A DNA stretch of 64,000 bases from an uncultured Bdellovibrionales bacterium (lineage in GTDB: Bacteria > Bdellovibrionota > Bdellovibrionia > Bdellovibrionales > UBA1609), in contig CAILEP010000031.1 of assembly GCA_903833275.1 (NCBI GenBank), forward strand, positions 223,401 to 287,400, given 5' to 3'. Shown piece after piece: positions 1-64,000 of the stretch (within the stretch, counting starts at the first letter, position 1; each line of letters starts with the position of its first letter). A program made the translations under genes and the position numbers. The notes under the pieces were generated by a model. That model searched no databases and had not been told where the DNA came from. It saw only the letters and a list, made by a program, of their open reading frames with translations.

Positions 1-1064
1 TCGATTCGCCGTCAGATGGCGTCCCGAAAGAATTTGATATTGTAAAAGCTGACAATCGTATTCTTGGTAAAGCGATGCAACTGCAACGGCTATTTCCGAA
101 TTCAAAAATTGAGTTGGTGACCAAAGATATCAATTTGCGCATTAAGGCCGATGTCTATGGCGTTATCGCGAATGACTATCGCCCCGAAAGTTCTGACGTT
201 GAAGAGCTTTACAAGGGCGTCGCAGAGCTTGATGTCAACCCAGAGATGATTGACACGTTTTACAAAGATAAGTCGATTCAATTGCCGGATGAAGTTTATA
301 AGCCAATCGCCAATCAATACCTCATTATGCGTGATAGTTCGAACAGCAATCACAGTGCTATTGGTCGGTATGATGCCAAGCTAAATCGGGTTGTGCCGCT
401 GATTACTCCCGGCGAGAGCATTTGGGGCATTCACCCGCGAAATGTTGAGCAAAGCTTTGCGCTCGATTGTTTGTTGAATGATGAAATCATGTTTGTTTCT
501 TTGGTCGGCAAGGCAGGTACAGGTAAAACCTTGTTGGCCTTGGCCGCGGGGCTTTACAAGACGCTTGATGAAGGTAAATTTCACCGCTTGCTTGTCAGTC
601 GGCCGATCTTTCCGATGGGTCGGGACATAGGTTATTTACCAGGTGATGTTGAGCAAAAACTCAACCCCTGGATGCAGCCAATTTTTGATAACGTCGAGTT
701 TTTAATGGGCTCCGACAAAAAAGCGGCTGGGCGCGCGCGCGAATTGATCAATCAGGGGATGGTCAACATTGAACCGTTAACTTACATTCGTGGTCGCTCG
801 ATCCCGAATCAATATTTGATCGTGGATGAAGCGCAAAATTTGACCCCGCATGAGATCAAAACAATTGTGACTCGCGCGGGCCAAGGCACGAAAGTGGTTT
901 TGACCGGTGATTGCTATCAGATTGATAACCCCTATGTTGATTCGGCGAACTCGGGTTTAACCTATTCAGTTGAGCGATTCAAAAACCAAGCTATTTCGGC
1001 GCATGTTTCACTTGCGAAGGGTGAGCGTTCAGAGCTTGCGGAGCTGGCAGCGAATATTCTGTAA
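1..1064 (+). CDS. PIN-PhoH family ATPase / putative ribonuclease (5' truncated by window edge)
   Basis: The reading frame is already open at base 3, so the start lies upstream. The first visible residues match the end of a PIN-type nuclease domain (VTKDINLRIKADVYG, as in YlaK-type proteins). A PhoH domain follows, with Walker A GKAGTGKT (about 450 nt after the first internal ATG), Walker B YLIVDEAQN and the motif VVLTGD. PIN-PhoH fusions are thought to be ATP-dependent RNA-processing enzymes acting in the cytoplasm. That role is family knowledge and not visible here. The PIN catalytic acidic residues near the N-terminus are outside the window, so nuclease competence cannot be judged. The next gene is on the opposite strand only 17 bases away. 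Confidence 0.9.
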   Translation, partial: DSPSDGVPKEFDIVKADNRILGKAMQLQRLFPNSKIELVTKDINLRIKADVYGVIANDYRPESSDVEELYKGVAELDVNPEMIDTFYKDKSIQLPDEVYKPIANQYLIMRDSSNSNHSAIGRYDAKLNRVVPLITPGESIWGIHPRNVEQSFALDCLLNDEIMFVSLVGKAGTGKTLLALAAGLYKTLDEGKFHRLLVSRPIFPMGRDIGYLPGDVEQKLNPWMQPIFDNVEFLMGSDKKAAGRARELINQGMVNIEPLTYIRGRSIPNQYLIVDEAQNLTPHEIKTIVTRAGQGTKVVLTGDCYQIDNPYVDSANSGLTYSVERFKNQAISAHVSLAKGERSELAELAANIL

Positions 1065-1081
1065 AGGGCGCTTAGCGCCTT

Positions 1082-1984
1082 TTACCAATGCCAGTTCGCT
1101 ACAAGTAGTGGGCGGTCGCTTTCTTCGTGAAAGCCCATTGTAAAATTCGGCAGATAAGGATTGCTTTTTTGGTCAGCCACTTTGAGTTCGGGGTGGTACC
1201 GATAGGTCACGATCTTGGCAAAGCTATAACCAAGCGCAAAGGCGATCGGAAAGTCGCTAAACCAATGGATATTATCACCGACACAACCAAGCGCAAATAC
1301 ACCCATAAGTGGGTAGCCGGCGTAGCTAATCCAGTGTTGTTCGGGGTAGTTATTTTCAATAACTTGAAAAATGACGAAGGCACTTGAGAGGTGCCCCGAA
1401 GGCATTGCATCGTAGTTTCGAAGGGTCGATGTGTAGGTCGATTCGCCCGGGTAAGAGCGCCATTGACCACCGCGAACCAGAGACCCTCGAGGGCTTTCGC
1501 GGCCGGTGGCGCGTTTCAAAAGCTGAACAACGACGCCACTTGAAAGTACCGATTCGCCAATTTCGTACGCGGTTCTTAGCGCGCGGGTATTGCCAGTTGC
1601 ACCCCATGCTAGAAATAATGCGCTTGAGGTGATTTGAAAAAGACCGCTGCTCCAGAGTTCGGCCCCTTTAAAAAATTTAGTAAGGCTCGCGCTGTCTTGT
1701 GTGGGGCGATAGACCGCCATCCAGGTCGAGTAATCCGTTGGGATCATGGCGGCGGTGAGGCCGAGTGTGCCGATCAGCTGTGGTGCATTTTCGCGCGAGA
1801 ACGTGAGGCCCCACCAATCCATAAGATCAGCTGGGGTATTGGTAAACATCTGCCAAAATGTCGGTTCGTGACTTTCAATTTTTGCGACAGCAGCGGTTTG
1901 AATGCTCGGTGCTTCTTGGGCGTTGGCGATTGGCATCGAGAATGTCGACACGATTACCAGTGCCGAAAGCGTGACCATTTTCAT
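1082..1984 (-). CDS. Exported PAP2-superfamily phosphatase-like protein
   Basis: The 300-residue protein starts with a signal peptide (cleavage near ANAQ, residue 23) and has several hydrophobic segments. PAP2-type signatures are recognisable: KRATGRESPRG (motif 1, imperfect), MPSGHLSSAF (motif 2, with the catalytic PSGH) and GDNIHWFSD (motif 3, with its His and Asp). The Arg normally found six residues before the motif 3 His appears to be absent, so activity is uncertain. Family members remove phosphate from lipid phosphates at the outer face of the inner membrane. The ATG overlaps the TGA of the upstream gene (ATGA at 1981-1984), so the two are translationally coupled. A lipid phosphatase is the best guess; a catalytically weak relative is possible. 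Confidence 0.8.
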   Translation of the reverse strand: MKMVTLSALVIVSTFSMPIANAQEAPSIQTAAVAKIESHEPTFWQMFTNTPADLMDWWGLTFSRENAPQLIGTLGLTAAMIPTDYSTWMAVYRPTQDSASLTKFFKGAELWSSGLFQITSSALFLAWGATGNTRALRTAYEIGESVLSSGVVVQLLKRATGRESPRGSLVRGGQWRSYPGESTYTSTLRNYDAMPSGHLSSAFVIFQVIENNYPEQHWISYAGYPLMGVFALGCVGDNIHWFSDFPIAFALGYSFAKIVTYRYHPELKVADQKSNPYLPNFTMGFHEESDRPLLVANWHW

Positions 1985-2625
1985 AGCATAATGCCGACGG
2001 TAAAGTCGCCGCCCGTTTCTTGAATAGCCCCGGCCGATACCGCAAATAAGCCAAGATTAAAAGACCAAAAGCCTGCTTCAGAAAAACCGCGCAGGGCATA
2101 GCCAACCGAGGCTTTCATATTCATACCATTGTAGTAACGATCAAAATCGACAAGCGCGATTCGTTCGAATCGGTGAAGATAGGTGTAGCCAGCATCGAGG
2201 CGAAATAACACACCCTCGGCTCGGTCGGCGTTGAGAAACCAAAAGGCACTGGCGTCCAGGTTGAAATGAGTAAGCGCAATCGTAGTTTCTTGGCTGTAGT
2301 TTGATGAGTATTCTTCGGCGACGAGAGAGGGCAATAGTCCGAGCCAGAGGTGCGGGGTTTTTTTCACAAAGACACCGGGTAGTTCAAGCACCCCCGAGGC
2401 GTTAACTCGGCCATCAACTGAAACGTAAGAGTTTATTGCATCATTAAATTCGCCACTTGGTTTCGTAAAACCGCTGCCGCCTGCAAAATAAACGCGAAGA
2501 GCGCGGGTGCTCGGGGCCGAAGTGTTCGTTTGAGTAGAGCTTTCGACTTGCGCAATGGCAGTGGCCGTATTGAGGGTAAAAAGCAAAAGGAGGGCTAGAT
2601 TTGATCGCATAAGAAAGTGTTTCAT
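1981..2625 (-). CDS. Exported protein of unknown function, possibly a small outer-membrane barrel
   Basis: The 214 residues begin with a clear signal peptide (positively charged start, hydrophobic run, cleavage near AIAQ at about residue 26). The mature part alternates polar and hydrophobic residues with many aromatics (for example FRLDAGYTYLHRF and GFWSFNLGLFAVSAG), the pattern of beta-strands in an outer-membrane or periplasmic barrel. It does not end in the aromatic residue typical of BamA substrates (last residues GIML). I do not recognise the family. It is the first gene of a two-gene minus-strand unit with the PAP2-like gene, which it overlaps by four bases. Confidence 0.7.
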   Translation of the reverse strand: MKHFLMRSNLALLLLFTLNTATAIAQVESSTQTNTSAPSTRALRVYFAGGSGFTKPSGEFNDAINSYVSVDGRVNASGVLELPGVFVKKTPHLWLGLLPSLVAEEYSSNYSQETTIALTHFNLDASAFWFLNADRAEGVLFRLDAGYTYLHRFERIALVDFDRYYNGMNMKASVGYALRGFSEAGFWSFNLGLFAVSAGAIQETGGDFTVGIML

Positions 2626-2725
2626 TTTGAGACGGGTGGGTCCAGGTTTTTTAGGACCGGCCGCAACTTTTGTCCCCCCCCGATTGTTACTTGGTTGAAC
2701 GTTAACAAATAGCCTGGGAGGGCAA

Positions 2726-3088
2726 ATGAGAACATTTCAAATCACGAACCTAGTACTGATCGCAGCCATTGGGATCACCTCACTAATTGGCCAAGCAAGT
2801 CGCGCTGAAACCTTTGCTGAGAAGCACCCACGTCGTGCGCAGGTTAATCGTCGCGAGCGCCGTCAAGACAAGCGTATAGAAAAGGCTGAGAAAAACGGCA
2901 AGCTGACAGAAGGCCAAGAGAAGACTTTGATGGGTGAAGAAAAAGGCATTAAGGCCCAAGAGCGCGCTGAAGTTAAAGCCAACGGCGGTTACCTGACTAA
3001 AGGTGAACGGAAGCAGTTGAATGGCGAAATGAACAGCGTAAATAAGCAAATTCGCCAAGATGAAAAAGCCAACTCGGCTGGTAAGTAA
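2726..3088 (+). CDS. Small exported basic protein with two helical repeats
   Basis: This 120-residue protein has a signal peptide (cleavage after SRA, about residue 27). The very charged mature region carries two related units, each with a pattern like NGKLTEGQEKTL / NGGYLTKGERKQL followed by a Lys/Glu-rich helix. Similar short periplasmic proteins of unknown role (HPRRxxVNRR followed by repeated T-x-x-Q/E units) occur in several proteobacteria and acidobacteria; this is from memory. The start is supported by GGAGGG, 4 bases before the ATG. It is transcribed away from the neighbouring minus-strand pair. The 100-base spacer contains a run of eight C residues (2674-2681). Confidence 0.75.
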   Translation: MRTFQITNLVLIAAIGITSLIGQASRAETFAEKHPRRAQVNRRERRQDKRIEKAEKNGKLTEGQEKTLMGEEKGIKAQERAEVKANGGYLTKGERKQLNGEMNSVNKQIRQDEKANSAGK

Positions 3089-3155
3089 TTCGAAGGCTTT
3101 TCAAATTGAGCCACTTGACGCGGTTGCGAGAAATTGCGGCCGTTTCAATTTATTT

Positions 3156-3665
3156 TTAGTCTTCATACCCGAACACGAAATTGGAGAAATGAGTGAGCCA
3201 AATATTTTCGTCCATTAATGCCGTAATCGGTCTACCCGTTAAAATTGGGTCGATAACAAGCTTGCGGCCATCGCTTAAAACTTCGATCGCCTCGTGATAA
3301 TCAAAGAACTGACTGTAATCTCGTTTCAACGAAATCATTTTAATGCCCAGAGCATTCGTCGGGGTGAGTTTTACAATCCGCATTTTTGTATCGGGCCGAT
3401 CACGCCAAATGGCGGTTGAAATTTTTGTCGCTAAGCAGGCGCATTCTTCGAAGCAATAGTGGGGCGTTCGAAGGTGGGGGCCTTCGTACTCCCACTTGTA
3501 GACTTCGCGACTAGACTGAAGTCTGGCGACCTCACTTTGGGCAACTGACAATATGTGCAAAAGAGTCGGCTGAGATTCGTCACTCTGAGCCGGTGCGCCG
3601 ACGAAAAACGTCACCGAAATTGTGGCGGCAAGGCCTAAATGGATGAGGGCGGAGGGTGCTTTCAT
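3156..3665 (-). CDS. Exported protein with a possible protein-glutaminase/transglutaminase-like Cys-His-Asp core
   Basis: I start at the ATG at 3665 because a standard signal peptide (MKAPSALIHLG..., cleavage near GAPAQS) begins there; an open frame continues upstream to 3740 without obvious coding signal. The mature part contains CFEECACLATKI, then DYHEAIEVL, then KLVIDPIL. A Cys at a helix start, a His in a strand and an Asp in a DP(I/S)L strand form the order seen in protein-glutaminase and transglutaminase-like folds. The assignment is motif-based inference; a structure prediction showing the three residues together would support it. The gene stands alone between a plus-strand gene on each side. 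Confidence 0.6.
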   Translation of the reverse strand: MKAPSALIHLGLAATISVTFFVGAPAQSDESQPTLLHILSVAQSEVARLQSSREVYKWEYEGPHLRTPHYCFEECACLATKISTAIWRDRPDTKMRIVKLTPTNALGIKMISLKRDYSQFFDYHEAIEVLSDGRKLVIDPILTGRPITALMDENIWLTHFSNFVFGYED

Positions 3666-3792
3666 ATAGCTAGAAAGCATTGCAATAAATAGGCTACGAC
3701 TGTCGTCGAGTCTAGATCGAGGCGGGCCACCCGGCATCAACGCAACTTACGCAAATGACTAAATTTTTTCTGCGAAGTCTCCGAATAAGACA

Positions 3793-4101
3793 TTGAGCAA
3801 ACGCAATGAGATCGGGGAGCTTATGTATTTACAAGGCAACTTGCAGGCAGTTTTTGACGCGCTTTATGAGCTCGGTGTGATTGAACCAGTTCTTCAAATG
3901 GATTGGCAAAACGCATTGAAAGAAGTGAATCAAGATCCGGCGCCACTATTTGAGGTTGTGAAGGTCGCAAATTCTTTTCAACACGATGCCGGGGTACTGA
4001 TGGCGAAACTTGAAGATTTTGACGAGCGTTCGCTCGAATACTTAGCAATGGAGGTGGCCCGTGAATACGCAGATTTTCACGCGCGTAATGAAATACATTA
4101 A
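3793..4101 (+). CDS. Small cytoplasmic protein of unknown function
   Basis: There are 102 residues from the TTG at 3793, or 92 from the ATG at 3823, which has GGGGAG three bases upstream. The protein is acidic and apparently all helical, with no signal peptide and no recognised motif. The next gene begins 41 bases before this one ends and carries a good ribosome binding site inside this reading frame, so the two are likely co-translated. Position suggests, but does not show, a link with the cupredoxin-like protein and the CpaF-type ATPase downstream. Confidence 0.6.
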   Translation: MSKRNEIGELMYLQGNLQAVFDALYELGVIEPVLQMDWQNALKEVNQDPAPLFEVVKVANSFQHDAGVLMAKLEDFDERSLEYLAMEVAREYADFHARNEIH

Positions 4102-4657
4102 TTTCATCGCGGTGCTTTTGCTGCCGCAAATGGTTTTTGCATGGACGGTCGATTTTTCTCGCCACCAATCGCAAACCGAAACGAGTGCCTCGCCGGCGGC
4201 GCGAGAGCTCAATTTGCCCGTGACGGGCGTCAGCGCGGATCGTAGCCCGGCCGCGGTGACACCATCGCATGAAGAGAAATCATTTGTTGAGAAAGTTTTT
4301 AATGCGGTCGTGCCGGTGCAAGACCTTGTGATCTTGAATACCGAGCAAGGCTTCGTACCGTCGACCTTGAGAGTGAAAGAGGGCGCACAATATCGCATCG
4401 TGGTTGTTAACGTTAATGAGAAGTCTCGCAATGTCAGTTTTGTGCTGGATGCGTTTTCAGAACATCACGCCACTTTCTACGGAAAAATAAAAACATTCTT
4501 CATTAGCCCCAAAAAAGAGGGTGTGTATTCTTATATTTCGCCTGAAACATCGGCTCAGGGGCGACTGATTGTTTACCCCTCGACAGGTTTTTCGCCAGCA
4601 AGTGGCCCCGCTGTTCCGACGGGTTCAGTGGATGCGCGCGCGCCGGCATCAGAGTAG
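4061..4657 (+). CDS. Exported cupredoxin-like-fold protein
   Basis: The GTG at 4061 is chosen because GGAGG lies six bases upstream; an alternative ATG at 4088 starts directly at the signal peptide (MKYINFIAVLLLPQMVFA). The central region (about residues 85-170) reads like a cupredoxin-type beta sandwich: VILNTEQGFVPSTLRVKEG, a strand-rich section with two adjacent His residues, and a final strand GRLIVYP. The usual copper-binding Cys is not present, so a metal-free or altered site is likely. The C-terminus is a Pro/Ala/Ser tail. The gene sits 13 bases upstream of a CpaF/TadA ATPase gene. In Bdellovibrio the host-interaction (hit) genes bd0108-bd0109 lie beside Flp-pilus genes; whether this gene is related needs a comparison. 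Confidence 0.65.
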   Translation: MNTQIFTRVMKYINFIAVLLLPQMVFAWTVDFSRHQSQTETSASPAARELNLPVTGVSADRSPAAVTPSHEEKSFVEKVFNAVVPVQDLVILNTEQGFVPSTLRVKEGAQYRIVVVNVNEKSRNVSFVLDAFSEHHATFYGKIKTFFISPKKEGVYSYISPETSAQGRLIVYPSTGFSPASGPAVPTGSVDARAPASE

Positions 4658-4670
4658 TGAGGCTTAAGCC

Positions 4671-5777
4671 ATGAGCGGCCCAGGCGATGTTTTTAAAGAG
4701 GCCATACGCAGTTTTCTATCGCCGATTCAACATCTGCTTGATGATGAGCGCGTAACAGAAGTTATGATCAATGGCCCGGGCGAGATCTGGATCGAAATCG
4801 GTGGCAAGGTTCAAAAGTCAGATGCAAAATTTCGTGACGAAGATTCGCTTCGTGCGGCGGTCAACAATATCGCGCAAAGCGTGGGTCGAGTGATCAACGA
4901 TGCGGAGCCGCGGCTCGATGCTCGACTGCCGAACGGCTATAGAATTCACGCCGTATTGCCTCCGTGCTCGCGCAAAGGCACGACTGTGGCCATACGAAAG
5001 TTCACCACCAAGCAAATGACCTTCAAAGACTACGTAAAGATCGGAGCATTGACGGTCGATGCGGCACAGTTTCTTGATATCTCAATGAAGCTCGGAAAGA
5101 ACATCTTAGTCAGCGGAGGCACTGGTTCTGGTAAGACGACACTTCTCGGCGTGCTTTGTGAGAGAATTCCACCGGGTCAGCGAGTGATCGTTATCGAGGA
5201 CTCAAGCGAGTTAAAAGTTGAATATGAACATGTCGTATTTTTCGAAACGCGCCTCACTGACAGCCGCGGATTAAAAGAAGTTTCAATGCAAGACTTGCTC
5301 AAGAGCAGTCTGCGCCTGCGTCCAGATCGAATTATCGTGGGAGAAGTGCGCAGTGCTGAAGCCCTCGAGCTCATTCAGGCCATGAATACGGGTCACAAGG
5401 GCTGTATGGGCACCGTCCATGCGAACTCGGCCTTTGATGCTCTCACACGACTTGAGGCCCTCGCTCAAGGCGCTGAGGCGAAGATTAGCGAGCGAGCCCT
5501 AAGAAGTCAGATCGCCTCGGCTATTGATTTGATCGTGCAGATCTCGCGCTACCCAGATGGTTCAAGACGAGTTGCTGAAATTTCAGAGGTGCGCGGCTTT
5601 GCTGATGATGGCGCCTACGACGTGGTTTCAATCTATAATATGAGTCGAATGCTCCGTCAGGCCGATGGCAAATTAAGCGGCCAACTTCAGCCCACTGGCG
5701 AAGTACCAACCTTTATGGGCGAAATTGAAGATAACCAAATCCCATTTGCACGAGCCAAATTTCAAAAAGCAGGATAG
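4671..5777 (+). CDS. CpaF/TadA-type secretion ATPase
   Basis: The protein has 368 residues. It matches the PilT/VirB11/CpaF ATPase family: an N-terminal domain with VTEVMINGPGEIWIE, then the Walker A GGTGSGKTTLL (about residue 149), the Asp-box VIVIEDSSEL, the Walker B region RPDRIIVGEVR and the His-box GHKGCMGTVHANS. Such ATPases power Flp/Tad pili from the inner face of the membrane. No other tad genes (pilin, CpaB, RcpA secretin, TadB/C) are visible nearby, so it is an orphan in this window. It is shorter than many CpaF proteins, lacking the long N-terminal extension. It follows the cupredoxin-like gene by 13 bases. Confidence 0.92.
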   Translation: MSGPGDVFKEAIRSFLSPIQHLLDDERVTEVMINGPGEIWIEIGGKVQKSDAKFRDEDSLRAAVNNIAQSVGRVINDAEPRLDARLPNGYRIHAVLPPCSRKGTTVAIRKFTTKQMTFKDYVKIGALTVDAAQFLDISMKLGKNILVSGGTGSGKTTLLGVLCERIPPGQRVIVIEDSSELKVEYEHVVFFETRLTDSRGLKEVSMQDLLKSSLRLRPDRIIVGEVRSAEALELIQAMNTGHKGCMGTVHANSAFDALTRLEALAQGAEAKISERALRSQIASAIDLIVQISRYPDGSRRVAEISEVRGFADDGAYDVVSIYNMSRMLRQADGKLSGQLQPTGEVPTFMGEIEDNQIPFARAKFQKAG

Positions 5778-5803
5778 TATTTTTGCGTTGCTAGTTGGCC
5801 GTT

Positions 5804-5818
5804 ATGCATTTCATGCAT
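5804..5818. repeat. Two ATGCAT palindromes 9 bases apart upstream of the nuclease gene
   Basis: Within the 209-base spacer before the S1/P1 nuclease gene, ATGCAT occurs at 5804-5809 and 5813-5818, each followed by a T run. Spaced repeated palindromes in a promoter region could bind a regulator, but no promoter hexamers could be assigned with confidence. The rest of the spacer is AT-rich and shows no gene. Confidence 0.3.
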
Positions 5819-5986
5819 TTTTATATTCATTTTACGCAAAGCGCCAGAAAATGGGCTCAAAAAGTATCGGTTTTGTCGGGTAATATTAGATAGTTAATAA
5901 ATATCCTCACAATTCATTTAATTCGTTGCCATCTGGCCTTAAGTCCGTTGAAAATTTTACTCGGACATAAACAAGGAGGGTTGTTA

Positions 5987-7012
5987 ATGGCCTGTAAATC
6001 AGCAATGAGCATCATCTGTGTTTTAATGGCGACTTCTTTCACAGCAGAAAAGACTTTTGCTTGGGGTAAGATTGGGCACGAGTCGGTAGCCATCGTTGCC
6101 GAGAGTGTTCTTGATTCGAATATCAAGACCAAGGTTACAAAAATTTTGCAGGGCGGGACGATGGCAGATGCCGCGACCTTCCCAGACAAAGTGAAGCACA
6201 CGGGGCCATGGCAACACACGGCGCCTTATCATTTTGCCGACATGGACGATTCACAAACTTATCTTGAAATGATTGATAGTTTGCCGGCCAAATCAAAAGG
6301 CACGGGTGATGTTATTCGCGCCCTTGTGAAGGCAGAAGATATTTTGCGCGATTCGAATGCGTCAGCGGACCTTCAAAGAAATGCACTTAGCTTTATGATT
6401 CATTTAATTGGTGATTTGCACCAGCCACTTCATGAGGGTCGGCCTGATGACCGCGGTGGCAATGATATTGATGCGACTTATTTCGGGGTGAAAACAAACC
6501 TGCATTCGGTTTGGGACACGTACATCATCGAAAATATTCTAAAAAATCTTATGCCAGCTGGGGTCACCGTCCCATCGCTTAAGGCGCTCTTTGTGGGTAA
6601 GCCAGTTGCAAAAGACGATACGGCGACATTTGTTGATCAATTACGAACGCCAACCAAACGCGAAATCGCGCAATGGCAAGACTCTTATTTGATCGATTGG
6701 TCGACGGATTCAATTGAAAATCGTAGCGAAATTTATAGCAGCTGGAAGGGCTCAAACGGCGCTGCTTATCAAAAGAAATATTCTGATTACGTTAACGACA
6801 AGATTTTGATGGCGGGTTATCGCTTGGGCGCGTGGCTCAACGCCATCTTCGCCGGCGATGATTTTCAGGCCGAAAAGTCAGCCGAATTGCGCGATCATTT
6901 TGCCAAAGCATTGGGTAAAAACTACGGCGATGCGATCACTCTTGAGCCATCTGGCAAGGGCCTTGCAATGTCGGCCGCCGAGATCCACGCTCACGACTGT
7001 CACGACGATTAA
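5987..7012 (+). CDS. Secreted S1/P1-type zinc nuclease
   Basis: The ATG at 5987 has AAGGAGG upstream (5973-5979) and gives a signal peptide ending TFA, after which the mature protein begins WGKIGHE. In S1/P1 nucleases the N-terminal Trp itself ligates zinc, so this cleavage fits exactly. Further zinc-binding motifs are seen in order: YHFADMD, FMIHLIGDLHQPLHEG with GGNDI, and NLHSVWD. These three-zinc enzymes cut single-stranded DNA and RNA and remove 3' phosphates. The enzyme would act in the periplasm or outside the cell. In a predatory or scavenging bacterium it could help recover nucleotides, which is inference. The length (341 residues) suits the family. Confidence 0.93.
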   Translation: MACKSAMSIICVLMATSFTAEKTFAWGKIGHESVAIVAESVLDSNIKTKVTKILQGGTMADAATFPDKVKHTGPWQHTAPYHFADMDDSQTYLEMIDSLPAKSKGTGDVIRALVKAEDILRDSNASADLQRNALSFMIHLIGDLHQPLHEGRPDDRGGNDIDATYFGVKTNLHSVWDTYIIENILKNLMPAGVTVPSLKALFVGKPVAKDDTATFVDQLRTPTKREIAQWQDSYLIDWSTDSIENRSEIYSSWKGSNGAAYQKKYSDYVNDKILMAGYRLGAWLNAIFAGDDFQAEKSAELRDHFAKALGKNYGDAITLEPSGKGLAMSAAEIHAHDCHDD

Positions 7013-7031
7013 ACGGACGCAGATCGATCAC

Positions 7032-7055
7032 GGCGCGCATGACCTTTTGCGCGCC
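7032..7055 (+). terminator. GC-rich hairpin downstream of the nuclease gene
   Basis: GGCGCGC at 7032-7038 pairs with GCGCGCC at 7049-7055 across a 10-base loop. A pure U tract does not follow directly, though T-rich sequence (TTTTGTTTG) appears about 15 bases later. This is a possible, weak terminator for the nuclease gene. Confidence 0.4.
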
Positions 7056-7104
7056 GCGCAGCCCGCAGTTTTGTTTGTAACCACAACCCCCTCAAGTTAG
7101 AAGT

Positions 7105-8100
7105 TTGGGCGTGTTTTTCAGCGGTAAAATAACCAATTCTGTCATAACTTTTTTGCAAGGCCGAGGGGCTGAGCGCGGTGAAATCTACGAGCTCACCGAC
7201 CTGCCCGTCGAATTTCTAAAAGACCCAACAAGTTGGCTCGATGCCAACAAGGTTGAGGCTTTGCTTGCCCAAGTTGAGCGAATTTGTGTTATCGATTTGG
7301 GTATCGAAAACCCCATGCAGACGATTGGTCACCAGGCCCGTGATCTAAAGGCTTGGGGAGTGCTCGATAGCGTCTTGGCCATGATCGAAAAGCCTCAAGA
7401 TATCTTTCTTCAGCCCCAGAGATTTATTTCTTATTTTATTTCGCCAGCCCCACCGATCGCCAATATCCATCGAAGCTCGAGCATGGTGGCCTTTGATTTA
7501 CCGATATCGTTTGAAGAGTACCCCCACATGGCGAGCTATCTGAGAGCGGCCATCGAGGTTGTGCCGCTTTTTATGGGGCAACAATTGGCCGAGGCAACGT
7601 GGCGCCAAAACCGCGTATCCGTCAATTGGGAGGTCGCACAGGTGACCTTCGGCGACGGCCAGCTTGACCGTCGACAGATGGCGCCCGAGTTGGTGCAGAA
7701 TCTAATTTCAAATCTCGAAAAGACAGAGCGCGCTTTGCTTGAGAAAACTCGCGAAATTGAAAAAATTAAATCAGAAAATTTGATGGCGGCGCAGTCGCAA
7801 CCCTCGGCTATCGAAGAATTGGCACAGTTTCGTACGAAATCGGCCCACGTGCTCCAGCAAATTTTGCGCTTGCAAGATTACTTCACTCGATCGCAACAGT
7901 TGATCACGCTGCTGGTTGGGCAAGACCGCCTCAGTGCTCAGGTGCGCGAGGCAATGAAGCGTGTGAACTGGGAGCAGGTTCAAATATCGTTTCCACAAGT
8001 GACACAAGAATTGTTAGTTCAATTGGAGAACAAAAATGCCACAGATCACACAAGTTCGGGCCCGCGAGATTCTCGACAGTCGGGGCTTACCTACAGTTGA
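7105..8100 (+). CDS. Protein of unknown function with C-terminal coiled coil, overlapping eno
   Basis: The frame runs 331 residues from a TTG (7105) or a GTG (7111); neither has a strong ribosome binding site. Residues 15-175 form a mixed helical domain resembling the N-terminal sensor domains of AraC-like regulators or heme-NO-binding proteins (helical hairpin DPTSWLDANKVEALLAQVE, then a domain with conserved aromatic residues). No DNA-binding domain follows. Residues about 195-310 are a predicted coiled coil rich in Glu, Lys and Gln. I do not recognise the family. The last 65 bases overlap the start of eno in another frame, an unusually long overlap, and the eno ribosome binding site lies inside this gene. 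Confidence 0.7.
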   Translation: MGVFFSGKITNSVITFLQGRGAERGEIYELTDLPVEFLKDPTSWLDANKVEALLAQVERICVIDLGIENPMQTIGHQARDLKAWGVLDSVLAMIEKPQDIFLQPQRFISYFISPAPPIANIHRSSSMVAFDLPISFEEYPHMASYLRAAIEVVPLFMGQQLAEATWRQNRVSVNWEVAQVTFGDGQLDRRQMAPELVQNLISNLEKTERALLEKTREIEKIKSENLMAAQSQPSAIEELAQFRTKSAHVLQQILRLQDYFTRSQQLITLLVGQDRLSAQVREAMKRVNWEQVQISFPQVTQELLVQLENKNATDHTSSGPRDSRQSGLTYS

Positions 8101-9316
8101 AGTTGAAATTACCTTAGATAAAAAAATAGTCGGCCGAGCCGCGGTCCCCTCTGGTGCGTCGACCGGCGCCCACGAGGCTCTTGAGCTTAGAGATGGTGAT
8201 AAGAAGCGCTTTCAGGGCAAGGGCGTGTTGCATGCTATTCAAAACATAAATGAGAAAATTGCCCCGAAAGTATTGGGCGTAAACCCGCTCGATCAGGCGG
8301 CGCTCGATGAAATTCTTTTGAAAATTGACGGAACAGAAAATAAAACCGCACTTGGGGCTAATGCCATTTTGGGTGTTTCTTTGGCTTGCTTGAAGGCCTC
8401 GGCCTTGAGCAATGGAGTCTCGCTTTTTCGCCACATTGGCGGCGAGAAAGCCAACCGATTGCCGGTGCCGTTGATGAATGTTTTGAACGGCGGGGCACAC
8501 GCTGATAACGGTCTCGATATTCAAGAGTTTATGGTGGCGCCGGTTTGCGGAGGGCGCTTTTCAGAATCATTGCGCGCCGGTAGCGAGATCTTTCATCTGC
8601 TTAAAAAAATACTGAGTGAGAAGAATCTTTCGACGGCCGTCGGTGACGAAGGTGGCTTTGCCCCGCATTTGAAAAATAATGAAGAGGCGCTTCAGTTGCT
8701 AGTGATGGCCATTGAAAAGTCAGGCTACAGATTGGGCGAAGATGTATTTTTGGCTCTCGACGTGGCCTCGACCGAATTTTTTGCCGATGGCTTATATAAA
8801 TTCGAGGGCAAAAAGATTAGTGGAGAAGAATTGGGCGAGATCTATCGTGGTTGGTCTCGCAAGTATCCAATCGCGAGTATGGAAGACGGTTTTGCCGAAG
8901 ATGACTGGTCGTCATGGCAGAAGTTCTGCAAGGCCAATGAAGCCGGCAAAAATAAAATTCAAGTCGTTGGCGATGATCTTTTTGTAACGAACCCGAAGCG
9001 CATTGCTCGGGGTATTGAAGAGCGTGCCGCCAATGCACTGTTGGTAAAGGTAAATCAAATTGGTTCGTTTACTGAAACTAAGAAAGCTGTTGAACTCGCG
9101 CATTCTGCCGGCTTTCATGCGGTGATGTCGCACCGTAGTGGCGAGACCGAAGATGTAACGATTGCAGATCTAAGTGTGGGCTTGGGTTGTGAGCAAATAA
9201 AGACCGGAAGTCTATGCCGGGGTGAGCGAACTGCAAAATATAATCAGCTGCTTCGTATTCAAGAAGAGATCGGGACTAACGTCCAGTTCTGGGGTGCAGA
9301 CGCCTTTCGTTTTTAG
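8036..9316 (+). CDS. eno: Enolase
   Basis: At 426 residues this is a normal-length enolase, which interconverts 2-phosphoglycerate and phosphoenolpyruvate in glycolysis. Visible signatures include ILDSRGLPTVEVE, the mobile loop SGASTGAHEA, VLNGGAHADNGLDIQEF, the metal ligand regions SMEDGFAEDDW and GDDLFVTN, the catalytic lysine in LLVKVNQIG, and MSHRSGETED. GGAG seven bases before the ATG at 8036 sets the start inside the end of the preceding gene. An FtsB-like gene follows 25 bases after the stop, an arrangement shared with many bacteria. Confidence 0.98.
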   Translation: MPQITQVRAREILDSRGLPTVEVEITLDKKIVGRAAVPSGASTGAHEALELRDGDKKRFQGKGVLHAIQNINEKIAPKVLGVNPLDQAALDEILLKIDGTENKTALGANAILGVSLACLKASALSNGVSLFRHIGGEKANRLPVPLMNVLNGGAHADNGLDIQEFMVAPVCGGRFSESLRAGSEIFHLLKKILSEKNLSTAVGDEGGFAPHLKNNEEALQLLVMAIEKSGYRLGEDVFLALDVASTEFFADGLYKFEGKKISGEELGEIYRGWSRKYPIASMEDGFAEDDWSSWQKFCKANEAGKNKIQVVGDDLFVTNPKRIARGIEERAANALLVKVNQIGSFTETKKAVELAHSAGFHAVMSHRSGETEDVTIADLSVGLGCEQIKTGSLCRGERTAKYNQLLRIQEEIGTNVQFWGADAFRF

Positions 9317-9341
9317 TATCAAAGGCGTAAAATAATAGCTG

Positions 9342-9659
9342 ATGATCCGAAATTTCTTTGTTCGCCTCGGTCAGTCTATAGCCTCCTTTTTTCATCAACC
9401 TCTCAAGGTTTTGATCGTCTGCTCTATATTGGTCTTCTTCGGTTTGCTTCTCGATGGCAGTCTATTTCGTCTCTGGCGATTAAATCGCGACTCCGTTGAG
9501 CTTACTCATCGCATCCAGCTCCTGGAGAGCGATTCGAAAATAATTGATCAAAAACTTTTACGCACAAAAGATCCGTCTTTTATTGAACTCGAAGCTCGCG
9601 AGAAATTAGATCTCGCGAGTGAAGGAGATTTAGTTTTTGTCTTTTCAGACGAAGAATAA
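9342..9659 (+). CDS. ftsB: FtsB/DivIC-like septum formation initiator
   Basis: This 105-residue bitopic protein has a short cytoplasmic N-terminus, one membrane helix (about residues 22-45) and a coiled coil (SVELTHRIQLLESDSKIIDQ). It ends in the family-type segment PSFIELEAREKLDLASEGDLVFVF. FtsB/DivIC proteins join FtsL and FtsQ in the divisome. Placement directly after eno supports FtsB. There is no strong ribosome binding site at the ATG, so coupling to eno expression is likely. Confidence 0.87.
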   Translation: MIRNFFVRLGQSIASFFHQPLKVLIVCSILVFFGLLLDGSLFRLWRLNRDSVELTHRIQLLESDSKIIDQKLLRTKDPSFIELEAREKLDLASEGDLVFVFSDEE

Positions 9660-9771
9660 GCGGCCCCCTTCTTTTGGCTGCCGCCCGACAGACTTTTTAT
9701 TTTATCCAAGAGTGTGCCAACTCTGGCGCCTTATTAATTGACCAAAACTTTTAACCGGAGGGATGCAGTCC

Positions 9772-9975
9772 ATGACAAGCGGGCGAATCAAGTGTTTCTT
9801 TCATGCAAAGGGGTACGGTTATATTGAAGATTTTGACGGACGCGAAGTGTATTTTCATTACACGTCGATCGAGGGTGCGCGTGAGGTTGACATCACCGAC
9901 GGCCTCAATGTCTACTTTGATGCTATAAATACAGGCATGGGTCTTGAGGCCCACCGTGTGACTATTTCAAAGTGA
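9772..9975 (+). CDS. Cold-shock-domain protein
   Basis: The 67-residue protein is a single CSD barrel: GRIKCFFHAKGYGYIEDF carries the RNP1-type motif KGYGYI and VYFHYTSI corresponds to RNP2. Such proteins bind single-stranded RNA or DNA and act as RNA chaperones. I place the start at ATG 9772 because GGAGGG (9757-9762) is nine bases upstream of it, whereas the in-frame ATG at 9763 abuts the binding site directly. The sequence is divergent from classic CspA (FF replaced by CFF, F replaced by Y in RNP1). Confidence 0.88.
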   Translation: MTSGRIKCFFHAKGYGYIEDFDGREVYFHYTSIEGAREVDITDGLNVYFDAINTGMGLEAHRVTISK

Positions 9976-9983
9976 TTTAAGGC

Positions 9984-10337
9984 TTGACGCCAGAAATGGC
10001 TATAGCAAAGTATGGCACCATGAATCAGAACGAACGACAGCAAGTAAAGCCGGCGGAATGGGGCGCAGAAGAAATACGCAGTCTGCGCCTGCGGCTCGGT
10101 TGGTCGGCCGCCGATTTTGCTCGGCGCTTTGGTTGTCTATCGCAGCTGGTTTCGGATTGGGAGCGTGGCACTCAGGTGCCCACCTCGGACGATATTCTTC
10201 AGCTTCAGCGCTTGAGTCTTTATGTTGATTCGTATTCTGAACAAGTGCAGCGCGGCCCAGTCGCTGAACAGGTTTTGAAATCGGGTGGATTTGAGCAAGT
10301 TCATAACGATCTGTTGATTTCTTACCTTAAAAATTAG
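9984..10337 (+). CDS. XRE-type helix-turn-helix protein
   Basis: A helix-turn-helix of the XRE/Cro type is visible: EIRSLRLRLGWSAADFAR, RFGCLSQLVSDWERG, TQVPTSDDILQLQRL. The C-terminal 40 residues are helical and unassigned. The frame can start at TTG 9984, ATG 9996 or ATG 10020; none has a convincing ribosome binding site, so the start is uncertain. It lies 8 bases after the cold-shock gene and 15 bases before polA, so it may be co-transcribed with them. Its DNA target is unknown. Confidence 0.8.
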   Translation: MTPEMAIAKYGTMNQNERQQVKPAEWGAEEIRSLRLRLGWSAADFARRFGCLSQLVSDWERGTQVPTSDDILQLQRLSLYVDSYSEQVQRGPVAEQVLKSGGFEQVHNDLLISYLKN

Positions 10338-10352
10338 AAGCTGCGCCAACTT

Positions 10353-12959
10353 ATGAAGAAGCTCTATCTCGTTGACGTGAGTTCGCTTTTTTTTCGTGCG
10401 TTTTACGCCATTCCTCCGCTGAAGACCTCTAAGGGTCTGCCGACCAATGCCCTTTACGGGTTTATTTCGATGAGCATTAAATTGCTGCGAGAGAATCGCC
10501 CTGACTACATGGTCTATTGCTTTGACCGCAAAGAGCCGTCTTTTCGTCATGAGATCTACGAAGAATACAAAGCCAACCGCAGCGAGATGCCCGAAGATCT
10601 CGAGCCGCAGATGCCCTACATTCGAAAAATCACGGAGGTCTTGGGTATCAAAGCGATCGACCGTCTTGGTTATGAGGCGGATGACATTATCGGAACGATT
10701 GCCAAATTTGGCGAAAGAGAAAGTCTCGAAGTTTCAATAGTGAGCGGCGACAAAGATTTTGCCCAGTTGGTCTCCGACCGAGTATCGATTTACGATACAA
10801 TGAAGAATGTGCGCTATGATCGCGCCGGAGTTCTTGAAAAGTGGGGAGTGACCCCAGAGCAAATGATTGATTATCTCTCTATTGTGGGCGACACGAGTGA
10901 CAATATCCCTGGAGTGCATGGGGTTGGGCCGAAAGGCGCCCAAAAACTTTTGCACGAGTATAAGACGCTTGAGGGAATATACGAAAATCTTGCTTCGATA
11001 AAAAGCGAAAGCGTTCGCAATAAATTTGTTGAAAGTAAAAAAAATGCCTTCGTCGCGAAGAAGCTAGTGACGATCGTGACGGACATTGATCTCGAACTTG
11101 AACTTGAAGATTTGAAGTTGCGACCCATTGACAAAGAAAACGTCAAAACACTTCTCGAAGAGCTCGAGTTTGATGCCTTGGCAAAGAAATTGGTTGGTGA
11201 TGGTGCTCCGCCGATCCACTCTGGCCCAGATGAGGGCAGCCCTGCCAAAAAGGCCAAGCCAAAAGCGGCCCCTGTCGTGCACGAGCCAAAGTCTGTAAAG
11301 CCCGTGGATACTTCGATTCAATCTCTCGAGAGAGCTCAATGGAGTTTGGCTGAGTTGAAAAAAAATGTGCAGCCTTATGACGAAATTTGGGTGGTGAACC
11401 ACGAGCGTGGTTTTTGTCTCGGTTACGATGGTCGAGCGATTCAAGTCGATGCGACGCTGGCCGAAATTGGTCACGTGTTGTTTGGCAAACACCTGAAGTT
11501 CAAAGGCTTTGATATCAAGACTATTTGGCGCGCATTTCAGGTGCCCAAAGATATTTCGGCCCCGCAGCCCCCGCTCTGGGATACGATGCTGGCGGCTTAC
11601 ATCGATCGAGCCGGGGCTATAGGTGATTTCAGCGAAGTTTATGAAGGTTATCTTGGCCGAAAAGTGCCTGATCTTTCTGGCCCTGAAGATTTGCTGACCT
11701 GCGAGATTGAGCTCGAGGCGGTTTTGAAACCAAAGCTTGAGAGCGCTAATCTCACGCGAGTTTTAAATGAACTTGAATTGCCTCTCGTGCCCGTACTTTA
11801 TGAGATGGAGCGCACGGGTATTCTTGTCGACAAAGAGAAACTGCAAAAAGAAAGCGTCGAATTGCAGGCAGATATTAAGAGACTTGAAATTGAGATTCAA
11901 AAAGAAGCTGGTGAAAGTTTTAATATCGCGAGCCCAAAGCAATTGGGCGTTGTGCTGTTTGAAAAACTGAATTTACCGATGGGCAAGAAAACAAAAACCG
12001 GTTACTCGACCGATAATGAGGTATTGTCGAAATTGGCCCATCAATATTCGATCTGCAATTTCGTTATAAGTTATCGCGAACTCGCTAAACTCAAGTCGAC
12101 CTACGTTGATTCGTTGCCGAGCTTGATTGACCCCAAAGACCAGCGGTTGCACACACACTTCTATCAGGCCGTGACCCAGACGGGGCGACTCTCGAGTGCT
12201 AATCCTAATTTGCAAAACATTCCGATTCGCACCGAGCGTGGCCGTGAAGTGCGTAAAGCCTTTATTGCCCAGCCAAAGCATGTGTTGTTGTCGGTCGATT
12301 ATAGCCAAATCGAACTGCGCATTCTAGCCGAAATCACCCGCGACCCTGGTCTTTGCGAGGCGTTTAAAAATGACCTTGATATTCATGCGGCTACGGCCTC
12401 TGAAATTTTTGATGTCCCCATTCGAGAGGTGACGCCTGAGCATCGGCGAATGGCAAAAGCTGTTAATTTCGGTATAGCGTACGGTCAAGGCGTTTTTGGT
12501 CTCGCTGAGACACTTGAAATTTCGCGCGACGAGGCCAAAAAAATCATTGAAGGCTATTTTTTAAAATTTAAAAAAGTGAAAGAATATATGCTCGACACCG
12601 TTGAGGTCGCGAAGCGACAGGGGTATGTCGAGACTCTTTTTGGCCGCCGCCGCTATATCGATGAATTTAAATCGGCAAATGGGGCGGTTAGAAAGTTTGG
12701 TGAACGAGCTGCGATAAATGCTCCGATTCAGGGTACGGCCAGTGACTTAATGAAGCGTGCTATGATCGATGTGTTTGCTGCATCGAGCTCGCCCATGGTT
12801 TTACAGGTACATGACGAATTGCTATTCGAATGCCCGGCCGATGACGTCGAGGCTGAGGCGCAAGCCATCAAGAAGGTGATGGAGGGCATCGCAAAGTGGA
12901 GCGTGCCGCTTAAGGTGAACGTGGCCTGGGGCAAAACGTGGGAAGATGCCCACGCTTAG
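10353..12959 (+). CDS. polA: DNA polymerase I
   Basis: The 868-residue protein has an N-terminal 5'-3' exonuclease domain (about 1-280, with YLVDVSSLFFRAFYA and GDKDFAQLV), a Lys/Pro-rich linker, a middle region, and a family A polymerase domain (about 470-868). Polymerase motifs are intact: DYSQIELR (about 647), RRMAKAVNFGIAYG (about 700) and QVHDELLFE (about 818). The middle domain lacks the DxE metal ligands of a proofreading exonuclease (the equivalent strand reads EIWVVNHERG), so 3'-5' activity is probably lost, as in several bacterial PolI proteins. It fills gaps and removes RNA primers during replication and repair. Confidence 0.97.
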   Translation: MKKLYLVDVSSLFFRAFYAIPPLKTSKGLPTNALYGFISMSIKLLRENRPDYMVYCFDRKEPSFRHEIYEEYKANRSEMPEDLEPQMPYIRKITEVLGIKAIDRLGYEADDIIGTIAKFGERESLEVSIVSGDKDFAQLVSDRVSIYDTMKNVRYDRAGVLEKWGVTPEQMIDYLSIVGDTSDNIPGVHGVGPKGAQKLLHEYKTLEGIYENLASIKSESVRNKFVESKKNAFVAKKLVTIVTDIDLELELEDLKLRPIDKENVKTLLEELEFDALAKKLVGDGAPPIHSGPDEGSPAKKAKPKAAPVVHEPKSVKPVDTSIQSLERAQWSLAELKKNVQPYDEIWVVNHERGFCLGYDGRAIQVDATLAEIGHVLFGKHLKFKGFDIKTIWRAFQVPKDISAPQPPLWDTMLAAYIDRAGAIGDFSEVYEGYLGRKVPDLSGPEDLLTCEIELEAVLKPKLESANLTRVLNELELPLVPVLYEMERTGILVDKEKLQKESVELQADIKRLEIEIQKEAGESFNIASPKQLGVVLFEKLNLPMGKKTKTGYSTDNEVLSKLAHQYSICNFVISYRELAKLKSTYVDSLPSLIDPKDQRLHTHFYQAVTQTGRLSSANPNLQNIPIRTERGREVRKAFIAQPKHVLLSVDYSQIELRILAEITRDPGLCEAFKNDLDIHAATASEIFDVPIREVTPEHRRMAKAVNFGIAYGQGVFGLAETLEISRDEAKKIIEGYFLKFKKVKEYMLDTVEVAKRQGYVETLFGRRRYIDEFKSANGAVRKFGERAAINAPIQGTASDLMKRAMIDVFAASSSPMVLQVHDELLFECPADDVEAEAQAIKKVMEGIAKWSVPLKVNVAWGKTWEDAHA

Positions 12960-12978
12960 CAAAGCAAAGATTAATAGT

Positions 12979-14286
12979 TTACCGAATCCCAAACCGCGCG
13001 AGATCTTCTAGCGTTACGGCGCCGTGATTGTTATCCAAATTAATTACGTATAACAGCCCGCGAATTTTCAGTTCGTTTTCGGGCGTGGGCGAAAAACCCG
13101 ATGCGACCATCAGCTCGTTTAGAAAGAGCCGTTGATCAACATACTTCACGCCATCGTAATTGTTCTCTCTTTTTGCCACGCAGCCCGACGTGCCGACGAA
13201 CGGATAGAAATGGGTGCCAGGCATGCTCGGCACGCCAGTACCATGAATGCGAAATAAGCCGCGGCCCATGTCTCTAGCCACGACGGCCTCTTGCCACCAG
13301 GTTTCGTTTTGGCTCGATGGCGGCAACAATGACTTCTGCAATTCTTCGTCGCCTGATTTTTCAATCATGTTAATCATCAGTCGGCCAAATTTACCGAAAG
13401 CAAAGGAGCGATCTGTATCAGTCATAGGTCCATCAATTCGAAACACCCCGGCGGGGGTATTGCCGTTTGATTGGTTATAGTTTTTGTGGTGGCGAGAAAA
13501 GCCGAGCGATGGTTGCGACCAAAGCGTGTGGTCGGCTAAGCGGTGGAGACCGCCATTCGGTTCTTTAATAACCATAAGACACGGATAAGATCGGTCTTGG
13601 CGGCAAAACATATAGACGCGGGGGTGAGCGGCGAATTCGCCATTGTGGTAGTGGGTCAAATTGGGCTCGACAAACACCAAGTCGTGAATGACCGTTGGCG
13701 TGGCGAGCTTGGCCTTTTGATTTTTTAGAAGAGGGGTCTTATCAGAAAAACCCCATAGAGCTCTTTGTCGCAGCAACGCCCATTGAAAGCCCGAGAATAT
13801 ATTTTTATACGAAAATACGGTGTGTAGGCTTCGGGTGTCGAGGTTTTGAAGTTTAATCGACCCATCAAATTGATTCTCAAGTTTTGTTAGCCAGTCGTTG
13901 GCTTCTTCGCCGGCAGCGTCGGGGGCGTGGGTTTGTTTCAGTGTAACGTAAAGTTGCAGCTGCTCACCTAGCTCGACAAATCGCGAGCGATGAGCCAAGG
14001 CAAATGCCGCAACCTTCTCTTGTATAATCGGGTCGCCGCTGATTGCCAGTTCATCGAGCGCCTGAAGCATTATTTCATTTTGAGTTTGGCAGGCGGTAAA
14101 TTTTTTATCGCATTCGAGGTAGGGCTGATCTTCATATTCAGCTTGGTCAGTGAGATCGGATTCAATAATGGTGTGTGAAAAGGCTTGGTAGTAGTCGTCG
14201 GCCGAGGGCGCCGGGGCGGCCCAAGTGTGTGAAGACAAAAGAGTAAAAAGCACGAGGCCGAAATAGCGAATGGTATTAGTGTTCAT
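12979..14286 (-). CDS. Exported L,D-transpeptidase-like (YkuD-type) protein
   Basis: The 435-residue protein has a signal peptide (cleavage near SHTWA, residue 23), a helical N-terminal region of about 190 residues and a C-terminal domain. That domain carries a YkuD-like catalytic pattern: FRIHGTG, then FVGTSGCVAKREN, where the Cys would be the nucleophile and the upstream His its partner. It also has GNTPAGVFRIDGP, like the start of YkuD domains (TPxGxF). Such enzymes form 3-3 peptidoglycan cross-links or attach proteins to the wall. It is divergently arranged with another YkuD protein gene. The SGC motif lacks the usual following Ile/Val-Arg, so the subfamily is unusual. Confidence 0.75.
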   Translation of the reverse strand: MNTNTIRYFGLVLFTLLSSHTWAAPAPSADDYYQAFSHTIIESDLTDQAEYEDQPYLECDKKFTACQTQNEIMLQALDELAISGDPIIQEKVAAFALAHRSRFVELGEQLQLYVTLKQTHAPDAAGEEANDWLTKLENQFDGSIKLQNLDTRSLHTVFSYKNIFSGFQWALLRQRALWGFSDKTPLLKNQKAKLATPTVIHDLVFVEPNLTHYHNGEFAAHPRVYMFCRQDRSYPCLMVIKEPNGGLHRLADHTLWSQPSLGFSRHHKNYNQSNGNTPAGVFRIDGPMTDTDRSFAFGKFGRLMINMIEKSGDEELQKSLLPPSSQNETWWQEAVVARDMGRGLFRIHGTGVPSMPGTHFYPFVGTSGCVAKRENNYDGVKYVDQRLFLNELMVASGFSPTPENELKIRGLLYVINLDNNHGAVTLEDLARFGIR

Positions 14287-14449
14287 CTGAGTATTTTAAT
14301 GATGCCCCTAATTTTTGAGCAAGACGACATATTGGCAAGTGTGCATTTTTTTCCATAACTAGCTGAGATGATGAGAATTTTGAAAATTGAAGCTATACTA
14401 AGGTCCAGCTGAATAGTGGTCGTGCCAATGACATTAATAAGGGGGCGAA

Positions 14450-15916
14450 ATGGGTTTGTTTTTGAGTGGGTTCGCAATGTGTTACAAAAGTGAAGTTGTT
14501 GGTCGAAGCTCGCGAAATTTGATCGCCCTTATTTGTGCTGCCACAATCTTAGGTGGGTGCGGTAAAAAGTCTGACAGTGAAGATGCGCCAGCGCCCCATA
14601 CCGGCAATATTGTTTTTGAAAACGATAAAGCGCCAGCGAGCGAACAGCCAAGCGAAGAAAAAGAAAATGGTCAGATCCAAAAGACCACAGTGTTGCGCGC
14701 GGCCCCCGATTCGACTACCTATTATGTCCACATCAATCAGCTGAACGTTAGGTCGAGCCCTGAAGAAAATGCGGTTAATATTGTTGGCCGTCTTGTTTTG
14801 AATGATGAAGTTAAAATTATTGATATCGTACCCAATTCAGTTTTTGTGCAAATCGAAATTTCTCATTCGAGCGAAAAAATCGCTGCGGCTGAAAAGTATT
14901 TTGTTTCTCGCGAGTATCTAAGCGACAAAAAAAATGTTGTGAAGGCCAATGAGGCCGTCAGTCGCTATTTTATGATTCAGAATATCGCAACCGAAAAGTT
15001 GCGGGTCTATGAGAAGGGTTGCGAGCAAGGCAGCTGCCCGCATAAATTAGTTTTAGAGGCTGACATGGCTGCGGGTGAAAAAACCAGCAATCGTGAGCGA
15101 ATGACGTCTCTTGGTTATTTTCATATCGATAATTGGATTAAATTCTATCAAGATGGCGGCGAAGTTTATCCGTCTTGGTATGACCCCGCATTGCCACCGC
15201 CCCCGGGCCCACATGCCGGAGTATTGTCATGGACAAGTCGTAGCGTATTGCCAAAAAATAGTACGGCGAAGGTTCGCGGAGCATTCGGTTGGTACGCCGC
15301 CATGGTGAGCCCGAATTCGCACAATCAGTGGACACACGGAACATTGGGCTGGGGCGTTGATAAAGACAAATACATTCGCGCGACTCGCGGTTTTTGGGCC
15401 AACTTGTTTACAGACCCTCGTAGCCATGGTTGCAGCCGCACCGACAACGAGACGATTGCTTATGTTCGTCATTTGCTACCGGCGGGCACCCCGTTCATGA
15501 AAGTTTATGCGATTGAAGAATTGGCGGACTCTACTTTATCTCGGTACCCCGAGAAGACCAAGAATTGGGATTACATAATGACCAAGCGTGGGGTGCGCGC
15601 ATCGAATGGCGAAGAGGCTGATCGCGCGGTTATCTTGGCTCTTAACGTACCGAAAGCAGATTGGCTCGAAGAGGGCACGTACACGGTTCATATCATGCCA
15701 ACTGTAAAGAAATTCAAATCAGGATCGGCAGGGGCCGTGGCAAGCAAGAACGGAAACGTTTATGGGCTTGATCAGTCTGAAATGCGTGGTCAATTTTTAG
15801 TCGACGAAGGTCGTTTGGTGAATTACGCACACCCGGCCAATCTTTCAGTAGGTGGGTACGGTCGTGACGCCATGCCGGCATTTGCAATTGCTGGCGCGGC
15901 TGTCACAAAGCCTTAG
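14450..15916 (+). CDS. Lipoprotein with SH3-like and YkuD L,D-transpeptidase domains
   Basis: A hydrophobic segment ends in the lipobox ILGGC, indicating a lipid-anchored envelope protein. Residues about 88-150 look like a bacterial SH3 domain (INQLNVRSSPEENAVNIVGRL). The catalytic domain shows WTHGTLGWG and DPRSHGCSRTDNE, the SHGCxR signature of L,D-transpeptidases. The probable job is peptidoglycan cross-linking or remodelling. The ATG at 14450 follows a G-rich site (GGGGGC); a second ATG at 14477 would give a shorter signal peptide. Its stop overlaps the stop of the convergent BamE-like gene by four bases. Confidence 0.85.
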   Translation: MGLFLSGFAMCYKSEVVGRSSRNLIALICAATILGGCGKKSDSEDAPAPHTGNIVFENDKAPASEQPSEEKENGQIQKTTVLRAAPDSTTYYVHINQLNVRSSPEENAVNIVGRLVLNDEVKIIDIVPNSVFVQIEISHSSEKIAAAEKYFVSREYLSDKKNVVKANEAVSRYFMIQNIATEKLRVYEKGCEQGSCPHKLVLEADMAAGEKTSNRERMTSLGYFHIDNWIKFYQDGGEVYPSWYDPALPPPPGPHAGVLSWTSRSVLPKNSTAKVRGAFGWYAAMVSPNSHNQWTHGTLGWGVDKDKYIRATRGFWANLFTDPRSHGCSRTDNETIAYVRHLLPAGTPFMKVYAIEELADSTLSRYPEKTKNWDYIMTKRGVRASNGEEADRAVILALNVPKADWLEEGTYTVHIMPTVKKFKSGSAGAVASKNGNVYGLDQSEMRGQFLVDEGRLVNYAHPANLSVGGYGRDAMPAFAIAGAAVTKP

Positions 15917-16566
15917 TTGAGGGTTTCCCAGCCGACGACGCGGCCCGATTCGAAGTAAACGATTCGGGTCTCGATTTTGTAGCCATCATCAGTAGAAACT
16001 TGTTTTGTATACTTCCATCTTTCGTTGCCGTAGAGCGTATTGCCGGCAACCTCGATCGCATCAGGCTCACCCCAGCTTTGTTTGACGGCGAATCGACTCA
16101 TCCCTCGGCCAACATCATTGTTATCGATCAGCCCGGTGGTCGGTTGATCAAATCTCGTTTCATCCGTCGTAATATTGTGGGCGCGGGCCCAGCGCTCGCG
16201 AGCTTCTCGATTGGGTTGATTCAAGAACGCGACCCTGTCAAAGTCGCTGCGAAAGAAGGGCTTGAGCGCATAATATTGTCTTCGCTCTTGTTCGTAGCGC
16301 AGGGTCTTCTCGGCTTGCTTTAATTGAACTCTTGCTTGGACTCGCTCGCCTTCGCCCTCACTGAGTTCTCGACCAGGCGGCAGACCCAATTCTTCGCGGG
16401 CCTCGTTCCAATCCTGTGATCTTTTGGCGCGGTAAAACTCTTGGGCGCCGGAAGGCGTCGCGCGGCTGTCTGAATAGCCGCTAACTTCGCTGCGACCGAG
16501 ATCAAGCGATGAGCAAGCCGTTAGTCCTGTCATTAAAAGGGCCAAAATATAAGTTTGCTTCAACAT
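15913..16566 (-). CDS. Lipoprotein with BamE/SmpA-like C-terminal domain
   Basis: The signal peptide ends in the lipobox LTAC (Cys about residue 18). A charged helical middle region (residues 60-125) is followed by a segment reading like the SmpA/OmlA (BamE) fold: GMSRFAVKQSWGEPDAIEVAG, ERWKYTKQ and RIVYFESGRVVGWET. BamE helps outer-membrane protein insertion, but several unrelated lipoproteins share the fold, and the long N-terminal helix is not typical of BamE. At 217 residues it is about twice BamE length. I would call it BamE-like only. Confidence 0.75.
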   Translation of the reverse strand: MLKQTYILALLMTGLTACSSLDLGRSEVSGYSDSRATPSGAQEFYRAKRSQDWNEAREELGLPPGRELSEGEGERVQARVQLKQAEKTLRYEQERRQYYALKPFFRSDFDRVAFLNQPNREARERWARAHNITTDETRFDQPTTGLIDNNDVGRGMSRFAVKQSWGEPDAIEVAGNTLYGNERWKYTKQVSTDDGYKIETRIVYFESGRVVGWETLN

Positions 16567-16633
16567 ATTTTACTCCTGACGATTGTGTATCGGTTTAAGA
16601 CATGAAAAAATAAAGTACGAATGAGAGATTTAG

Positions 16634-17677
16634 ATGGCATCTGAAGAACAACCAAATCCGTCCAAAGCCGAGGCGACCGCCGCGGTGGCGGCACCAAATT
16701 CGGGCGGGCCGCCGGCCTCAAATACGGCCGTGTCATCGTCGACCGCGGACATTTTTTCTCTCGACGACCTTGATAAAATTATTGAGGCTGAAGACCCGGA
16801 ATTTAAAAAAGAACTCGATCTTCTTAAAAATCAAAAGATTGAACTCAGTGAGGATATGCAGGGCCTCGGCATTAGCAGCGATGACGATGACGAGCATCTG
16901 ACCAAAGACGAGGGCGAATCTGCGCTGATAAAGAGTCGCCAAAGGCTGGCGAACTTTTTTCGAGATCGAATTCAACGAGCGCAAATGTTTGCTCGCGCGA
17001 AATCGGGTTCGCTTAAAAGTGGGCTATTTGCGTTTTTCGAACGATCAAAAAAATATGTTCGGCATGATGTGCCAGATAGATTTAGGTTTTACAAATCTCA
17101 GGCATTAAAAGCAGCTGTCGCAATTAAAACGGTGTGGTTACAATTCAAGGCCTTAAGCCGTAAGCAGAAATTGGCTATCGCATTTATGAGTCTAGCGGCC
17201 ATTAGCTCGCTGTTTGTTCTCTCAAAAACATTAACCGGCCATTGGCTGCCGCACTACCAAGACAGTCTGCCGCGGTCTTTGGCAAATGGCGCTGCCTTTG
17301 TTCGATCATTTGAAAAGAAAGATGAGCTTCAGGATTTATTCCTAGCCTTTCCGGAGGTCGAATATCAGGTTCTTCTAAAAAAAGTAGTGGTGAATCTTCG
17401 CCCCTCAGCGAGCACGGGCCCGAACCCTATGGGTACATTTGAATTATATATTGGCGTCGATTCGCAAGACACCGCCGTTGAGGTTAAAGATCGTGAGCGT
17501 GAGCTTGTGGATATTGTGCAGAGATCGATTGAGACATTTTCTTATGATGATTTGGCGACTCTGATTGGCAAATCAAGAATGAAAGAAGTGGTCAGGGACC
17601 ATATAAATAGAATCTTAAATCAGGGTCGTGTTTTTCACATTTACTTCAGTAATTTTATTATTTACAACGGCAGCTAG
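16634..17677 (+). CDS. FliL-domain membrane protein with long acidic N-terminus
   Basis: Residues 1-95 are low-complexity and acidic, residues 100-175 are basic, and one membrane helix lies at about 181-200 (KLAIAFMSLAAISSLFVL). The C-terminal 110 residues match the FliL pattern: a beta strand ending in FELYIGVDSQD, the helix RERELVDIVQRSIETFSYDDL, then MKEVVRDHINRILNQGRVFHIYFSNFIIY. FliL supports flagellar stators at the motor. No flagellar genes are near, and the cytoplasmic N-terminus is far longer than in FliL, so it may serve another ion-driven motor. The motor genes at 33909-35669 lie in the same window but not adjacent. Confidence 0.82.
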   Translation: MASEEQPNPSKAEATAAVAAPNSGGPPASNTAVSSSTADIFSLDDLDKIIEAEDPEFKKELDLLKNQKIELSEDMQGLGISSDDDDEHLTKDEGESALIKSRQRLANFFRDRIQRAQMFARAKSGSLKSGLFAFFERSKKYVRHDVPDRFRFYKSQALKAAVAIKTVWLQFKALSRKQKLAIAFMSLAAISSLFVLSKTLTGHWLPHYQDSLPRSLANGAAFVRSFEKKDELQDLFLAFPEVEYQVLLKKVVVNLRPSASTGPNPMGTFELYIGVDSQDTAVEVKDRERELVDIVQRSIETFSYDDLATLIGKSRMKEVVRDHINRILNQGRVFHIYFSNFIIYNGS

Positions 17678-17691
17678 CGCCGCTGCCTCAA

Positions 17692-19074
17692 TCAATTTTT
17701 TTCGTTTTCTTTTTCAGACATACTATCGACTGCGTCGCGAATTCTTTGAGATTGGCTTTGTTGTTCAGGTTCTTTTTGAGACCGAAATCTAAATTGCTTA
17801 GCATTAATTTGATACCGTTTGAGGCGGTCGTGTAAGGTGCTTTTTGGTATTCCGAGTTCAAAGGCCACTCGCCTTTGATTGCCATTATAAAGTCGTAAGC
17901 GATCGACGATCATGCCCCTTTCGATTTCTTGTAAGCTGCGCCCACGCGTCGAAGACTCGCGCAGCCCTAAATCAAAAATCGGAAGGTTTTGAGCCGGCGG
18001 TTTTGATTCGATCAGCTTTCGAAGGTCTTCGACCGAAATGGTTTGCCCCGGGTAGAGGGCGGTGGCGCGTAAGATCACGTTTTTTAATTCGCGAATGTTT
18101 CCGGGCCAGTCGTGCTTGTGCATTTGAGCAAGTGCTTCGGGTGAGAAGCGGACGCCGAGGCCTTTTGCGAAAAAAGTTACGAGATCTTCGATGTCTTCAA
18201 TGCGATTTCGAAGGGCCGGTGGATGAATCTGTAGGATGTGAAGCCGATAGTAAAGGTCAGAGCGAAAGCGGCCGTCATTTACTCGGCGCTCAATGTCCTG
18301 ATTTGTTGCCGCTACAATTCGAACATCGGTAGAGATTGGGCGATCAGAGCCGACCGGTTTGATTTCGCTATTTTCTAAAGCGCGTAGAAGTTTGGGTTGT
18401 AGGCTTATGGGTAGGTCGCCAATTTCATCGAGAAAAAGGGTGCCTCCGCGGGCCGTTTCAAAAGCGCCTTTGCGTTCGCTATTAGCGCCGGTGAAACTAC
18501 CTTTGACATGCCCAAAGAGCTCGCTCTCAATCAGGCTTTCTGAAAGAGCACTGCAATTGACGCCCAGAAATGGGCCGTGTGCGCGCCCCGAAAATTTGTG
18601 CGCTAAATTCGCAAGGACCTCTTTGCCCGAGCCCGACGGGCCTAGAATCAATATTGGGTGGGGGCTTTGGGCCATCGCCGGCAGTCTTTGGAGTTCGTCG
18701 TTCCAAACAGTATTGCGACTCGATAGAAAAAGTGGGTTGAGGTCATCATCTTTTTCTGTAGAAAAGACCATTTCGGTTACGCCAATTCGAATGCGATCTT
18801 GATCTCGAAGCGGGGCTTCATTGATGCGACTGCCATTAAGATAGGTGCCATTCAGAGACCGCAGATCGCGCAACAGATAGCCCTCGTCAAGACGCTCGAT
18901 GCGGGCGTGACGAAGCGATGCGAATTCATCTGCAATTTGAATGGTCGCAATAGGGTCTCGACCGATTAGGTTAAAGTTCGCGAGTTCATAGGTTTTTCGA
19001 GTTTTGCTTTCAATTAAGGTCAAGTAGCCGTGTTCGGCGCTTTTGCTTCCGGCGTATAGATTCATGGTTTTCAA
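17692..19074 (-). CDS. Sigma-54-dependent activator with N-terminal FHA domain
   Basis: There are three domains over 460 residues. An FHA domain (about 28-105; LIGRDPIATIQI, SLRHARIE, LRSLNGTYLNG) would bind phosphothreonine. A AAA+ domain (about 125-355) has Walker A GPSGSGKE, the sigma-54 contact loop GSFTGAN in place of GAFTGA, and GGTLFLDEIGDLP. A Fis-type helix-turn-helix (NQRRVAFELGIPKSTLHDRLKRY) follows. FHA instead of a receiver domain implies control by a Ser/Thr kinase rather than a histidine kinase. The GAFTGA Ala-to-Ser change is tolerated in some members. Sigma-54 itself (rpoN) is encoded in the window at 38434. The target genes are unknown. Confidence 0.95.
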   Translation of the reverse strand: MKTMNLYAGSKSAEHGYLTLIESKTRKTYELANFNLIGRDPIATIQIADEFASLRHARIERLDEGYLLRDLRSLNGTYLNGSRINEAPLRDQDRIRIGVTEMVFSTEKDDDLNPLFLSSRNTVWNDELQRLPAMAQSPHPILILGPSGSGKEVLANLAHKFSGRAHGPFLGVNCSALSESLIESELFGHVKGSFTGANSERKGAFETARGGTLFLDEIGDLPISLQPKLLRALENSEIKPVGSDRPISTDVRIVAATNQDIERRVNDGRFRSDLYYRLHILQIHPPALRNRIEDIEDLVTFFAKGLGVRFSPEALAQMHKHDWPGNIRELKNVILRATALYPGQTISVEDLRKLIESKPPAQNLPIFDLGLRESSTRGRSLQEIERGMIVDRLRLYNGNQRRVAFELGIPKSTLHDRLKRYQINAKQFRFRSQKEPEQQSQSQRIRDAVDSMSEKENEKN

Positions 19075-19177
19075 TGTTGGGCCCTCCTGCCAGTACCGTC
19101 TTTATCAAGAATCGTGCCGCAGCCCCGGAGCCCCGCTTGGTGGTTTAATTCGTTATGGAGGTAAGTTGTCCGTCCGC

Positions 19178-19194
19178 TCGGACTGAGAGTCCGA
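19178..19194 (+). promoter_or_regulatory. Hairpin in the leader upstream of engB
   Basis: TCGGACT (19178-19184) pairs with AGTCCGA (19188-19194) over a three-base GAG loop, in the 175-base spacer between the divergent FHA activator and engB. A further GTCCG just upstream (19170-19176 region) could compete for the central CGGAC, so alternative folding is conceivable. No terminator-like U run follows. Function is unknown. Confidence 0.35.
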
Positions 19195-19249
19195 ACTTGC
19201 GGATTGATCCGGATGTCTGGTAAAACCCCAATACACAAAGAGGTTGGCC

Positions 19250-19822
19250 ATGTCCGTCAAGTTTATGAAAAGCGCAACGAATTTGACAGAATGCCCAATA
19301 TCGGACCGGCCGGAAGTTGCGGTCATCGGGCGGTCAAACGCCGGAAAATCAAGCGTGATTAACGCATGGCTCGGTGGTGCGCCAGCCAGGGTCAGTCAAA
19401 CTCCCGGAAAAACAGATCTTTTGAACTTTTTTTTGCTCGATGAGGAAGTCGTCGTCGTCGATTTGCCGGGCTATGGATACGCCGCGCGGGGTAAAGCGCT
19501 ACGCGAGTCTTGGATTCCGATGGTTGAGGAGTACCTTAGCGGCCGCGAGCCACTACGCGGAGTTCTATTAATTTTTGATGGTCAACGCCCCTGGTCTGAC
19601 GACGAAAACAATCTAATAGAGTGGTTGGCGCACTATGATCGAAAAGTGCTACTCATTGTTAACAAAATCGACAAGATGAACCAGAGTGAAAAGGCCAAAC
19701 AGAAAAATCAATTGGCTAAAATAAACCCAGCTGTCGTTGGTACGGTCTGGGTTTCAGCCCGAAATAAAACAGGCATTGAAGATTTAAAGAGAAGTGTTTT
19801 TGAAAACTTCGTACGTTCGTGA
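19250..19822 (+). CDS. engB: Ribosome-assembly GTPase EngB (YsxC/YihA)
   Basis: Motifs of the EngB family are in order: the P-loop GRSNAGKSSVINAW (G1), the switch region SQTPGKTDLLNFF, DLPGYGYA (G3), NKIDKM (G4) and VSARNKTG (G5). EngB helps late assembly of the 50S subunit and is usually essential. I start at ATG 19250, six bases after AAGAGG; a TTG at 19244 is also in frame. Length (190 residues) is typical. kdsB follows 12 bases downstream on the same strand. Confidence 0.96.
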   Translation: MSVKFMKSATNLTECPISDRPEVAVIGRSNAGKSSVINAWLGGAPARVSQTPGKTDLLNFFLLDEEVVVVDLPGYGYAARGKALRESWIPMVEEYLSGREPLRGVLLIFDGQRPWSDDENNLIEWLAHYDRKVLLIVNKIDKMNQSEKAKQKNQLAKINPAVVGTVWVSARNKTGIEDLKRSVFENFVRS

Positions 19823-19834
19823 TACAGCTGATAA

Positions 19835-23240
<3,406 letters not shown>

Positions 23241-23274
23241 GCCTTGGTGCCGGTGCCTTACAAGGCGGTGCCGT

Positions 23275-23958
23275 CTATATTTCTTTAAAGACGATTTCTT
23301 TTGGTAAGCGATATTGTTCGCCCCAAATGCCATCGGGCGAGCGTGCCCCAACAGAAATCACCATGACCACGCGTGCGCGGCAATTTAACTTCAACAGTCG
23401 GGCGACCCGTGGTTCGTCAAAGCCCTCCATGGGGCAGGTGTCGAATTCTTGTGCGGCAATCGCCAGCATAAAGTTCTCGCAGGCAAGGGCGCACGATTTA
23501 ATAGCAACTTCATCAATATCGCGCGAAGACCAAGGCTTTCGTGGCGTTGGCTTTATTAGCCCCATTAAATTATAAAGAATCCACTTAATCGGTGCCAATA
23601 GCCGCCAAGAATAGAGAAAAGGGATTAGCTTTTTATAGTAGGATACGATTTGAGCTTGTGGGTTGGGCCCGGCTTTCTCAAGAATCGCCTTTTGAGCTAC
23701 CTGCCACTGCGAAGGGTCGGCGACAAATACCAGCAAATTCTGTGCAGTTTTAGCGGCATTTTGATTTAGGCAGGCCTCAACAAGTTTTTGGCGTTGAGCC
23801 TGACTGCGGACCCAAAAGATTCGCCAAGTTTGCATGTTTGAAGAGTTTGGCGCCAGCAGGGCGGCATCAACGGCCTTGTGAATGACGGAGTCTGGAACTT
23901 GTGAGTTCGTGTACTTTCTAACGCTTCTTCTTCTTTTAACAGCTTCAAAGAATTCCAT
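23275..23958 (-). CDS. Nitroreductase-family flavoprotein
   Basis: The N-terminus FFEAVKRRRSVRKYTNSQVPDSVI and APNSSNMQTWRIFWVR is the typical FMN-binding start of nitroreductases, and the C-terminal half has the usual helix AIAAQEFDTCPMEGFDEP. These dimeric enzymes use NAD(P)H to reduce nitro groups, quinones or flavins; the substrate cannot be predicted. Length is 227 residues. It is transcribed away from the gliding-machine-like cluster, with an 81-base divergent spacer holding a perfect inverted repeat. Confidence 0.92.
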   Translation of the reverse strand: MEFFEAVKRRRSVRKYTNSQVPDSVIHKAVDAALLAPNSSNMQTWRIFWVRSQAQRQKLVEACLNQNAAKTAQNLLVFVADPSQWQVAQKAILEKAGPNPQAQIVSYYKKLIPFLYSWRLLAPIKWILYNLMGLIKPTPRKPWSSRDIDEVAIKSCALACENFMLAIAAQEFDTCPMEGFDEPRVARLLKLNCRARVVMVISVGARSPDGIWGEQYRLPKEIVFKEI

Positions 23959-23997
23959 ATGACAATAATACTAGATATTGGTCGAGGGGATATCAAG

Positions 23998-24018
23998 TCG
24001 CAATAGTCAATATTGCGA
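23998..24018. promoter_or_regulatory. Perfect 8-bp inverted repeat (candidate operator) in a divergent promoter region
   Basis: TCGCAATA (23998-24005) and TATTGCGA (24011-24018) are exact reverse complements separated by GTCAA. The site lies 40 bases before the start of the nitroreductase gene and 21 bases before ATG 24040 of the barrel gene. The arm length and spacing fit a dimeric helix-turn-helix regulator. It also overlaps the alternative TTG start at 24013, arguing against that start. Confidence 0.55.
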
Positions 24019-24039
24019 ATTCACTTTACGATTCTTGTT

Positions 24040-24798
24040 ATGCGCTTTGTATCAAAAATCGTAATTCTAATTCTTTTGGCCCTATCTTCGAATCGGGTGC
24101 GCGCAGAAACCATTGAGTTTTCAGAAGAAGAACTTGCTACCGAATCAGTAATGCCCGTCTTTGATAAAACAGTTGTGGTGCGCGAACGCAAAGTGAAAAC
24201 GGCCAGCCGACTCGAAGTGGGTGGTGGGTTCGGCTTTAATTTGGCTGAGCCCCTCTATGATCAAACGGTTTTTAATATTGTCGGGGCTTATCATTTCGAC
24301 GAAATTAACGGCATGAATTTAATTTCTATGTTCTTAAGTTCACAGCTTTCGTCAGCGGGTAATGATTTAAAAGCCGGCAAAGGTCTCGCGCAGGGCCCCG
24401 GTTTGCCGGGCAGCTATGATGCAAGCCGAGCGCCAACCGCACAGAATATTACTTTCGCAAATTATCAGTTCACGGCTTATTATGGCAAAATTAGTGTTAC
24501 AAAAGATTTTGTGATGAATCTTTCGCTCTATGGCTTTGGCGGCCTAGGCATGGTTAAGTGGACTGACACTTCAAAATTCGGGCTCGACGCCGGTTTTGGC
24601 CAGAAATTGTACTTCTCACCCAACTCTGCAGTTCGATTTGATATGCTTTTGGCAGTGTATCAGGGCGCGGACCCAACTGATCCAAAAACATCTCCAGGTT
24701 ATCTGCCAGCAGGCGGCGCCCCCTTGGGGAGCTCATCATTTAATACAACAACTTACTTTCGGCCATTCATGACTTTCGGCTACGTCTATCTATTTTAA
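24040..24798 (+). CDS. Outer-membrane beta-barrel protein, GltA/GltB-like
   Basis: ATG 24040 gives a signal peptide (MRFVSKIVILILL..., cleavage near RVRA). The mature part has a short acidic N-terminal region, then an amphipathic beta-barrel pattern (RLEVGGGFGFNLAEPLYDQTVFNIVGAYHFDEINGM is split by turns; later FVMNLSLYGFGGLGMVKW and FGQKLYFSPNSAVRFDMLLAVYQG). It ends in an aromatic residue (YVYLF) as expected for outer-membrane insertion. This resembles the barrel proteins of the myxobacterial Glt gliding complex and their relatives in Bdellovibrio. The downstream gene is a second protein of the same kind. Identification rests on pattern and context. Confidence 0.78.
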   Translation: MRFVSKIVILILLALSSNRVRAETIEFSEEELATESVMPVFDKTVVVRERKVKTASRLEVGGGFGFNLAEPLYDQTVFNIVGAYHFDEINGMNLISMFLSSQLSSAGNDLKAGKGLAQGPGLPGSYDASRAPTAQNITFANYQFTAYYGKISVTKDFVMNLSLYGFGGLGMVKWTDTSKFGLDAGFGQKLYFSPNSAVRFDMLLAVYQGADPTDPKTSPGYLPAGGAPLGSSSFNTTTYFRPFMTFGYVYLF

Positions 24799-24879
24799 CT
24801 GCAAAACAAGACAGCCTTTGGTCTAGCGATTTTTCTAAATGCTTAGATTTAAACGCGAAAGTTGTTATTCTTTACGTGT

Positions 24880-25701
24880 ATGCGGTTAGCAACTTTAGTT
24901 TCTTCAACATTGTTATTGGTCTTTTCTTCAGCGGGATTTTCGCAGATCTTGCCGCGCGAAGATAAGCAGGCTGAGGCTGGTCTCGAAGATCTCTACGATA
25001 AATTTGAGACCCAAGAGAGTCAAAAAGCCGAAAAGAAGAAGGCCAGTGAGGCAGCCAAAGAAGAAGAGAAAAAAGCACCCCAGGATATTAACAAAATATC
25101 TGAGCTTGTTCGCCTCTCGCCATTTGATGATATCGCCGTCATCGAAAAAAGATATTTACCAAAGACAAATAGATTTGAATTATCGGCCAGCGGTATGGTG
25201 AGCACGAACAATGCATTTTTTAACAACGTAGGTGCCAACGTACGTGGCGCATTTTTCTTTAATGAGAAGTACGGCGTAGAGGGTATTTATCAGTATATTT
25301 CAAGTTCAGAGCGCCCAATCACCAAGGGCCTTTCTAGCAATCAAAGCGTTTTGACGACTGCGCTCGTTGAGCCGAAGAGCTTTTATGGTGCTACATTTAA
25401 GTGGGCACCTATATATGGTAAAATGGCATGGTTTCAGCAAAAAATTGTGCCGTTTGATATCTATTTTACTCCAGGGATAGGCGTGACGAACACCGCCAAT
25501 GGTTCAAGCACTTCGGTTACTCTTGGCGTCGGGCAACTTTTCGCCTTGAGCAAATCATATGGTGTTCGGTGGGATTTCAATTGGAACTTCTACTCAGCCG
25601 CCACGACGGATAGCACCGGCACGACGGCAAATAGTGCACATAGTGATTTATTTCTAGGTGTAGGTTTTAGCTTCTTCATACCGGAGGCAACATACCGATG
25701 A
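24880..25701 (+). CDS. Outer-membrane beta-barrel protein, second GltA/GltB-like paralogue
   Basis: ATG 24880 begins a signal peptide (MRLATLVSSTLLLVF..., cleavage near GFS). A Lys/Glu/Ala-rich helix (about residues 25-65) precedes the barrel, whose strands share features with the preceding gene product: NRFELSASGMVSTNNAFFNNVGANVRGAFFFNEKYGVEGIY is split by turns, then YFTPGIGVTN and HSDLFLGVGFSFF. The shared layout (family start ELSA/EVGG, FNEKYG versus FDEING) suggests gene duplication. The stop overlaps the start of the TPR gene (ATGA at 25698). Confidence 0.76.
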   Translation: MRLATLVSSTLLLVFSSAGFSQILPREDKQAEAGLEDLYDKFETQESQKAEKKKASEAAKEEEKKAPQDINKISELVRLSPFDDIAVIEKRYLPKTNRFELSASGMVSTNNAFFNNVGANVRGAFFFNEKYGVEGIYQYISSSERPITKGLSSNQSVLTTALVEPKSFYGATFKWAPIYGKMAWFQQKIVPFDIYFTPGIGVTNTANGSSTSVTLGVGQLFALSKSYGVRWDFNWNFYSAATTDSTGTTANSAHSDLFLGVGFSFFIPEATYR

Positions 25702-27332
25702 TCGCGCCTCGTAGAAAATATTTATCAACGTCGCTTGTCTTGGCGGTTCTGGCGCTCTCGCTTGGTGCGATTGCCCCATCTTCGGCAGGGGTTGCAAGCA
25801 AGAAGGCCTCGTCACAGTCACTTACTGAATCTGTGGCCCGCGGGGCGAGTCGGTCAGATTCGGGCGGCCAAGGCGAAGGGCGCGAATTAGCTGAGGCATT
25901 GCAGTTTGCAAAAACAGGCAAATATGCTGAAGCTTCAACGCGGCTGTTTCAATTGAGTTTGAGCCCACGATTTGTTGAAAAGCGCATGCAGATTCGCTAT
26001 CTGCTCGGCCTGATGCTCTACCAAATGAAAATGTACCAGCTCTCGGCATTTCAATTTATCAGCGTCATTCGAGAGGGCAATAATAAGTATATTTCGCAAA
26101 GCTTAGAAAAATTGTCATTAGCGGCGAACGAGCTTGGCGACGAGACGCTACTTAATTACGCAATTTCGAGGGTGAAGGCCGAAAGCTTTCCGGCTGTGCA
26201 CCGGGACATGCTGTTCTATCGAATCGGAGAGTTTCAGTTGCGAAATGAGCAATATAAAGAGGCAATCCGAAGCTTTGAAATGGTGCCTGATCAGAGCCCC
26301 TTGCTGGATAAAACGCTCTATTTAAAAGGCTTGGCTTACGCGCAATCAAGCGACGCGGCTTCAGCCGCTAAAGTGTTTAATGATTTGATTGAAAGAAAAA
26401 AAGAGGCTCCGGTTACGGATATGGCTCGAGTCGCCGCAATCATGGGCAAGGCGCGCGCGCTCTATCAAAGCAAAAATTGGGACGAAGCGATTCAGACCTA
26501 TAGAGAAGTTCCGCGTGATTCTGAGCTATGGCATGACACATTATTTGAGTCGAGTTGGGCGATGCTACGATCTGGCCGCTTTCGTTCAGCAATTAGCAAT
26601 TTTCAGTCATTGCATTCCCCCTATTATGAAGAATCCTACCTGCCCGAATCTTTGCTTCTGCGATCGATCGTCTATCTCTATATATGCCAATACGACGAGA
26701 TGGATAAAGTGCTCTTGCTATTTAGTAAGATATATCGACCTGTATTCAAATCAGTCAGTGATTATTTAGAAAAGGTGCAAAACCCGGTTCAATACTTCAA
26801 CGATGTCGTTAAGGTCATTCAAGCTTCGGAGCGGCCCGGGTTTGACCCTAGTCAATTGCACTCGAATGTGCCCTATCTATTGGTTCGAAAAGTAGTGAAA
26901 GAAGGCGATTTTCAGCGTTCTTATTCATACATCAAAAAGCTAATCGCAGAACGTCGTATAATTCGAGCGATGCCCGGCGCATGGAAGGCCTCGGCAATAG
27001 GAAAGTATTCACTGCAGACTCTTGACCGTCGAATTGAGCGGGCGCGCGCCAAAGCCGGTCGTGAGATCCGTAACCACATGATCGTGGTGAAGGCCGAATT
27101 GGTCGACCTGTTTGAGCAAGAAGGTTTTATTCGATATGAAATGATCAATGGCAAAAAAGAGCTATTGAAAAAACGCCTGGCAGGCAAAGATTTGCCGAAG
27201 GGGCAAATCGGCGAAGACAACTCGCGTGATTACTATATTCAAAATGGTTTTGAGTATTGGCCATTTCGCGGTGAGTACTGGCTAAATGAGCTGGGCAATT
27301 ACCACTATGTCGGGACTCAAAGCTGTGAATAA
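25698..27332 (+). CDS. Exported TPR protein, GltE/AglT-like
   Basis: A signal peptide (cleavage near SSAG) is followed by TPR-like helix pairs: ELAEALQFAKTGKYAEASTRLFQ, AIRSFEMVPDQSPLLDKTLYLKG, WDEAIQTYREVPRDSELWHDT. The C-terminal third is helical and ends in an aromatic-rich stretch. TPR scaffolds of similar size occur in the Glt gliding machinery (AglT, now GltE), in the periplasm. Length (544) and order (barrel, TPR, large TPR) support that relation, but TPR homology alone is weak evidence. Translation is coupled to the barrel gene by ATGA overlap. Confidence 0.78.
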   Translation: MIAPRRKYLSTSLVLAVLALSLGAIAPSSAGVASKKASSQSLTESVARGASRSDSGGQGEGRELAEALQFAKTGKYAEASTRLFQLSLSPRFVEKRMQIRYLLGLMLYQMKMYQLSAFQFISVIREGNNKYISQSLEKLSLAANELGDETLLNYAISRVKAESFPAVHRDMLFYRIGEFQLRNEQYKEAIRSFEMVPDQSPLLDKTLYLKGLAYAQSSDAASAAKVFNDLIERKKEAPVTDMARVAAIMGKARALYQSKNWDEAIQTYREVPRDSELWHDTLFESSWAMLRSGRFRSAISNFQSLHSPYYEESYLPESLLLRSIVYLYICQYDEMDKVLLLFSKIYRPVFKSVSDYLEKVQNPVQYFNDVVKVIQASERPGFDPSQLHSNVPYLLVRKVVKEGDFQRSYSYIKKLIAERRIIRAMPGAWKASAIGKYSLQTLDRRIERARAKAGREIRNHMIVVKAELVDLFEQEGFIRYEMINGKKELLKKRLAGKDLPKGQIGEDNSRDYYIQNGFEYWPFRGEYWLNELGNYHYVGTQSCE

Positions 27333-30300
27333 AAATCGCACCTTACTTGCCCTCATCATTTTCGCCTTTGTCGGTACTTTGCAAATGCCGCGCTCGACAT
27401 TTGCCCAAGAAGCGCAGGTGAAGAAAAGCGCCAAAAAAGCACAGGCCGCTAAGGGTGAAGAGAAGTCCAAGACAGTTGGCGACATATTAAAGAAAATTGA
27501 ACGAAAATCAGAAAAAGTTAATATTCAAAAATCTCAAATCAGTTTGCCAAAATTTCAAGCTCAACAGAAGGCGGCGGCCCCAACAGTTGATTTGAAGTCA
27601 GTAAAGCCGCCGCCATCGAACAAACTTTACTACGAAGAAGGCACCGACGAGGCCGAGCTTGAGCGTGTTACCGATGAGGGGATCAATCAGCTCTACGGCT
27701 TATCGCAACAATACAAAATGAGCCCCCGCCGTGGTGAACTCTGGTTGCGACTGGCCGAACAGTACGTCGAAAAAGCGCGTTTGATTGAGTTTCGCGTTAT
27801 GACCAAGAATGACCAAGCGATGGCGGCATTTCAAGCTGGCAAGCTTAAGCAGCGCCCTAAAGTGGATCTATCAGCATCGAAAGAATATAACAAAAAAGCC
27901 ATTCAGCTTTACGAGTGGTTTCTGCGCGACTTTCCGAAAGATCAAAAAATCGATCAAGCGCTTTTCTTTTTGGGCTTTAACTACTTTGAAATCGGCGATT
28001 CGAAAAAGGGTCAAAGTTACTATGTGAGATTGACCAAAGAATTTCCGAACTCGCTTTACGTCAGCGAGTCCAACTTTGCGTTGGGCGAATATAATTTTGA
28101 AAACGACCATTTCAAAGTCGCACTCGAATATTACGGTCGTGTGGCCACTCAAAAGAACAATCGCCTTTACGCATTTGCTCTCTACAAATCATCTTGGTGC
28201 TACTATAAAATGAACCAGTCGCTGAAGGGTCTTAATTACCTCGAGCAAGTGATTTACGAAGGGCGAAAATCGAAAGGTCAGAAAGACAAATCGATTGGCG
28301 GTGTTAGTCGAATTCGTCTGGCCACTGAGGCGATTAAAGATCTCATCGTATTTTTCGCTGAAGCCGGTGATTACAAGAAATCGAGAACTTATTTTGAAGC
28401 GGTTATTGGCGAAAAAAGTGCCAATGCGAATTTAGCAAAGCTCGCCTACTTTTATGTTGATACCGGAAACCGGGCCGCAGCTCGATTCGTATTTCGAGAC
28501 CTAATCAGCCAAGACCCAAACTCAGTTAAGGCCTATGACTATCAGTACGCGATTGTTAAAGTATATGGTGCATCTGGTGACCCCGCTGTTTTCAAGAAAG
28601 AACTTTATGATTGGATCGCCCAATATGGGCCGGGCAGTTCTTGGCAAAAGACCAATGAAGCCGAGAAAGAGGCCGTCAAGAAAGCCACAGAATTGATGGA
28701 ATCGCTTTTGCGAAACAACGTACTGCAGAATCATCAGATGGCGCAAAACTCTAGAACCAAGTCGGCGTTTACAAATGCCAAAGCTGGTTACGAACTGTAT
28801 TTTCAGACCTTTCACGAAGGCTCTAAAATAGACGAGATGCACTTCTTTTATGCAGAATTGCTTTTTGATGTTAATGATTTTGAAAAGGCCGCCTATCATT
28901 ACACGTGGGTCGTTGAGAATGCCCCGACCAGTGCTTATTACGATAAATCGCTGCTAAATTCTCTGCTCTCATACGAAAAGCGCCTTCCGACGGACGAAAA
29001 AATTCGCAAGATCGTTGGTAACACAACCGAGCCAATCGAATTCGATCCGTCGATTAAGGCTTTTGAAAAGGCCGCCTTTCGTTTCGTTGAAAAGTCGCCC
29101 AAAGGCGACAACGTCGTTGCCGTTAAATATCGGCTAGGGGCGCTCTATTATCTTTTTAATCAATTCGACGCCTCGATCAAGTTGCTGATGGAAGTTATTA
29201 AGAAGTACCCAAAGACTCAATATGCTAAGTTCTCTGCCAACCATTTGCTCGATATCTACAATTTAAGAAAAGATTACGTTGGGCTGCAGAATGCGGCGAA
29301 CGAGATTCTGGCCATCCCCGAACTTGCGCACTCAGAGATTGGCGCCCAAATTCATGACATTAAATTACGAACGGACTTCAAGGTCGCCAAAGACCTCGAA
29401 AACAAAAAAGACTATGGTGGCAGCGCCAAAATGTATGAGTCTTTTGCCATGCGAAATAAGGGCAGCGACCTATCGAATATGGCGATGTTCAACGCGGCAG
29501 TAAATTACGAGCGCGCCGGTGACATCATTAAGGCCATTGGGGTCTATGCGATTATCGCGACCTCGACTGACAAAAAGGCTGCGGACATTAAAGCCAAGTC
29601 GATTAAGTTTTTGCCCGTCCTTTTTGAGAAAACGGGTCAATATGCTAAGGCGGCTCAGTCTTATGATGCATTCGCCAAGGCCAACCCAAAAGACCCATTA
29701 TCAGTCGAGTACCTCTTCAATGCTGCGGTCATTTACGATGGCATGAATGCATTTACCCAAGCTATACACAATTACGAAGTCTATTTTGAGAAGCATAAAG
29801 GGCACGACAAATTTGAGGTGCTATTTCTAATTGCCAAAATCTATCAACGAATGGGGCAAGCGGATCGGGCGATCAGCGAATACAATAAATACATAAATAG
29901 CGGGACTTCAAATCGAACTGGCATCGTTGAAGCCACATTTACGATTGCAAAATTGCATGAGCGACTAGAGCGCGGCAAAGTCGCGCGCCAATGGTTTGAG
30001 AAGACTGTGGCGGTACAGAGACGGCTTTCGTCTTCGGGTAAGCCGGTCGGGGCCTCGTTTGCGGCTGAAGCGAAGTTTAAGTTGGTGTATCGGTATTACG
30101 ACGATCTCGTTTCGATTCGAATTCCGCTAAATCCCGATGCTCAGGCTGGGGCGCTCAAGAAGAAACTCGCGATTTTGAATACCTTGAAAGATCAATTAAA
30201 GAGCGTTGTGGCTTATGATGACGGGCCGCAAATCGTTGCTGCACTCACGACTCAAGGTCAAGCGTTGCATCACCTCTATACTTCGATTATGAATGCGCCG

Positions 30301-30549
30301 GTCCCGAAAGGCTTTAAGCCTGACGAGATGAAAGAGTATAAGGCTGGGGTGCAAAAGCTTGCGGACCCATTTAAAGATCAGGCCGTCGAGGCTTATCAAT
30401 CGGCGATTCAACGAGGGCACGAACTCGAGGCCTATTCGGGTGCGCTCACCGTTGCGATGAAGAACTTGGCGTTGCTAAAGGGCGAAAAAGGCGAAGTTAA
30501 CGAGACCAAGGCAATTATCACGAAGTTGCCTGATACGATGGGGCTATAA
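27307..30549 (+). CDS. Large exported TPR protein, AgmU/GltD-like
   Basis: About 1080 residues. A signal peptide (cleavage near STFAQ) starts from ATG 27307 or GTG 27325; an in-frame ATG at 27286 is less likely. After a Lys-rich linker, TPR/Sel1-like helix pairs fill most of the chain, e.g. YEWFLRDFPKDQKIDQALFFLG, YYVRLTKEFPNSLYVSESNF, LLMEVIKKYPKTQYAKF and NYEVYFEKHKGHDKFEV. The P-x(4)A/E spacing repeats every 34-38 residues. It is close in size and architecture to AgmU (GltD), the large TPR protein of Myxococcus gliding. The start overlaps the preceding TPR gene. It probably forms an extended periplasmic scaffold. Confidence 0.8.
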   Translation: MSGLKAVNKNRTLLALIIFAFVGTLQMPRSTFAQEAQVKKSAKKAQAAKGEEKSKTVGDILKKIERKSEKVNIQKSQISLPKFQAQQKAAAPTVDLKSVKPPPSNKLYYEEGTDEAELERVTDEGINQLYGLSQQYKMSPRRGELWLRLAEQYVEKARLIEFRVMTKNDQAMAAFQAGKLKQRPKVDLSASKEYNKKAIQLYEWFLRDFPKDQKIDQALFFLGFNYFEIGDSKKGQSYYVRLTKEFPNSLYVSESNFALGEYNFENDHFKVALEYYGRVATQKNNRLYAFALYKSSWCYYKMNQSLKGLNYLEQVIYEGRKSKGQKDKSIGGVSRIRLATEAIKDLIVFFAEAGDYKKSRTYFEAVIGEKSANANLAKLAYFYVDTGNRAAARFVFRDLISQDPNSVKAYDYQYAIVKVYGASGDPAVFKKELYDWIAQYGPGSSWQKTNEAEKEAVKKATELMESLLRNNVLQNHQMAQNSRTKSAFTNAKAGYELYFQTFHEGSKIDEMHFFYAELLFDVNDFEKAAYHYTWVVENAPTSAYYDKSLLNSLLSYEKRLPTDEKIRKIVGNTTEPIEFDPSIKAFEKAAFRFVEKSPKGDNVVAVKYRLGALYYLFNQFDASIKLLMEVIKKYPKTQYAKFSANHLLDIYNLRKDYVGLQNAANEILAIPELAHSEIGAQIHDIKLRTDFKVAKDLENKKDYGGSAKMYESFAMRNKGSDLSNMAMFNAAVNYERAGDIIKAIGVYAIIATSTDKKAADIKAKSIKFLPVLFEKTGQYAKAAQSYDAFAKANPKDPLSVEYLFNAAVIYDGMNAFTQAIHNYEVYFEKHKGHDKFEVLFLIAKIYQRMGQADRAISEYNKYINSGTSNRTGIVEATFTIAKLHERLERGKVARQWFEKTVAVQRRLSSSGKPVGASFAAEAKFKLVYRYYDDLVSIRIPLNPDAQAGALKKKLAILNTLKDQLKSVVAYDDGPQIVAALTTQGQALHHLYTSIMNAPVPKGFKPDEMKEYKAGVQKLADPFKDQAVEAYQSAIQRGHELEAYSGALTVAMKNLALLKGEKGEVNETKAIITKLPDTMGL

Positions 30550-31512
30550 GTGTTGTTTCGATCAGATAGAATTATTTTAACAAATATAGCCGTGGCCTTG
30601 GTGGCTGGCGTGCTTTGCTTCTCGACAACCGTGCGCGCTCAATTTGATGAGAACCCAAAAGGCAACAAGGCCAGGGCGAACAATAATGATAGCAGTGACC
30701 TCGATAAAGATTTTGATGAGACCGGTGATAAAAAGACCGATCCGGCCAAGGGCTTGCCTGAAGAGCATACTGAAGACGCCGCGGATGCCTCTGCAGAACA
30801 TAACGATTTTGCTAAGTCCGCAGAGGTGACCAAGGCTGAGTTAGACGAATTGAGTGCCGCCCTTAAAAAGCGATCTGAACCACAATTGGTTAAAGCCGCC
30901 GCGGCAATTTTGAGCAAAAACCCCAGCCATCTTGAGTCTCTTAATGCGATGGCGGTCTACTATTTTGAAGCTAAGAAATACGGCATGGCAAAGTTGCTAA
31001 TAAAAAGGGCGATGAAAGATCATCCGAAAGAACCGGCACTCTTTAACAATTTGGGTATTATTTATTTGTCAGAGGGCGAGACTCGTTCCGCGATTGAGTA
31101 TTTTCGAAAAAGCATCGCTGCCCGAGCCGACTACCGTATCGGCGCCACCAATTTGGGTTCTATCTACCTGGATTATCGCGACTACAAGCGATCGGTATCG
31201 CCTCTTGAAGAGGGTTACAAGGCGGCGCGTTCGGACGTACGTCGGGGTGATGCCACTGCGGTCGAAATTGCGAATAACTATGGGGTCGCCTTGATGGGCA
31301 CGGGCGAGAATGCCAAGGCAGAAGAGGTTTTTAGCGAAATCGTAAGTTCGAGTGCTCGTAATCCGGTGCCGTATTTGAACTACGCGATTCTCTTGGTCGA
31401 GGTCCAGAAAAAGAAAAATGATGCTGTTCGGGTACTAAGTAAATTAAAATTTATGACTGATGACCGCGAGATTTTACGACGAGTCGAAGCGCTCGAGCGT
31501 AAACTTGAATAA
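30550..31512 (+). CDS. Exported TPR protein
   Basis: A GTG start directly follows the preceding stop codon. A signal peptide (cleavage near VRAQ) is followed by an acidic linker (residues 36-95) and three or more TPR units: LESLNAMAVYYFEAKKYGMAKLLI, PALFNNLGIIYLSEGETRSAIEYF and IGATNLGSIYLDYRDYKRS. Periplasmic location is inferred. It belongs to the same run as its neighbours and probably serves as a connector. No more precise assignment can be made. Confidence 0.76.
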   Translation: MLFRSDRIILTNIAVALVAGVLCFSTTVRAQFDENPKGNKARANNNDSSDLDKDFDETGDKKTDPAKGLPEEHTEDAADASAEHNDFAKSAEVTKAELDELSAALKKRSEPQLVKAAAAILSKNPSHLESLNAMAVYYFEAKKYGMAKLLIKRAMKDHPKEPALFNNLGIIYLSEGETRSAIEYFRKSIAARADYRIGATNLGSIYLDYRDYKRSVSPLEEGYKAARSDVRRGDATAVEIANNYGVALMGTGENAKAEEVFSEIVSSSARNPVPYLNYAILLVEVQKKKNDAVRVLSKLKFMTDDREILRRVEALERKLE

Positions 31513-31529
31513 ACGGAGTCTTTAGACTT

Positions 31530-31865
31530 ATGAGCGTGCGCATACTTTTTTTCACTACAACTTTACTTTCTTCAATCATATTGGGGATGGGTGCCTTTGC
31601 TCAGGACACCTCGCTTTCGCCTCGCGTAAAAAGCCCGACCGAAAAACAAAACGAAAAGCATTCGAACAACGGCGGCGATAAGCGAACTACGTCGATTAAT
31701 TTCGAAGACGAGTTGGTTGAGGGTGAAGTTAAAAAACCTGAACTGTTATACTTATTGCAGAAGAAACAATTTAATTTCAAGCGACTTATAAAGTTACGAG
31801 AAAATTTTTTGCCAGAGATGAATAGAACATCAGAAGAAATTGGTTTGGGCCGAGGTCAAAATTGA
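31530..31865 (+). CDS. Small exported protein of the motor cluster
   Basis: The 111-residue protein has a signal peptide (cleavage near GAFAQ). A polar linker precedes a short conserved-looking segment INFEDELVEGEVKKPELLYL, then FKRLIKLRENFLPEMNRTSEE. I recall a similar pattern (EGE/DLKxP ... LIxLRxxFxxEM) in small proteins encoded beside FHA/TonB-type genes in myxobacteria; this should be checked. The stop overlaps the TTG of the next gene by four bases, so they are co-translated, pointing to a partnership with the FHA-TonB protein. Confidence 0.7.
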   Translation: MSVRILFFTTTLLSSIILGMGAFAQDTSLSPRVKSPTEKQNEKHSNNGGDKRTTSINFEDELVEGEVKKPELLYLLQKKQFNFKRLIKLRENFLPEMNRTSEEIGLGRGQN

Positions 31866-33871
31866 AGACACCGATTTTTCTACGCGTTTATCAGAGCGGC
31901 AAGTTGTTGAGCGTAAAACAATTTACCGATGAGCAAATTGTTATAGGCAGCAATGAGGGCATACAGCTGACGTTGGCGGGCGAGGGTGTTTTCCCGTTAC
32001 ACGCTTGTATCGACGAACGAGATGCGGGATATTACATTTTAGATCTCGGCTCACAGCTGGGTACGTTCAAAAACGGGCACAAAATATTTGATGAGGCCAT
32101 CGAGTCGGGTGATGAGCTTCAAATCGGGCCCTATAAAATTGAATTCTTTATTGGTTTACCAAAACCAACGTCGGCACCAAAGGGGGCTTCGACAGCGCCG
32201 AGCTCGCCGTCGAATTCTGATAAGGGAGCTCTCAATGCCGGCCCGCCTTCCATAAACGACAAGAAAAATGATAAAAAGAAAAAGAATCTAGGCAACGGTG
32301 TGCAGGTCGTAGAAGAAAATTCGAAATCTCCGGTGCCGACGATCACGCGAATGCCGGTTGAGGCTGCGTCGACAGCCTCACGGGGTGATATCAAGTCAAG
32401 CGACAGAGCAGAATTGGATGCCCCGAGCATTAGTTCGAAGCAGATGGCGCAGCGCTATCGCAATTCAAAAGGCACGATTGTCGAAGTCATTGTCGCTTGG
32501 CGCGACCGCGTGATTGGTAGTTATCATTTTCGAGAAGTCGGTGAAGTCACCATCGGGTCCGATGAGACTTCGACGATTCAAATCCCACTCGTAGGGGCCT
32601 CTCGAACCAAGCACACTCTTCTTAAAGTCGAAAATGCCGTTCGCGTTTGTTTTACCCAAGATATGTCGGGTGATTACTATAAAGACGATGAGCATCTTTC
32701 ACTTTCAGACTTAAAGCGAAAAAATCGGGTTGTTCAGATTGAGCAAGGGTTTGAAATGGCTTTGGGTCAAGGTGAGATGGTCCACCTCAGTTTGCACGGC
32801 GATCTAATTTCTATTTATATTCACTACGTGCAAGAGACACCTGTGCCGATCATAGGCTCTTTGTTCGATCTCACGACCTCTGAAGCGACAGCCGTTCTTA
32901 TGTCGATTGTTATCGCGGCCATTTTTGGACTTTATATGGCGCTCTATTCGCCAAAAAACCTCGAAGAAGAGACGAAGCTTGAGGAGCCTATAAGGCGCGC
33001 TGTTGTGACCTTTAATCCTCCTGAAAAGAAAATCGTAAAGGTTGAGTCGGAAACCAAGCCGGAGCAGAAAAAAGTCGTTAAGGTTGCAGATAAAACCGAA
33101 CAGACGACGACAAAGCCTGACCCAGGCAAGGCAAGTGATATTCGGCCAAGCCAAGAAAATAGAAAAACAAAGCAGGCGAGCTCGACGGTTAACCAAGGCG
33201 CAACAGTTAAAACCGGCAAATCGGGTGCGGCTCTAGAGAGCGAAAAGAAAGATGTCACGCAAAAAGGTTTGCTTGGCGGATTTGGCGGTAAGGGTTTGCA
33301 AAAAGAACTTTCAAAAGCTTATCAGGGCACCCAGGGCTTGATTGGTGATGCCAACGAGAAAACTGGTTTTTCGGGTTCGACAGAAGAGAGAACGGGCGAC
33401 AATTTAGGCGGCCGGTTGAAAAATGTGGGCGCGGGCGGCAAAGGCTCGTCAACTTACGGAGTTCAAGGTGTCGGCACCAAGGGTAAGGGCACGGCGAGTG
33501 CCGGTTCGGGTTCGGGTGGCATCGGTAAGAAAGGTCGCGTCGATCTGAATATCGGCGAGTCTGAAGCGGAATTTACCGGCACGATTGATCGAGAAGCGAT
33601 TCGCCGAGTGATCCGAGAAAATATTAAGCAGTTTCAATTTTGCTACGATCAAGCGCTTCGAAAACATTCGGATGCTTACGGCAAAGTTGAAGTGAAATGG
33701 TTTATTCAAGAGCACGGTCGAGCTACAAATACGGTCGTAAAGAGTAATACTGTTGGTGACGCTGAAATGGGTAACTGCATCGCGCGTGTGATTAGAGGGC
33801 TGACGTTTCCGGAGCCGCCTCAAGATCAGATTGCTGAAGTGACTTATCCGTTCGTGTTCGCATCGCAGTAG
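31862..33871 (+). CDS. FHA-TonB trans-envelope protein, GltG/GltJ-like
   Basis: The order of parts over 669 residues: an N-terminal FHA domain (about 1-105; IVIGSNEGIQLTL, LDLGSQLGTFKNG); a Ser/Pro/Lys linker; a second FHA-like domain (about 200-320; VTIGSDETSTIQIP); one membrane helix (about 341-361); a long Lys/Gln/Thr then Gly-rich periplasmic linker; and a C-terminal TonB/TolA-like domain (about 573-669; DREAIRRVIRENIKQFQFCYDQAL, YPFVFASQ). This matches the gliding proteins PglI (GltG) and AgmX (GltJ), which carry signals or force from cytoplasm to outer membrane. TTG start, coupled to the preceding gene. Confidence 0.88.
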   Translation: MKTPIFLRVYQSGKLLSVKQFTDEQIVIGSNEGIQLTLAGEGVFPLHACIDERDAGYYILDLGSQLGTFKNGHKIFDEAIESGDELQIGPYKIEFFIGLPKPTSAPKGASTAPSSPSNSDKGALNAGPPSINDKKNDKKKKNLGNGVQVVEENSKSPVPTITRMPVEAASTASRGDIKSSDRAELDAPSISSKQMAQRYRNSKGTIVEVIVAWRDRVIGSYHFREVGEVTIGSDETSTIQIPLVGASRTKHTLLKVENAVRVCFTQDMSGDYYKDDEHLSLSDLKRKNRVVQIEQGFEMALGQGEMVHLSLHGDLISIYIHYVQETPVPIIGSLFDLTTSEATAVLMSIVIAAIFGLYMALYSPKNLEEETKLEEPIRRAVVTFNPPEKKIVKVESETKPEQKKVVKVADKTEQTTTKPDPGKASDIRPSQENRKTKQASSTVNQGATVKTGKSGAALESEKKDVTQKGLLGGFGGKGLQKELSKAYQGTQGLIGDANEKTGFSGSTEERTGDNLGGRLKNVGAGGKGSSTYGVQGVGTKGKGTASAGSGSGGIGKKGRVDLNIGESEAEFTGTIDREAIRRVIRENIKQFQFCYDQALRKHSDAYGKVEVKWFIQEHGRATNTVVKSNTVGDAEMGNCIARVIRGLTFPEPPQDQIAEVTYPFVFASQ

Positions 33872-33908
33872 TTTTTAGATGAAGTGGTTTGTAATTTAAG
33901 GGGAGGTA

Positions 33909-34610
33909 ATGAAAGTGGATCCAAAAGCAGCAGCATCGGCGGTTGAGATTGCCAATAAGTGCGCCGATAGCTCGAACTTTATCATGCAATCGTTTTGTGA
34001 GGGCGGAGCGGCCATGTACGTTATCGCCGCCGTCGGTTTGATCACCGCATTTCTCGTCGTCGAGCGTTTATTTACGCTGAGCCGATTAATGGTGAGCAAG
34101 TCGAGCGTAAATGAAAACATCTTTAGCATGATATTGCGAGGTGATGTTCGGCAGGCAATTGCCTTTTGTGATCGCAAGTCAGTGCCGCTAACGGCAACAC
34201 TCAAGGCTGGCCTTGTGCAGGTGTTAAACAAGCGACCCGATGAAGAGGTGCAGGTGGCGATGGACGCGGCAGTGCTTCGCGAAACGCCTAAGCTCGAAGG
34301 CTGGGTTTCGTTTCTGGCCGTTTTTGGTAACGTTTCAGTTTTGATCGGATTGCTTGGTACCATTTCAGGTCTGATCGAATCATTTCGTGGTGTGGCTCAA
34401 GCCGATGCCGCTAAGAAAGCCGAATTGCTTTCAAATGGTATTTCTGAAGCACTTCACTGTACTGCATTCGGACTGCTCGTCGCGATTGTGGCGATAGTGG
34501 CCTATGGATTTTTTCAATTGCGAATTGGTCGAGCGCTTACGGATATGCAAGAGAGCTCGATGACATTAATGAATTTGGTCTGCTCGAATCGGGACAAAAT
34601 AAAAGACTAA
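33909..34610 (+). CDS. MotA/TolQ/ExbB-type proton channel, AglR-like
   Basis: Three membrane helices are visible (about residues 33-58, 135-165 and 185-215), with the large cytoplasmic loop between the first and second, as in TolQ/ExbB. Helix 2-3 carry the family pattern GLLGTISGLIESF and ALHCTAFGLLVAIVAIVAYGF. The good ribosome binding site (GGGGAGG, 6 bases before ATG) marks the start. Together with the two following genes it makes a TolQ-TolR-TolR set like aglR-aglQ-aglS, the gliding motor of Myxococcus. It would convert proton flow into motion of the FHA-TonB/TPR scaffold. Confidence 0.92.
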   Translation: MKVDPKAAASAVEIANKCADSSNFIMQSFCEGGAAMYVIAAVGLITAFLVVERLFTLSRLMVSKSSVNENIFSMILRGDVRQAIAFCDRKSVPLTATLKAGLVQVLNKRPDEEVQVAMDAAVLRETPKLEGWVSFLAVFGNVSVLIGLLGTISGLIESFRGVAQADAAKKAELLSNGISEALHCTAFGLLVAIVAIVAYGFFQLRIGRALTDMQESSMTLMNLVCSNRDKIKD

Positions 34611-34623
34611 ATTAGAGGGGCTC

Positions 34624-35094
34624 ATGGCACAAATCGAAGAAAGTGGTAAAGGCAGATCGTCGAGTGTGGACATAAATATTGTCCCGTTCATCGATTTAAT
34701 GTCGGTGCTTGTAATTTTTCTTTTGATTACAGCTGTGTGGTCGCAAGTGTCGATGATTCAAATCGGAAGTTCGATTTACGGTAAGAAAACCAACGATCAG
34801 AAGGCCGAGCCTCCCCCTCGTGCTGAAGTATTATTTCGCGTTGATATCAAGCCGTTCGGGCACCGTGTCGTTGTCGGCACTCAGACCATTGAGATCCCCA
34901 AAATTGGCGCGGATTACGATCTGGGCAAATTGTCGATAGAGCTTAAAAAAGTAAAAGAGATTTATCCCGATAAGGTGGACTGCGTTGTTACCATGTCTGA
35001 TGAACTGGCTTATGTGCATTTGATTGACGGTATGGATGCGCTATTGCAATCCGGCTTTCCGCAAATTTCGGTTGCAACCGGGGGGGCTCAGTAA
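34624..35094 (+). CDS. ExbD/TolR-type motor subunit, AglQ/AglS-like
   Basis: The 156-residue protein has one N-terminal membrane helix with the conserved acidic residue: INIVPFIDLMSVLVIFLLITAV. The Asp is expected to take part in proton conduction with the channel partner. The periplasmic part has a TolR/ExbD-like fold with a typical end (DELAYVHLIDGMDALLQSGFPQISVATGG). AGAGGGG lies upstream of the ATG. The stop overlaps the start of the next TolR-type gene by one base (TAATG). Confidence 0.92.
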   Translation: MAQIEESGKGRSSSVDINIVPFIDLMSVLVIFLLITAVWSQVSMIQIGSSIYGKKTNDQKAEPPPRAEVLFRVDIKPFGHRVVVGTQTIEIPKIGADYDLGKLSIELKKVKEIYPDKVDCVVTMSDELAYVHLIDGMDALLQSGFPQISVATGGAQ

Positions 35095-35669
35095 TGGCTA
35101 TTCGAATACCTGGGTTGCGAGATCGTCACGGTCGTCGGTCGTCTGTAAAGCGAAGTGTAGTGGCGGTGTTATCACTGACCGCGATGGTTGATCTTTTTAC
35201 GGTGTTGGTGGTTTTTCTTCTGCAAAATTATGCGACGACAGGTGAGGTCATTGAAATCCCTGAAGGGGTTAAATTACCTACCGCAAAGGAAGTAAAAGAT
35301 CTAAAGCCGGCGAACGTCGTAATCGTTTCAGAAAAAGGTCTTGCGCTCAATAGCGATCGAATTATGGATTTTCAACAGGTGCGAGCTCAAACCGATTGGG
35401 AGCTTGGCCCGCTAAAAGATAAGCTTCAGCAATTAATTGCCAAAGGTGAAGAAGACAAAAAAGCGCTTACAAGTCAGTTAAAGAGCGCAGTTGAGAAAAT
35501 GAAGGTCGGCGATAAGGCCGTGGAGCAAGAGGTCGATGCCTTTCGAAAAGTGACCATTCAGGCCGATAAACAATTGGATTTTCTCACTCTCAAAAAAGTA
35601 ATGTACACCGTAACCGAAGCGGGCATTATCGAAATTAATTTTGCCGTTATGAAAACGCCCGACAAATAA
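35094..35669 (+). CDS. ExbD/TolR-type motor subunit, second AglQ/AglS-like
   Basis: The basic cytoplasmic N-terminus (RDRHGRRSSVKRSV) is followed by a membrane helix with the conserved Asp: LTAMVDLFTVLVVFLLQNY. The periplasmic region has an inserted helical stretch (about residues 105-160) compared with the first subunit. Two different TolR-type subunits beside one TolQ-type channel is the arrangement known from AglRQS. It ends the plus-strand cluster; the convergent GYF-PilZ gene stops four bases away. Confidence 0.9.
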   Translation: MAIRIPGLRDRHGRRSSVKRSVVAVLSLTAMVDLFTVLVVFLLQNYATTGEVIEIPEGVKLPTAKEVKDLKPANVVIVSEKGLALNSDRIMDFQQVRAQTDWELGPLKDKLQQLIAKGEEDKKALTSQLKSAVEKMKVGDKAVEQEVDAFRKVTIQADKQLDFLTLKKVMYTVTEAGIIEINFAVMKTPDK

Positions 35670-35673
35670 ATAA

Positions 35674-36561
35674 TCAAGCAGCGATCGGGACGTTCTTTCT
35701 AGATTTTAATACAAAATCAATTATAGACGATTTGGCTTCTTGGCTGATGCTTTGAAAGCGAAAGCCATAATTTCCCAATTCGGTCATATATTGAACCGAG
35801 GCCTTAGCAAGAATTGTTTGGGCCAATTGCTCAGACTTTATTTCGATATCTACGACTTGGCCGATAGAAAGGTGTGTTTCAATGCTTGCCACTCTAAATC
35901 CGCCTTCAGAAATGGATTTGATTTGGCCAATTATTATTTGATCATTAAATCTAATAACGGCACTGGCACGAATGGGCGCTCGTGCATGTTCGCGGCGGTT
36001 CAATCCGAGTTCATCGAGGAGGTCGCCAAAATCGTAAAGGTCGGCCCAGGATTTCATTCCTTTAGTCCAGATGAGAATCTCATCTTTACTCTGTACGCCG
36101 CGCAGTTCGTTAATCATCTCGGCCCGAGTCAGTGGCCCTTTTGACGCCCCGTCGATTGCATAATGCCAAAGTTGTACGACCGAACTTTCGGTGGCCGTCA
36201 CTGCGGGGCTGTTGGCAGAGTTGTCGGTAGAGCTAGAATTGGCACGGCCGGTGTCATTTTCCAAAGAAATGCTGTCAGCCGAGGTTTCAGCAAAAATACT
36301 GGTTGGGCTGCTGTCGGGGCTTTTCAGCATCGAAGGGTTCATTGTCATTGGTGACGCCACCTGATGGTGCGCTAGCTTGAATTGCTGTTCTAAGGATGGT
36401 AATTCTTTGGTCCACCAGCTGAGGGTTTGCCAATGCGACTGTGGGCGTCCCCAAATGAGACACTCCGCGGGTAGTTGGCCTTCCGTCATCTGAGCGTTAA
36501 CCTCGTCAGACGTAAAGGGTCCCGTTACTTTTTCTTTTTGACTAATAAACCATCGATTCAT
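35674..36561 (-). CDS. Cytoplasmic GYF-GYF-PilZ protein (possible cyclic-di-GMP receptor)
   Basis: Two GYF_2-type domains (about 1-50, RWFISQKEKVTGPFTSDEV; and 131-175, WHYAIDGASKGPLTRAEM, both ending in IW-G...W) are joined by a Ser/Thr-rich linker. A C-terminal PilZ domain follows (about 188-290). PilZ has the RxxxR motif at Arg190-Arg194; the second motif reads SISEGG, with Ser where Asp/Asn is usual. It should therefore be tested whether it still binds c-di-GMP. GYF domains also occur in gliding protein AgmX/GltJ, so location beside the motor cluster suggests a regulatory link. No signal peptide or membrane helix is seen. Confidence 0.9.
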   Translation of the reverse strand: MNRWFISQKEKVTGPFTSDEVNAQMTEGQLPAECLIWGRPQSHWQTLSWWTKELPSLEQQFKLAHHQVASPMTMNPSMLKSPDSSPTSIFAETSADSISLENDTGRANSSSTDNSANSPAVTATESSVVQLWHYAIDGASKGPLTRAEMINELRGVQSKDEILIWTKGMKSWADLYDFGDLLDELGLNRREHARAPIRASAVIRFNDQIIIGQIKSISEGGFRVASIETHLSIGQVVDIEIKSEQLAQTILAKASVQYMTELGNYGFRFQSISQEAKSSIIDFVLKSRKNVPIAA

Positions 36562-36632
36562 GCTTATGTGAAATCGGCACTTTGGTCCTCAAACTTGAGT
36601 AGAGCCCGACCTTGTGGGGGTATGCCGCGGGT

Positions 36633-36660
36633 TTTTCGAAGAGCTTAGACGCTCGAAAAG
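36633..36660 (+). promoter_or_regulatory. Hairpin just before the lptCA ribosome binding site
   Basis: TTTTCGA (36633-36640 region) followed by GAGC pairs with GCTCGAAAA (36652-36660) around the loop TTAGAC, with a small bulge. The 3' arm runs straight into AAGGAG, the ribosome binding site of the lptCA gene, so folding could limit ribosome access. The function is unproven. Confidence 0.35.
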
Positions 36661-36674
36661 GAGTTTGATAGACT

Positions 36675-37697
36675 GTGAGTCTACCAATGCGCCGAATTAG
36701 CCAATACCTTCTAGGGGCCTTATTTTTAGCTTTTATTATCGAGGTCGTTTTGGTCTCGCCTTCGGATTTGAACGAAAAGCCCAAGGCTGGACAAGATAAA
36801 GAAAAATCGACGGATATAGTTCACAATAAAAATATCGATCAGCAAATGGACGGCGTTCACGTTATAGAAACTAAAAATGAATCCAAAGAATGGGAGCTGT
36901 GGGCTGATCGCGCGATTGGATTCAAAAAGCAGGGTGACCTGGCGCTGGTCAAAGTAAAGGCCAGCTTTATTGGTAGCGACGGCATTACGTTTTTGGTAAC
37001 GGGCAATACGGGCAATGTACAAACCGAAACTAAAAATATGACTGTCGATGGCGATGTTACGACACGCTCGTCGAATGGTTACGTATTTAAAACCGCGAAA
37101 GTCAGGTATGACTCCAGAAAGAGATTTCTTTCGAGCGCAACTCCGGTAACGGTCTCGGGCCCTCGAGATGGCCTTGGCGGCCATATGCATCTCGAAGGTG
37201 CCGAAATGTCGGCCAATGTTGATAGCGGCGCCATTATGATCGAGCACAACGTAAGGGCCCAAAAAACGGTACGGATAAATGAAGACATGGCTATCCAAGC
37301 CGAACATGCCGAACTCTCAGGCCATGGTCGAGAAGTGAAGTTTTCTGGTCATGTCGTTATCGATTTGAACGGGATTCGAGTTACGGGTCCAGATGCGATA
37401 TTTCGCTATGATGGTAAAAGCGATTTGCCGCGCTCGATCGAGCTTCAAGGCGGCGTCAAAATGAGTGACTTACATAAGTGGGCCACTTCTGATAAACTAA
37501 ACATAGATTTAAGTAAGAACGAATATGTGTTTGACGGCGCACCCCGGGTCGTTCAAGACGACGACGAATTACGCGGAGATCGAATCGTTTTTCTGGATGG
37601 CGGCAAACGCGTTCAGGTGCAAAACGCGACGATAAAAGTCAGTAAAGAATCTTTGAATAAACAAGGTCCGAGCGACAAAAGGGCTAACGAGAAATGA
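36675..37697 (+). CDS. LptC-LptA fusion protein of LPS transport
   Basis: One N-terminal membrane helix (about 8-28, [19 protein letters not shown]) is followed by an LptC-like beta-jellyroll region (about 50-180; [37 protein letters not shown]). A C-terminal LptA/OstA-like segment follows (about 190-330; [50 protein letters not shown]). In E. coli these are two proteins that form the LPS bridge from inner to outer membrane. The GTG start has AAGGAG 11 bases upstream; ATG 36687 is an alternative. The stop overlaps the lptB start. Confidence 0.88.
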
Positions 37698-38416
37698 ATC
37701 GACTCGTGATAAAAAGTATCGCAAAGAAGTTCAAACAGCGGCAAGTTGTTGACTCGGTTTCGTTTGAACTTGAGAGCGGCAAAGTTGTCGGTTTGTTGGG
37801 CCCAAACGGTGCCGGCAAAACGACAAGTTTTTATATGGTCGTCGGTATTTTACCAACGGATGCGGGCGAAATTATTCTCAATGATCAAGATATTGGCCAT
37901 ATGCCTATGTTTCAGCGTGCGAGAGTTGGTCTCAGTTATTTGCCACAAGAGGCAAGCGTTTTCAGGCGGCTGACCGTCAAAGAAAATATTCAGGTGGGCC
38001 TCGAGGCTGCAGAAGTGCCTCCTTCTGAAGCTGAAGAGCGGCTGCAAAAGCTTCTCAGCGATTTTAACATCCAGCATATCGCCGATAGCTATGGCTATTC
38101 GCTCTCGGGCGGAGAGCGCCGCCGAGTTGAAATTGCGCGATCGTTGGCCGGGTCTCCAAAGTTTTTGTTGCTAGACGAACCCTTTGCCGGCATCGACCCC
38201 ATCGCGGTCGGGGATATTCAAAATATTATTCGGGACCTTAAGGCCAAAGGTCTGGGCATTTTGATTACGGATCATAATGTCCGTGAAACCCTTGGAATCT
38301 GTGACTACAGCTACATTCTGCGAGATGGCCGCATTGAGGTCGAGGGTACTGCTGAGCAAATAGCCAACTCAGAAATTGCACGAAAATTCTATTTGGGCGA
38401 AAATTTTAGATTGTAG
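37694..38416 (+). CDS. lptB: LPS export ABC transporter ATP-binding protein LptB
   Basis: The 240-residue ABC ATPase has Walker [10 protein letters not shown], the Q-loop [12 protein letters not shown], the signature [15 protein letters not shown], Walker [17 protein letters not shown] and the switch His in TDHNVRET. The sequence [13 protein letters not shown] is typical of LptB. It powers LPS extraction from the inner membrane with LptF/LptG, which are not in the window. Location between lptCA and rpoN is the conserved proteobacterial order. The ATG overlaps the upstream TGA (ATGA). Confidence 0.97.
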
Positions 38417-38433
38417 GGATAGGTGAATTTCGA

Positions 38434-39879
38434 ATGGCCATGAACCTGAAAATGTCGATGAAGCTTTCGCAACAGCTGCGCATGACTCCGCAGCTGCAGC
38501 AGGCCATAAAGCTCCTGCAGCTTTCGCGCGTTGAGCTCGAAGAAGAGATATCGAAAGAGCTGAGTGAGAACCCTATTCTCGAAGAGATTCAAGAAACTGC
38601 TGATGAAGACCCGCGGGCAAAAACGCAATTGACCGAAGACCTTAAAGCGGCTGAAGCGGTGGCCACGGGTGATAGTGACCCGCGCAAGCAAGATGAGTTT
38701 GAATGGGAGAACTACGTCGAAAGCATGTATAAACCGCCGCAGCAATCTGGTTTTGAGGGCGGCGAAGAGGTCATGAATTATGAAAACGTGGTTTCGACCA
38801 CGCAGACCTTGAGTGATTATTTACTTTGGCAGATGAGTTTGTTCGGTTTTAGCGAAGAAGAAGAAGGTACGGTCTCGATATTGATTAGCTATCTCAATGA
38901 TGATGGCTACCTAGAGACTTCATTCGACGAGATCGCAAAAGAAGAGAGTGTCGAGGCGAGTGAGCTCGCCGTGATGTTACCGTTCTTGCAAGAGTTTGAT
39001 CCGCCGGGGGTTGGGGCTCGTAACCTCAAAGAGTGCCTGCTGATTCAAGCCAAAATGTTGCAAGAGGACACCACCGATCTGGTTAAAATTATCGATAATC
39101 ATTTGCCAGATCTCGAGCGCAAAAATTATCCGGCGATTGCGCGCGCCCTGGGCGTCGACGTACAAGAAGTCGTCGAGATGTCTCAAATTATTTTGGGTAT
39201 GGAGCCCAAGCCTGGCCGTATTTTCATTTCAAACGAAACCCAATACATCACCCCCGATGTTTATGTTTATAAAGTAGCCGAACAATATGTGGTTTCATTA
39301 AATGAAGACGGTCTCCCGCGCTTGCGAATATCAAATCTCTATCGGAACTTACTCAAAAAAGACAATAAAGATCAGGGTTCGAAAAACACTCAAGAATACG
39401 TGCAAGATAAATTGCGTTCGGCAATTTGGTTAATTAAATCGATTCACCAGCGGCAGCGCACGATTTATAAGGTAGCGGAAAGCATTGTTAAACATCAGAC
39501 TGAGTTTTTTGATAAGGGCCCAGCGTTTATCAAGCCTATGATTTTAAGAGATATTGCCAACGACATCGGCATGCACGAGTCGACGGTTTCTCGGGTGACG
39601 ACGAATAAGTATGTGCATACTCCACGCGGTATTTTCGAGTTAAAATACTTTTTCAATTCGGGCATTTCAAAGACCGACGGCGATTCGGTGGCGAGCGAGT
39701 CAGTTAAAATTAAGATCAAAGAAATGGTCGATACCGAAAACCCCAAAAACCCTCTTTCGGATCAAAAAATAGTCGAGTTGTTGCGTAAGGACGGCATTGA
39801 TATCGCGAGAAGAACGGTAGCGAAATATCGCGATATTCTCAAAATATTACCTTCAAGTCGGCGCAAGCGGTACTTTTAG
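38434..39879 (+). CDS. rpoN: RNA polymerase sigma-54 factor
   Basis: All regions of sigma-54 are visible: the Gln/Leu-rich activator-contact region I (KLSQQLRMTPQLQQAIKLLQ), the acidic region II, the core-binding region (about 110-300), the helix-turn-helix with HESTVSRVTTNKYVHTPRG, and the RpoN box ARRTVAKYR at residues 458-466 followed by LPSSRRKRYF. Sigma-54 recognises -24/-12 promoters and needs AAA+ activators such as the FHA-type one at 17692. The length (481 residues) is typical. It follows lptB by 17 bases. Confidence 0.98.
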   Translation: MAMNLKMSMKLSQQLRMTPQLQQAIKLLQLSRVELEEEISKELSENPILEEIQETADEDPRAKTQLTEDLKAAEAVATGDSDPRKQDEFEWENYVESMYKPPQQSGFEGGEEVMNYENVVSTTQTLSDYLLWQMSLFGFSEEEEGTVSILISYLNDDGYLETSFDEIAKEESVEASELAVMLPFLQEFDPPGVGARNLKECLLIQAKMLQEDTTDLVKIIDNHLPDLERKNYPAIARALGVDVQEVVEMSQIILGMEPKPGRIFISNETQYITPDVYVYKVAEQYVVSLNEDGLPRLRISNLYRNLLKKDNKDQGSKNTQEYVQDKLRSAIWLIKSIHQRQRTIYKVAESIVKHQTEFFDKGPAFIKPMILRDIANDIGMHESTVSRVTTNKYVHTPRGIFELKYFFNSGISKTDGDSVASESVKIKIKEMVDTENPKNPLSDQKIVELLRKDGIDIARRTVAKYRDILKILPSSRRKRYF

Positions 39880-39917
39880 TCTCATTCCGAGACCGGCTCG
39901 ATTCTCAATTCAGCTCT

Positions 39918-39923
39918 TATAAT
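39918..39923 (+). promoter_or_regulatory. Consensus -10 element (TATAAT) after rpoN
   Basis: A perfect TATAAT lies 39 bases after the rpoN stop. No good TTGACA is found at the matching distance, so this is only a candidate promoter for hpf. If used, the hpf message would start near 39930 with a leader of about 85 bases. Confidence 0.35.
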
Positions 39924-39954
39924 TTTAGTCCAGGCAGCCGATAAGAAGAGGAAT

Positions 39955-40003
39955 GCCGCACAGTTATGCGGCCAATTTTGTCGGCGGCAATGGTTCTTTG
40001 CCG
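39955..40003 (+). promoter_or_regulatory. Two tandem hairpins in the hpf leader
   Basis: GCCGCA (39955-39960) pairs with TGCGGC (39967-39972) over a six-base loop. CGGCAA (39985-39990) pairs with TTGCCG (39998-40003) over a seven-base loop. The second stem ends three bases before AAGGAG (40006-40011), the ribosome binding site of hpf. The arrangement suggests post-transcriptional control of hibernation factor synthesis, as inference. Confidence 0.4.
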
Positions 40004-40015
40004 TTAAGGAGCCCC

Positions 40016-40378
40016 ATGAAATTCAATGTAAAGTTCAAGAGTATCGACCACTCAATCGCTCTCGTTGATTATGTTCAGCAGCGATTTGAAAAACTATCAA
40101 AATTTGAAATGAAGCCACTGACGGTTCACGTCACATTCAGCGAAGAGCGTCACAATTGCATCGCCCAGATTTATATTCAGGGCATGCAGGGTAAGTTTCG
40201 GGCTAGCCACAGTTCCGATTCTTTTCACATATCAGTTGATTTCTGTCTCAAGAAAATCGAGCGACAACTTGAGCGCGAAAAGTCGCGCGTCAAATCTCAC
40301 CACCACTACTCGCACTCTGCCGAGGCCCAGCTTGAGGAGTTAGCGGTTCAAGAAGACCGCGCCAAAGACGTCGCTTGA
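40016..40378 (+). CDS. hpf: Ribosome hibernation promoting factor
   Basis: From ATG 40016 (AAGGAG upstream) the 120-residue protein has the HPF/YfiA pattern: FKSIDHSIALVDYVQQRFEKLSKF, then HVTFSEERHNCIAQIYIQ, and a charged helix IERQLEREKSRVKSHHH. It lacks the dimerising C-terminal domain of long HPF. A Bdellovibrio-type organism would use it to store inactive ribosomes; this is family inference. The position after rpoN is the common proteobacterial arrangement. An upstream in-frame ATG at 39953 would add 21 residues not matching the family. Confidence 0.93.
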   Translation: MKFNVKFKSIDHSIALVDYVQQRFEKLSKFEMKPLTVHVTFSEERHNCIAQIYIQGMQGKFRASHSSDSFHISVDFCLKKIERQLEREKSRVKSHHHYSHSAEAQLEELAVQEDRAKDVA

Positions 40379-40410
40379 CGCGCTGCCAGCCGGGCACAAG
40401 ACGGTTGGTT

Positions 40411-40433
40411 TTGTTCTCGAAATGTGAGAACAA
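40411..40433. promoter_or_regulatory. Perfect 8-bp inverted repeat immediately before metK
   Basis: TTGTTCTC (40411-40418) and GAGAACAA (40426-40433) are exact reverse complements around GAAATGT. The repeat ends six bases before the metK ATG, where the ribosome binding site should be, and no good Shine-Dalgarno is otherwise visible. It could be a protein operator or an RNA hairpin that controls translation initiation. Confidence 0.5.
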
Positions 40434-40439
40434 TTTGGC

Positions 40440-41591
40440 ATGAAAAACTATCTTTTTACCAGTGAATCAGTAGGTGAAGGCCACCCCGATAAGGTGGCCG
40501 ATCAAATCAGTGACTCCGTCTTAGACGCCTACCTGGCGCAAGACCCTAAAAGCCGCGTAGCTTGTGAAACACTCATTTCGACCGGTTTTGCTGTTGTGGC
40601 CGGCGAGGTGACCTCAAAAGCGAATATCGATGTGCAGTCGATTGCGCGAAAAACCATTTTTGAGATTGGCTACGATAATGTTGATAAGGGCTTCGACGCT
40701 AATAACTGCGCAATTTTTAACAGCATAGGTAAGCAGAGCCCCGACATTGCAATGGGCGTTGATGATGATAAGCACGAGCAGGGCGCGGGCGATCAGGGCC
40801 TAATGTTTGGTTATGCAATTAACGAGACGGCTGAATTCATGCCATTGAGCATCGATCTTTCTCATAAGCTTGTTCGCAAATTGGCTGAGATGCGTAAGGC
40901 TAAGCGGGTCAATTGGTTGCGTCCAGATGCTAAAAGTCAGGTTACTGTTGAATATATTGACGGCAAAGTGGCCAGAGTTGACGCCGTGGTGCTTTCAACC
41001 CAACATTCACCCGATGTGACTCTTGATGAAGTTAAAGCATTTGTCACAGAAGAGCTGATCCAAAAAGAAATTTCAAAAAATTTAATCGATAAAAAAACTA
41101 AGATATTCGTTAACCCAACTGGCCGGTTTGTTATCGGTGGGCCTCATGGGGATTGCGGGTTGACGGGTCGAAAAATCATTGTCGACACCTACGGCGGCCA
41201 CGGGGCCCACGGTGGTGGCGCATTTTCAGGTAAAGACCCCTCGAAGGTCGATCGCTCGGCCGCTTATGCCACGCGCCACATAGCAAAGAATATCGTGGCC
41301 GCAGGCCTGGCCGATCGTTGTCTAGTGCAAGTGGCCTATGCCATTGGCGTTGCTGAGCCTGTAAGCGTAATGCTGAACGACTATGGTACGGCGAAAGTTG
41401 ATCTGCAAAAATTGACCACCGCCGTTCGCGAAATATGGAACTTGAAGCCGGCCGCGATCATTAAGCAATTCGATTTATTGAAGCCCAGATATCGCAAAAC
41501 GGCGTCATATGGTCATTTTGGTCGAAGTGAGCCCGAATTTACTTGGGAGAAACTCGATAAGGTTGATGCTTTAAAGTCATTAGTTAAGTAG
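40440..41591 (+). CDS. metK: S-adenosylmethionine synthetase
   Basis: Signature segments are complete: [53 protein letters not shown] and [19 protein letters not shown]. The enzyme makes S-adenosylmethionine from ATP and methionine. At 383 residues it is normal length. It starts 61 bases after hpf; a hairpin or operator lies between. A short spacer (69 bases) separates it from lepA. Confidence 0.98.
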
Positions 41592-41660
41592 AAAGCAGTC
41601 AAGCAGATCACGGCCAAATCGTGAAAAGCAAAAAAGTTACAACTCTGAAGTAGTCAAAGC

Positions 41661-43472
41661 ATGCAGCCAGAACTTATTCGAAATTTTTCGATCATCGCCC
41701 ATATCGACCACGGTAAATCGACCTTGGCGGATGTGCTTATGTTGCAAACGGGTGCCATTACCGAACGCGAAAAGAAAGATCAATTTCTAGACAATATGGA
41801 TCTCGAACGTGAGCGCGGCATTACAATTAAAGCGCAAACCGTTCGACTGAGCTATAAGGCCCAAGATGGCAAGACCTATCAGCTCAACTTAATTGATACT
41901 CCGGGGCATGTGGATTTCGCTTACGAGGTTTCGCGATCTCTTGCGGCCTGCGAAGGCGCCTTGTTGGTTGTGGATGCAGCTCAAGGGGTCGAAGCGCAAA
42001 CCCTGGCGAATGTTTATCTCGCTCTAGAAAATGATCTTGCGATTCAAATCGTGATTAACAAAATCGATCTGCCAACGGCTGACCCTGACGGCGTCAAAAA
42101 GCAAATCGAAGACGCCGTGGGGCTCGATGCCAGCGAAGCGATACCGGCTTCGGCCAAAGATCGTATCGGGATTACTGAAATCTTAGAGGCTGTCGTTAAA
42201 AACATTCCGCCGCCAAAAGCCGATCGCGAGCTGCCGCTCAGGGCTTTAATTTTTGATTCTTGGTTTGATTCATACCAGGGTGTCGTTGTTCTTTGTCGAG
42301 TCGTAGATGGTCGTATTTCGAAAGGCGATCGCATTCGATTCATGGATTCTGGCAATAGCTACGAGGTTTTGAAGCTTGGGGTTTTTGCACCGGGGCCGAC
42401 TCCGCTTGAAACTCTTGAGGCGGGTGAAGTGGGTTTTGCGATTTGCGGTATTAAAGATATTCGCGAAGTTCGAGTCGGCGACACGGTTACCCACATTAAG
42501 ACGGTGAAGCATCAAGAGGCCACCGAAGCTCTGGCTGGCTTTAAGCGCATTCAGCCCATGGTTTTTTCGGGGATATTTCCGGTGGATACCACCGATTACG
42601 AACGTTTCAAAGAAGCTCTCCAAAAGCTTGTGCTCAATGACTCAAGCCTTGGTTTTGAGCCCGAGAAGTCCAACGCATTGGGTTTCGGTTATCGCTGCGG
42701 TTTTTTGGGCCTATTGCATATGGAAGTGGTTCAAGAGCGACTTGAGCGTGAGTTCAATCTCGATCTGATTTCGACCGCCCCGTCTGTGGTTTATAAGGTT
42801 TTTACCACCGATGGCGCTGAGATTCGTCTCGAAAACCCCGCTGACTTGCCGGATATTTCTAAAATTCTTCGACTTGAAGAGCCTTACGTAAAGGTCACCC
42901 TGCACACTCCAACCGAATTTATTGGTGGCTTGCTTAAGTTATGCGAAACCAAGCGCGGGACCCAAATCAAAATGGAATACGTCACCGAGAAAAAGGTGAT
43001 TATCGAATACAAAATCCCGCTCAATGAGATTGTAATGGATTTTTACGACAAGCTAAAATCGATCTCTAAAGGCTATGCCTCTATGGAGTATGAGTTGATG
43101 TCGTTCGAAGAGTCCGATCTTGTTAAATTGGATATTCTTCTTAATAACGAGCCCGTGGATGCCCTTTCGATTATTGTGCACCGCTCTCAGGCCGATCGTA
43201 AGGGCCGACAGCTTTGCGAAAAGCTAAAAGAGCTGATCCCACGTCAACAGTTTCAAATAGCCATCCAGGCGGCCATTGGCAGCAAGATCGTGGCAAGAGA
43301 AACCTTGGGCGCGCTGAGAAAAGACGTGACAGCAAAATGTTATGGCGGTGATATATCGAGAAAGCGCAAACTTCTTGAGAAGCAAAAAGAAGGTAAAAAG
43401 CGGATGAAGCAGGTCGGCAACGTCGAAGTGCCGCAAGAGGCTTTTTTGGCCATTCTGAAGGTAGAAGATTGA
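41661..43472 (+). CDS. lepA: Elongation factor 4 (back-translocating GTPase LepA)
   Basis: The 603-residue protein has the G domain motifs [31 protein letters not shown] and [10 protein letters not shown], the EF-G-like domains II-V, and the LepA-specific C-terminal end ([26 protein letters not shown] is split here as [13 protein letters not shown] and [10 protein letters not shown]). The factor acts on the ribosome during elongation or assembly under stress. The location next to lepB matches the classic lepA-lepB operon. Confidence 0.98.
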
Positions 43473-43503
43473 CGCAAGGTTTTGAGACAGCAGGAGTTAG
43501 CAA

Positions 43504-44259
43504 TTGGGCGGGATAACAACTAAGAAATTTTGGACCGAAGGCGCAGGCTCGTTTGTGGTGGCGATCGGTATCGCATTGGCTATTCGGTGGGCTTTTATGG
43601 AAGCCTATGTAATCCCCTCGTCGAGCATGCTGCCGACTTTACTCGTTCATGATCATATTTTCGTAAACAAATTTATCTATGGCCTTCGAGTTCCGTTTAC
43701 TGAAAATTGGCTGGTCAGTTTTTCTGATCCAAAACGTGGCGACATTATTGTTTTTAAATATCCTGAAAATATGGACATGTTTTATATTAAGCGCGTGGTC
43801 GGCCTTCCGGGCGATAAAATCTATTACGAAAATGGCAATCTCTATATCAACGACGAAGTTGTTAAAAATGAAATCCCGCAAAGGCACAAATCGGATTTTG
43901 ATTGGCTGCGCGATGAAGATTTCACTGGCGAAGGTGCTGGGGCTCGATCGAATTATGAGCATTACGAAGAAAAAATTGGCGAGCAGTCGTTTAGTGTTTT
44001 ATTAAAAAAGGGCCGGGGCAGCACAATGTTTGGGCCGGTGGTCGTGCCGCAACACAGTTATTTCGTAATGGGCGATAATCGCGACAATTCAAACGACAGT
44101 CGATATTGGCGAAGTACAAACTATGTGCCGCGTGACAACTTAGTTGGCCGTGCAATGTTTGTTTGGTTGAGTTGCGAAGACACTCTGCCGGTTGTTTCGT
44201 TTCTCTGTAACCCGATCTCAATTCGCTGGGGCCGATTTTTTCATTCAGTCCTTGAGTAA
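43504..44259 (+). CDS. lepB: Signal peptidase I, copy 1
   Basis: TTG start with AGGAG seven bases upstream. One membrane helix (about 14-32) leads into IPSSSMLPTL with the catalytic Ser41, and KRVVGLPGDKIYYENG with the general base Lys97. Box E MGDNRDNSNDSRYW is intact. It cleaves signal peptides of secreted proteins on the periplasmic face. At 251 residues it has a small inserted subdomain (about 120-170). Its stop overlaps the ATG of copy 2 by one base (TAATG). Confidence 0.96.
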   Translation: MGGITTKKFWTEGAGSFVVAIGIALAIRWAFMEAYVIPSSSMLPTLLVHDHIFVNKFIYGLRVPFTENWLVSFSDPKRGDIIVFKYPENMDMFYIKRVVGLPGDKIYYENGNLYINDEVVKNEIPQRHKSDFDWLRDEDFTGEGAGARSNYEHYEEKIGEQSFSVLLKKGRGSTMFGPVVVPQHSYFVMGDNRDNSNDSRYWRSTNYVPRDNLVGRAMFVWLSCEDTLPVVSFLCNPISIRWGRFFHSVLE

Positions 44260-44975
44260 TGGTATCAAAAAAAGCGAGCTTATCAAAAAGCGTCGGTCTG
44301 TTTATTCTGGCGCTCGGTTCATTTTTAGCATTGCGCTGGGGTCTCTTTGAGCCTTTCGTGATCCCCTCCGGCAGTATGATCCCAACGTTGCTAATTAACG
44401 ATCACATTCTTGTTTCAAAATACACCTTTGGAGTCCGGCTGCCATTTTCAAGCATATGGCTTTCGGCACCACATTTACCTCAGCGCGGGGATGTTGTCGT
44501 ATTTAGGTCAGTCGAGCAGGATGACTATTACTTGATTAAGCGGGTCGTGGGTTTGCCTGGCGACAAGGTTGAGTTCACAACTGACGGTGATTTGAGAATT
44601 AACGATCAGCTGGTGCCCAAAGATGAAGTGGCCTGGGCAAGCGAGTTGGGCCGTACTGAGCTTCAAGATGAGCCAGAAAATTATAAATTGCTCAACGAAA
44701 CCCTCGGTGAGCATCGCCACCAGGTGCTGCTCGAGAAAAATGGATTTCGCTATACCGAAACCGGGCACGTGGTGTCTGAAAACCATCTATTTCTAATGGG
44801 CGACAATCGAGATCGTTCACGCGACAGTCGATTTTGGGGTGAGCTTCCGACTGAGAGGTTATTGGGGCAGGCGCGTTGGGTTTGGTTAAGCTGTTCTGAA
44901 ACTGTTTCGAATATCAATTTCTTGTGCGACCCGCGACATATACGTTGGCAGCGCACGTTTCATCGTATTGAATAG
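44259..44975 (+). CDS. lepB: Signal peptidase I, copy 2
   Basis: The 238-residue protein has one membrane helix (about 11-30), the catalytic Ser39 in IPSGSMIPTL, the base Lys in IKRVVGLPGDKVE and MGDNRDRSRDSRFWG. It is clearly a paralogue of copy 1 by tandem duplication. The duplicates have diverged widely in the inserted region, so they may prefer different substrates or times of expression. Confidence 0.96.
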   Translation: MVSKKASLSKSVGLFILALGSFLALRWGLFEPFVIPSGSMIPTLLINDHILVSKYTFGVRLPFSSIWLSAPHLPQRGDVVVFRSVEQDDYYLIKRVVGLPGDKVEFTTDGDLRINDQLVPKDEVAWASELGRTELQDEPENYKLLNETLGEHRHQVLLEKNGFRYTETGHVVSENHLFLMGDNRDRSRDSRFWGELPTERLLGQARWVWLSCSETVSNINFLCDPRHIRWQRTFHRIE

Positions 44976-44980
44976 GCAAA

Positions 44981-45712
44981 ATGCAGTTTCGGTTTCTAGA
45001 AAATGTCGGTCGCGAGCTTCGCGACTCTTTTTTACACTTATTGCGTGATTACTCCGAATCACTCGCCTTGGCCTTGATACTGGCCTTGATTTTGCGGCAG
45101 TTTGTTTTTTCGGCCTATCGAATTTCAAACGTCATGATGGAGCCCAATCTTCGCCTTGGTGACTTTATTCTGGGTTACAAATTGCCCTATGGGGTCACCG
45201 TCCCGTTTATCGACAAACACTTAGGGCAATCGCCCCCGCATCGCGGCGATGTTCTTATCTTTAAATGCCCGACGAAGCCTGAGGCGAGTTGCATTAAGCG
45301 CGCTGTTGCCGTGGCTGGTGATCGAGTCGAAATTCGAGGCCAAAGGCTTTACGTCAATGGGGTTGCCGGGCGTTATACCAAAAGCGACACTAAGCCAACT
45401 GAGGCACTGTCCTCCCAAGTTGCCATGGTCATCCTGCGCGAAAAGATACTGCGAGGCGAGCGCGAAATTTTGATATCAAATGCGACCCAGAATTCCGATT
45501 TCGGCCCTTATGTCGTACCGCCGGAGAGCTTCTTTGCTTTGGGCGATAATCGCGATTTTAGCGAAGATTCGCGCCACTGGGGCGCTGTGCCGAATCGTGC
45601 CATCGAGGCTAGGGCCATCAGCATATGGGTTTCAATAGACTGGAGTTTAGACTCCGCCGGTGATTATCATTCGAAACTGCGAAAAGAACGAATCTTCAAG
45701 GGCATTCATTGA
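44981..45712 (+). CDS. Signal peptidase I-like protein, copy 3, catalytic serine missing
   Basis: This is a 243-residue paralogue with one membrane helix (about 27-45). Gapless alignment of IPSGSMIPTL (copy 2) with ISNVMMEPNL places Met52 where the nucleophilic Ser should be. The Lys (CIKRAVAVAGD) and box E (LGDNRDFSEDSRHWG) remain. The protein is therefore probably not a peptidase by the normal mechanism. It may be a regulatory or substrate-binding partner, as with the inactive SpsA beside active SpsB in Staphylococcus. The reading frame is intact, so this is not simple decay. Confidence 0.9.
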   Translation: MQFRFLENVGRELRDSFLHLLRDYSESLALALILALILRQFVFSAYRISNVMMEPNLRLGDFILGYKLPYGVTVPFIDKHLGQSPPHRGDVLIFKCPTKPEASCIKRAVAVAGDRVEIRGQRLYVNGVAGRYTKSDTKPTEALSSQVAMVILREKILRGEREILISNATQNSDFGPYVVPPESFFALGDNRDFSEDSRHWGAVPNRAIEARAISIWVSIDWSLDSAGDYHSKLRKERIFKGIH

Positions 45713-45736
45713 CAGGTTTTTTTCGTTCTATATACT
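45709..45736 (+). promoter_or_regulatory. Strong sigma-70 promoter for pyrB
   Basis: TTGACA (45709-45714) and TATACT (45731-45736) are separated by 16 bases containing a T-run. The predicted start of transcription is about 45742-45744, only 2-4 bases before ATG 45746. The -35 element overlaps the end of the third signal peptidase gene. Confidence 0.75.
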
Positions 45737-45745
45737 TTGCTTTTA

Positions 45746-46678
45746 ATGTCTGCTTATCCCAAGCGCCTTTTATCAATCAAAGATCTCAATCGAACACAGG
45801 CCAATCGAATTATTGAAGGGGCTTTGCGTGCGAAGAGCCGGCCCCATGCCGCACCAGTGCTCAATGACAGTCAGCCGCCTCGAATTATTGCTCTCGTTAT
45901 TCTTGAGCCATCTACACGAACCCGCATGAATTTTGAAATTGCAGCTCATCGAATTGGAGCTCGCCCGGTGCTGTTTTCAGCGGATGGTCAAACGAGTCTT
46001 GTTAAGGGTGAGAGTGAGCACGAAACTCTAGAAAATATCTTGGCCATGCGCCCCGATCTTTTGGTCGTGCGACACAGCGGCGACGCGCGGGTGACCCAAG
46101 TCATCGAAAGTACACAAATCCCAACGATAAATGCTGGTGACGGTAAAAATGAGCATCCGACCCAAGCCTTGCTTGATGCTGCAACTATATTTGAGAAAAA
46201 AGGCAGAGTCGAAGGGGAGAAAATTGTCTTTATTGGCGACGTTGAGCACAGCCGAGTGGCGCGCTCTGGCCGCCTTCTTTTTGAAATGCTTGGGGCTCAA
46301 GTGGCAGTCTGCGCGCCTCCGTATCTTTTGCCGAATTCAAAAGATTGGGCCCATGTGCAAAAATTTTCTTCAATGGGCGAGGCCCTTGATTGGTCTTCGG
46401 TCTGTATGGGGTTGCGAGTTCAAAAAGAACGGCACCGAAATAAAAACGGCGCCGAGCTTGACCTTTCGGCCTACAGAAAAGATTTTCGAATTGAAAAAAG
46501 AAACCTAAAAAATTTGAAGCCCGATGCGCTCATTATGCATCCGGGGCCATTTGTTGCTGATGAAGATCTGAGCGAAGAGGTTCTCTTAGATCCTCGATGT
46601 GTCATTCACCAACAAGTTACAAACGGCGTTTACATTCGAATGTTATTGCTCTCAGAAATGCTCGAGGGGGCTCAATAA
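45746..46678 (+). CDS. pyrB: Aspartate carbamoyltransferase
   Basis: From ATG 45746 there are 310 residues; an in-frame TTG at 45737 lies in the promoter and is unlikely. The carbamoyl phosphate site EPSTRTRMNFEIAAHRIG and the aspartate-domain motifs HPTQALLDA, MHPGPF and HQQVTNGVYIRM identify ATCase. It makes carbamoyl aspartate, the first committed pyrimidine step. No pyrI is near. No ribosome binding site is seen, consistent with a leaderless message. The stop overlaps the carA start (TAATG). Confidence 0.96.
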   Translation: MSAYPKRLLSIKDLNRTQANRIIEGALRAKSRPHAAPVLNDSQPPRIIALVILEPSTRTRMNFEIAAHRIGARPVLFSADGQTSLVKGESEHETLENILAMRPDLLVVRHSGDARVTQVIESTQIPTINAGDGKNEHPTQALLDAATIFEKKGRVEGEKIVFIGDVEHSRVARSGRLLFEMLGAQVAVCAPPYLLPNSKDWAHVQKFSSMGEALDWSSVCMGLRVQKERHRNKNGAELDLSAYRKDFRIEKRNLKNLKPDALIMHPGPFVADEDLSEEVLLDPRCVIHQQVTNGVYIRMLLLSEMLEGAQ

Positions 46679-47769
46679 TGGCAAATACGGCATCTGCGCT
46701 CTCAGCTAAAGGCTTTTTGATAATTGAGGACGGCCCCAGTTTTGAAGGGGTCTGGCGTGGGGGCACGCCTCAAGCGGGGGAGGTGGTATTCAATACTTCT
46801 CATTCGGGTTACGAAGAAATGGCGACCGACCCCTCTTATTTTTCGCAAATTATTGTGAATACAGCCCCACAGCAGGGCAATTATTCAGTCGATCGAAATT
46901 TTTGGGAGTCTGAGCGAATTTGGATTCGCGGCTTTGTCTGTCTTGAAATTCAAAACTCGGCCCGCGACAGTCACTGGTTGAGTCGATTGAGCGAGGCGCA
47001 CGTACCCGTTTTGACTGACATTGATACCCGCACTCTCGTTCTTTATCTCCGCTCGCAGGGCACCAAGTGGGGGGCGGTGGTTCGCGCTGAGTCCGAGCCC
47101 GAGGCTCGGCTCCAGGCAGGTGAGTTGATGGCCAAAGCGAAGGTAATGGCGCCCGATTGGACGTTGCACGTATGCCGACGCTTTGCCGAAGACATAGTGG
47201 GGCAGAACCCCCGCGGCCCGCGAGTGGCCGTACTCGATTTCGGGGTCAAAGAAAATATTTTGCGCGAATTGAAACTGCGGGTGCGCGAGCTGAGGGTGTT
47301 TCCGTCAAACGCCAGCGCCAATGATATCAAAGCATACAAGCCAGACGGGATACTGCTTTCCAACGGGCCTGGCGACCCGGTTGAGGTCAAAGACGGGCTT
47401 CGCACAGTCAAAGAACTATTGGGGTTTCGTTATATTTTCGGCATCTGCATGGGCCACCAGATATTGAGCCTCGCTTTAGGTGCCCGAACTTATAAGCTTA
47501 AGTTTGGCCATCGTGGCAGCAATCATCCTATTCGCGACGAGCTATTAAAGAAAGTTTATGTGACGAGTCAGAACCATGGTTACAACGTTGATCAGCAGAG
47601 CTTGCCTCCGGGCGTAGAAGTCACTCATATTAATCTAAATGACAAAACGGTGGCCGGCATTGCTCATGCAGACCTGAAATGTATGAGTGTGCAGTTTCAC
47701 CCAGAAAGTCATCCTGGGCCGCATGATTCGGTTGGGTTGTTCGATTATTTTATAAAGCAGATTACATGA
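46678..47769 (+). CDS. carA: Carbamoyl-phosphate synthase small chain
   Basis: The 363-residue glutaminase subunit has the N-terminal CPSase domain (VVFNTSHSGYEEMATDPSYF) and a class I GATase domain with GICMGHQILSLALGA (catalytic Cys) and VQFHPESHPGP. It supplies ammonia to CarB. The ATG at 46678 follows GAGGGGG and overlaps the pyrB stop. The longer upstream frame belongs to shadow sequence in pyrB. Confidence 0.97.
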   Translation: MANTASALSAKGFLIIEDGPSFEGVWRGGTPQAGEVVFNTSHSGYEEMATDPSYFSQIIVNTAPQQGNYSVDRNFWESERIWIRGFVCLEIQNSARDSHWLSRLSEAHVPVLTDIDTRTLVLYLRSQGTKWGAVVRAESEPEARLQAGELMAKAKVMAPDWTLHVCRRFAEDIVGQNPRGPRVAVLDFGVKENILRELKLRVRELRVFPSNASANDIKAYKPDGILLSNGPGDPVEVKDGLRTVKELLGFRYIFGICMGHQILSLALGARTYKLKFGHRGSNHPIRDELLKKVYVTSQNHGYNVDQQSLPPGVEVTHINLNDKTVAGIAHADLKCMSVQFHPESHPGPHDSVGLFDYFIKQIT

Positions 47770-48422
47770 AGTATTATCCACTGATTGATCACTTAATGCA
47801 GTTTTACGCTGCGGGCGAATATGGTTCCGAAGCTGTTCAGGCGAAGAACGAATTTTTCGAGCTGGCGGGTATTTTTGATGGGCAATCCAATTTTTTTGAG
47901 CTTCGCATGGCGCAATTTTCTGATTGGTATTTGTTTTCTCGGGTCATGCCTAAGTTTGGTTTAACTCCGGTCGAGCATTACATGCAAATTCGGCCTGAAA
48001 AGGTTTCGGATGAAGACATGCCTTACTATAAGAACATGTCAGAGCATCGCTTGAGCCTTTTCGAGTTTTTGAAACTAAAGGGCAACGATTTGTATGTTCG
48101 CGACATGTTTTCAAATTATAAACTCGTTATTAAAAATTCACCGGTTATCGATGGTTTCACCAGCGACGAGGTTTTTCAGGGGCGACTGATACCGCACGAA
48201 GACTCGTTTGTTTTCACCATGGCATTTTGCTTTCACCCAAATGATGCGCTGAGCTTCATTCAAAAAGAAGTTAAGATCGTAAAAAAGATGGCGGCAGAAG
48301 AGCAAAAGGCCGCCCGTGAAAAATTAGTTCTTCGACTTTTTCGCATGCGAAATAAATTTGAGCAGTACCGACACGTGGGTATTAAAGAGATTTATTCAAA
48401 CGAATCGAGATTAAGAATCTAA
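47766..48422 (+). CDS. Protein of unknown function encoded between carA and carB
   Basis: The 218-residue protein starts with an ATG overlapping the carA stop (ATGA), so translation is coupled. There is no signal peptide or membrane helix. The sequence is rich in aromatic residues ([28 protein letters not shown]) and ends in a basic helix ([26 protein letters not shown]). I recognise no family. Its sandwich position suggests a role with carbamoyl phosphate synthase or its product, but no function should be assigned. Confidence 0.8.
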
Positions 48423-48436
48423 GCGACGGAAGAAAA

Positions 48437-51400
48437 GTGCCAAGACATAAAAATTTGAAAAAAATAGTGATTTTAGGCAGCGGCCCGATCGTAATTGGTC
48501 AAGCCTGCGAATTTGACTATTCGGGGACCCAGGCCTGCAAGGCCCTCATGAAAGAGGGGCTTGAGGTGATCCTGATCAACTCGAACCCGGCCACAATCAT
48601 GACCGACCCTGACATTGCGACACGAGTCTATGTCGAGCCACTTAAAGTGGATTTTATCAAACCGATTCTTGAGAAAGAGCGACCCGACGCAATCATCCCG
48701 ACCCTCGGTGGTCAAACAGCTCTTAATTTAGCCCTTGAACTTGAGAAAAACGGTATCTTGCAGAGCCTTCACATTGAAATGCTTGGGGCCAAAAGTGAAG
48801 TTATACGTGCGGCTGAAGATCGCGAAAAGTTCTGTCGCATCTTAGACGCCGTTGGGGCGCGATATCCGAAATCCACAATGGTGAGAACCTACGAAGAGGC
48901 TCAAGTCGTCGCAGATAAAATGGGTATGCCGCTTGTTCTGCGGCCTAATTTCACGCTGGGCGGCGGCGGTGGCGGCATTGCGTTTTCGCGCGAAGAGTAC
49001 AACTCAAAAATAAATATTGCACTCCATGAAAGCCCAACGTCTGAGGTTTTGGTCGAAGCCAGCATTTGGGGTTGGAAAGAATTTGAACTCGAAATTATGC
49101 GCGATCGCACGGGCACTTTCGTCGTAATCTGCTCAATCGAAAACTTAGACCCGTGCGGCGTTCACACGGGCGACAGCGTCACCGTAGCGCCCCAACAAAC
49201 GTTGAGTGACCGCGATTATCAGGCTATGCGTGACGAGGCTTGCAAAATTGTAAATGCGGTCGGGGTCGAAACCGGCGGCGCAAACATTCAGTTCGCGGTC
49301 CATCCGCAGACGGGCGAGCGGTTCGTGATAGAAATGAACCCGCGGGTCAGTCGTTCTTCAGCACTGGCCAGCAAGGCGACGGGCTTTCCGATTGCCAAAA
49401 TTGCAGCGCTTCTAGCTATAGGCTACACTCTCGATGAAATTCAAAATGACATTACAAAAACGACTCCATCCTGCTACGAGCCGGCCCTTGATTACGTCGT
49501 AACAAAAATCCCTAAATTTGCATTTGAGAAATTTCCCGGCACCAAAGATTCGCTTTCGACCCAAATGAAGAGCGTCGGCGAAGTTATGGCCATTGGCCGA
49601 ACATTTAAAGAGTCATTGCAAAAGGCGATGCTCGCCCTTGAGACCGATGCCCGAGGGTTTACTCCTGTCGAGCTCGCTGAAGATAAATTAAGCCAACCAA
49701 ACAGCGCGCGAATGCTGCATTTAATGCAGGCCTTTCGAAACGGCCTCACAATTGACGAGGTTTTTAAGTTAACCCAAGTCAGCCACTGGTTTTTAGAGCA
49801 GATCTCTGAGCTCGCGCAGTTCGAGAAAAATTTAAGCAGCAGAAAAGAATTGACCGAAGATTTGCTTAAGAGAGCAAAGCGTCTTGGTTTTAGTGATGCG
49901 GCCATTGCACATTGGCGCCAGGTCAAACCCGACGAAATCGCCAATCAACGGCGCCAATTTAATTTGCGACCAACTTTTTTTCAGGTCGACACCTGCGCTG
50001 GCGAATTTCAATCTGAAACGCCATATTTCTATTCAACGTATTGGGGCCCAATCAATAGCCCGCGACCAAAAAATGAAAAGTCTATTCTAGTTTTGGGGAG
50101 TGGCCCAAATCGTATCGGTCAAGGTATCGAATTTGATTACAGTTGTGTTCGCAGTGTAAATCGGTTTAGAGCCGAGGGCTTTAGCGTTGTCATGGTCAAT
50201 TCGAACCCCGAAACTGTTTCTACAGATTATGACACCGCCAATGAGCTTTTTTTCGAACCGCTTACTACTGAGCACGTTACTGAAGTTCTGCGTTTTGTAA
50301 ACCCCCTTGGTTTTGTTGGGCAACTTGGCGGTCAAACGCCAATTAGCATTGCTCCTCATTTAGTTGAGCAAGGGTTTAAAATACTGGGGTCTTCACTTGA
50401 TGCCATCGATTTGGCTGAAGACCGTGGTCGCTTCAACAAGATTTGCGAAGAATTTAAAATCGAAGTGCCGCGCTCAGGCCTGGCCGCAAATATTGACGAT
50501 GCCAAAGAAATTGTGGGTCGTGTGCACTATCCTGTTTTGTGTCGCCCGAGCTACGTGCTGGGCGGTCGTCGTATGGAAATTATCGAAAATGACAGTGAGC
50601 TTGAGAGTTATTTTGAGCGCCATGCGAGTTTTATTTCAAAATCAAATTTATGCCTGGTTGACGAATTTATTGAGCGGGCCCTTGAGGTCGATGTCGACAT
50701 TGTTCGCGGGCGAGATTGGGCTGTTATTGGCGGCATCGTTGAGCACATAGAGGCCGCCGGTGTTCACAGCGGCGATTCAATGGGGGTTATCCCACCGCAG
50801 CGCTTAAAAAATGAAACGGCAATAAAGATCGAAGAGCTTGCGCTCCGGCTCGCTGATCGCTTGGGTATCATTGGCTTTCTGAATCTGCAGCTCGCTGTAA
50901 AAAATGACGTAATCTACATGCTCGAGGCCAACCCGCGCAGTTCACGAAGTGTTCCGTTTATGGTAAAGGCAACTGGCATTCCGTTGGTCGATCTCGGGGC
51001 CCTGGCCATTTTAGGTAAGACTCGAGCTGAAATTAAGCCTGAGCGGTTTAAGTGGCGAGATATTAAGACCGTTTCGGTTAAAGGGGTCGTCTTTCCGTTC
51101 AAGAAATTTTTCGAGGCCGATACGATTTTGGGTCCTGAAATGAAATCCACCGGTGAGACTATGGGTAGGGGCCAGGATTATGCCGAGGCTCTCCTTAAGG
51201 CTTTTATTGCCAGCCATTTGACCTTACCCCAAGGTGGCGAGGTCTTTTTTTCTCTTAGAGAAAAAGACAAAGCAGAGCTTCTTCCCTTGGCTCAAGAATT
51301 ATTGAAAATGGGCTATAGCCTTGCAGCAACGGGCGGGACGGCCGCTTATTTTCGGCAAAATAATGTAATCTGTGAAGAGGTAAAAAAGGTACACGAGGGG

Positions 51401-51631
51401 CGACCGAACTGCGTAGATCGAATTCGCTCGGGGCAGGTGGCTTTTGTGGTCAACACCACGTCGGGCCGCAGGTCGGTAGAAGCGAGTATCGGTATTCGTC
51501 GAAGTTGCATCGATTATTCTATTCCATGCATAACCGAAAGCGATGCGGCTCAGTCTTTTGTCGTGGCGCTGCGGCGGGCAAGAAAAAAAGAATTTGGCGT
51601 GAGCCCCCTGCCTGCGCTGCAGCAGTTTTGA
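48437..51631 (+). CDS. carB: Carbamoyl-phosphate synthase large chain
   Basis: The 1064-residue protein is the usual duplicated structure: two ATP-grasp halves, the first with [18 protein letters not shown] and the second with [17 protein letters not shown], each with the LGGQTA/P motif and NPRxSRSS. A C-terminal MGS-like allosteric domain (about 935-1064; [30 protein letters not shown]) follows. It makes carbamoyl phosphate for pyrimidine and arginine synthesis. GTG start. It ends the pyrimidine group. Confidence 0.98.
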
Positions 51632-51663
51632 CCTCTGTTTAAAAACATGCTCCAATAATTTTA

Positions 51664-52542
51664 ATGTCTATCCTTAAAATTGAAAAACTAAATAAATCAT
51701 ACGTTCGTGGTTTTATTCCAAAAACCTATAAGGTCTTGCACGATGTTTCTTTCGAGCTGCCCAGCCGATCGGTAACCGGTTTTTTGGGCGGCAATGGCGC
51801 TGGCAAGACAACGACAATCAAATGTTTGTTGGGTTTAGCTTACCCCGATTCAGGTGAAATTACTTTTTTCGACGGGCAGCCCCTGAGCGAAAATGTTAAG
51901 CGGCGTATCGGCTTTTTGCCCGAGCGCCCTTATTTTTATGAGTATTTGACGGGCGTCGAATTTTTGCGTTTTTATGGTCAACTCTCGGGCACCATGAAAA
52001 AAAATGTTCTTGAAGATCGAATAAACGCCCTTCTTAAAAGGGTTGATCTGTTTCACGCTAAAGACAAGCGCCTGCGAGAGTACTCAAAGGGTATGGTGCA
52101 AAAAATCGGGGTCGCCCAAGCGCTTATTCACGATCCAGAATTGGTTATTCTAGATGAGCCCATGTCGGGCCTTGACCCGGATGGTCGGTTTTACTTGGCC
52201 GAGATTATTCGCGAAGCGGCTAACGAAGGGCGCAGCGTATTTTTCTCGAGTCATTTACTTCCGGATGCCGAGGCGCTTTGTCAGCGGCTTGTTATTTTAA
52301 AGAGCGGCACTATGACCTACCAGGGCCCCCTCGATACGTTTCTGCAGAAAATGGGTGAAGCCGCCATTATTACATTCTTGGCTAGTGGCACCAAGCAAAC
52401 GGTTCGGGTTGAAACCGAGGCTGATTTGCAGACCGAGCTGAGTAAATTGATTCGCCAAGGGGCTTCGATTGAGGCCGTTAAAAAAGATCGAAACCTGGAG
52501 CAAGCGTTTATTAAAATGGGCCTCAGAGGTGATGGCACATGA
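51664..52542 (+). CDS. ABC transporter ATPase, PilH-like
   Basis: The 292-residue ATPase has Walker A GGNGAGKTTT, signature YSKGMVQKIGVAQAL, Walker B LVILDEPMSGLDPDG and the H-loop FFSSHLLPD. The sequence is of the ABC-2 exporter type. Its position directly upstream of a permease, pilD and pilMNOPQ matches pilG-pilH-pilI-pilD-pilM...Q of Myxococcus, where PilGHI is needed for pilus assembly. The assignment to PilH is based on gene order. A PilG-like gene is not seen between carB and here. Confidence 0.85.
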   Translation: MSILKIEKLNKSYVRGFIPKTYKVLHDVSFELPSRSVTGFLGGNGAGKTTTIKCLLGLAYPDSGEITFFDGQPLSENVKRRIGFLPERPYFYEYLTGVEFLRFYGQLSGTMKKNVLEDRINALLKRVDLFHAKDKRLREYSKGMVQKIGVAQALIHDPELVILDEPMSGLDPDGRFYLAEIIREAANEGRSVFFSSHLLPDAEALCQRLVILKSGTMTYQGPLDTFLQKMGEAAIITFLASGTKQTVRVETEADLQTELSKLIRQGASIEAVKKDRNLEQAFIKMGLRGDGT

Positions 52543-53306
52543 AATCAATTTTGGTCATCGCGCAAAATACCTACCGCGAAATTTTTCGAGATCGAATCTT
52601 GTACGGTCTAATGGTCTTTGGGGTTCTTTTGATTTTGTTAAGCTTGGCGCTCGGCGAGCTTTCGTTTTCCGAGCAGTCGAGAATCACAATTAATTTTGGT
52701 TTCACCGCAATTCATATTGGGGCAATGATTCTTTCAATATTTGTTGGCAGTACGCTTGTCGGTCGCGAAATTGAGAAAAAAACAATCATGACGTTGTTGG
52801 TTCGGCCGATTTCGAGAACTCAATTCTTAATCGGTAAGAGTTTAGGTTTGATGGCAGTTATCTTCGCTTCGATTTTAATTCTTGCGCTTGTTTTGTTCGG
52901 CATTCTTGCAACTCTACATCAGTCGTTAAGTTGGGACTTTTTGGTCGGCCTTTACGGGGTTTTTCTTGAGGCCATGCTGCTTTTGGGCGTGACTCTATTT
53001 TTCGGCACGTTTGCTTCGCCGATTCTTTCCGTTTCCTTCTCAATTGGCATTTTTCTGATTGGCCACTGGCTCGATAGCTTAAAGTTTTTTACCGAGAAGA
53101 GCAGTTCTCCGGCGTTTAGATATTTAGGTCGAATTACCAGCCAGGTCGTACCCAATCTTGAATATTTTAATTGGCGAACTTTGTCCATCTACGAAACTAA
53201 GATGCCGTTGAGTCAAGTTCTGATGGCCAGCGCTTATGCCATGGCTTGGTCGGCGCTATTGGTGGCTGCGGCCGCCGCGATTCTCAGAAAGCGCGACTTT
53301 GGTTGA
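52539..53306 (+). CDS. ABC-2 type permease, PilI-like
   Basis: Six membrane segments can be traced over 255 residues (about 20-42, 55-75, 105-130, 140-165, 170-185 and 230-250). The pattern REIEKKTIMTLLVRPISRTQF is common in ABC-2 permeases. Translation is coupled to the ATPase by ATGA overlap. Gene order suggests PilI of the pilus gene set. The substrate is unknown. Confidence 0.83.
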   Translation: MKSILVIAQNTYREIFRDRILYGLMVFGVLLILLSLALGELSFSEQSRITINFGFTAIHIGAMILSIFVGSTLVGREIEKKTIMTLLVRPISRTQFLIGKSLGLMAVIFASILILALVLFGILATLHQSLSWDFLVGLYGVFLEAMLLLGVTLFFGTFASPILSVSFSIGIFLIGHWLDSLKFFTEKSSSPAFRYLGRITSQVVPNLEYFNWRTLSIYETKMPLSQVLMASAYAMAWSALLVAAAAAILRKRDFG

Positions 53307-54096
53307 AAATTTCCATACTCTTTTTCCCTTGGTTTTTTTGGGGTTTGTCGTTGGTGCCCTCTTCGGCAGCTTTGCCAACGTCATTATTTATCGATTGCCG
53401 CGGGGTGAAAGCATTGTTTTTCCGGGTAGCCATTGCTTTCATTGCAAAAAGCCCGTGCCCTGGCATGACAACATCCCACTCTTTGCGTGGTTTTTTTTAG
53501 GCGGTAAATGTCGTAACTGCAAAGCTCCCTATTCGGGTCGTTATGTTCTGGTTGAGTGGATTATGGCCTTTTTGTTCGCCGCAGTTGTTTGTCGAGACGG
53601 CCTTTCGTGGTCGGTTCTCGAACATCTAATTTTCGTTTTTGGCTTAGTCACCGCTAGTTTTATCGATTTCGATCACATGATTTTACCGGACGAATTCACG
53701 CTTTCGGGTATTGTGATTGGCCTCGTTGGCGCGGCACTCAATCCGGATCGCCCGTTTTTACCCGCGCTTTTCGGAGTTCTAGTGGGCGGCGGTTTTCTCT
53801 GGGCTATCGCCGCAATTTATGCGGCCGTTCGCAAACAAGAAGGCATGGGCGGCGGAGATATTAAGCTTCTTGGTTGGATCGGCGCAGTGTTGGGCTGGAC
53901 GTCGGTCCCGTTTGTGGTGATCTCTTCAAGTCTAGTCGGAAGTCTGGTTGGGCTCATTATTATGGCTCAAAAACGCAAGGGCCTTTCTCAGGCCATACCC
54001 TTTGGTCCTTATTTAGCATTTGGCGCGATTTTGTACCTGTTTTTTGGTCAGGACATTAGTGAGGCCTACATTCGACTTTTCATCCCGGCACTCTAG
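53299..54096 (+). CDS. pilD: Prepilin peptidase / N-methyltransferase
   Basis: From TTG 53299 the protein starts at the membrane segment and keeps all family parts: GSFANVIIYRLPRG, the tetracysteine zinc site (CFHCKKPVPWHDN, then CRNCKAPYSGRY), and the two catalytic Asp motifs, FIDFDHMILPDE and GMGGGDIKLLGW. It cleaves and N-methylates type IV prepilins in the inner membrane. The start overlaps the upstream permease gene by eight bases; longer starts lie in the permease frame and look unlike coding. A promoter before pilM follows in a 111-base spacer. Confidence 0.95.
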   Translation: MVENFHTLFPLVFLGFVVGALFGSFANVIIYRLPRGESIVFPGSHCFHCKKPVPWHDNIPLFAWFFLGGKCRNCKAPYSGRYVLVEWIMAFLFAAVVCRDGLSWSVLEHLIFVFGLVTASFIDFDHMILPDEFTLSGIVIGLVGAALNPDRPFLPALFGVLVGGGFLWAIAAIYAAVRKQEGMGGGDIKLLGWIGAVLGWTSVPFVVISSSLVGSLVGLIIMAQKRKGLSQAIPFGPYLAFGAILYLFFGQDISEAYIRLFIPAL

Positions 54097-54120
54097 TCGG
54101 GCTTTCGAAATTTACCCGAA

Positions 54121-54149
54121 TTGACATTTAATGACGCGTTCGATCTAAT
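54121..54149 (+). promoter_or_regulatory. Sigma-70 promoter for pilMNOPQ
   Basis: TTGACA (54121-54126), 17 bases, then TCTAAT (54144-54149). The match to TTGACA is complete and the -10 differs at one position. Predicted leader length is about 50 bases. Confidence 0.65.
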
Positions 54150-54170
54150 CTTTAATAGGATTAACTATTT

Positions 54171-54190
54171 AGCTTCGATGGCTTGAAGCT
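54171..54190 (+). promoter_or_regulatory. Leader hairpin upstream of pilM
   Basis: AGCTTC (54171-54176) pairs with GAAGCT (54185-54190) over an eight-base loop, between the predicted transcription start and pilM. It may affect translation or stability; nothing more can be said. Confidence 0.3.
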
Positions 54191-54207
54191 ATGACAGGTC
54201 AGGGACG

Positions 54208-55263
54208 ATGTTTTCATTTTTAGGCAACAAAAAGCTTATCGGACTCGACATTGGGACAAGCAGTATTAAGATTGCTGAACTCGACGTCGGACGTAAAAAG
54301 AGCACTCTGCTCGCCTTTGGTATCGTGCCAACCCCAGCGCAATCTTTTGCCGGTGGCGACGTAACAAATGCCCAAAGTCTCTCTGAGGCCGTTCGTCAAT
54401 TGATGGCGAAGATAAAAACCAAACGAAATAATGTGGCGGCTGGTCTCGGCGGCACGAGTGTTATCGTAAAGCGCGTCACCATTCCGAAAATGGATGAGAA
54501 ATTAATTCCTGAACAAATTCGTTGGGAAGCCGAACAGTATATCCCTTACGACATAAATGAAGTGAATCTCGGGTTTGAAGTTTTGAAAAAAACTGGAGTA
54601 CCCGCTGAGAACATGGATCTTCTTTTGATCGCTGCTGTACAAGGGCACGTTTTTAAATACGTCGAAGTGATGACAATGTCGGGTTTGAATTGCTCGGTGC
54701 TTGATGTCTCTGGGTTTGCCCTAGCGAACGCGTTCAAATCTAATTATGGCGAGATGGAAGGCCAATGCCTCGCGCTTTTAAATATCGGCGCTGCGGCGAC
54801 CACCATGGTTGTGCTTGATAATGGCGAAATAGTTTTCTGTCGAGACATTCCAGTCGGGGGCCTCAACTATACGGCAGATCTTCAAAAGGCGCTGAGCATC
54901 AGTCAAGAAGAAGCTGAAGGCATCAAGCTGAGCGTCGGCAAAGACCAGGCGGCGCCAGCCGAAGCCCAGGCGATCATTGCAACGACTCACGATATTGTTT
55001 GCGACGAAATTAAAGCGAGCTTTGATTTTTTTCTCAATTCTGCCTATTCACATAACATCACTCGATGTTTTGTTACCGGTGGGGCTTCACGCACAAGTGG
55101 TTTAATCGACCGCTTGTCAAAGGTCGCCCCTTGTGAAAAATTTGATCCGTTTTTTAATCTGACGGTTAGTCCGAAAACTTTTTCGAAAGAATATCTAAAT
55201 CAAATTCGCGATTTCGCCTCTGTTGCAGTTGGATTGGGTTTGCGACAGCAGGGTGACGCATGA
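54208..55263 (+). CDS. pilM: Type IV pilus inner-membrane assembly ATPase-like protein PilM
   Basis: The 351-residue actin-fold protein begins KLIGLDIGTSSIKIAEL (phosphate 1 motif) and has VNIGAAATTMVVLDNGE and FVTGGASRTSGL, the further nucleotide-binding motifs. It sits at the cytoplasmic face, where it binds the PilN N-terminus. The stop overlaps the pilN ATG (ATGA). It forms the first gene of a five-gene overlapping operon. Confidence 0.97.
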   Translation: MFSFLGNKKLIGLDIGTSSIKIAELDVGRKKSTLLAFGIVPTPAQSFAGGDVTNAQSLSEAVRQLMAKIKTKRNNVAAGLGGTSVIVKRVTIPKMDEKLIPEQIRWEAEQYIPYDINEVNLGFEVLKKTGVPAENMDLLLIAAVQGHVFKYVEVMTMSGLNCSVLDVSGFALANAFKSNYGEMEGQCLALLNIGAAATTMVVLDNGEIVFCRDIPVGGLNYTADLQKALSISQEEAEGIKLSVGKDQAAPAEAQAIIATTHDIVCDEIKASFDFFLNSAYSHNITRCFVTGGASRTSGLIDRLSKVAPCEKFDPFFNLTVSPKTFSKEYLNQIRDFASVAVGLGLRQQGDA

Positions 55264-55880
55264 TTAAGGTTAACTTACTTCGCAATCGCGCCGAGGGCAC
55301 ACAGGCCACAAACTCAACCCAAATCGACGGTCTCACCGCACTCGAGGCGCCCGCCGAAACAATGGACGGCTCTGAAGTACGAGAAGTCGCGCTTAAATTA
55401 GTCGTAATTCTTATTTGCACGGCCGGGCTTTGGGGTTACGAAACATATAACGTCGACAGCTTGAAAGAGACAAAAAGACAGCTCGATCAACAAATTTCGG
55501 CAATGCAAACCGAGATCCAAGAAAAGCAACCGATCGCCACAAAGGCAAAAGAGCTGCAGAAAAAAATCAGTAATCTTGAGGGCCGAATCAAGGTCATTAA
55601 GGATCTTTCAAAAACACGATTACGTGAAATTAAAGTCGTCGACTACATTCAAAGTGTTATTCCTGAAAAGCTTTGGCTTACGACCCTCGATATTCGTGAT
55701 GAGAAGGTCAAGCTTGAGGGGTCGACAATGTCGGACGATCAGCTCAATAAATTTATCGAGCTACTCGATGGCAAGTCGTATTTTCAGAACGTAATTTTAC
55801 TCAAGGCCGTTGAGATGAAGACAAAAGAGGGGACAACAAAGAGTTTTGAAATTTCGTCATCGCTAAGGGCAACAGACTAA
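55260..55880 (+). CDS. pilN: Type IV pilus assembly protein PilN
   Basis: The N-terminal motif MIKVNLLRNR is the PilM-binding sequence (consensus INLLPxR, here with R in place of P). A membrane helix (about 44-62) and a coiled coil (LKETKRQLDQQISAMQTEIQ) precede a ferredoxin-like periplasmic domain. About 40 residues separate the binding motif and the membrane helix, longer than in the Pseudomonas protein. It bridges PilM and PilO across the inner membrane. Confidence 0.95.
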   Translation: MIKVNLLRNRAEGTQATNSTQIDGLTALEAPAETMDGSEVREVALKLVVILICTAGLWGYETYNVDSLKETKRQLDQQISAMQTEIQEKQPIATKAKELQKKISNLEGRIKVIKDLSKTRLREIKVVDYIQSVIPEKLWLTTLDIRDEKVKLEGSTMSDDQLNKFIELLDGKSYFQNVILLKAVEMKTKEGTTKSFEISSSLRATD

Positions 55881-56545
55881 TGGAAAGTCAGCTGAAAAAT
55901 TTAACCTTCGGCAAAGCAATGCTTTTAGGCCTTGCATTGGCCGCGGTTTACTACTTTACCGTTTACAATGACGGGGCTGGCGTACAATCCCAAATCGTTG
56001 TAGCCCAAGAGGATCTTAAGAAGAACACAAATGAGATTGCCAAAATTAAAGCGGCCATAGTTGATGCTGAACGATATCAACAGACAATGTCTGTCCTCGG
56101 CGTCGAAATGGATCGTGTTACGAAGGCCGTGCCGACTCAGCTGAGTTCGTTTGATTTAATGAAGATTGTGTCCAACGAAGCCAAAACGCTCGGGGTGCAA
56201 ATCAACTCATTGCGCGCCAAGGATGCTTTTCGCCAGGGCGATACTAAAGACGCGATATTCGAGCCGGTTGGCGTCGATGTAGACCTCACGGGCTCCTATA
56301 ATCAAATCATGGAGTTCATGTCTAGCCTAACGAGACTTGATAAAATCGTAACTATTAAATCGCTTAATTTCATCGCACGGCTCGACACTGCAAGAAAGGG
56401 CAACGTGGTGACCGTAATCAGTTTTCGGGCCGAATTAAATGGTTATAAATACCTCGAGTCGAAAGAAGAAGATGCGCAAAAGGCGGCCGCAGCAGCCGCT
56501 GCAGCAGCAGCGGCAGCCGCACCTGCAAAGAAGGGTGGCGAGTGA
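55880..56545 (+). CDS. pilO: Type IV pilus assembly protein PilO
   Basis: A single membrane helix (about 13-30), a coiled coil and a ferredoxin-like domain (about 75-195) fit PilO. The C-terminal end is a run of about 13 Ala residues and PAKKGGE, unlike typical PilO. The one-base overlap with pilN (TAATG) and four-base overlap with pilP support coupled expression in the inner-membrane subcomplex. Confidence 0.94.
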   Translation: MESQLKNLTFGKAMLLGLALAAVYYFTVYNDGAGVQSQIVVAQEDLKKNTNEIAKIKAAIVDAERYQQTMSVLGVEMDRVTKAVPTQLSSFDLMKIVSNEAKTLGVQINSLRAKDAFRQGDTKDAIFEPVGVDVDLTGSYNQIMEFMSSLTRLDKIVTIKSLNFIARLDTARKGNVVTVISFRAELNGYKYLESKEEDAQKAAAAAAAAAAAAAPAKKGGE

Positions 56546-57321
56546 TTTTCGGTTCAAAGTGGAAGTCCCATATTCTTAGTTTGCTAGTCGGTGTTCTCGC
56601 GATCGTATTCGGGACGATCGTCTCGGCTCATTTTTTGAAGCAGGCCTACGCGCAGGCCCCAGATCCTGACTCTGTTGCCGCGCCCGCTGGAGGCGCTGTA
56701 TCGCCCAACACTCAAGATGCTGCCGCTGGGGGATTGTCGACAAATCAGGCGCCACCTCCGCTGCCACCACCAATTCCGTCTAAAGCTCCTGTCCCCGCGG
56801 CGTCAAATGCTCCCATTCCCTCGCCCAGCAGTGCGGCCTCAGCAAATGTACCTATTGTAAATGCGATTCCAACCCCTCAGTCGACGGCAACTCTTTCTAC
56901 AAAAAATGACGGCTCTGTAAAAGGCGGCACGCAAGTTAAAGGTCTTTCAGAGGTTTCCTTTCTCGAACCTTATGCGTTCGATATTCGCGAGGGCAGAAGA
57001 AACCCCTTTCATCCGCCAATGCTCTTTGACGAGTCCAAAGGCACGGCCATGTTGCCAGGCACGCCGCTTGAAAGATTTGAGCTTGAAGAAATTAAGCTCG
57101 TCGGGATTATGTGGGAGATCAAAGCCCCAAAGGCAATGTTTATTGATCCCCAAGGTGAGGTTCATGTTTTGTCTAAAGACGATCGCATTGGTCGAAAGCA
57201 CGGTTACATTGCCGCGATTCGCGAAGGCGAAGTCGTTGTTGTCGAGCCGAACAGCTTTGCCGGTGAAGGTGCATTTTCAACTCGTATCCTGCAGCTAGAA
57301 AAAGAAAAAAAAGGTAAATGA
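56542..57321 (+). CDS. pilP: Type IV pilus assembly lipoprotein-like protein PilP
   Basis: The GTG start overlaps the pilO stop. A membrane/signal segment (about 8-28) is followed by a long Pro/Ala-rich linker (30-125) and a C-terminal beta domain (about 150-259) with YAFDIREGRRNPFHPP and LVGIMWEIKAPKAMFIDPQ, the HR-domain pattern that contacts PilQ. No lipobox Cys is seen, so membrane anchoring by the helix is more likely than lipidation. The linker length is above that of Pseudomonas PilP. Confidence 0.93.
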   Translation: MIFGSKWKSHILSLLVGVLAIVFGTIVSAHFLKQAYAQAPDPDSVAAPAGGAVSPNTQDAAAGGLSTNQAPPPLPPPIPSKAPVPAASNAPIPSPSSAASANVPIVNAIPTPQSTATLSTKNDGSVKGGTQVKGLSEVSFLEPYAFDIREGRRNPFHPPMLFDESKGTAMLPGTPLERFELEEIKLVGIMWEIKAPKAMFIDPQGEVHVLSKDDRIGRKHGYIAAIREGEVVVVEPNSFAGEGAFSTRILQLEKEKKGK

Positions 57322-57329
57322 GGGCAACT

Positions 57330-59465
57330 ATGAAAATCAGACTGGTAACCAAAATATTAGCGGCATTTTTATTTTTGGCATTGGCGGGTTGTCAGTCGGC
57401 GGAGAAAAGCCAGCCGGATAGTGATCTTGTAAACGAAATAGATTCAGCGGCAAATGATTCGGGGCCACAGTCTGACCAAAAGTCAGCCGATGCCAGTGCC
57501 GCCAAGGCGGCCCCGGATAATTCAGAAAAAGAATTTGACGATTTTGGTTCCGACGAAGAGAAGGCCACCAAGACTGCCGAAACTAAGAATGCTGAAGAGA
57601 AATTAGCCGAAGTACCACCGCCACCAGCTGAAACACCACCGCCCGCTCCTGCTGCGATGACCTCCGAGGGGCCGGCTAATCAAATCAGTGCTATTAAATA
57701 TATCGCATCGGCCGGCGGCGGTACGGTAGAGATTAAAACTTCGCAAAAAGCGGAGTACAAGGTTCGACCCAACACCGGTGCAAATCAATACGTCATTGAG
57801 ATTTCAAACGCTCGGCTCTCAGAGGCTCTTAAGCGCCCTTTCATTATGAAAGAATTCGAGGGGCCCTTTGGCGCGATAAATGCCTATCAAAATGCAGGGG
57901 TCAGCACGGCTCGCATCGTTGTGCAGATGAAGGGGGCTATCGAACCTATCGTTACTCAAGAGGGCAATTCAATTTTGATCACCCCGATCTCGGCAGAATC
58001 AGGGGCGCCGTCCGTTTCAAATCTTGCAAATGGCGAGAAACCACCGGTCACACCCGACGCGAAAGGTGCTGCCAAGCCAGATGAGCTTTCTAATAACGAA
58101 GATGAATCAACTGATTCTGACTCCTATGACGTTAAAGGGGCGCGCAAAAGCGAACAAATTCTGGGCGCACGGACCTTGGATGAGTTTCTTACGGGCGGCG
58201 GCCGCTTTTTCGGTCGACCGATTTCAATTCAAACTAACGACGCTGAAGTTCGCGACGTGATTTCGTTTATTGCAGAAGAAAGTGGTGTCAACCTTGTGAT
58301 GGGTGATGATGTTGACGGCAAAATATCCCTCAAGCTTCGTGGGGTCCCGTGGGATCAAGCTCTTGTTATCGTCATGCGCTCTCGAAATCTTGGGTACGTT
58401 CGCCAAGGCAATGTTATTAGAATAACTAAGCTAGCGACTCTTCAAGCTGAGGCTTTGTCGGCCAAACAAATAGTTGATGCTCAGCAAAGTTTGACCCCTC
58501 TTAAAGTTAAGGTCATGCCAATTAGCTATGCCTCCGTCACTGAATTGGCGACGCAGATTAAGCCCTTTCTCACCGAGAAGCGCGGCCAAATTGTCAGCGA
58601 TCCACGAACGACGTCTCTTATTATAACTGATACCGCATCTGTTTTGATGAAGGTTGAGCGTCTGGTTAAAGAACTCGATATTCCACCAGCTCAAGTGATG
58701 ATAGAGGGCAAAATTGTTGAAGCCACCGAAACGTTCACGCGCTCGCTCGGCGTTAACTGGAGTTTAAGTGGCTCACCTATTGCAGTTTCCAATGCCGGCG
58801 GCTTCAATGGCACGCCAATTTCAGCCAACGGTTCACTTGCCATTCAAAATTTAAGTCAGCAAACGCTGAATGCCGCGACCGGGGCTCTTAACTTTCACGT
58901 CGGCTATCTTGATATCATCGGCAATTTGGATGCCACCCTCGGCTTGGCACAGTCCGATAGTTTAGTGAAAATCATTTCATCGCCCCGAATCGTAACCATG
59001 AACAAAGAAAAATCTGAAATTTCTCAGAAGTCCCAGGTCATCTATGTTCAGACAATAAAAGATCCGACAGGCGCCACAACATCATCGCCAAAATCGAATG
59101 ATGTTGAGTTGAAGTTGGCGGTCACCCCGCAGATCACAGCCGAAGGCAGTGTCGTGCTTGATGTCGATCTCACTCGGCAGTTTGCCGGCGCCGTCGCAGA
59201 TTTGAGTTCTGGTGCTCGCCCCATTAATTCAAGACAAGCAAAAACTAAAGTTCTTGTGCCCAACGGGCAAACCGCTGTCATCGGCGGTATCTATCAAAGC
59301 GACGAGACTGAAACTGAAGTTGGGATACCTGGGCTCAAGAATATCCCTGTCCTTGGTTGGCTGTTTAAATCGCGCACTGAAGATAGGACTAAAAACGAAT
59401 TGCTGCTATTTCTCACGCCGAGAATTCTAAATGCCAAAGACCAAGCCGCCAATGGTGGGACGTAA
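57330..59465 (+). CDS. pilQ: Type IV pilus secretin PilQ
   Basis: ATG 57330 is preferred (GAGGG five bases upstream); ATG 57318 overlaps the pilP stop and would add four residues. The signal sequence ends in LALAGC, a lipobox, so this secretin may be a lipoprotein. An acidic Pro-rich linker is followed by an AMIN domain (about 120-230; ISAIKYIASAGGGTVEIK), an N0/STN domain (ISIQTNDAEVRDVISFIAEESG), a secretin N1 domain (VKVMPISYASVTELATQI) and the secretin pore with the end pattern LPVPGLKNIPVLGWLFKSR-like (VGIPGLKNIPVLGWLFKSR). It forms the outer-membrane pilus channel. Confidence 0.96.
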   Translation: MKIRLVTKILAAFLFLALAGCQSAEKSQPDSDLVNEIDSAANDSGPQSDQKSADASAAKAAPDNSEKEFDDFGSDEEKATKTAETKNAEEKLAEVPPPPAETPPPAPAAMTSEGPANQISAIKYIASAGGGTVEIKTSQKAEYKVRPNTGANQYVIEISNARLSEALKRPFIMKEFEGPFGAINAYQNAGVSTARIVVQMKGAIEPIVTQEGNSILITPISAESGAPSVSNLANGEKPPVTPDAKGAAKPDELSNNEDESTDSDSYDVKGARKSEQILGARTLDEFLTGGGRFFGRPISIQTNDAEVRDVISFIAEESGVNLVMGDDVDGKISLKLRGVPWDQALVIVMRSRNLGYVRQGNVIRITKLATLQAEALSAKQIVDAQQSLTPLKVKVMPISYASVTELATQIKPFLTEKRGQIVSDPRTTSLIITDTASVLMKVERLVKELDIPPAQVMIEGKIVEATETFTRSLGVNWSLSGSPIAVSNAGGFNGTPISANGSLAIQNLSQQTLNAATGALNFHVGYLDIIGNLDATLGLAQSDSLVKIISSPRIVTMNKEKSEISQKSQVIYVQTIKDPTGATTSSPKSNDVELKLAVTPQITAEGSVVLDVDLTRQFAGAVADLSSGARPINSRQAKTKVLVPNGQTAVIGGIYQSDETETEVGIPGLKNIPVLGWLFKSRTEDRTKNELLLFLTPRILNAKDQAANGGT

Positions 59466-59475
59466 TATTCGCTTT

Positions 59476-60060
59476 TTAGTGAGCTTGAAATGCACTGCTA
59501 GAGACGAGCGCCTCGATTGGCACTTCATTCGAGTCAACGAACCAGCCAACATTCGAAACTTCGACTGACCAACTAGAAACAGAAGTATCTAGGCCACCCG
59601 CATAAAAGCGATCATAATTTATGCCCCCTGTTGCAGTAGCGGGGTCGCAAGGGTCCGTGACGTGTGTGTATTCGCCACCGGGGGTCAAAGTTGCAATGTA
59701 GGCTCTTGTGGGGCCCGAGCCTGAAGAGGTTGTGCAGAAGGTGCCAGGGTCAAACTTAACTGTTGCGGTTCTTCCGGTTCCAGACCCACTGCCACTTAGC
59801 TTCAGAACCGAGGTGACCCAATAGAGTTTATTTGTTGAGCCGTTAATCATATCGTGGCCAAACATAAACCAATTGGCTGAGATCGTGGTCGCACTGGTCG
59901 CCCCTGTTTGCGTATATGTTAGGTCGGCGTTCACGATAATCGGGGCTGGGGTAATTATTTTGTACGAAACTTTACTTGAACTCGAGCTTTTCCCGCCACA
60001 TTGAGCAAGTCCGGTCAAACTTAAGATGGCCAAGAGCATCGTTAATTTTGTTTTCATCAT
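59476..60060 (-). CDS. Ser/Gly/Thr-rich lipoprotein of unknown function
   Basis: A signal peptide with lipobox LAQC (Cys about residue 20 from ATG 60060; GGGGA upstream supports this start) is followed by GGKSSSSS. The rest is beta-rich and low in charge (TTSSGSGPTRAYIATLTPGG, GINYDRFYAGGLD), with two or three Cys. I do not recognise the family. It is convergent with pilQ, ten bases apart. A surface-exposed lipoprotein is the likely location. Confidence 0.75.
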   Translation of the reverse strand: MMKTKLTMLLAILSLTGLAQCGGKSSSSSKVSYKIITPAPIIVNADLTYTQTGATSATTISANWFMFGHDMINGSTNKLYWVTSVLKLSGSGSGTGRTATVKFDPGTFCTTSSGSGPTRAYIATLTPGGEYTHVTDPCDPATATGGINYDRFYAGGLDTSVSSWSVEVSNVGWFVDSNEVPIEALVSSSAFQAH

Positions 60061-60231
60061 AGCTGTCCCCACTTTGATTCAATTAACTTCTCGGCTTAAT
60101 CTAGCCAAAAGCTTAGTGATTCAGCTGACTTTGATGGTTCGATCTGATTGTTTTGTCTCAACTTGAAATATCTCTGTTTCAAAATGAGTCAGTCGATTGC
60201 GCGAACAGCAATATACCGCTAAACAAGGCAC

Positions 60232-61590
60232 ATGGACCTTTTTAACCATTTTGATTCAAAATCGCTTTCAGAAGCCCATGGCCTGGGCCCACAGGTTCCT
60301 CTAGCCGAGCAAATGCGTCCCAAAACTCTCGCTAATTTTATTGGCCAAACAAAAATTGCAGATCAGGGGTTGCCACTTATTAAAAATCTTCGGGAGCAGA
60401 ACTATCTCCCAAACCTTGTGCTTTGGGGCCCGCCAGGCACCGGCAAGACAACTTTCGCACGCCTACTCGGAGCCGAATTAAAAGCCCATTTTGTAAGTTG
60501 TAACGCCGTCGACACCGGCGCCAAAGATCTTCGTGAAATGGGGCTCAGCGCTCACGATAGACGCGTTCTTCATCAAGAAAAAACCCTCCTTTTCATTGAC
60601 GAAATTCATCGATTGAATAAAGCGCAACAAGATGTCCTGTTGCCATTTACTGAAAAGGGCGACCTGATTTTGGTTGGGGCGACAACTGAAAATCCGAGCT
60701 ATGAAATGAACTCAGCCCTACTCAGTCGAATGAGGGTTCTCGTTTTTGAGCCCCACAGTCCCGCCGATCTCAGGGCGATATTAGAAAACGCTTTCCTTAA
60801 TCAAAAGTTAAATTCAAAAGAAGTTCTTACTCAAGAGGCGGTTCAGCGTCTTATAGATCATTCCTCGGGCGATGCTCGACGCCTTTTGAATAGCATAGAA
60901 ATAATTGTCCAAAATCAAACAACCCCGGGGCTGCAGGCGCCTTTATCTGCAGACACGCTTGCAGAGCTATTAGGTGATTCGCGGCTACGTTATGATAAGA
61001 GCGGCGACGAGCACTATAATGTTATCTCAGCATTTATTAAATCGGTGAGGGGTAGCCATCCAGATGCGGCCGTCTATTATCTGGCCCGCATGCTCGAGGC
61101 CGGAGAAGATCCCGTGTTCATCGCCCGACGACTTGTGATACTGGCCTCAGAAGATATCGGCAATGCCGACCCTAGAGCCCTGCCGCTGGCCGTATCAGGT
61201 CTCCAGGCCGTCGAATTAATCGGCATGCCCGAAGCACGCATTTGCCTTTCGCAAGTGACCACTTATTTATCATCAGCGCCCAAGTCGAATCGCGCATATT
61301 TAGCAATAAACTCAGCAATCGAATGTGTAAAGCGCACGGGCACATTGCCAGTGCCGACAAGTCTTCGCTCGGCGCAAACAAAGCTTGCCAAAGAACTTGG
61401 CTTTGGGGCCGACTATAAATATTCGCACGATTTCCCGCGCGGATTTGCAAAACAAGAATTTTTACCAGATGAAATAAAAAACGAAATTTTCTATTCGCCG
61501 TCACAGCATGGCTTTGAAAAAAGCATTAAAAGTCATCTCGATTGGCTGAGAGACGGCACGGCGAAGGCCGCTCCACCAAAAGAAGATTAA
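60232..61590 (+). CDS. rarA: Replication-associated recombination protein A (RarA/MgsA)
   Basis: The 452-residue AAA+ protein begins PLAEQMRPKTLANFIGQ, has Walker A GPPGTGKTTFARLLG, Walker B LLFIDEIHR and sensor GATTENPSYE, and a C-terminal tetramerisation region (PKSNRAYLAIN, DFPRGFAKQEFLPDE). RarA acts at stalled forks, related to clamp loaders. The 170-base upstream region has an inverted repeat (TTGAAA/TTTCAA at 60163-60182) and no gene. Confidence 0.97.
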   Translation: MDLFNHFDSKSLSEAHGLGPQVPLAEQMRPKTLANFIGQTKIADQGLPLIKNLREQNYLPNLVLWGPPGTGKTTFARLLGAELKAHFVSCNAVDTGAKDLREMGLSAHDRRVLHQEKTLLFIDEIHRLNKAQQDVLLPFTEKGDLILVGATTENPSYEMNSALLSRMRVLVFEPHSPADLRAILENAFLNQKLNSKEVLTQEAVQRLIDHSSGDARRLLNSIEIIVQNQTTPGLQAPLSADTLAELLGDSRLRYDKSGDEHYNVISAFIKSVRGSHPDAAVYYLARMLEAGEDPVFIARRLVILASEDIGNADPRALPLAVSGLQAVELIGMPEARICLSQVTTYLSSAPKSNRAYLAINSAIECVKRTGTLPVPTSLRSAQTKLAKELGFGADYKYSHDFPRGFAKQEFLPDEIKNEIFYSPSQHGFEKSIKSHLDWLRDGTAKAAPPKED

Positions 61591-61591
61591 T

Positions 61592-61897
61592 CTAAATTGT
61601 TTTTTGAGCGACCAGACAAATGCAATTTTCCGTGCCCTGAATCTTAAACGAATGCTTCGTGTTCGAGGGGATAGTTATTCGGTCTCCCGCTCTTAGCAGC
61701 AACTGGTTTCCAGCAACATCAAAAACCAATTCGCCTTGTACGACAGTTCGAACTTCGTCAAAGGGATGACGGTGCCAGTCCACAAGTGTCTCAGGTTTAA
61801 ACACTTCTTCTTGAGGGTCGAGACCCTCTGCTTCGAAGAGCTCTCGAATTTGATTTTTATCAGGTACCACGGGGGCTTGCCATCTAATCACGAGCAT
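61592..61897 (-). CDS. Small cupin-domain protein
   Basis: ATG 61897 is preceded by AAGGAG seven bases upstream; a longer frame to 61951 has no such site. The 101-residue protein has the cupin pattern DWHRHPFDEVRTVVQGELVF (metal-binding H-x-H...E) and AGDRITIPSNTKHSF (second motif). Function is open: cupins include dioxygenases, isomerases and sugar-binding proteins. Convergent with rarA and one base apart. Confidence 0.88.
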   Translation of the reverse strand: MLVIRWQAPVVPDKNQIRELFEAEGLDPQEEVFKPETLVDWHRHPFDEVRTVVQGELVFDVAGNQLLLRAGDRITIPSNTKHSFKIQGTENCICLVAQKTI

Positions 61898-62017
61898 GTG
61901 TTGACTCCTTAACGTCTCATTTGTACGCAGGACAATAACCCAAAAATGCATCGATTTCTCAAGTATTTATTCACAAAGTCGAAAAGAATGGTGTGAGAAT
62001 TAACCGGAGTCAAATTT

Positions 62018-62536
62018 TTGGATAATACGCACCAACCAAATAGCGATTCGTTACAAGAAGTAATTGTAAAGTATATCGCCCAATCGCCAGGCCTCGAACT
62101 ACGAGATACCGCTACGACGGGTCAGATGGCGATTTTGCAGCGAACGGATGGTCGTTCCATACGGTTTCAGGTCAATTCAATAGAAGAGGTTCTTTCTCGC
62201 CAAGACGCAGAGGGTAGAGATTTTCTTCAGGTCAATTTCATTGACGGCAAAAAGATACTTATCACGGAGAAGCTTGTAGGGTTTAAGCCAGCCGAAACTG
62301 CAGGGCTAGATCTCAAAAAGTTACCAAAAGTGGTCACAACGCCAGACCTAGTCAGTGTTATAGAGGCAATCGAAGAAAGCATAAATGTCGGTAGTCAGCG
62401 CAATGAAGAGGTCGATGTTCTCAAGCGCGTTTACGATTCAGTGTTGAATGGCGCCGTTTCTGTTGGTTTCGAGCTCGAACAAGAGCGTTCTTGGCTCAAT
62501 CTAATCGCGAATATCAAACGCAAAGCCTCAGCCTAA
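62018..62536 (+). CDS. Protein of unknown function
   Basis: The TTG at 62018 has CGGAG eight bases upstream. The 172-residue protein has a beta-rich N-terminal half (QMAILQRTDGRSIRFQVNSIEEVLSRQ, FLQVNFIDGKKILITEKLVGF) and a helical C-terminal half with a basic end. No signal peptide or membrane helix is seen. I do not recognise the family. A tRNA gene begins 55 bases downstream with its own promoter, so this gene may have ended transcription before it. Confidence 0.75.
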   Translation: MDNTHQPNSDSLQEVIVKYIAQSPGLELRDTATTGQMAILQRTDGRSIRFQVNSIEEVLSRQDAEGRDFLQVNFIDGKKILITEKLVGFKPAETAGLDLKKLPKVVTTPDLVSVIEAIEESINVGSQRNEEVDVLKRVYDSVLNGAVSVGFELEQERSWLNLIANIKRKASA

Positions 62537-62545
62537 ACTTTCTAC

Positions 62546-62572
62546 TTGACCCGCTTACACCTAAACTATACT
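62546..62572 (+). promoter_or_regulatory. Promoter for tRNA-Ala
   Basis: TTGACC (62546-62551) and TATACT (62567-62572) with a 15-base spacer, slightly short. The expected start, about 62579, is some 13 bases before the tRNA 5' end. The same TTGACC hexamer occurs in the rRNA promoter. Confidence 0.6.
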
Positions 62573-62591
62573 TTGCCCCTTCGTACTTTTT

Positions 62592-62667
62592 GGGGGCATA
62601 GCTCAGTTGGGAGAGCGCCTGATTTGCATTCAGGAGGTCGCAGGTTCGATCCCTGTTGCCTCCACCA
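62592..62667 (+). tRNA. tRNA-Ala (anticodon UGC)
   Basis: All four arms fold: acceptor GGGGGCA/TGCCTCC with a G3-U70 wobble pair (the alanine identity element), the D arm GCTC...GAGC, the anticodon stem CCTGA/TCAGG with loop TTTGCAT (anticodon TGC), and the T arm CAGG-TTCGATC-CCTG. CCA is encoded. It decodes GCN codons. It lies upstream of 16S rRNA, not in the 16S-23S spacer, and has its own promoter and terminator. Confidence 0.98.
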
Positions 62668-62732
62668 GCTTTTATGTGGCTGGTGGGTAGTAATTTCGTG
62701 TTAAAAACGGATCCAAAAAGCACAAACTATGA

Positions 62733-62764
62733 AGCCCTGGCCAAAACCAGGGCTTTTTGCTTTT
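62733..62764 (+). terminator. Rho-independent terminator after tRNA-Ala
   Basis: AGCCCTGG (62733-62740) pairs with CCAGGGCT (62747-62754) over CCAAAA, followed by TTTTTGCTTTT. This ends the tRNA transcript before the rRNA promoter. Confidence 0.92.
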
Positions 62765-62852
62765 AATGAGAGGTCATCGATTCATTACGCTCCGCGCAAT
62801 TGGGCGCCACGCAAGCGATCGAAAGAATTGTTAAAAATATTTTTTTAGCAGC

Positions 62853-62881
62853 TTGACCCCTCGAAGACTTTCACTTATACC
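62853..62881 (+). promoter_or_regulatory. rRNA operon promoter with AT-rich UP-like element
   Basis: TTGACC (62853-62858), a 17-base spacer and TATACC (62876-62881). The upstream stretch at about 62829-62848 is nearly all A/T, like an UP element. The predicted start is near 62888, giving a leader of about 190 bases before 16S. Confidence 0.8.
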
Positions 62882-62893
62882 TGCAAGTCTTCG
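62862..62893. promoter_or_regulatory. 9-bp perfect inverted repeat flanking the rRNA -10 element
   Basis: CGAAGACTT (62862-62870) and AAGTCTTCG (62885-62893) are exact reverse complements with 14 bases between them that include the -10 box. One arm lies in the promoter spacer and the other at the transcription start. It may be an operator for rRNA control. Confidence 0.5.
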
Positions 62894-62900
62894 GAAAAAT

Positions 62901-62912
62901 TGCTCTTTGAAA
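62901..62912 (+). promoter_or_regulatory. boxA-like antitermination site in the rRNA leader
   Basis: TGCTCTTTGAAA resembles the boxA of rRNA leaders (TGCTCTTTAACA), where NusB-S10 bind to prevent early termination. A further leader hairpin follows: ATGACGA (62957-62963) with TCGTCAT (62974-62980). The remaining leader up to 16S (about 62981-63076) is AT-rich and shows no gene. Confidence 0.7.
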
Positions 62913-63076
62913 ACTGAATAGCTAGTCCAAAATTAAAAAAGATTTTGGGTCTCAAAATGACGAACTTAATTGATCGTCATCTGAGTCAACAATTTGAGTT
63001 AAATACGAGTGATTGTATTTACGATAAAATGATTTAAATTTGAAAATTTAGAGCTATTAATTTAGCTTTTCACATT

Positions 63077-64000
<924 letters not shown>

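Follow-up and report, generated by a model that had tools for sequence, protein, structure and literature searches.

The 64,000-nucleotide stretch of DNA from an uncultured Bdellovibrionales bacterium that is analyzed here (hereafter, the window) carries a Glt/Agl core of the Bdellovibrio type, a predicted machine for gliding and contact with prey, and a convergent gene for a GYF-GYF-PilZ protein (GYF-PilZ), a probable clutch that couples cyclic-dinucleotide signals to the motor; we regard this combined reading as somewhat probable. The cluster type itself is known and the new part is the GYF-PilZ gene, which came last in the gene list of a preliminary description and is its most informative part.

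Organization and Conservation of the Gene Cluster

Positions 24013–35669 of the window comprise GltA-B-C-D-E-F-G and AglR-Q-S, followed by the convergent GYF-PilZ gene. Gene calls and domain matches recovered all eleven genes in the order and on the strands given in the preliminary description, which had been made from the sequence alone, and bore out its reading of two outer-membrane barrels, an FHA-TonB protein followed by a TolQ-TolR-TolR motor (FHA with an AgmX/PglI tail, then MotA/TolQ/ExbB, ExbD, and ExbD), and a final gene whose product combines PilZ with two GYF_2 domains:

24013..24798, +, GltA-type outer-membrane beta-barrel; likely start ATG 24040; TIGR04565 (OMP_myx_plus), 60.1 bits (cut-off 60); gene 1 of the conserved order
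24862..25701, +, GltB-type outer-membrane beta-barrel; likely start ATG 24880; TIGR04565, 102.2 bits (cut-off 60); conserved order
25698..27332, +, GltC, exported TPR protein; NF033756 (gliding_GltC), E 2.7e-61, 208 bits (below the equivalog cut-off of 450)
27286..30549, +, GltD, large exported TPR protein; likely start ATG 27307; TPR families, best TPR_6 at 5.3e-23; named from position and orthologues
30550..31512, +, GltE, exported TPR protein; NF033758 (gliding_GltE), E 1.3e-17, 64 bits (cut-off 225)
31530..31865, +, GltF/CglF, small exported protein of 111 aa; NF033764 (gliding_CglF), E 2.6e-13, 50 bits (cut-off 90)
31862..33871, +, GltG, 669 aa, FHA domain and AgmX/PglI (TonB-like) tail; NF033760, E 5.2e-75 across residues 1–668, 253 bits (cut-off 650); NF033768, 95.7 bits (cut-off 40)
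33909..34610, +, AglR, proton-channel motor subunit (MotA/TolQ/ExbB family); PF01618, 4.6e-27; two trees
34624..35094, +, AglQ, ExbD/TolR-type motor subunit; PF02472, 1.8e-13
35094..35669, +, AglS, second ExbD/TolR-type motor subunit; PF02472, 4.3e-12
35674..36561, −, GYF-GYF-PilZ protein, proposed cyclic-dinucleotide adaptor or clutch; PF14237, 2e-16; PF07238, 4.7e-12; best PDB match 7z3c; predicted structure; conserved place

The overlaps of 1–8 bases that had been noted between neighbors hold for gltB/gltC (4 bp), gltF/gltG (4 bp), and aglQ/aglS (1 bp), but gltC and gltD overlap by 26–47 bp, varying with the start chosen; gltE starts immediately past the gltD stop. The proposed relation to Glt proteins is supported by profile matches to the gliding models of GltC, GltE, CglF, and GltG, all four of which score below the NCBIfam equivalog cut-offs, as does the GltC of the Bdellovibrio genome G120 (188/450 bits). 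No gliding model was present among the NCBIfam matches of GltD. Judged by eye, the N-termini of proteins 3–5 (GltC, GltD, and GltE) are signal-like, and no lipobox is visible in GltE, contrary to the lipoprotein name of its model. GltG is laid out as a cytoplasmic FHA domain, a proline-rich linker, a membrane helix at about residue 343 (the most hydrophobic 19-mer), and a periplasmic AgmX/PglI tail.

All ten glt and agl genes occur in the same order in 16 of the 20 loci fetched from relatives. Nine are present in order in L057, where gltE was not detected, and the three loci cut by the end of a contig or stretch (L049, L056, and L063) keep their remaining genes in the same order, gltE and gltF not being detected in the cut locus L056. 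The gene order shared by relatives exceeds chance. Synteny with Bdellovibrio, a check that the preliminary description had suggested, is evident in G120 (locus L065), which we take to be B. bacteriovorus HD100 and whose AglR is identical by eye to P0122: this locus, Bd0828–0838, matches the window in all ten genes and their order and in the lptC-lptB-rpoN genes downstream, and its AglR is 61% identical to that of the window.

Identity of the Motor Subunits

The AglR-AglQ-AglS trio stands apart from Tol-Pal and ExbBD, the grouping that had been named as fatal to a gliding relation: AglR falls with its Myxococcus counterpart rather than with TolQ or ExbB. The Agl sequences were split from TolQ/ExbB with a support of 100/99 in a first tree and 100/100 in a second, both of which carried the tree builder's warning of long branches meeting and were built without the truncated AglR of L049. 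In the second tree, which comprised 14 AglR1, 6 AglR2, and 2 AglR3 sequences and 13 of the 30 fetched Myxococcota loci, AglR was sister to Myxococcus AglR with a support of 91/94, the first figure being below 95. AglR1 did not form one clade in the first tree, nor did AglR2 and AglR3 form a clade in the second. It is true that the nearest NCBIfam models for the trio are TolQ and TolR and that no AglRQS model was matched; however, the scores lie far below the TolQ/ExbB equivalog cut-offs (81/221 and 56/206 bits), and a separate TolQ above the Tol-Pal cut-off is encoded in the same genome (L073). Together with the split in both trees, these results make it highly improbable that the trio is a Tol-Pal motor or the ExbB-ExbD energizer of a TonB-type transporter.

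Domains and Motifs of the GYF-PilZ Protein

The GYF domains of GYF-PilZ span residues ~1–57 and 132–178, and the PilZ domain spans residues 188–285 (46.6 bits; Pfam cut-off 22.5). Its best PDB sequence match is 7z3c, the GYF domain of Myxococcus GltJ/AgmX (E 0.054 as a single sequence, 1e-5 and 6.9e-5 as profiles), a top rank that may be due in part to the scarcity of bacterial GYF structures. As a test for a GYF domain of the GltJ kind, NF033761 matched five proteins at 2.7e-10 to 6.3e-3. The modeled PilZ domain fits best to the motility inhibitor MotI, and its fold matches c-di-GMP complexes; the arrangement of the domains in the model is not reliable because the AlphaFold pTM is 0.46.

Motifs were counted in 63 sequences in two groups, one of 64 belonging to neither. 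The RxxxR motif is invariant (R190 and R194 in 24/24 of group 1 and 39/39 of group 2), S218 is kept in 22/24 and 38/39, respectively, and G221 is kept in all. By contrast, 61 of the 63 sequences have a residue other than D or N at the first position of the [DN]xSxxG motif, which is occupied by S in 11, T in 8, N in 2, M in 2, and E in 1 in group 1 (n = 24), and E in 36, S in 2, and L in 1 in group 2 (n = 39). Because of this replacement, c-di-GMP binding is not assured, and GYF-PilZ is not classed here as a proven PilZ receptor.

Genomic Linkage of the GYF-PilZ Gene

Among the matches listed, and with distances taken between matched stretches rather than gene ends, a GYF-PilZ gene sits no farther than 3 kb from aglS in 31 of the 40 genomes that belong to the order or class but not to the Bdellovibrio family, and in 0 of the 49 genomes of that family, counts that leave out genomes without a listed match on either side (9/98; 7/47 outside the Bdellovibrio family, f8). 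Whereas the gene is adjacent to the cluster in the window, it lies ~1.1 Mb from the main locus in Bdellovibrio G120; the association is therefore invisible at the main locus of the model species. The GYF-PilZ genes of B. bacteriovorus HD100 include the Bd1482-type gene, one next to the Bd3099-type VWA gene, and one of 227 aa near 1.91 Mb. A second type of aglR (aglR2) lies within 3 kb of GYF-PilZ in 81 of 95 genomes (among the matches listed), a proximity count in either orientation to which any match of the second-type query contributes, including GYF-PilZ1 and a short (190–224 aa) paralogue of the Bdellovibrio family. GYF-PilZ is co-directional with aglR2 in 16 of the 17 small loci that show aglR2. 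In four Bdellovibrio-family genomes, the first GYF-PilZ is 1.3–1.4 kb from an AglR-family gene (among the matches listed), and in G209 this neighbor belongs to a third agl cluster.

In three genomes (G041, G026, and G019), GYF-PilZ stays with lptC-lptB-rpoN and the glt cluster is elsewhere, and in two genomes of the window's own family (G009 and G012), GYF-PilZ is unlinked and aglS adjoins lptC. Six of the 29 own-family genomes have no counted GYF-PilZ match, and for five of them this query gave none at E 0.001 among the matches listed; an aglS match below 1e-30 is kept in five of the six (among the matches listed). No GYF-PilZ fusion was detected at E 0.001 in seven Myxococcota genomes, and a literature search found no paper on GYF combined with PilZ.

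Proposed Mechanism and Alternative Explanations

Proton flow via AglR-AglQ-AglS would move GltG, the tail of which would push against the surface by way of GltC/D/E/F and the GltA and GltB barrels. In the cytoplasm, the GYF domains may bind the proline-rich linker of GltG, and binding of a cyclic dinucleotide to PilZ would alter engagement of the motor, as MotI and YcgR do on the related MotA motor. Thus, soluble GYF-PilZ would supply the GYF module that is borne by GltJ in Myxococcus and would add a second-messenger input. The GYF-GltG contact cannot be general, because the linker is proline-poor (3–5 prolines per 40) in the nine second-cluster GltG sequences examined and likewise in the GltG of L054, L060, and L061. 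An unlikely extension is that GYF-PilZ is the dedicated clutch of AglRQS motors across the Bdellovibrio class and stands in for the lost GltJ as carrier of GYF, each motor cluster having its own paralogue, and that an altered second motif (S/TxSxGG or ExSxGG) tunes the proteins to 3′,3′-cGAMP; they would then be the receivers, so far missing, for the Bd0367 signal by which gliding exit from prey begins.

The ten genes might form a Glt/Agl complex beside which GYF-PilZ is a bystander, kept by the lptC-lptB-rpoN neighborhood and serving another c-di-GMP-controlled process such as envelope transport. The convergent orientation, because of which GYF-PilZ is not co-transcribed with the glt/agl block, is in keeping with this, as are the three genomes in which the gene remains by lptC without the glt cluster and its location in Bdellovibrio, far from both. 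However, its recurrent proximity to aglR2, its co-directionality with that gene, its position near an AglR-family gene in four Bdellovibrio-family genomes, and its GltJ-like GYF domain all point to the motors, and we consider a bystander role improbable. A somewhat stronger, but still doubtful, proposal is that PilZ is a degenerate protein-interaction fold that binds no cyclic dinucleotide, the protein being a constitutive scaffold that joins motors via its two GYF domains. This would accord with the replaced first residue of [DN]xSxxG, but the conserved arginines, S218, and G221, together with a fold that matches c-di-GMP complexes, argue against it.

The task of the complex may also be other than gliding itself, namely force transmission for prey attachment and entry or for surface-polymer transport. 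Prey attachment is lost in an aglS (Bd0838) insertion mutant, in which killing and rounding are blocked too (Duncan, 2019); expression data tie the four agl operons to different growth modes; and, according to the available text of Luciano et al. (2011; PMC3169522), some bacteria that are not known to glide also carry core complexes. Set against this are the sister relation of the AglR subtype to Myxococcus AglR and the choice of this locus type, in the same text, as the best gliding candidate, and we rate a task other than gliding as unlikely. In the accessible part of a 2026 review (PMC13104615), the Bdellovibrio gliding machinery is called unidentified and a major open challenge. Bdellovibrio gliding is known to be controlled by c-di-GMP and cGAMP, and the papers available on this control name only a tentative candidate receiver. 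From our comparative data, a single small protein family located next to the motors emerges as the candidate receiver. If the clutch reading is true, a gliding machine can replace its Ras-like GTPase input with one from a second messenger through relocation of a single domain, and the control that PilZ exerts on MotA-family motors reaches beyond swimming to gliding.

Comparison with Known Systems

The preliminary description had seen in the cluster the Myxococcus part list gathered in one place. Glt and Agl parts do stand in one block, but the list is that of the Bdellovibrio type and not the full one, and its gathering in a single place is already known from the Bd0828–0838 locus of Bdellovibrio bacteriovorus, described in 2011 (Luciano et al., 2011; PMC3169522). 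The portion of that paper available reports GltH, I, J, and K as absent in Bdellovibrio. Similarly, GltJ was not found in the window's genome (97% complete), none of its three GYF_2 proteins being among the four with an AgmX/PglI tail.

With the Agl-Glt system of Myxococcus xanthus, the window shares the sister AglR clade and the model matches of GltC, GltE, CglF, and GltG, and its genome also encodes MglA (2.9e-81 to the Myxococcus protein). M. xanthus has three clusters and a GltJ, whereas the window has one cluster, a GltE without a visible lipobox, and a GYF module carried by a soluble PilZ protein rather than by a trans-envelope protein. Two PilZ proteins, MotI (DgrA) from Bacillus subtilis and YcgR from E. 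coli, act on flagellar motors. Compared with these, GYF-PilZ has GYF in place of their N-terminal domains, another motor, and another second motif.

Hobley et al. (2012; PMC3271064) proposed the PilZ gene Bd1482, in the Bdellovibrio operon Bd1473–1483, as a candidate for receiving the DgcA signal in gliding. In all likelihood this operon corresponds to our second cluster, where a 206-aa GYF-PilZ gene overlaps aglR2 (G120, L119). The available text of Hobley et al. (2012) deals with one PilZ gene in one operon of one species; beyond that text, the present analysis adds the GYF domain, its relation to GltJ, recurrence across the order, and the tie to the main cluster.

Identity of Cluster 1

The genome holding the window (3.08 Mb in 35 contigs; completeness 97%) carries ten adjoining genes, gltA-B-C-D-E-F-G-aglR-Q-S (cluster 1), followed by a convergent gene for a GYF-GYF-PilZ protein (GYF-PilZ1).

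Features of cluster 1 and its convergent neighbor (from Pfam, NCBIfam, and sequence)
24013-35669, + strand: ten genes of cluster 1
36561-35674, - strand: GYF-GYF-PilZ gene

Genes 1 and 2 encode outer-membrane barrels, genes 3-5 TPR proteins, and gene 6 a small exported protein; gene 7 encodes an FHA protein bearing an AgmX/PglI tail, gene 8 a member of the MotA/TolQ/ExbB family, and genes 9 and 10 ExbD proteins. The order set out in the preliminary description, with its convergent GYF-PilZ gene, is thus borne out by Pfam, NCBIfam, and sequence. On the 5′ side lie a CTP_transf_3 gene and genes for CTP synthase, a SIS/CBS protein, and a nitroreductase; lptC-, lptB-, and rpoN-type genes follow GYF-PilZ1. 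The proposed relation to Glt proteins holds, since NCBIfam gliding models match gene 3 (GltC, 2.7e-61), gene 5 (GltE, 1.3e-17), gene 6 (CglF, 2.6e-13), and gene 7 (GltG, 5.2e-75), although all of these matches fall below the Myxococcus equivalog cut-offs.

The AglR profile found one clearly best place in each of four Myxococcota genomes (2.5e-62 to 6.0e-61; runners-up 1.3e-36 or weaker), adjoined by AglQ- and AglS-like frames; because the Myxococcus records are unannotated, AglRQS is an inferred name for the locus there. In a 38-row tree, the AglR clade of the window is sister to these four places (91/94), and all Agl rows stand apart from TolQ, from ExbB, and from five further M. xanthus homologs (100/100); without the Myxococcus rows, the split between Agl and TolQ/ExbB is 100/99. 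AglR therefore does not group with TolQ or ExbB, the placement that would have spoken against a gliding relation, in trees that both drew a tool warning of long branches meeting. The TolQ of the genome itself is encoded elsewhere (L073; 232 bits, cut-off 221).

The synteny comparison envisaged earlier, made with 20 loci of relatives (families f1, f2, and f4-f11, including the Bdellovibrio family f8), recovered all ten genes in identical order in 16 loci and nine genes in one (gltE undetected), the remaining three being end-cut. The AglR of G120, a Bdellovibrio bacteriovorus-like genome, is identical by eye to B. bacteriovorus protein P0122 (UniRef name beginning "Adventurous gl"). Cluster 1 is therefore of the Bd0828-0838 type of B. 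bacteriovorus, which was singled out as the strongest candidate for a gliding apparatus in Bdellovibrio (Luciano et al., 2011; PMC3169522).

Elsewhere in the window, type IV pilus genes (54208-59465; PilM at 54208, PilQ secretin at 57318) lie about 18 kb from cluster 1, beside a prepilin peptidase gene (53236-54096); both a pilus gene and aglS are reported to be required for prey attachment by Bdellovibrio. An FHA sigma-54 activator gene (17692-19074, - strand) lies upstream of cluster 1, and rpoN (sigma-54; 38434-39879) and two tandem signal peptidase I genes with a one-base overlap (43504-44975) lie downstream.

GYF-PilZ1 across Genomes

AglS and GYF-PilZ were searched for in 290 genomes of the phylum, 98 of which belong to the same order and class; both were among the matches listed in 89 of these 98. 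Outside f8, the two genes lie within 3 kb of each other in 31 of 40 genomes and within 10 kb in 33; within f8 such proximity occurs in 0 of 49 (all among the matches listed). The commonest linked arrangement is aglS, convergent GYF-PilZ, lptC, lptB, and rpoN. In G120 (f8), lptC adjoins aglS and GYF-PilZ lies 1.1 Mb away (L065, L074), and two genomes of the window's own family f1 (G009, G012) likewise join lptC to aglS and carry GYF-PilZ elsewhere. In G041, G026, and G019, GYF-PilZ still adjoins lptC and the glt cluster is located elsewhere. From these three layouts, aglS-GYF-PilZ-lptC is probably the ancestral order in the class, disrupted on more than one occasion.

In six of the 29 genomes of f1, no GYF-PilZ1 match was counted (weak in one and absent in five, among the matches listed); these six include reduced genomes that retain aglS. 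The five of 1.2-2.0 Mb (G006, G017, G018, G021, G034) keep AglS-like genes and lack a GYF-PilZ1 match at E 0.001; the GYF-PilZ2 query matched two of them (G006, G018) weakly. In G019, a 934-aa frame next to lptC (L082:8199-11003) fuses GYF-PilZ with long acidic repeats.

GYF-PilZ2 and Cluster 2

A second set in the same genome carries another GYF-PilZ gene directly after its aglS.

Second agl-glt set of the genome
C31:108-118 kb (L068), all co-directional: aglR2-aglQ2-aglS2-GYF-GYF-PilZ2-gltD2-TPR-gltF2-gltG2-gltB2 (cluster 2)

No GYF gene was found at a third agl set (contig C7, L069). The genome encodes three GYF_2 proteins, and the two that bear PilZ are those adjoining aglS genes; the third (L070:7893-9683, contig C35; 596 aa) has two GYF domains and no further Pfam domain at E 0.001.

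A GYF-PilZ2 match was listed in 107 of 118 genomes of the order, not all of these matches being orthologs, and a GYF-PilZ match lies within 3 kb of AglR2 in 81 of the 95 genomes with AglR2 among the matches listed (median 95 bp). Among 30 small GYF-PilZ2 loci, the gene stands directly upstream of aglR2 and co-directional with it in 12, directly after aglS2 in four, and divergent from aglR2 in one; in 13, aglR2 was not seen within about 1.5 kb. In larger loci (L126, L127, L132), GYF-PilZ immediately precedes gltD2, with aglRQS not alongside. Four f8 genomes (G159, G180, G209, G239) have an AglR-family gene 1.3-1.4 kb from the first GYF-PilZ (among the matches listed); that of G209 is of the third agl type and is separated from GYF-PilZ by a carboxypeptidase gene. 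Proteins of 550-590 aa near cluster 2 (L123:14218-15984, L133:12543-14207) match the GltE profile and carry a GYF-like GPY stretch at the N-terminus (by eye); they are possibly another GYF-TPR partner.

In G120, a 206-aa GYF-PilZ copy overlaps aglR2 (L119) and a longer copy adjoins a VWA-like lipoprotein gene (L118). From position and content, we infer that the former is Bd1482, the PilZ gene of the Bd1473-1483 operon, tentatively named receiver of the DgcA signal (Hobley et al., 2012; PMC3271064), and that the latter pair is Bd3099 and Bd3100, reported as a VWA gene and a pilZ gene. Both bd3099 and bd1480 are reported to be induced on surfaces and lower in Bd0367 mutants. VWA-like proteins with a KVDILWIVDNSxS motif are encoded beside GYF-PilZ2 at L118:8909-9895, L119:9759-10820, L120, L121, and L133, and at small loci L108, L110, L114, L116, and L117; of two such proteins submitted to Pfam, one reached a VWA family, weakly. 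The gliding adhesin of Myxococcus, CglB, is a VWA adhesin (PMC13104615).

A Possible Clutch and Known Gliding Systems

Earlier publications describe this type of cluster and assign it a role in gliding by inference (2011), report that an aglS mutant of the Bd0828-0838 type is defective in attachment (2019), place gliding under cyclic-dinucleotide control (2012, 2022), and note a single PilZ gene at a single operon (2012). Our literature search, which covered few subscription papers and had preprints outside its scope, found no paper joining Bdellovibrio, PilZ, and GYF, nor one pairing "GYF domain" with "PilZ domain." We therefore regard cluster 1 as belonging to an established type and its association with GYF-PilZ as new and worth testing.

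Proline density in the cluster peaks in GltG (median of 11 prolines in the best 40 residues of the whole protein and 10, range 3-14, in its cytoplasmic part; medians of 2-5.5 in the 16 other protein sets), which on this sequence character is a plausible GYF ligand. The GYF domains may dock onto GltG or a neighbor, and a loaded PilZ domain would then alter the hold of GltG on AglR, acting as a clutch. The GltG linker is not proline-rich in cluster 2, nor in L054, L060, and L061, and the docking site there must therefore differ. Force would pass in this organism from AglRQS through GltG to the Glt proteins, a path modeled on Luciano et al. (2011), who reported an AglR-GltG two-hybrid contact (PMC3169522).

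GltJ was not found in the genome, in which the four proteins with an AgmX/PglI tail and the three GYF_2 proteins do not overlap. A GltJ GYF domain 98% identical to that of Myxococcus is encoded on a 603-kb contig whose title reads Comamonas sp. KCTC 72670 (BNCN01000006.1, L142); this record is probably mislabeled or contaminated. The genome encodes an MglA (2.9e-81 to the Myxococcus protein) that has serine at position 21 and whose gene directly follows a recR-like gene (label by eye), with none between; in Bdellovibrio, according to Milner et al., MglA likewise carries S21, mglB has been lost, and MglA is dispensable for gliding.
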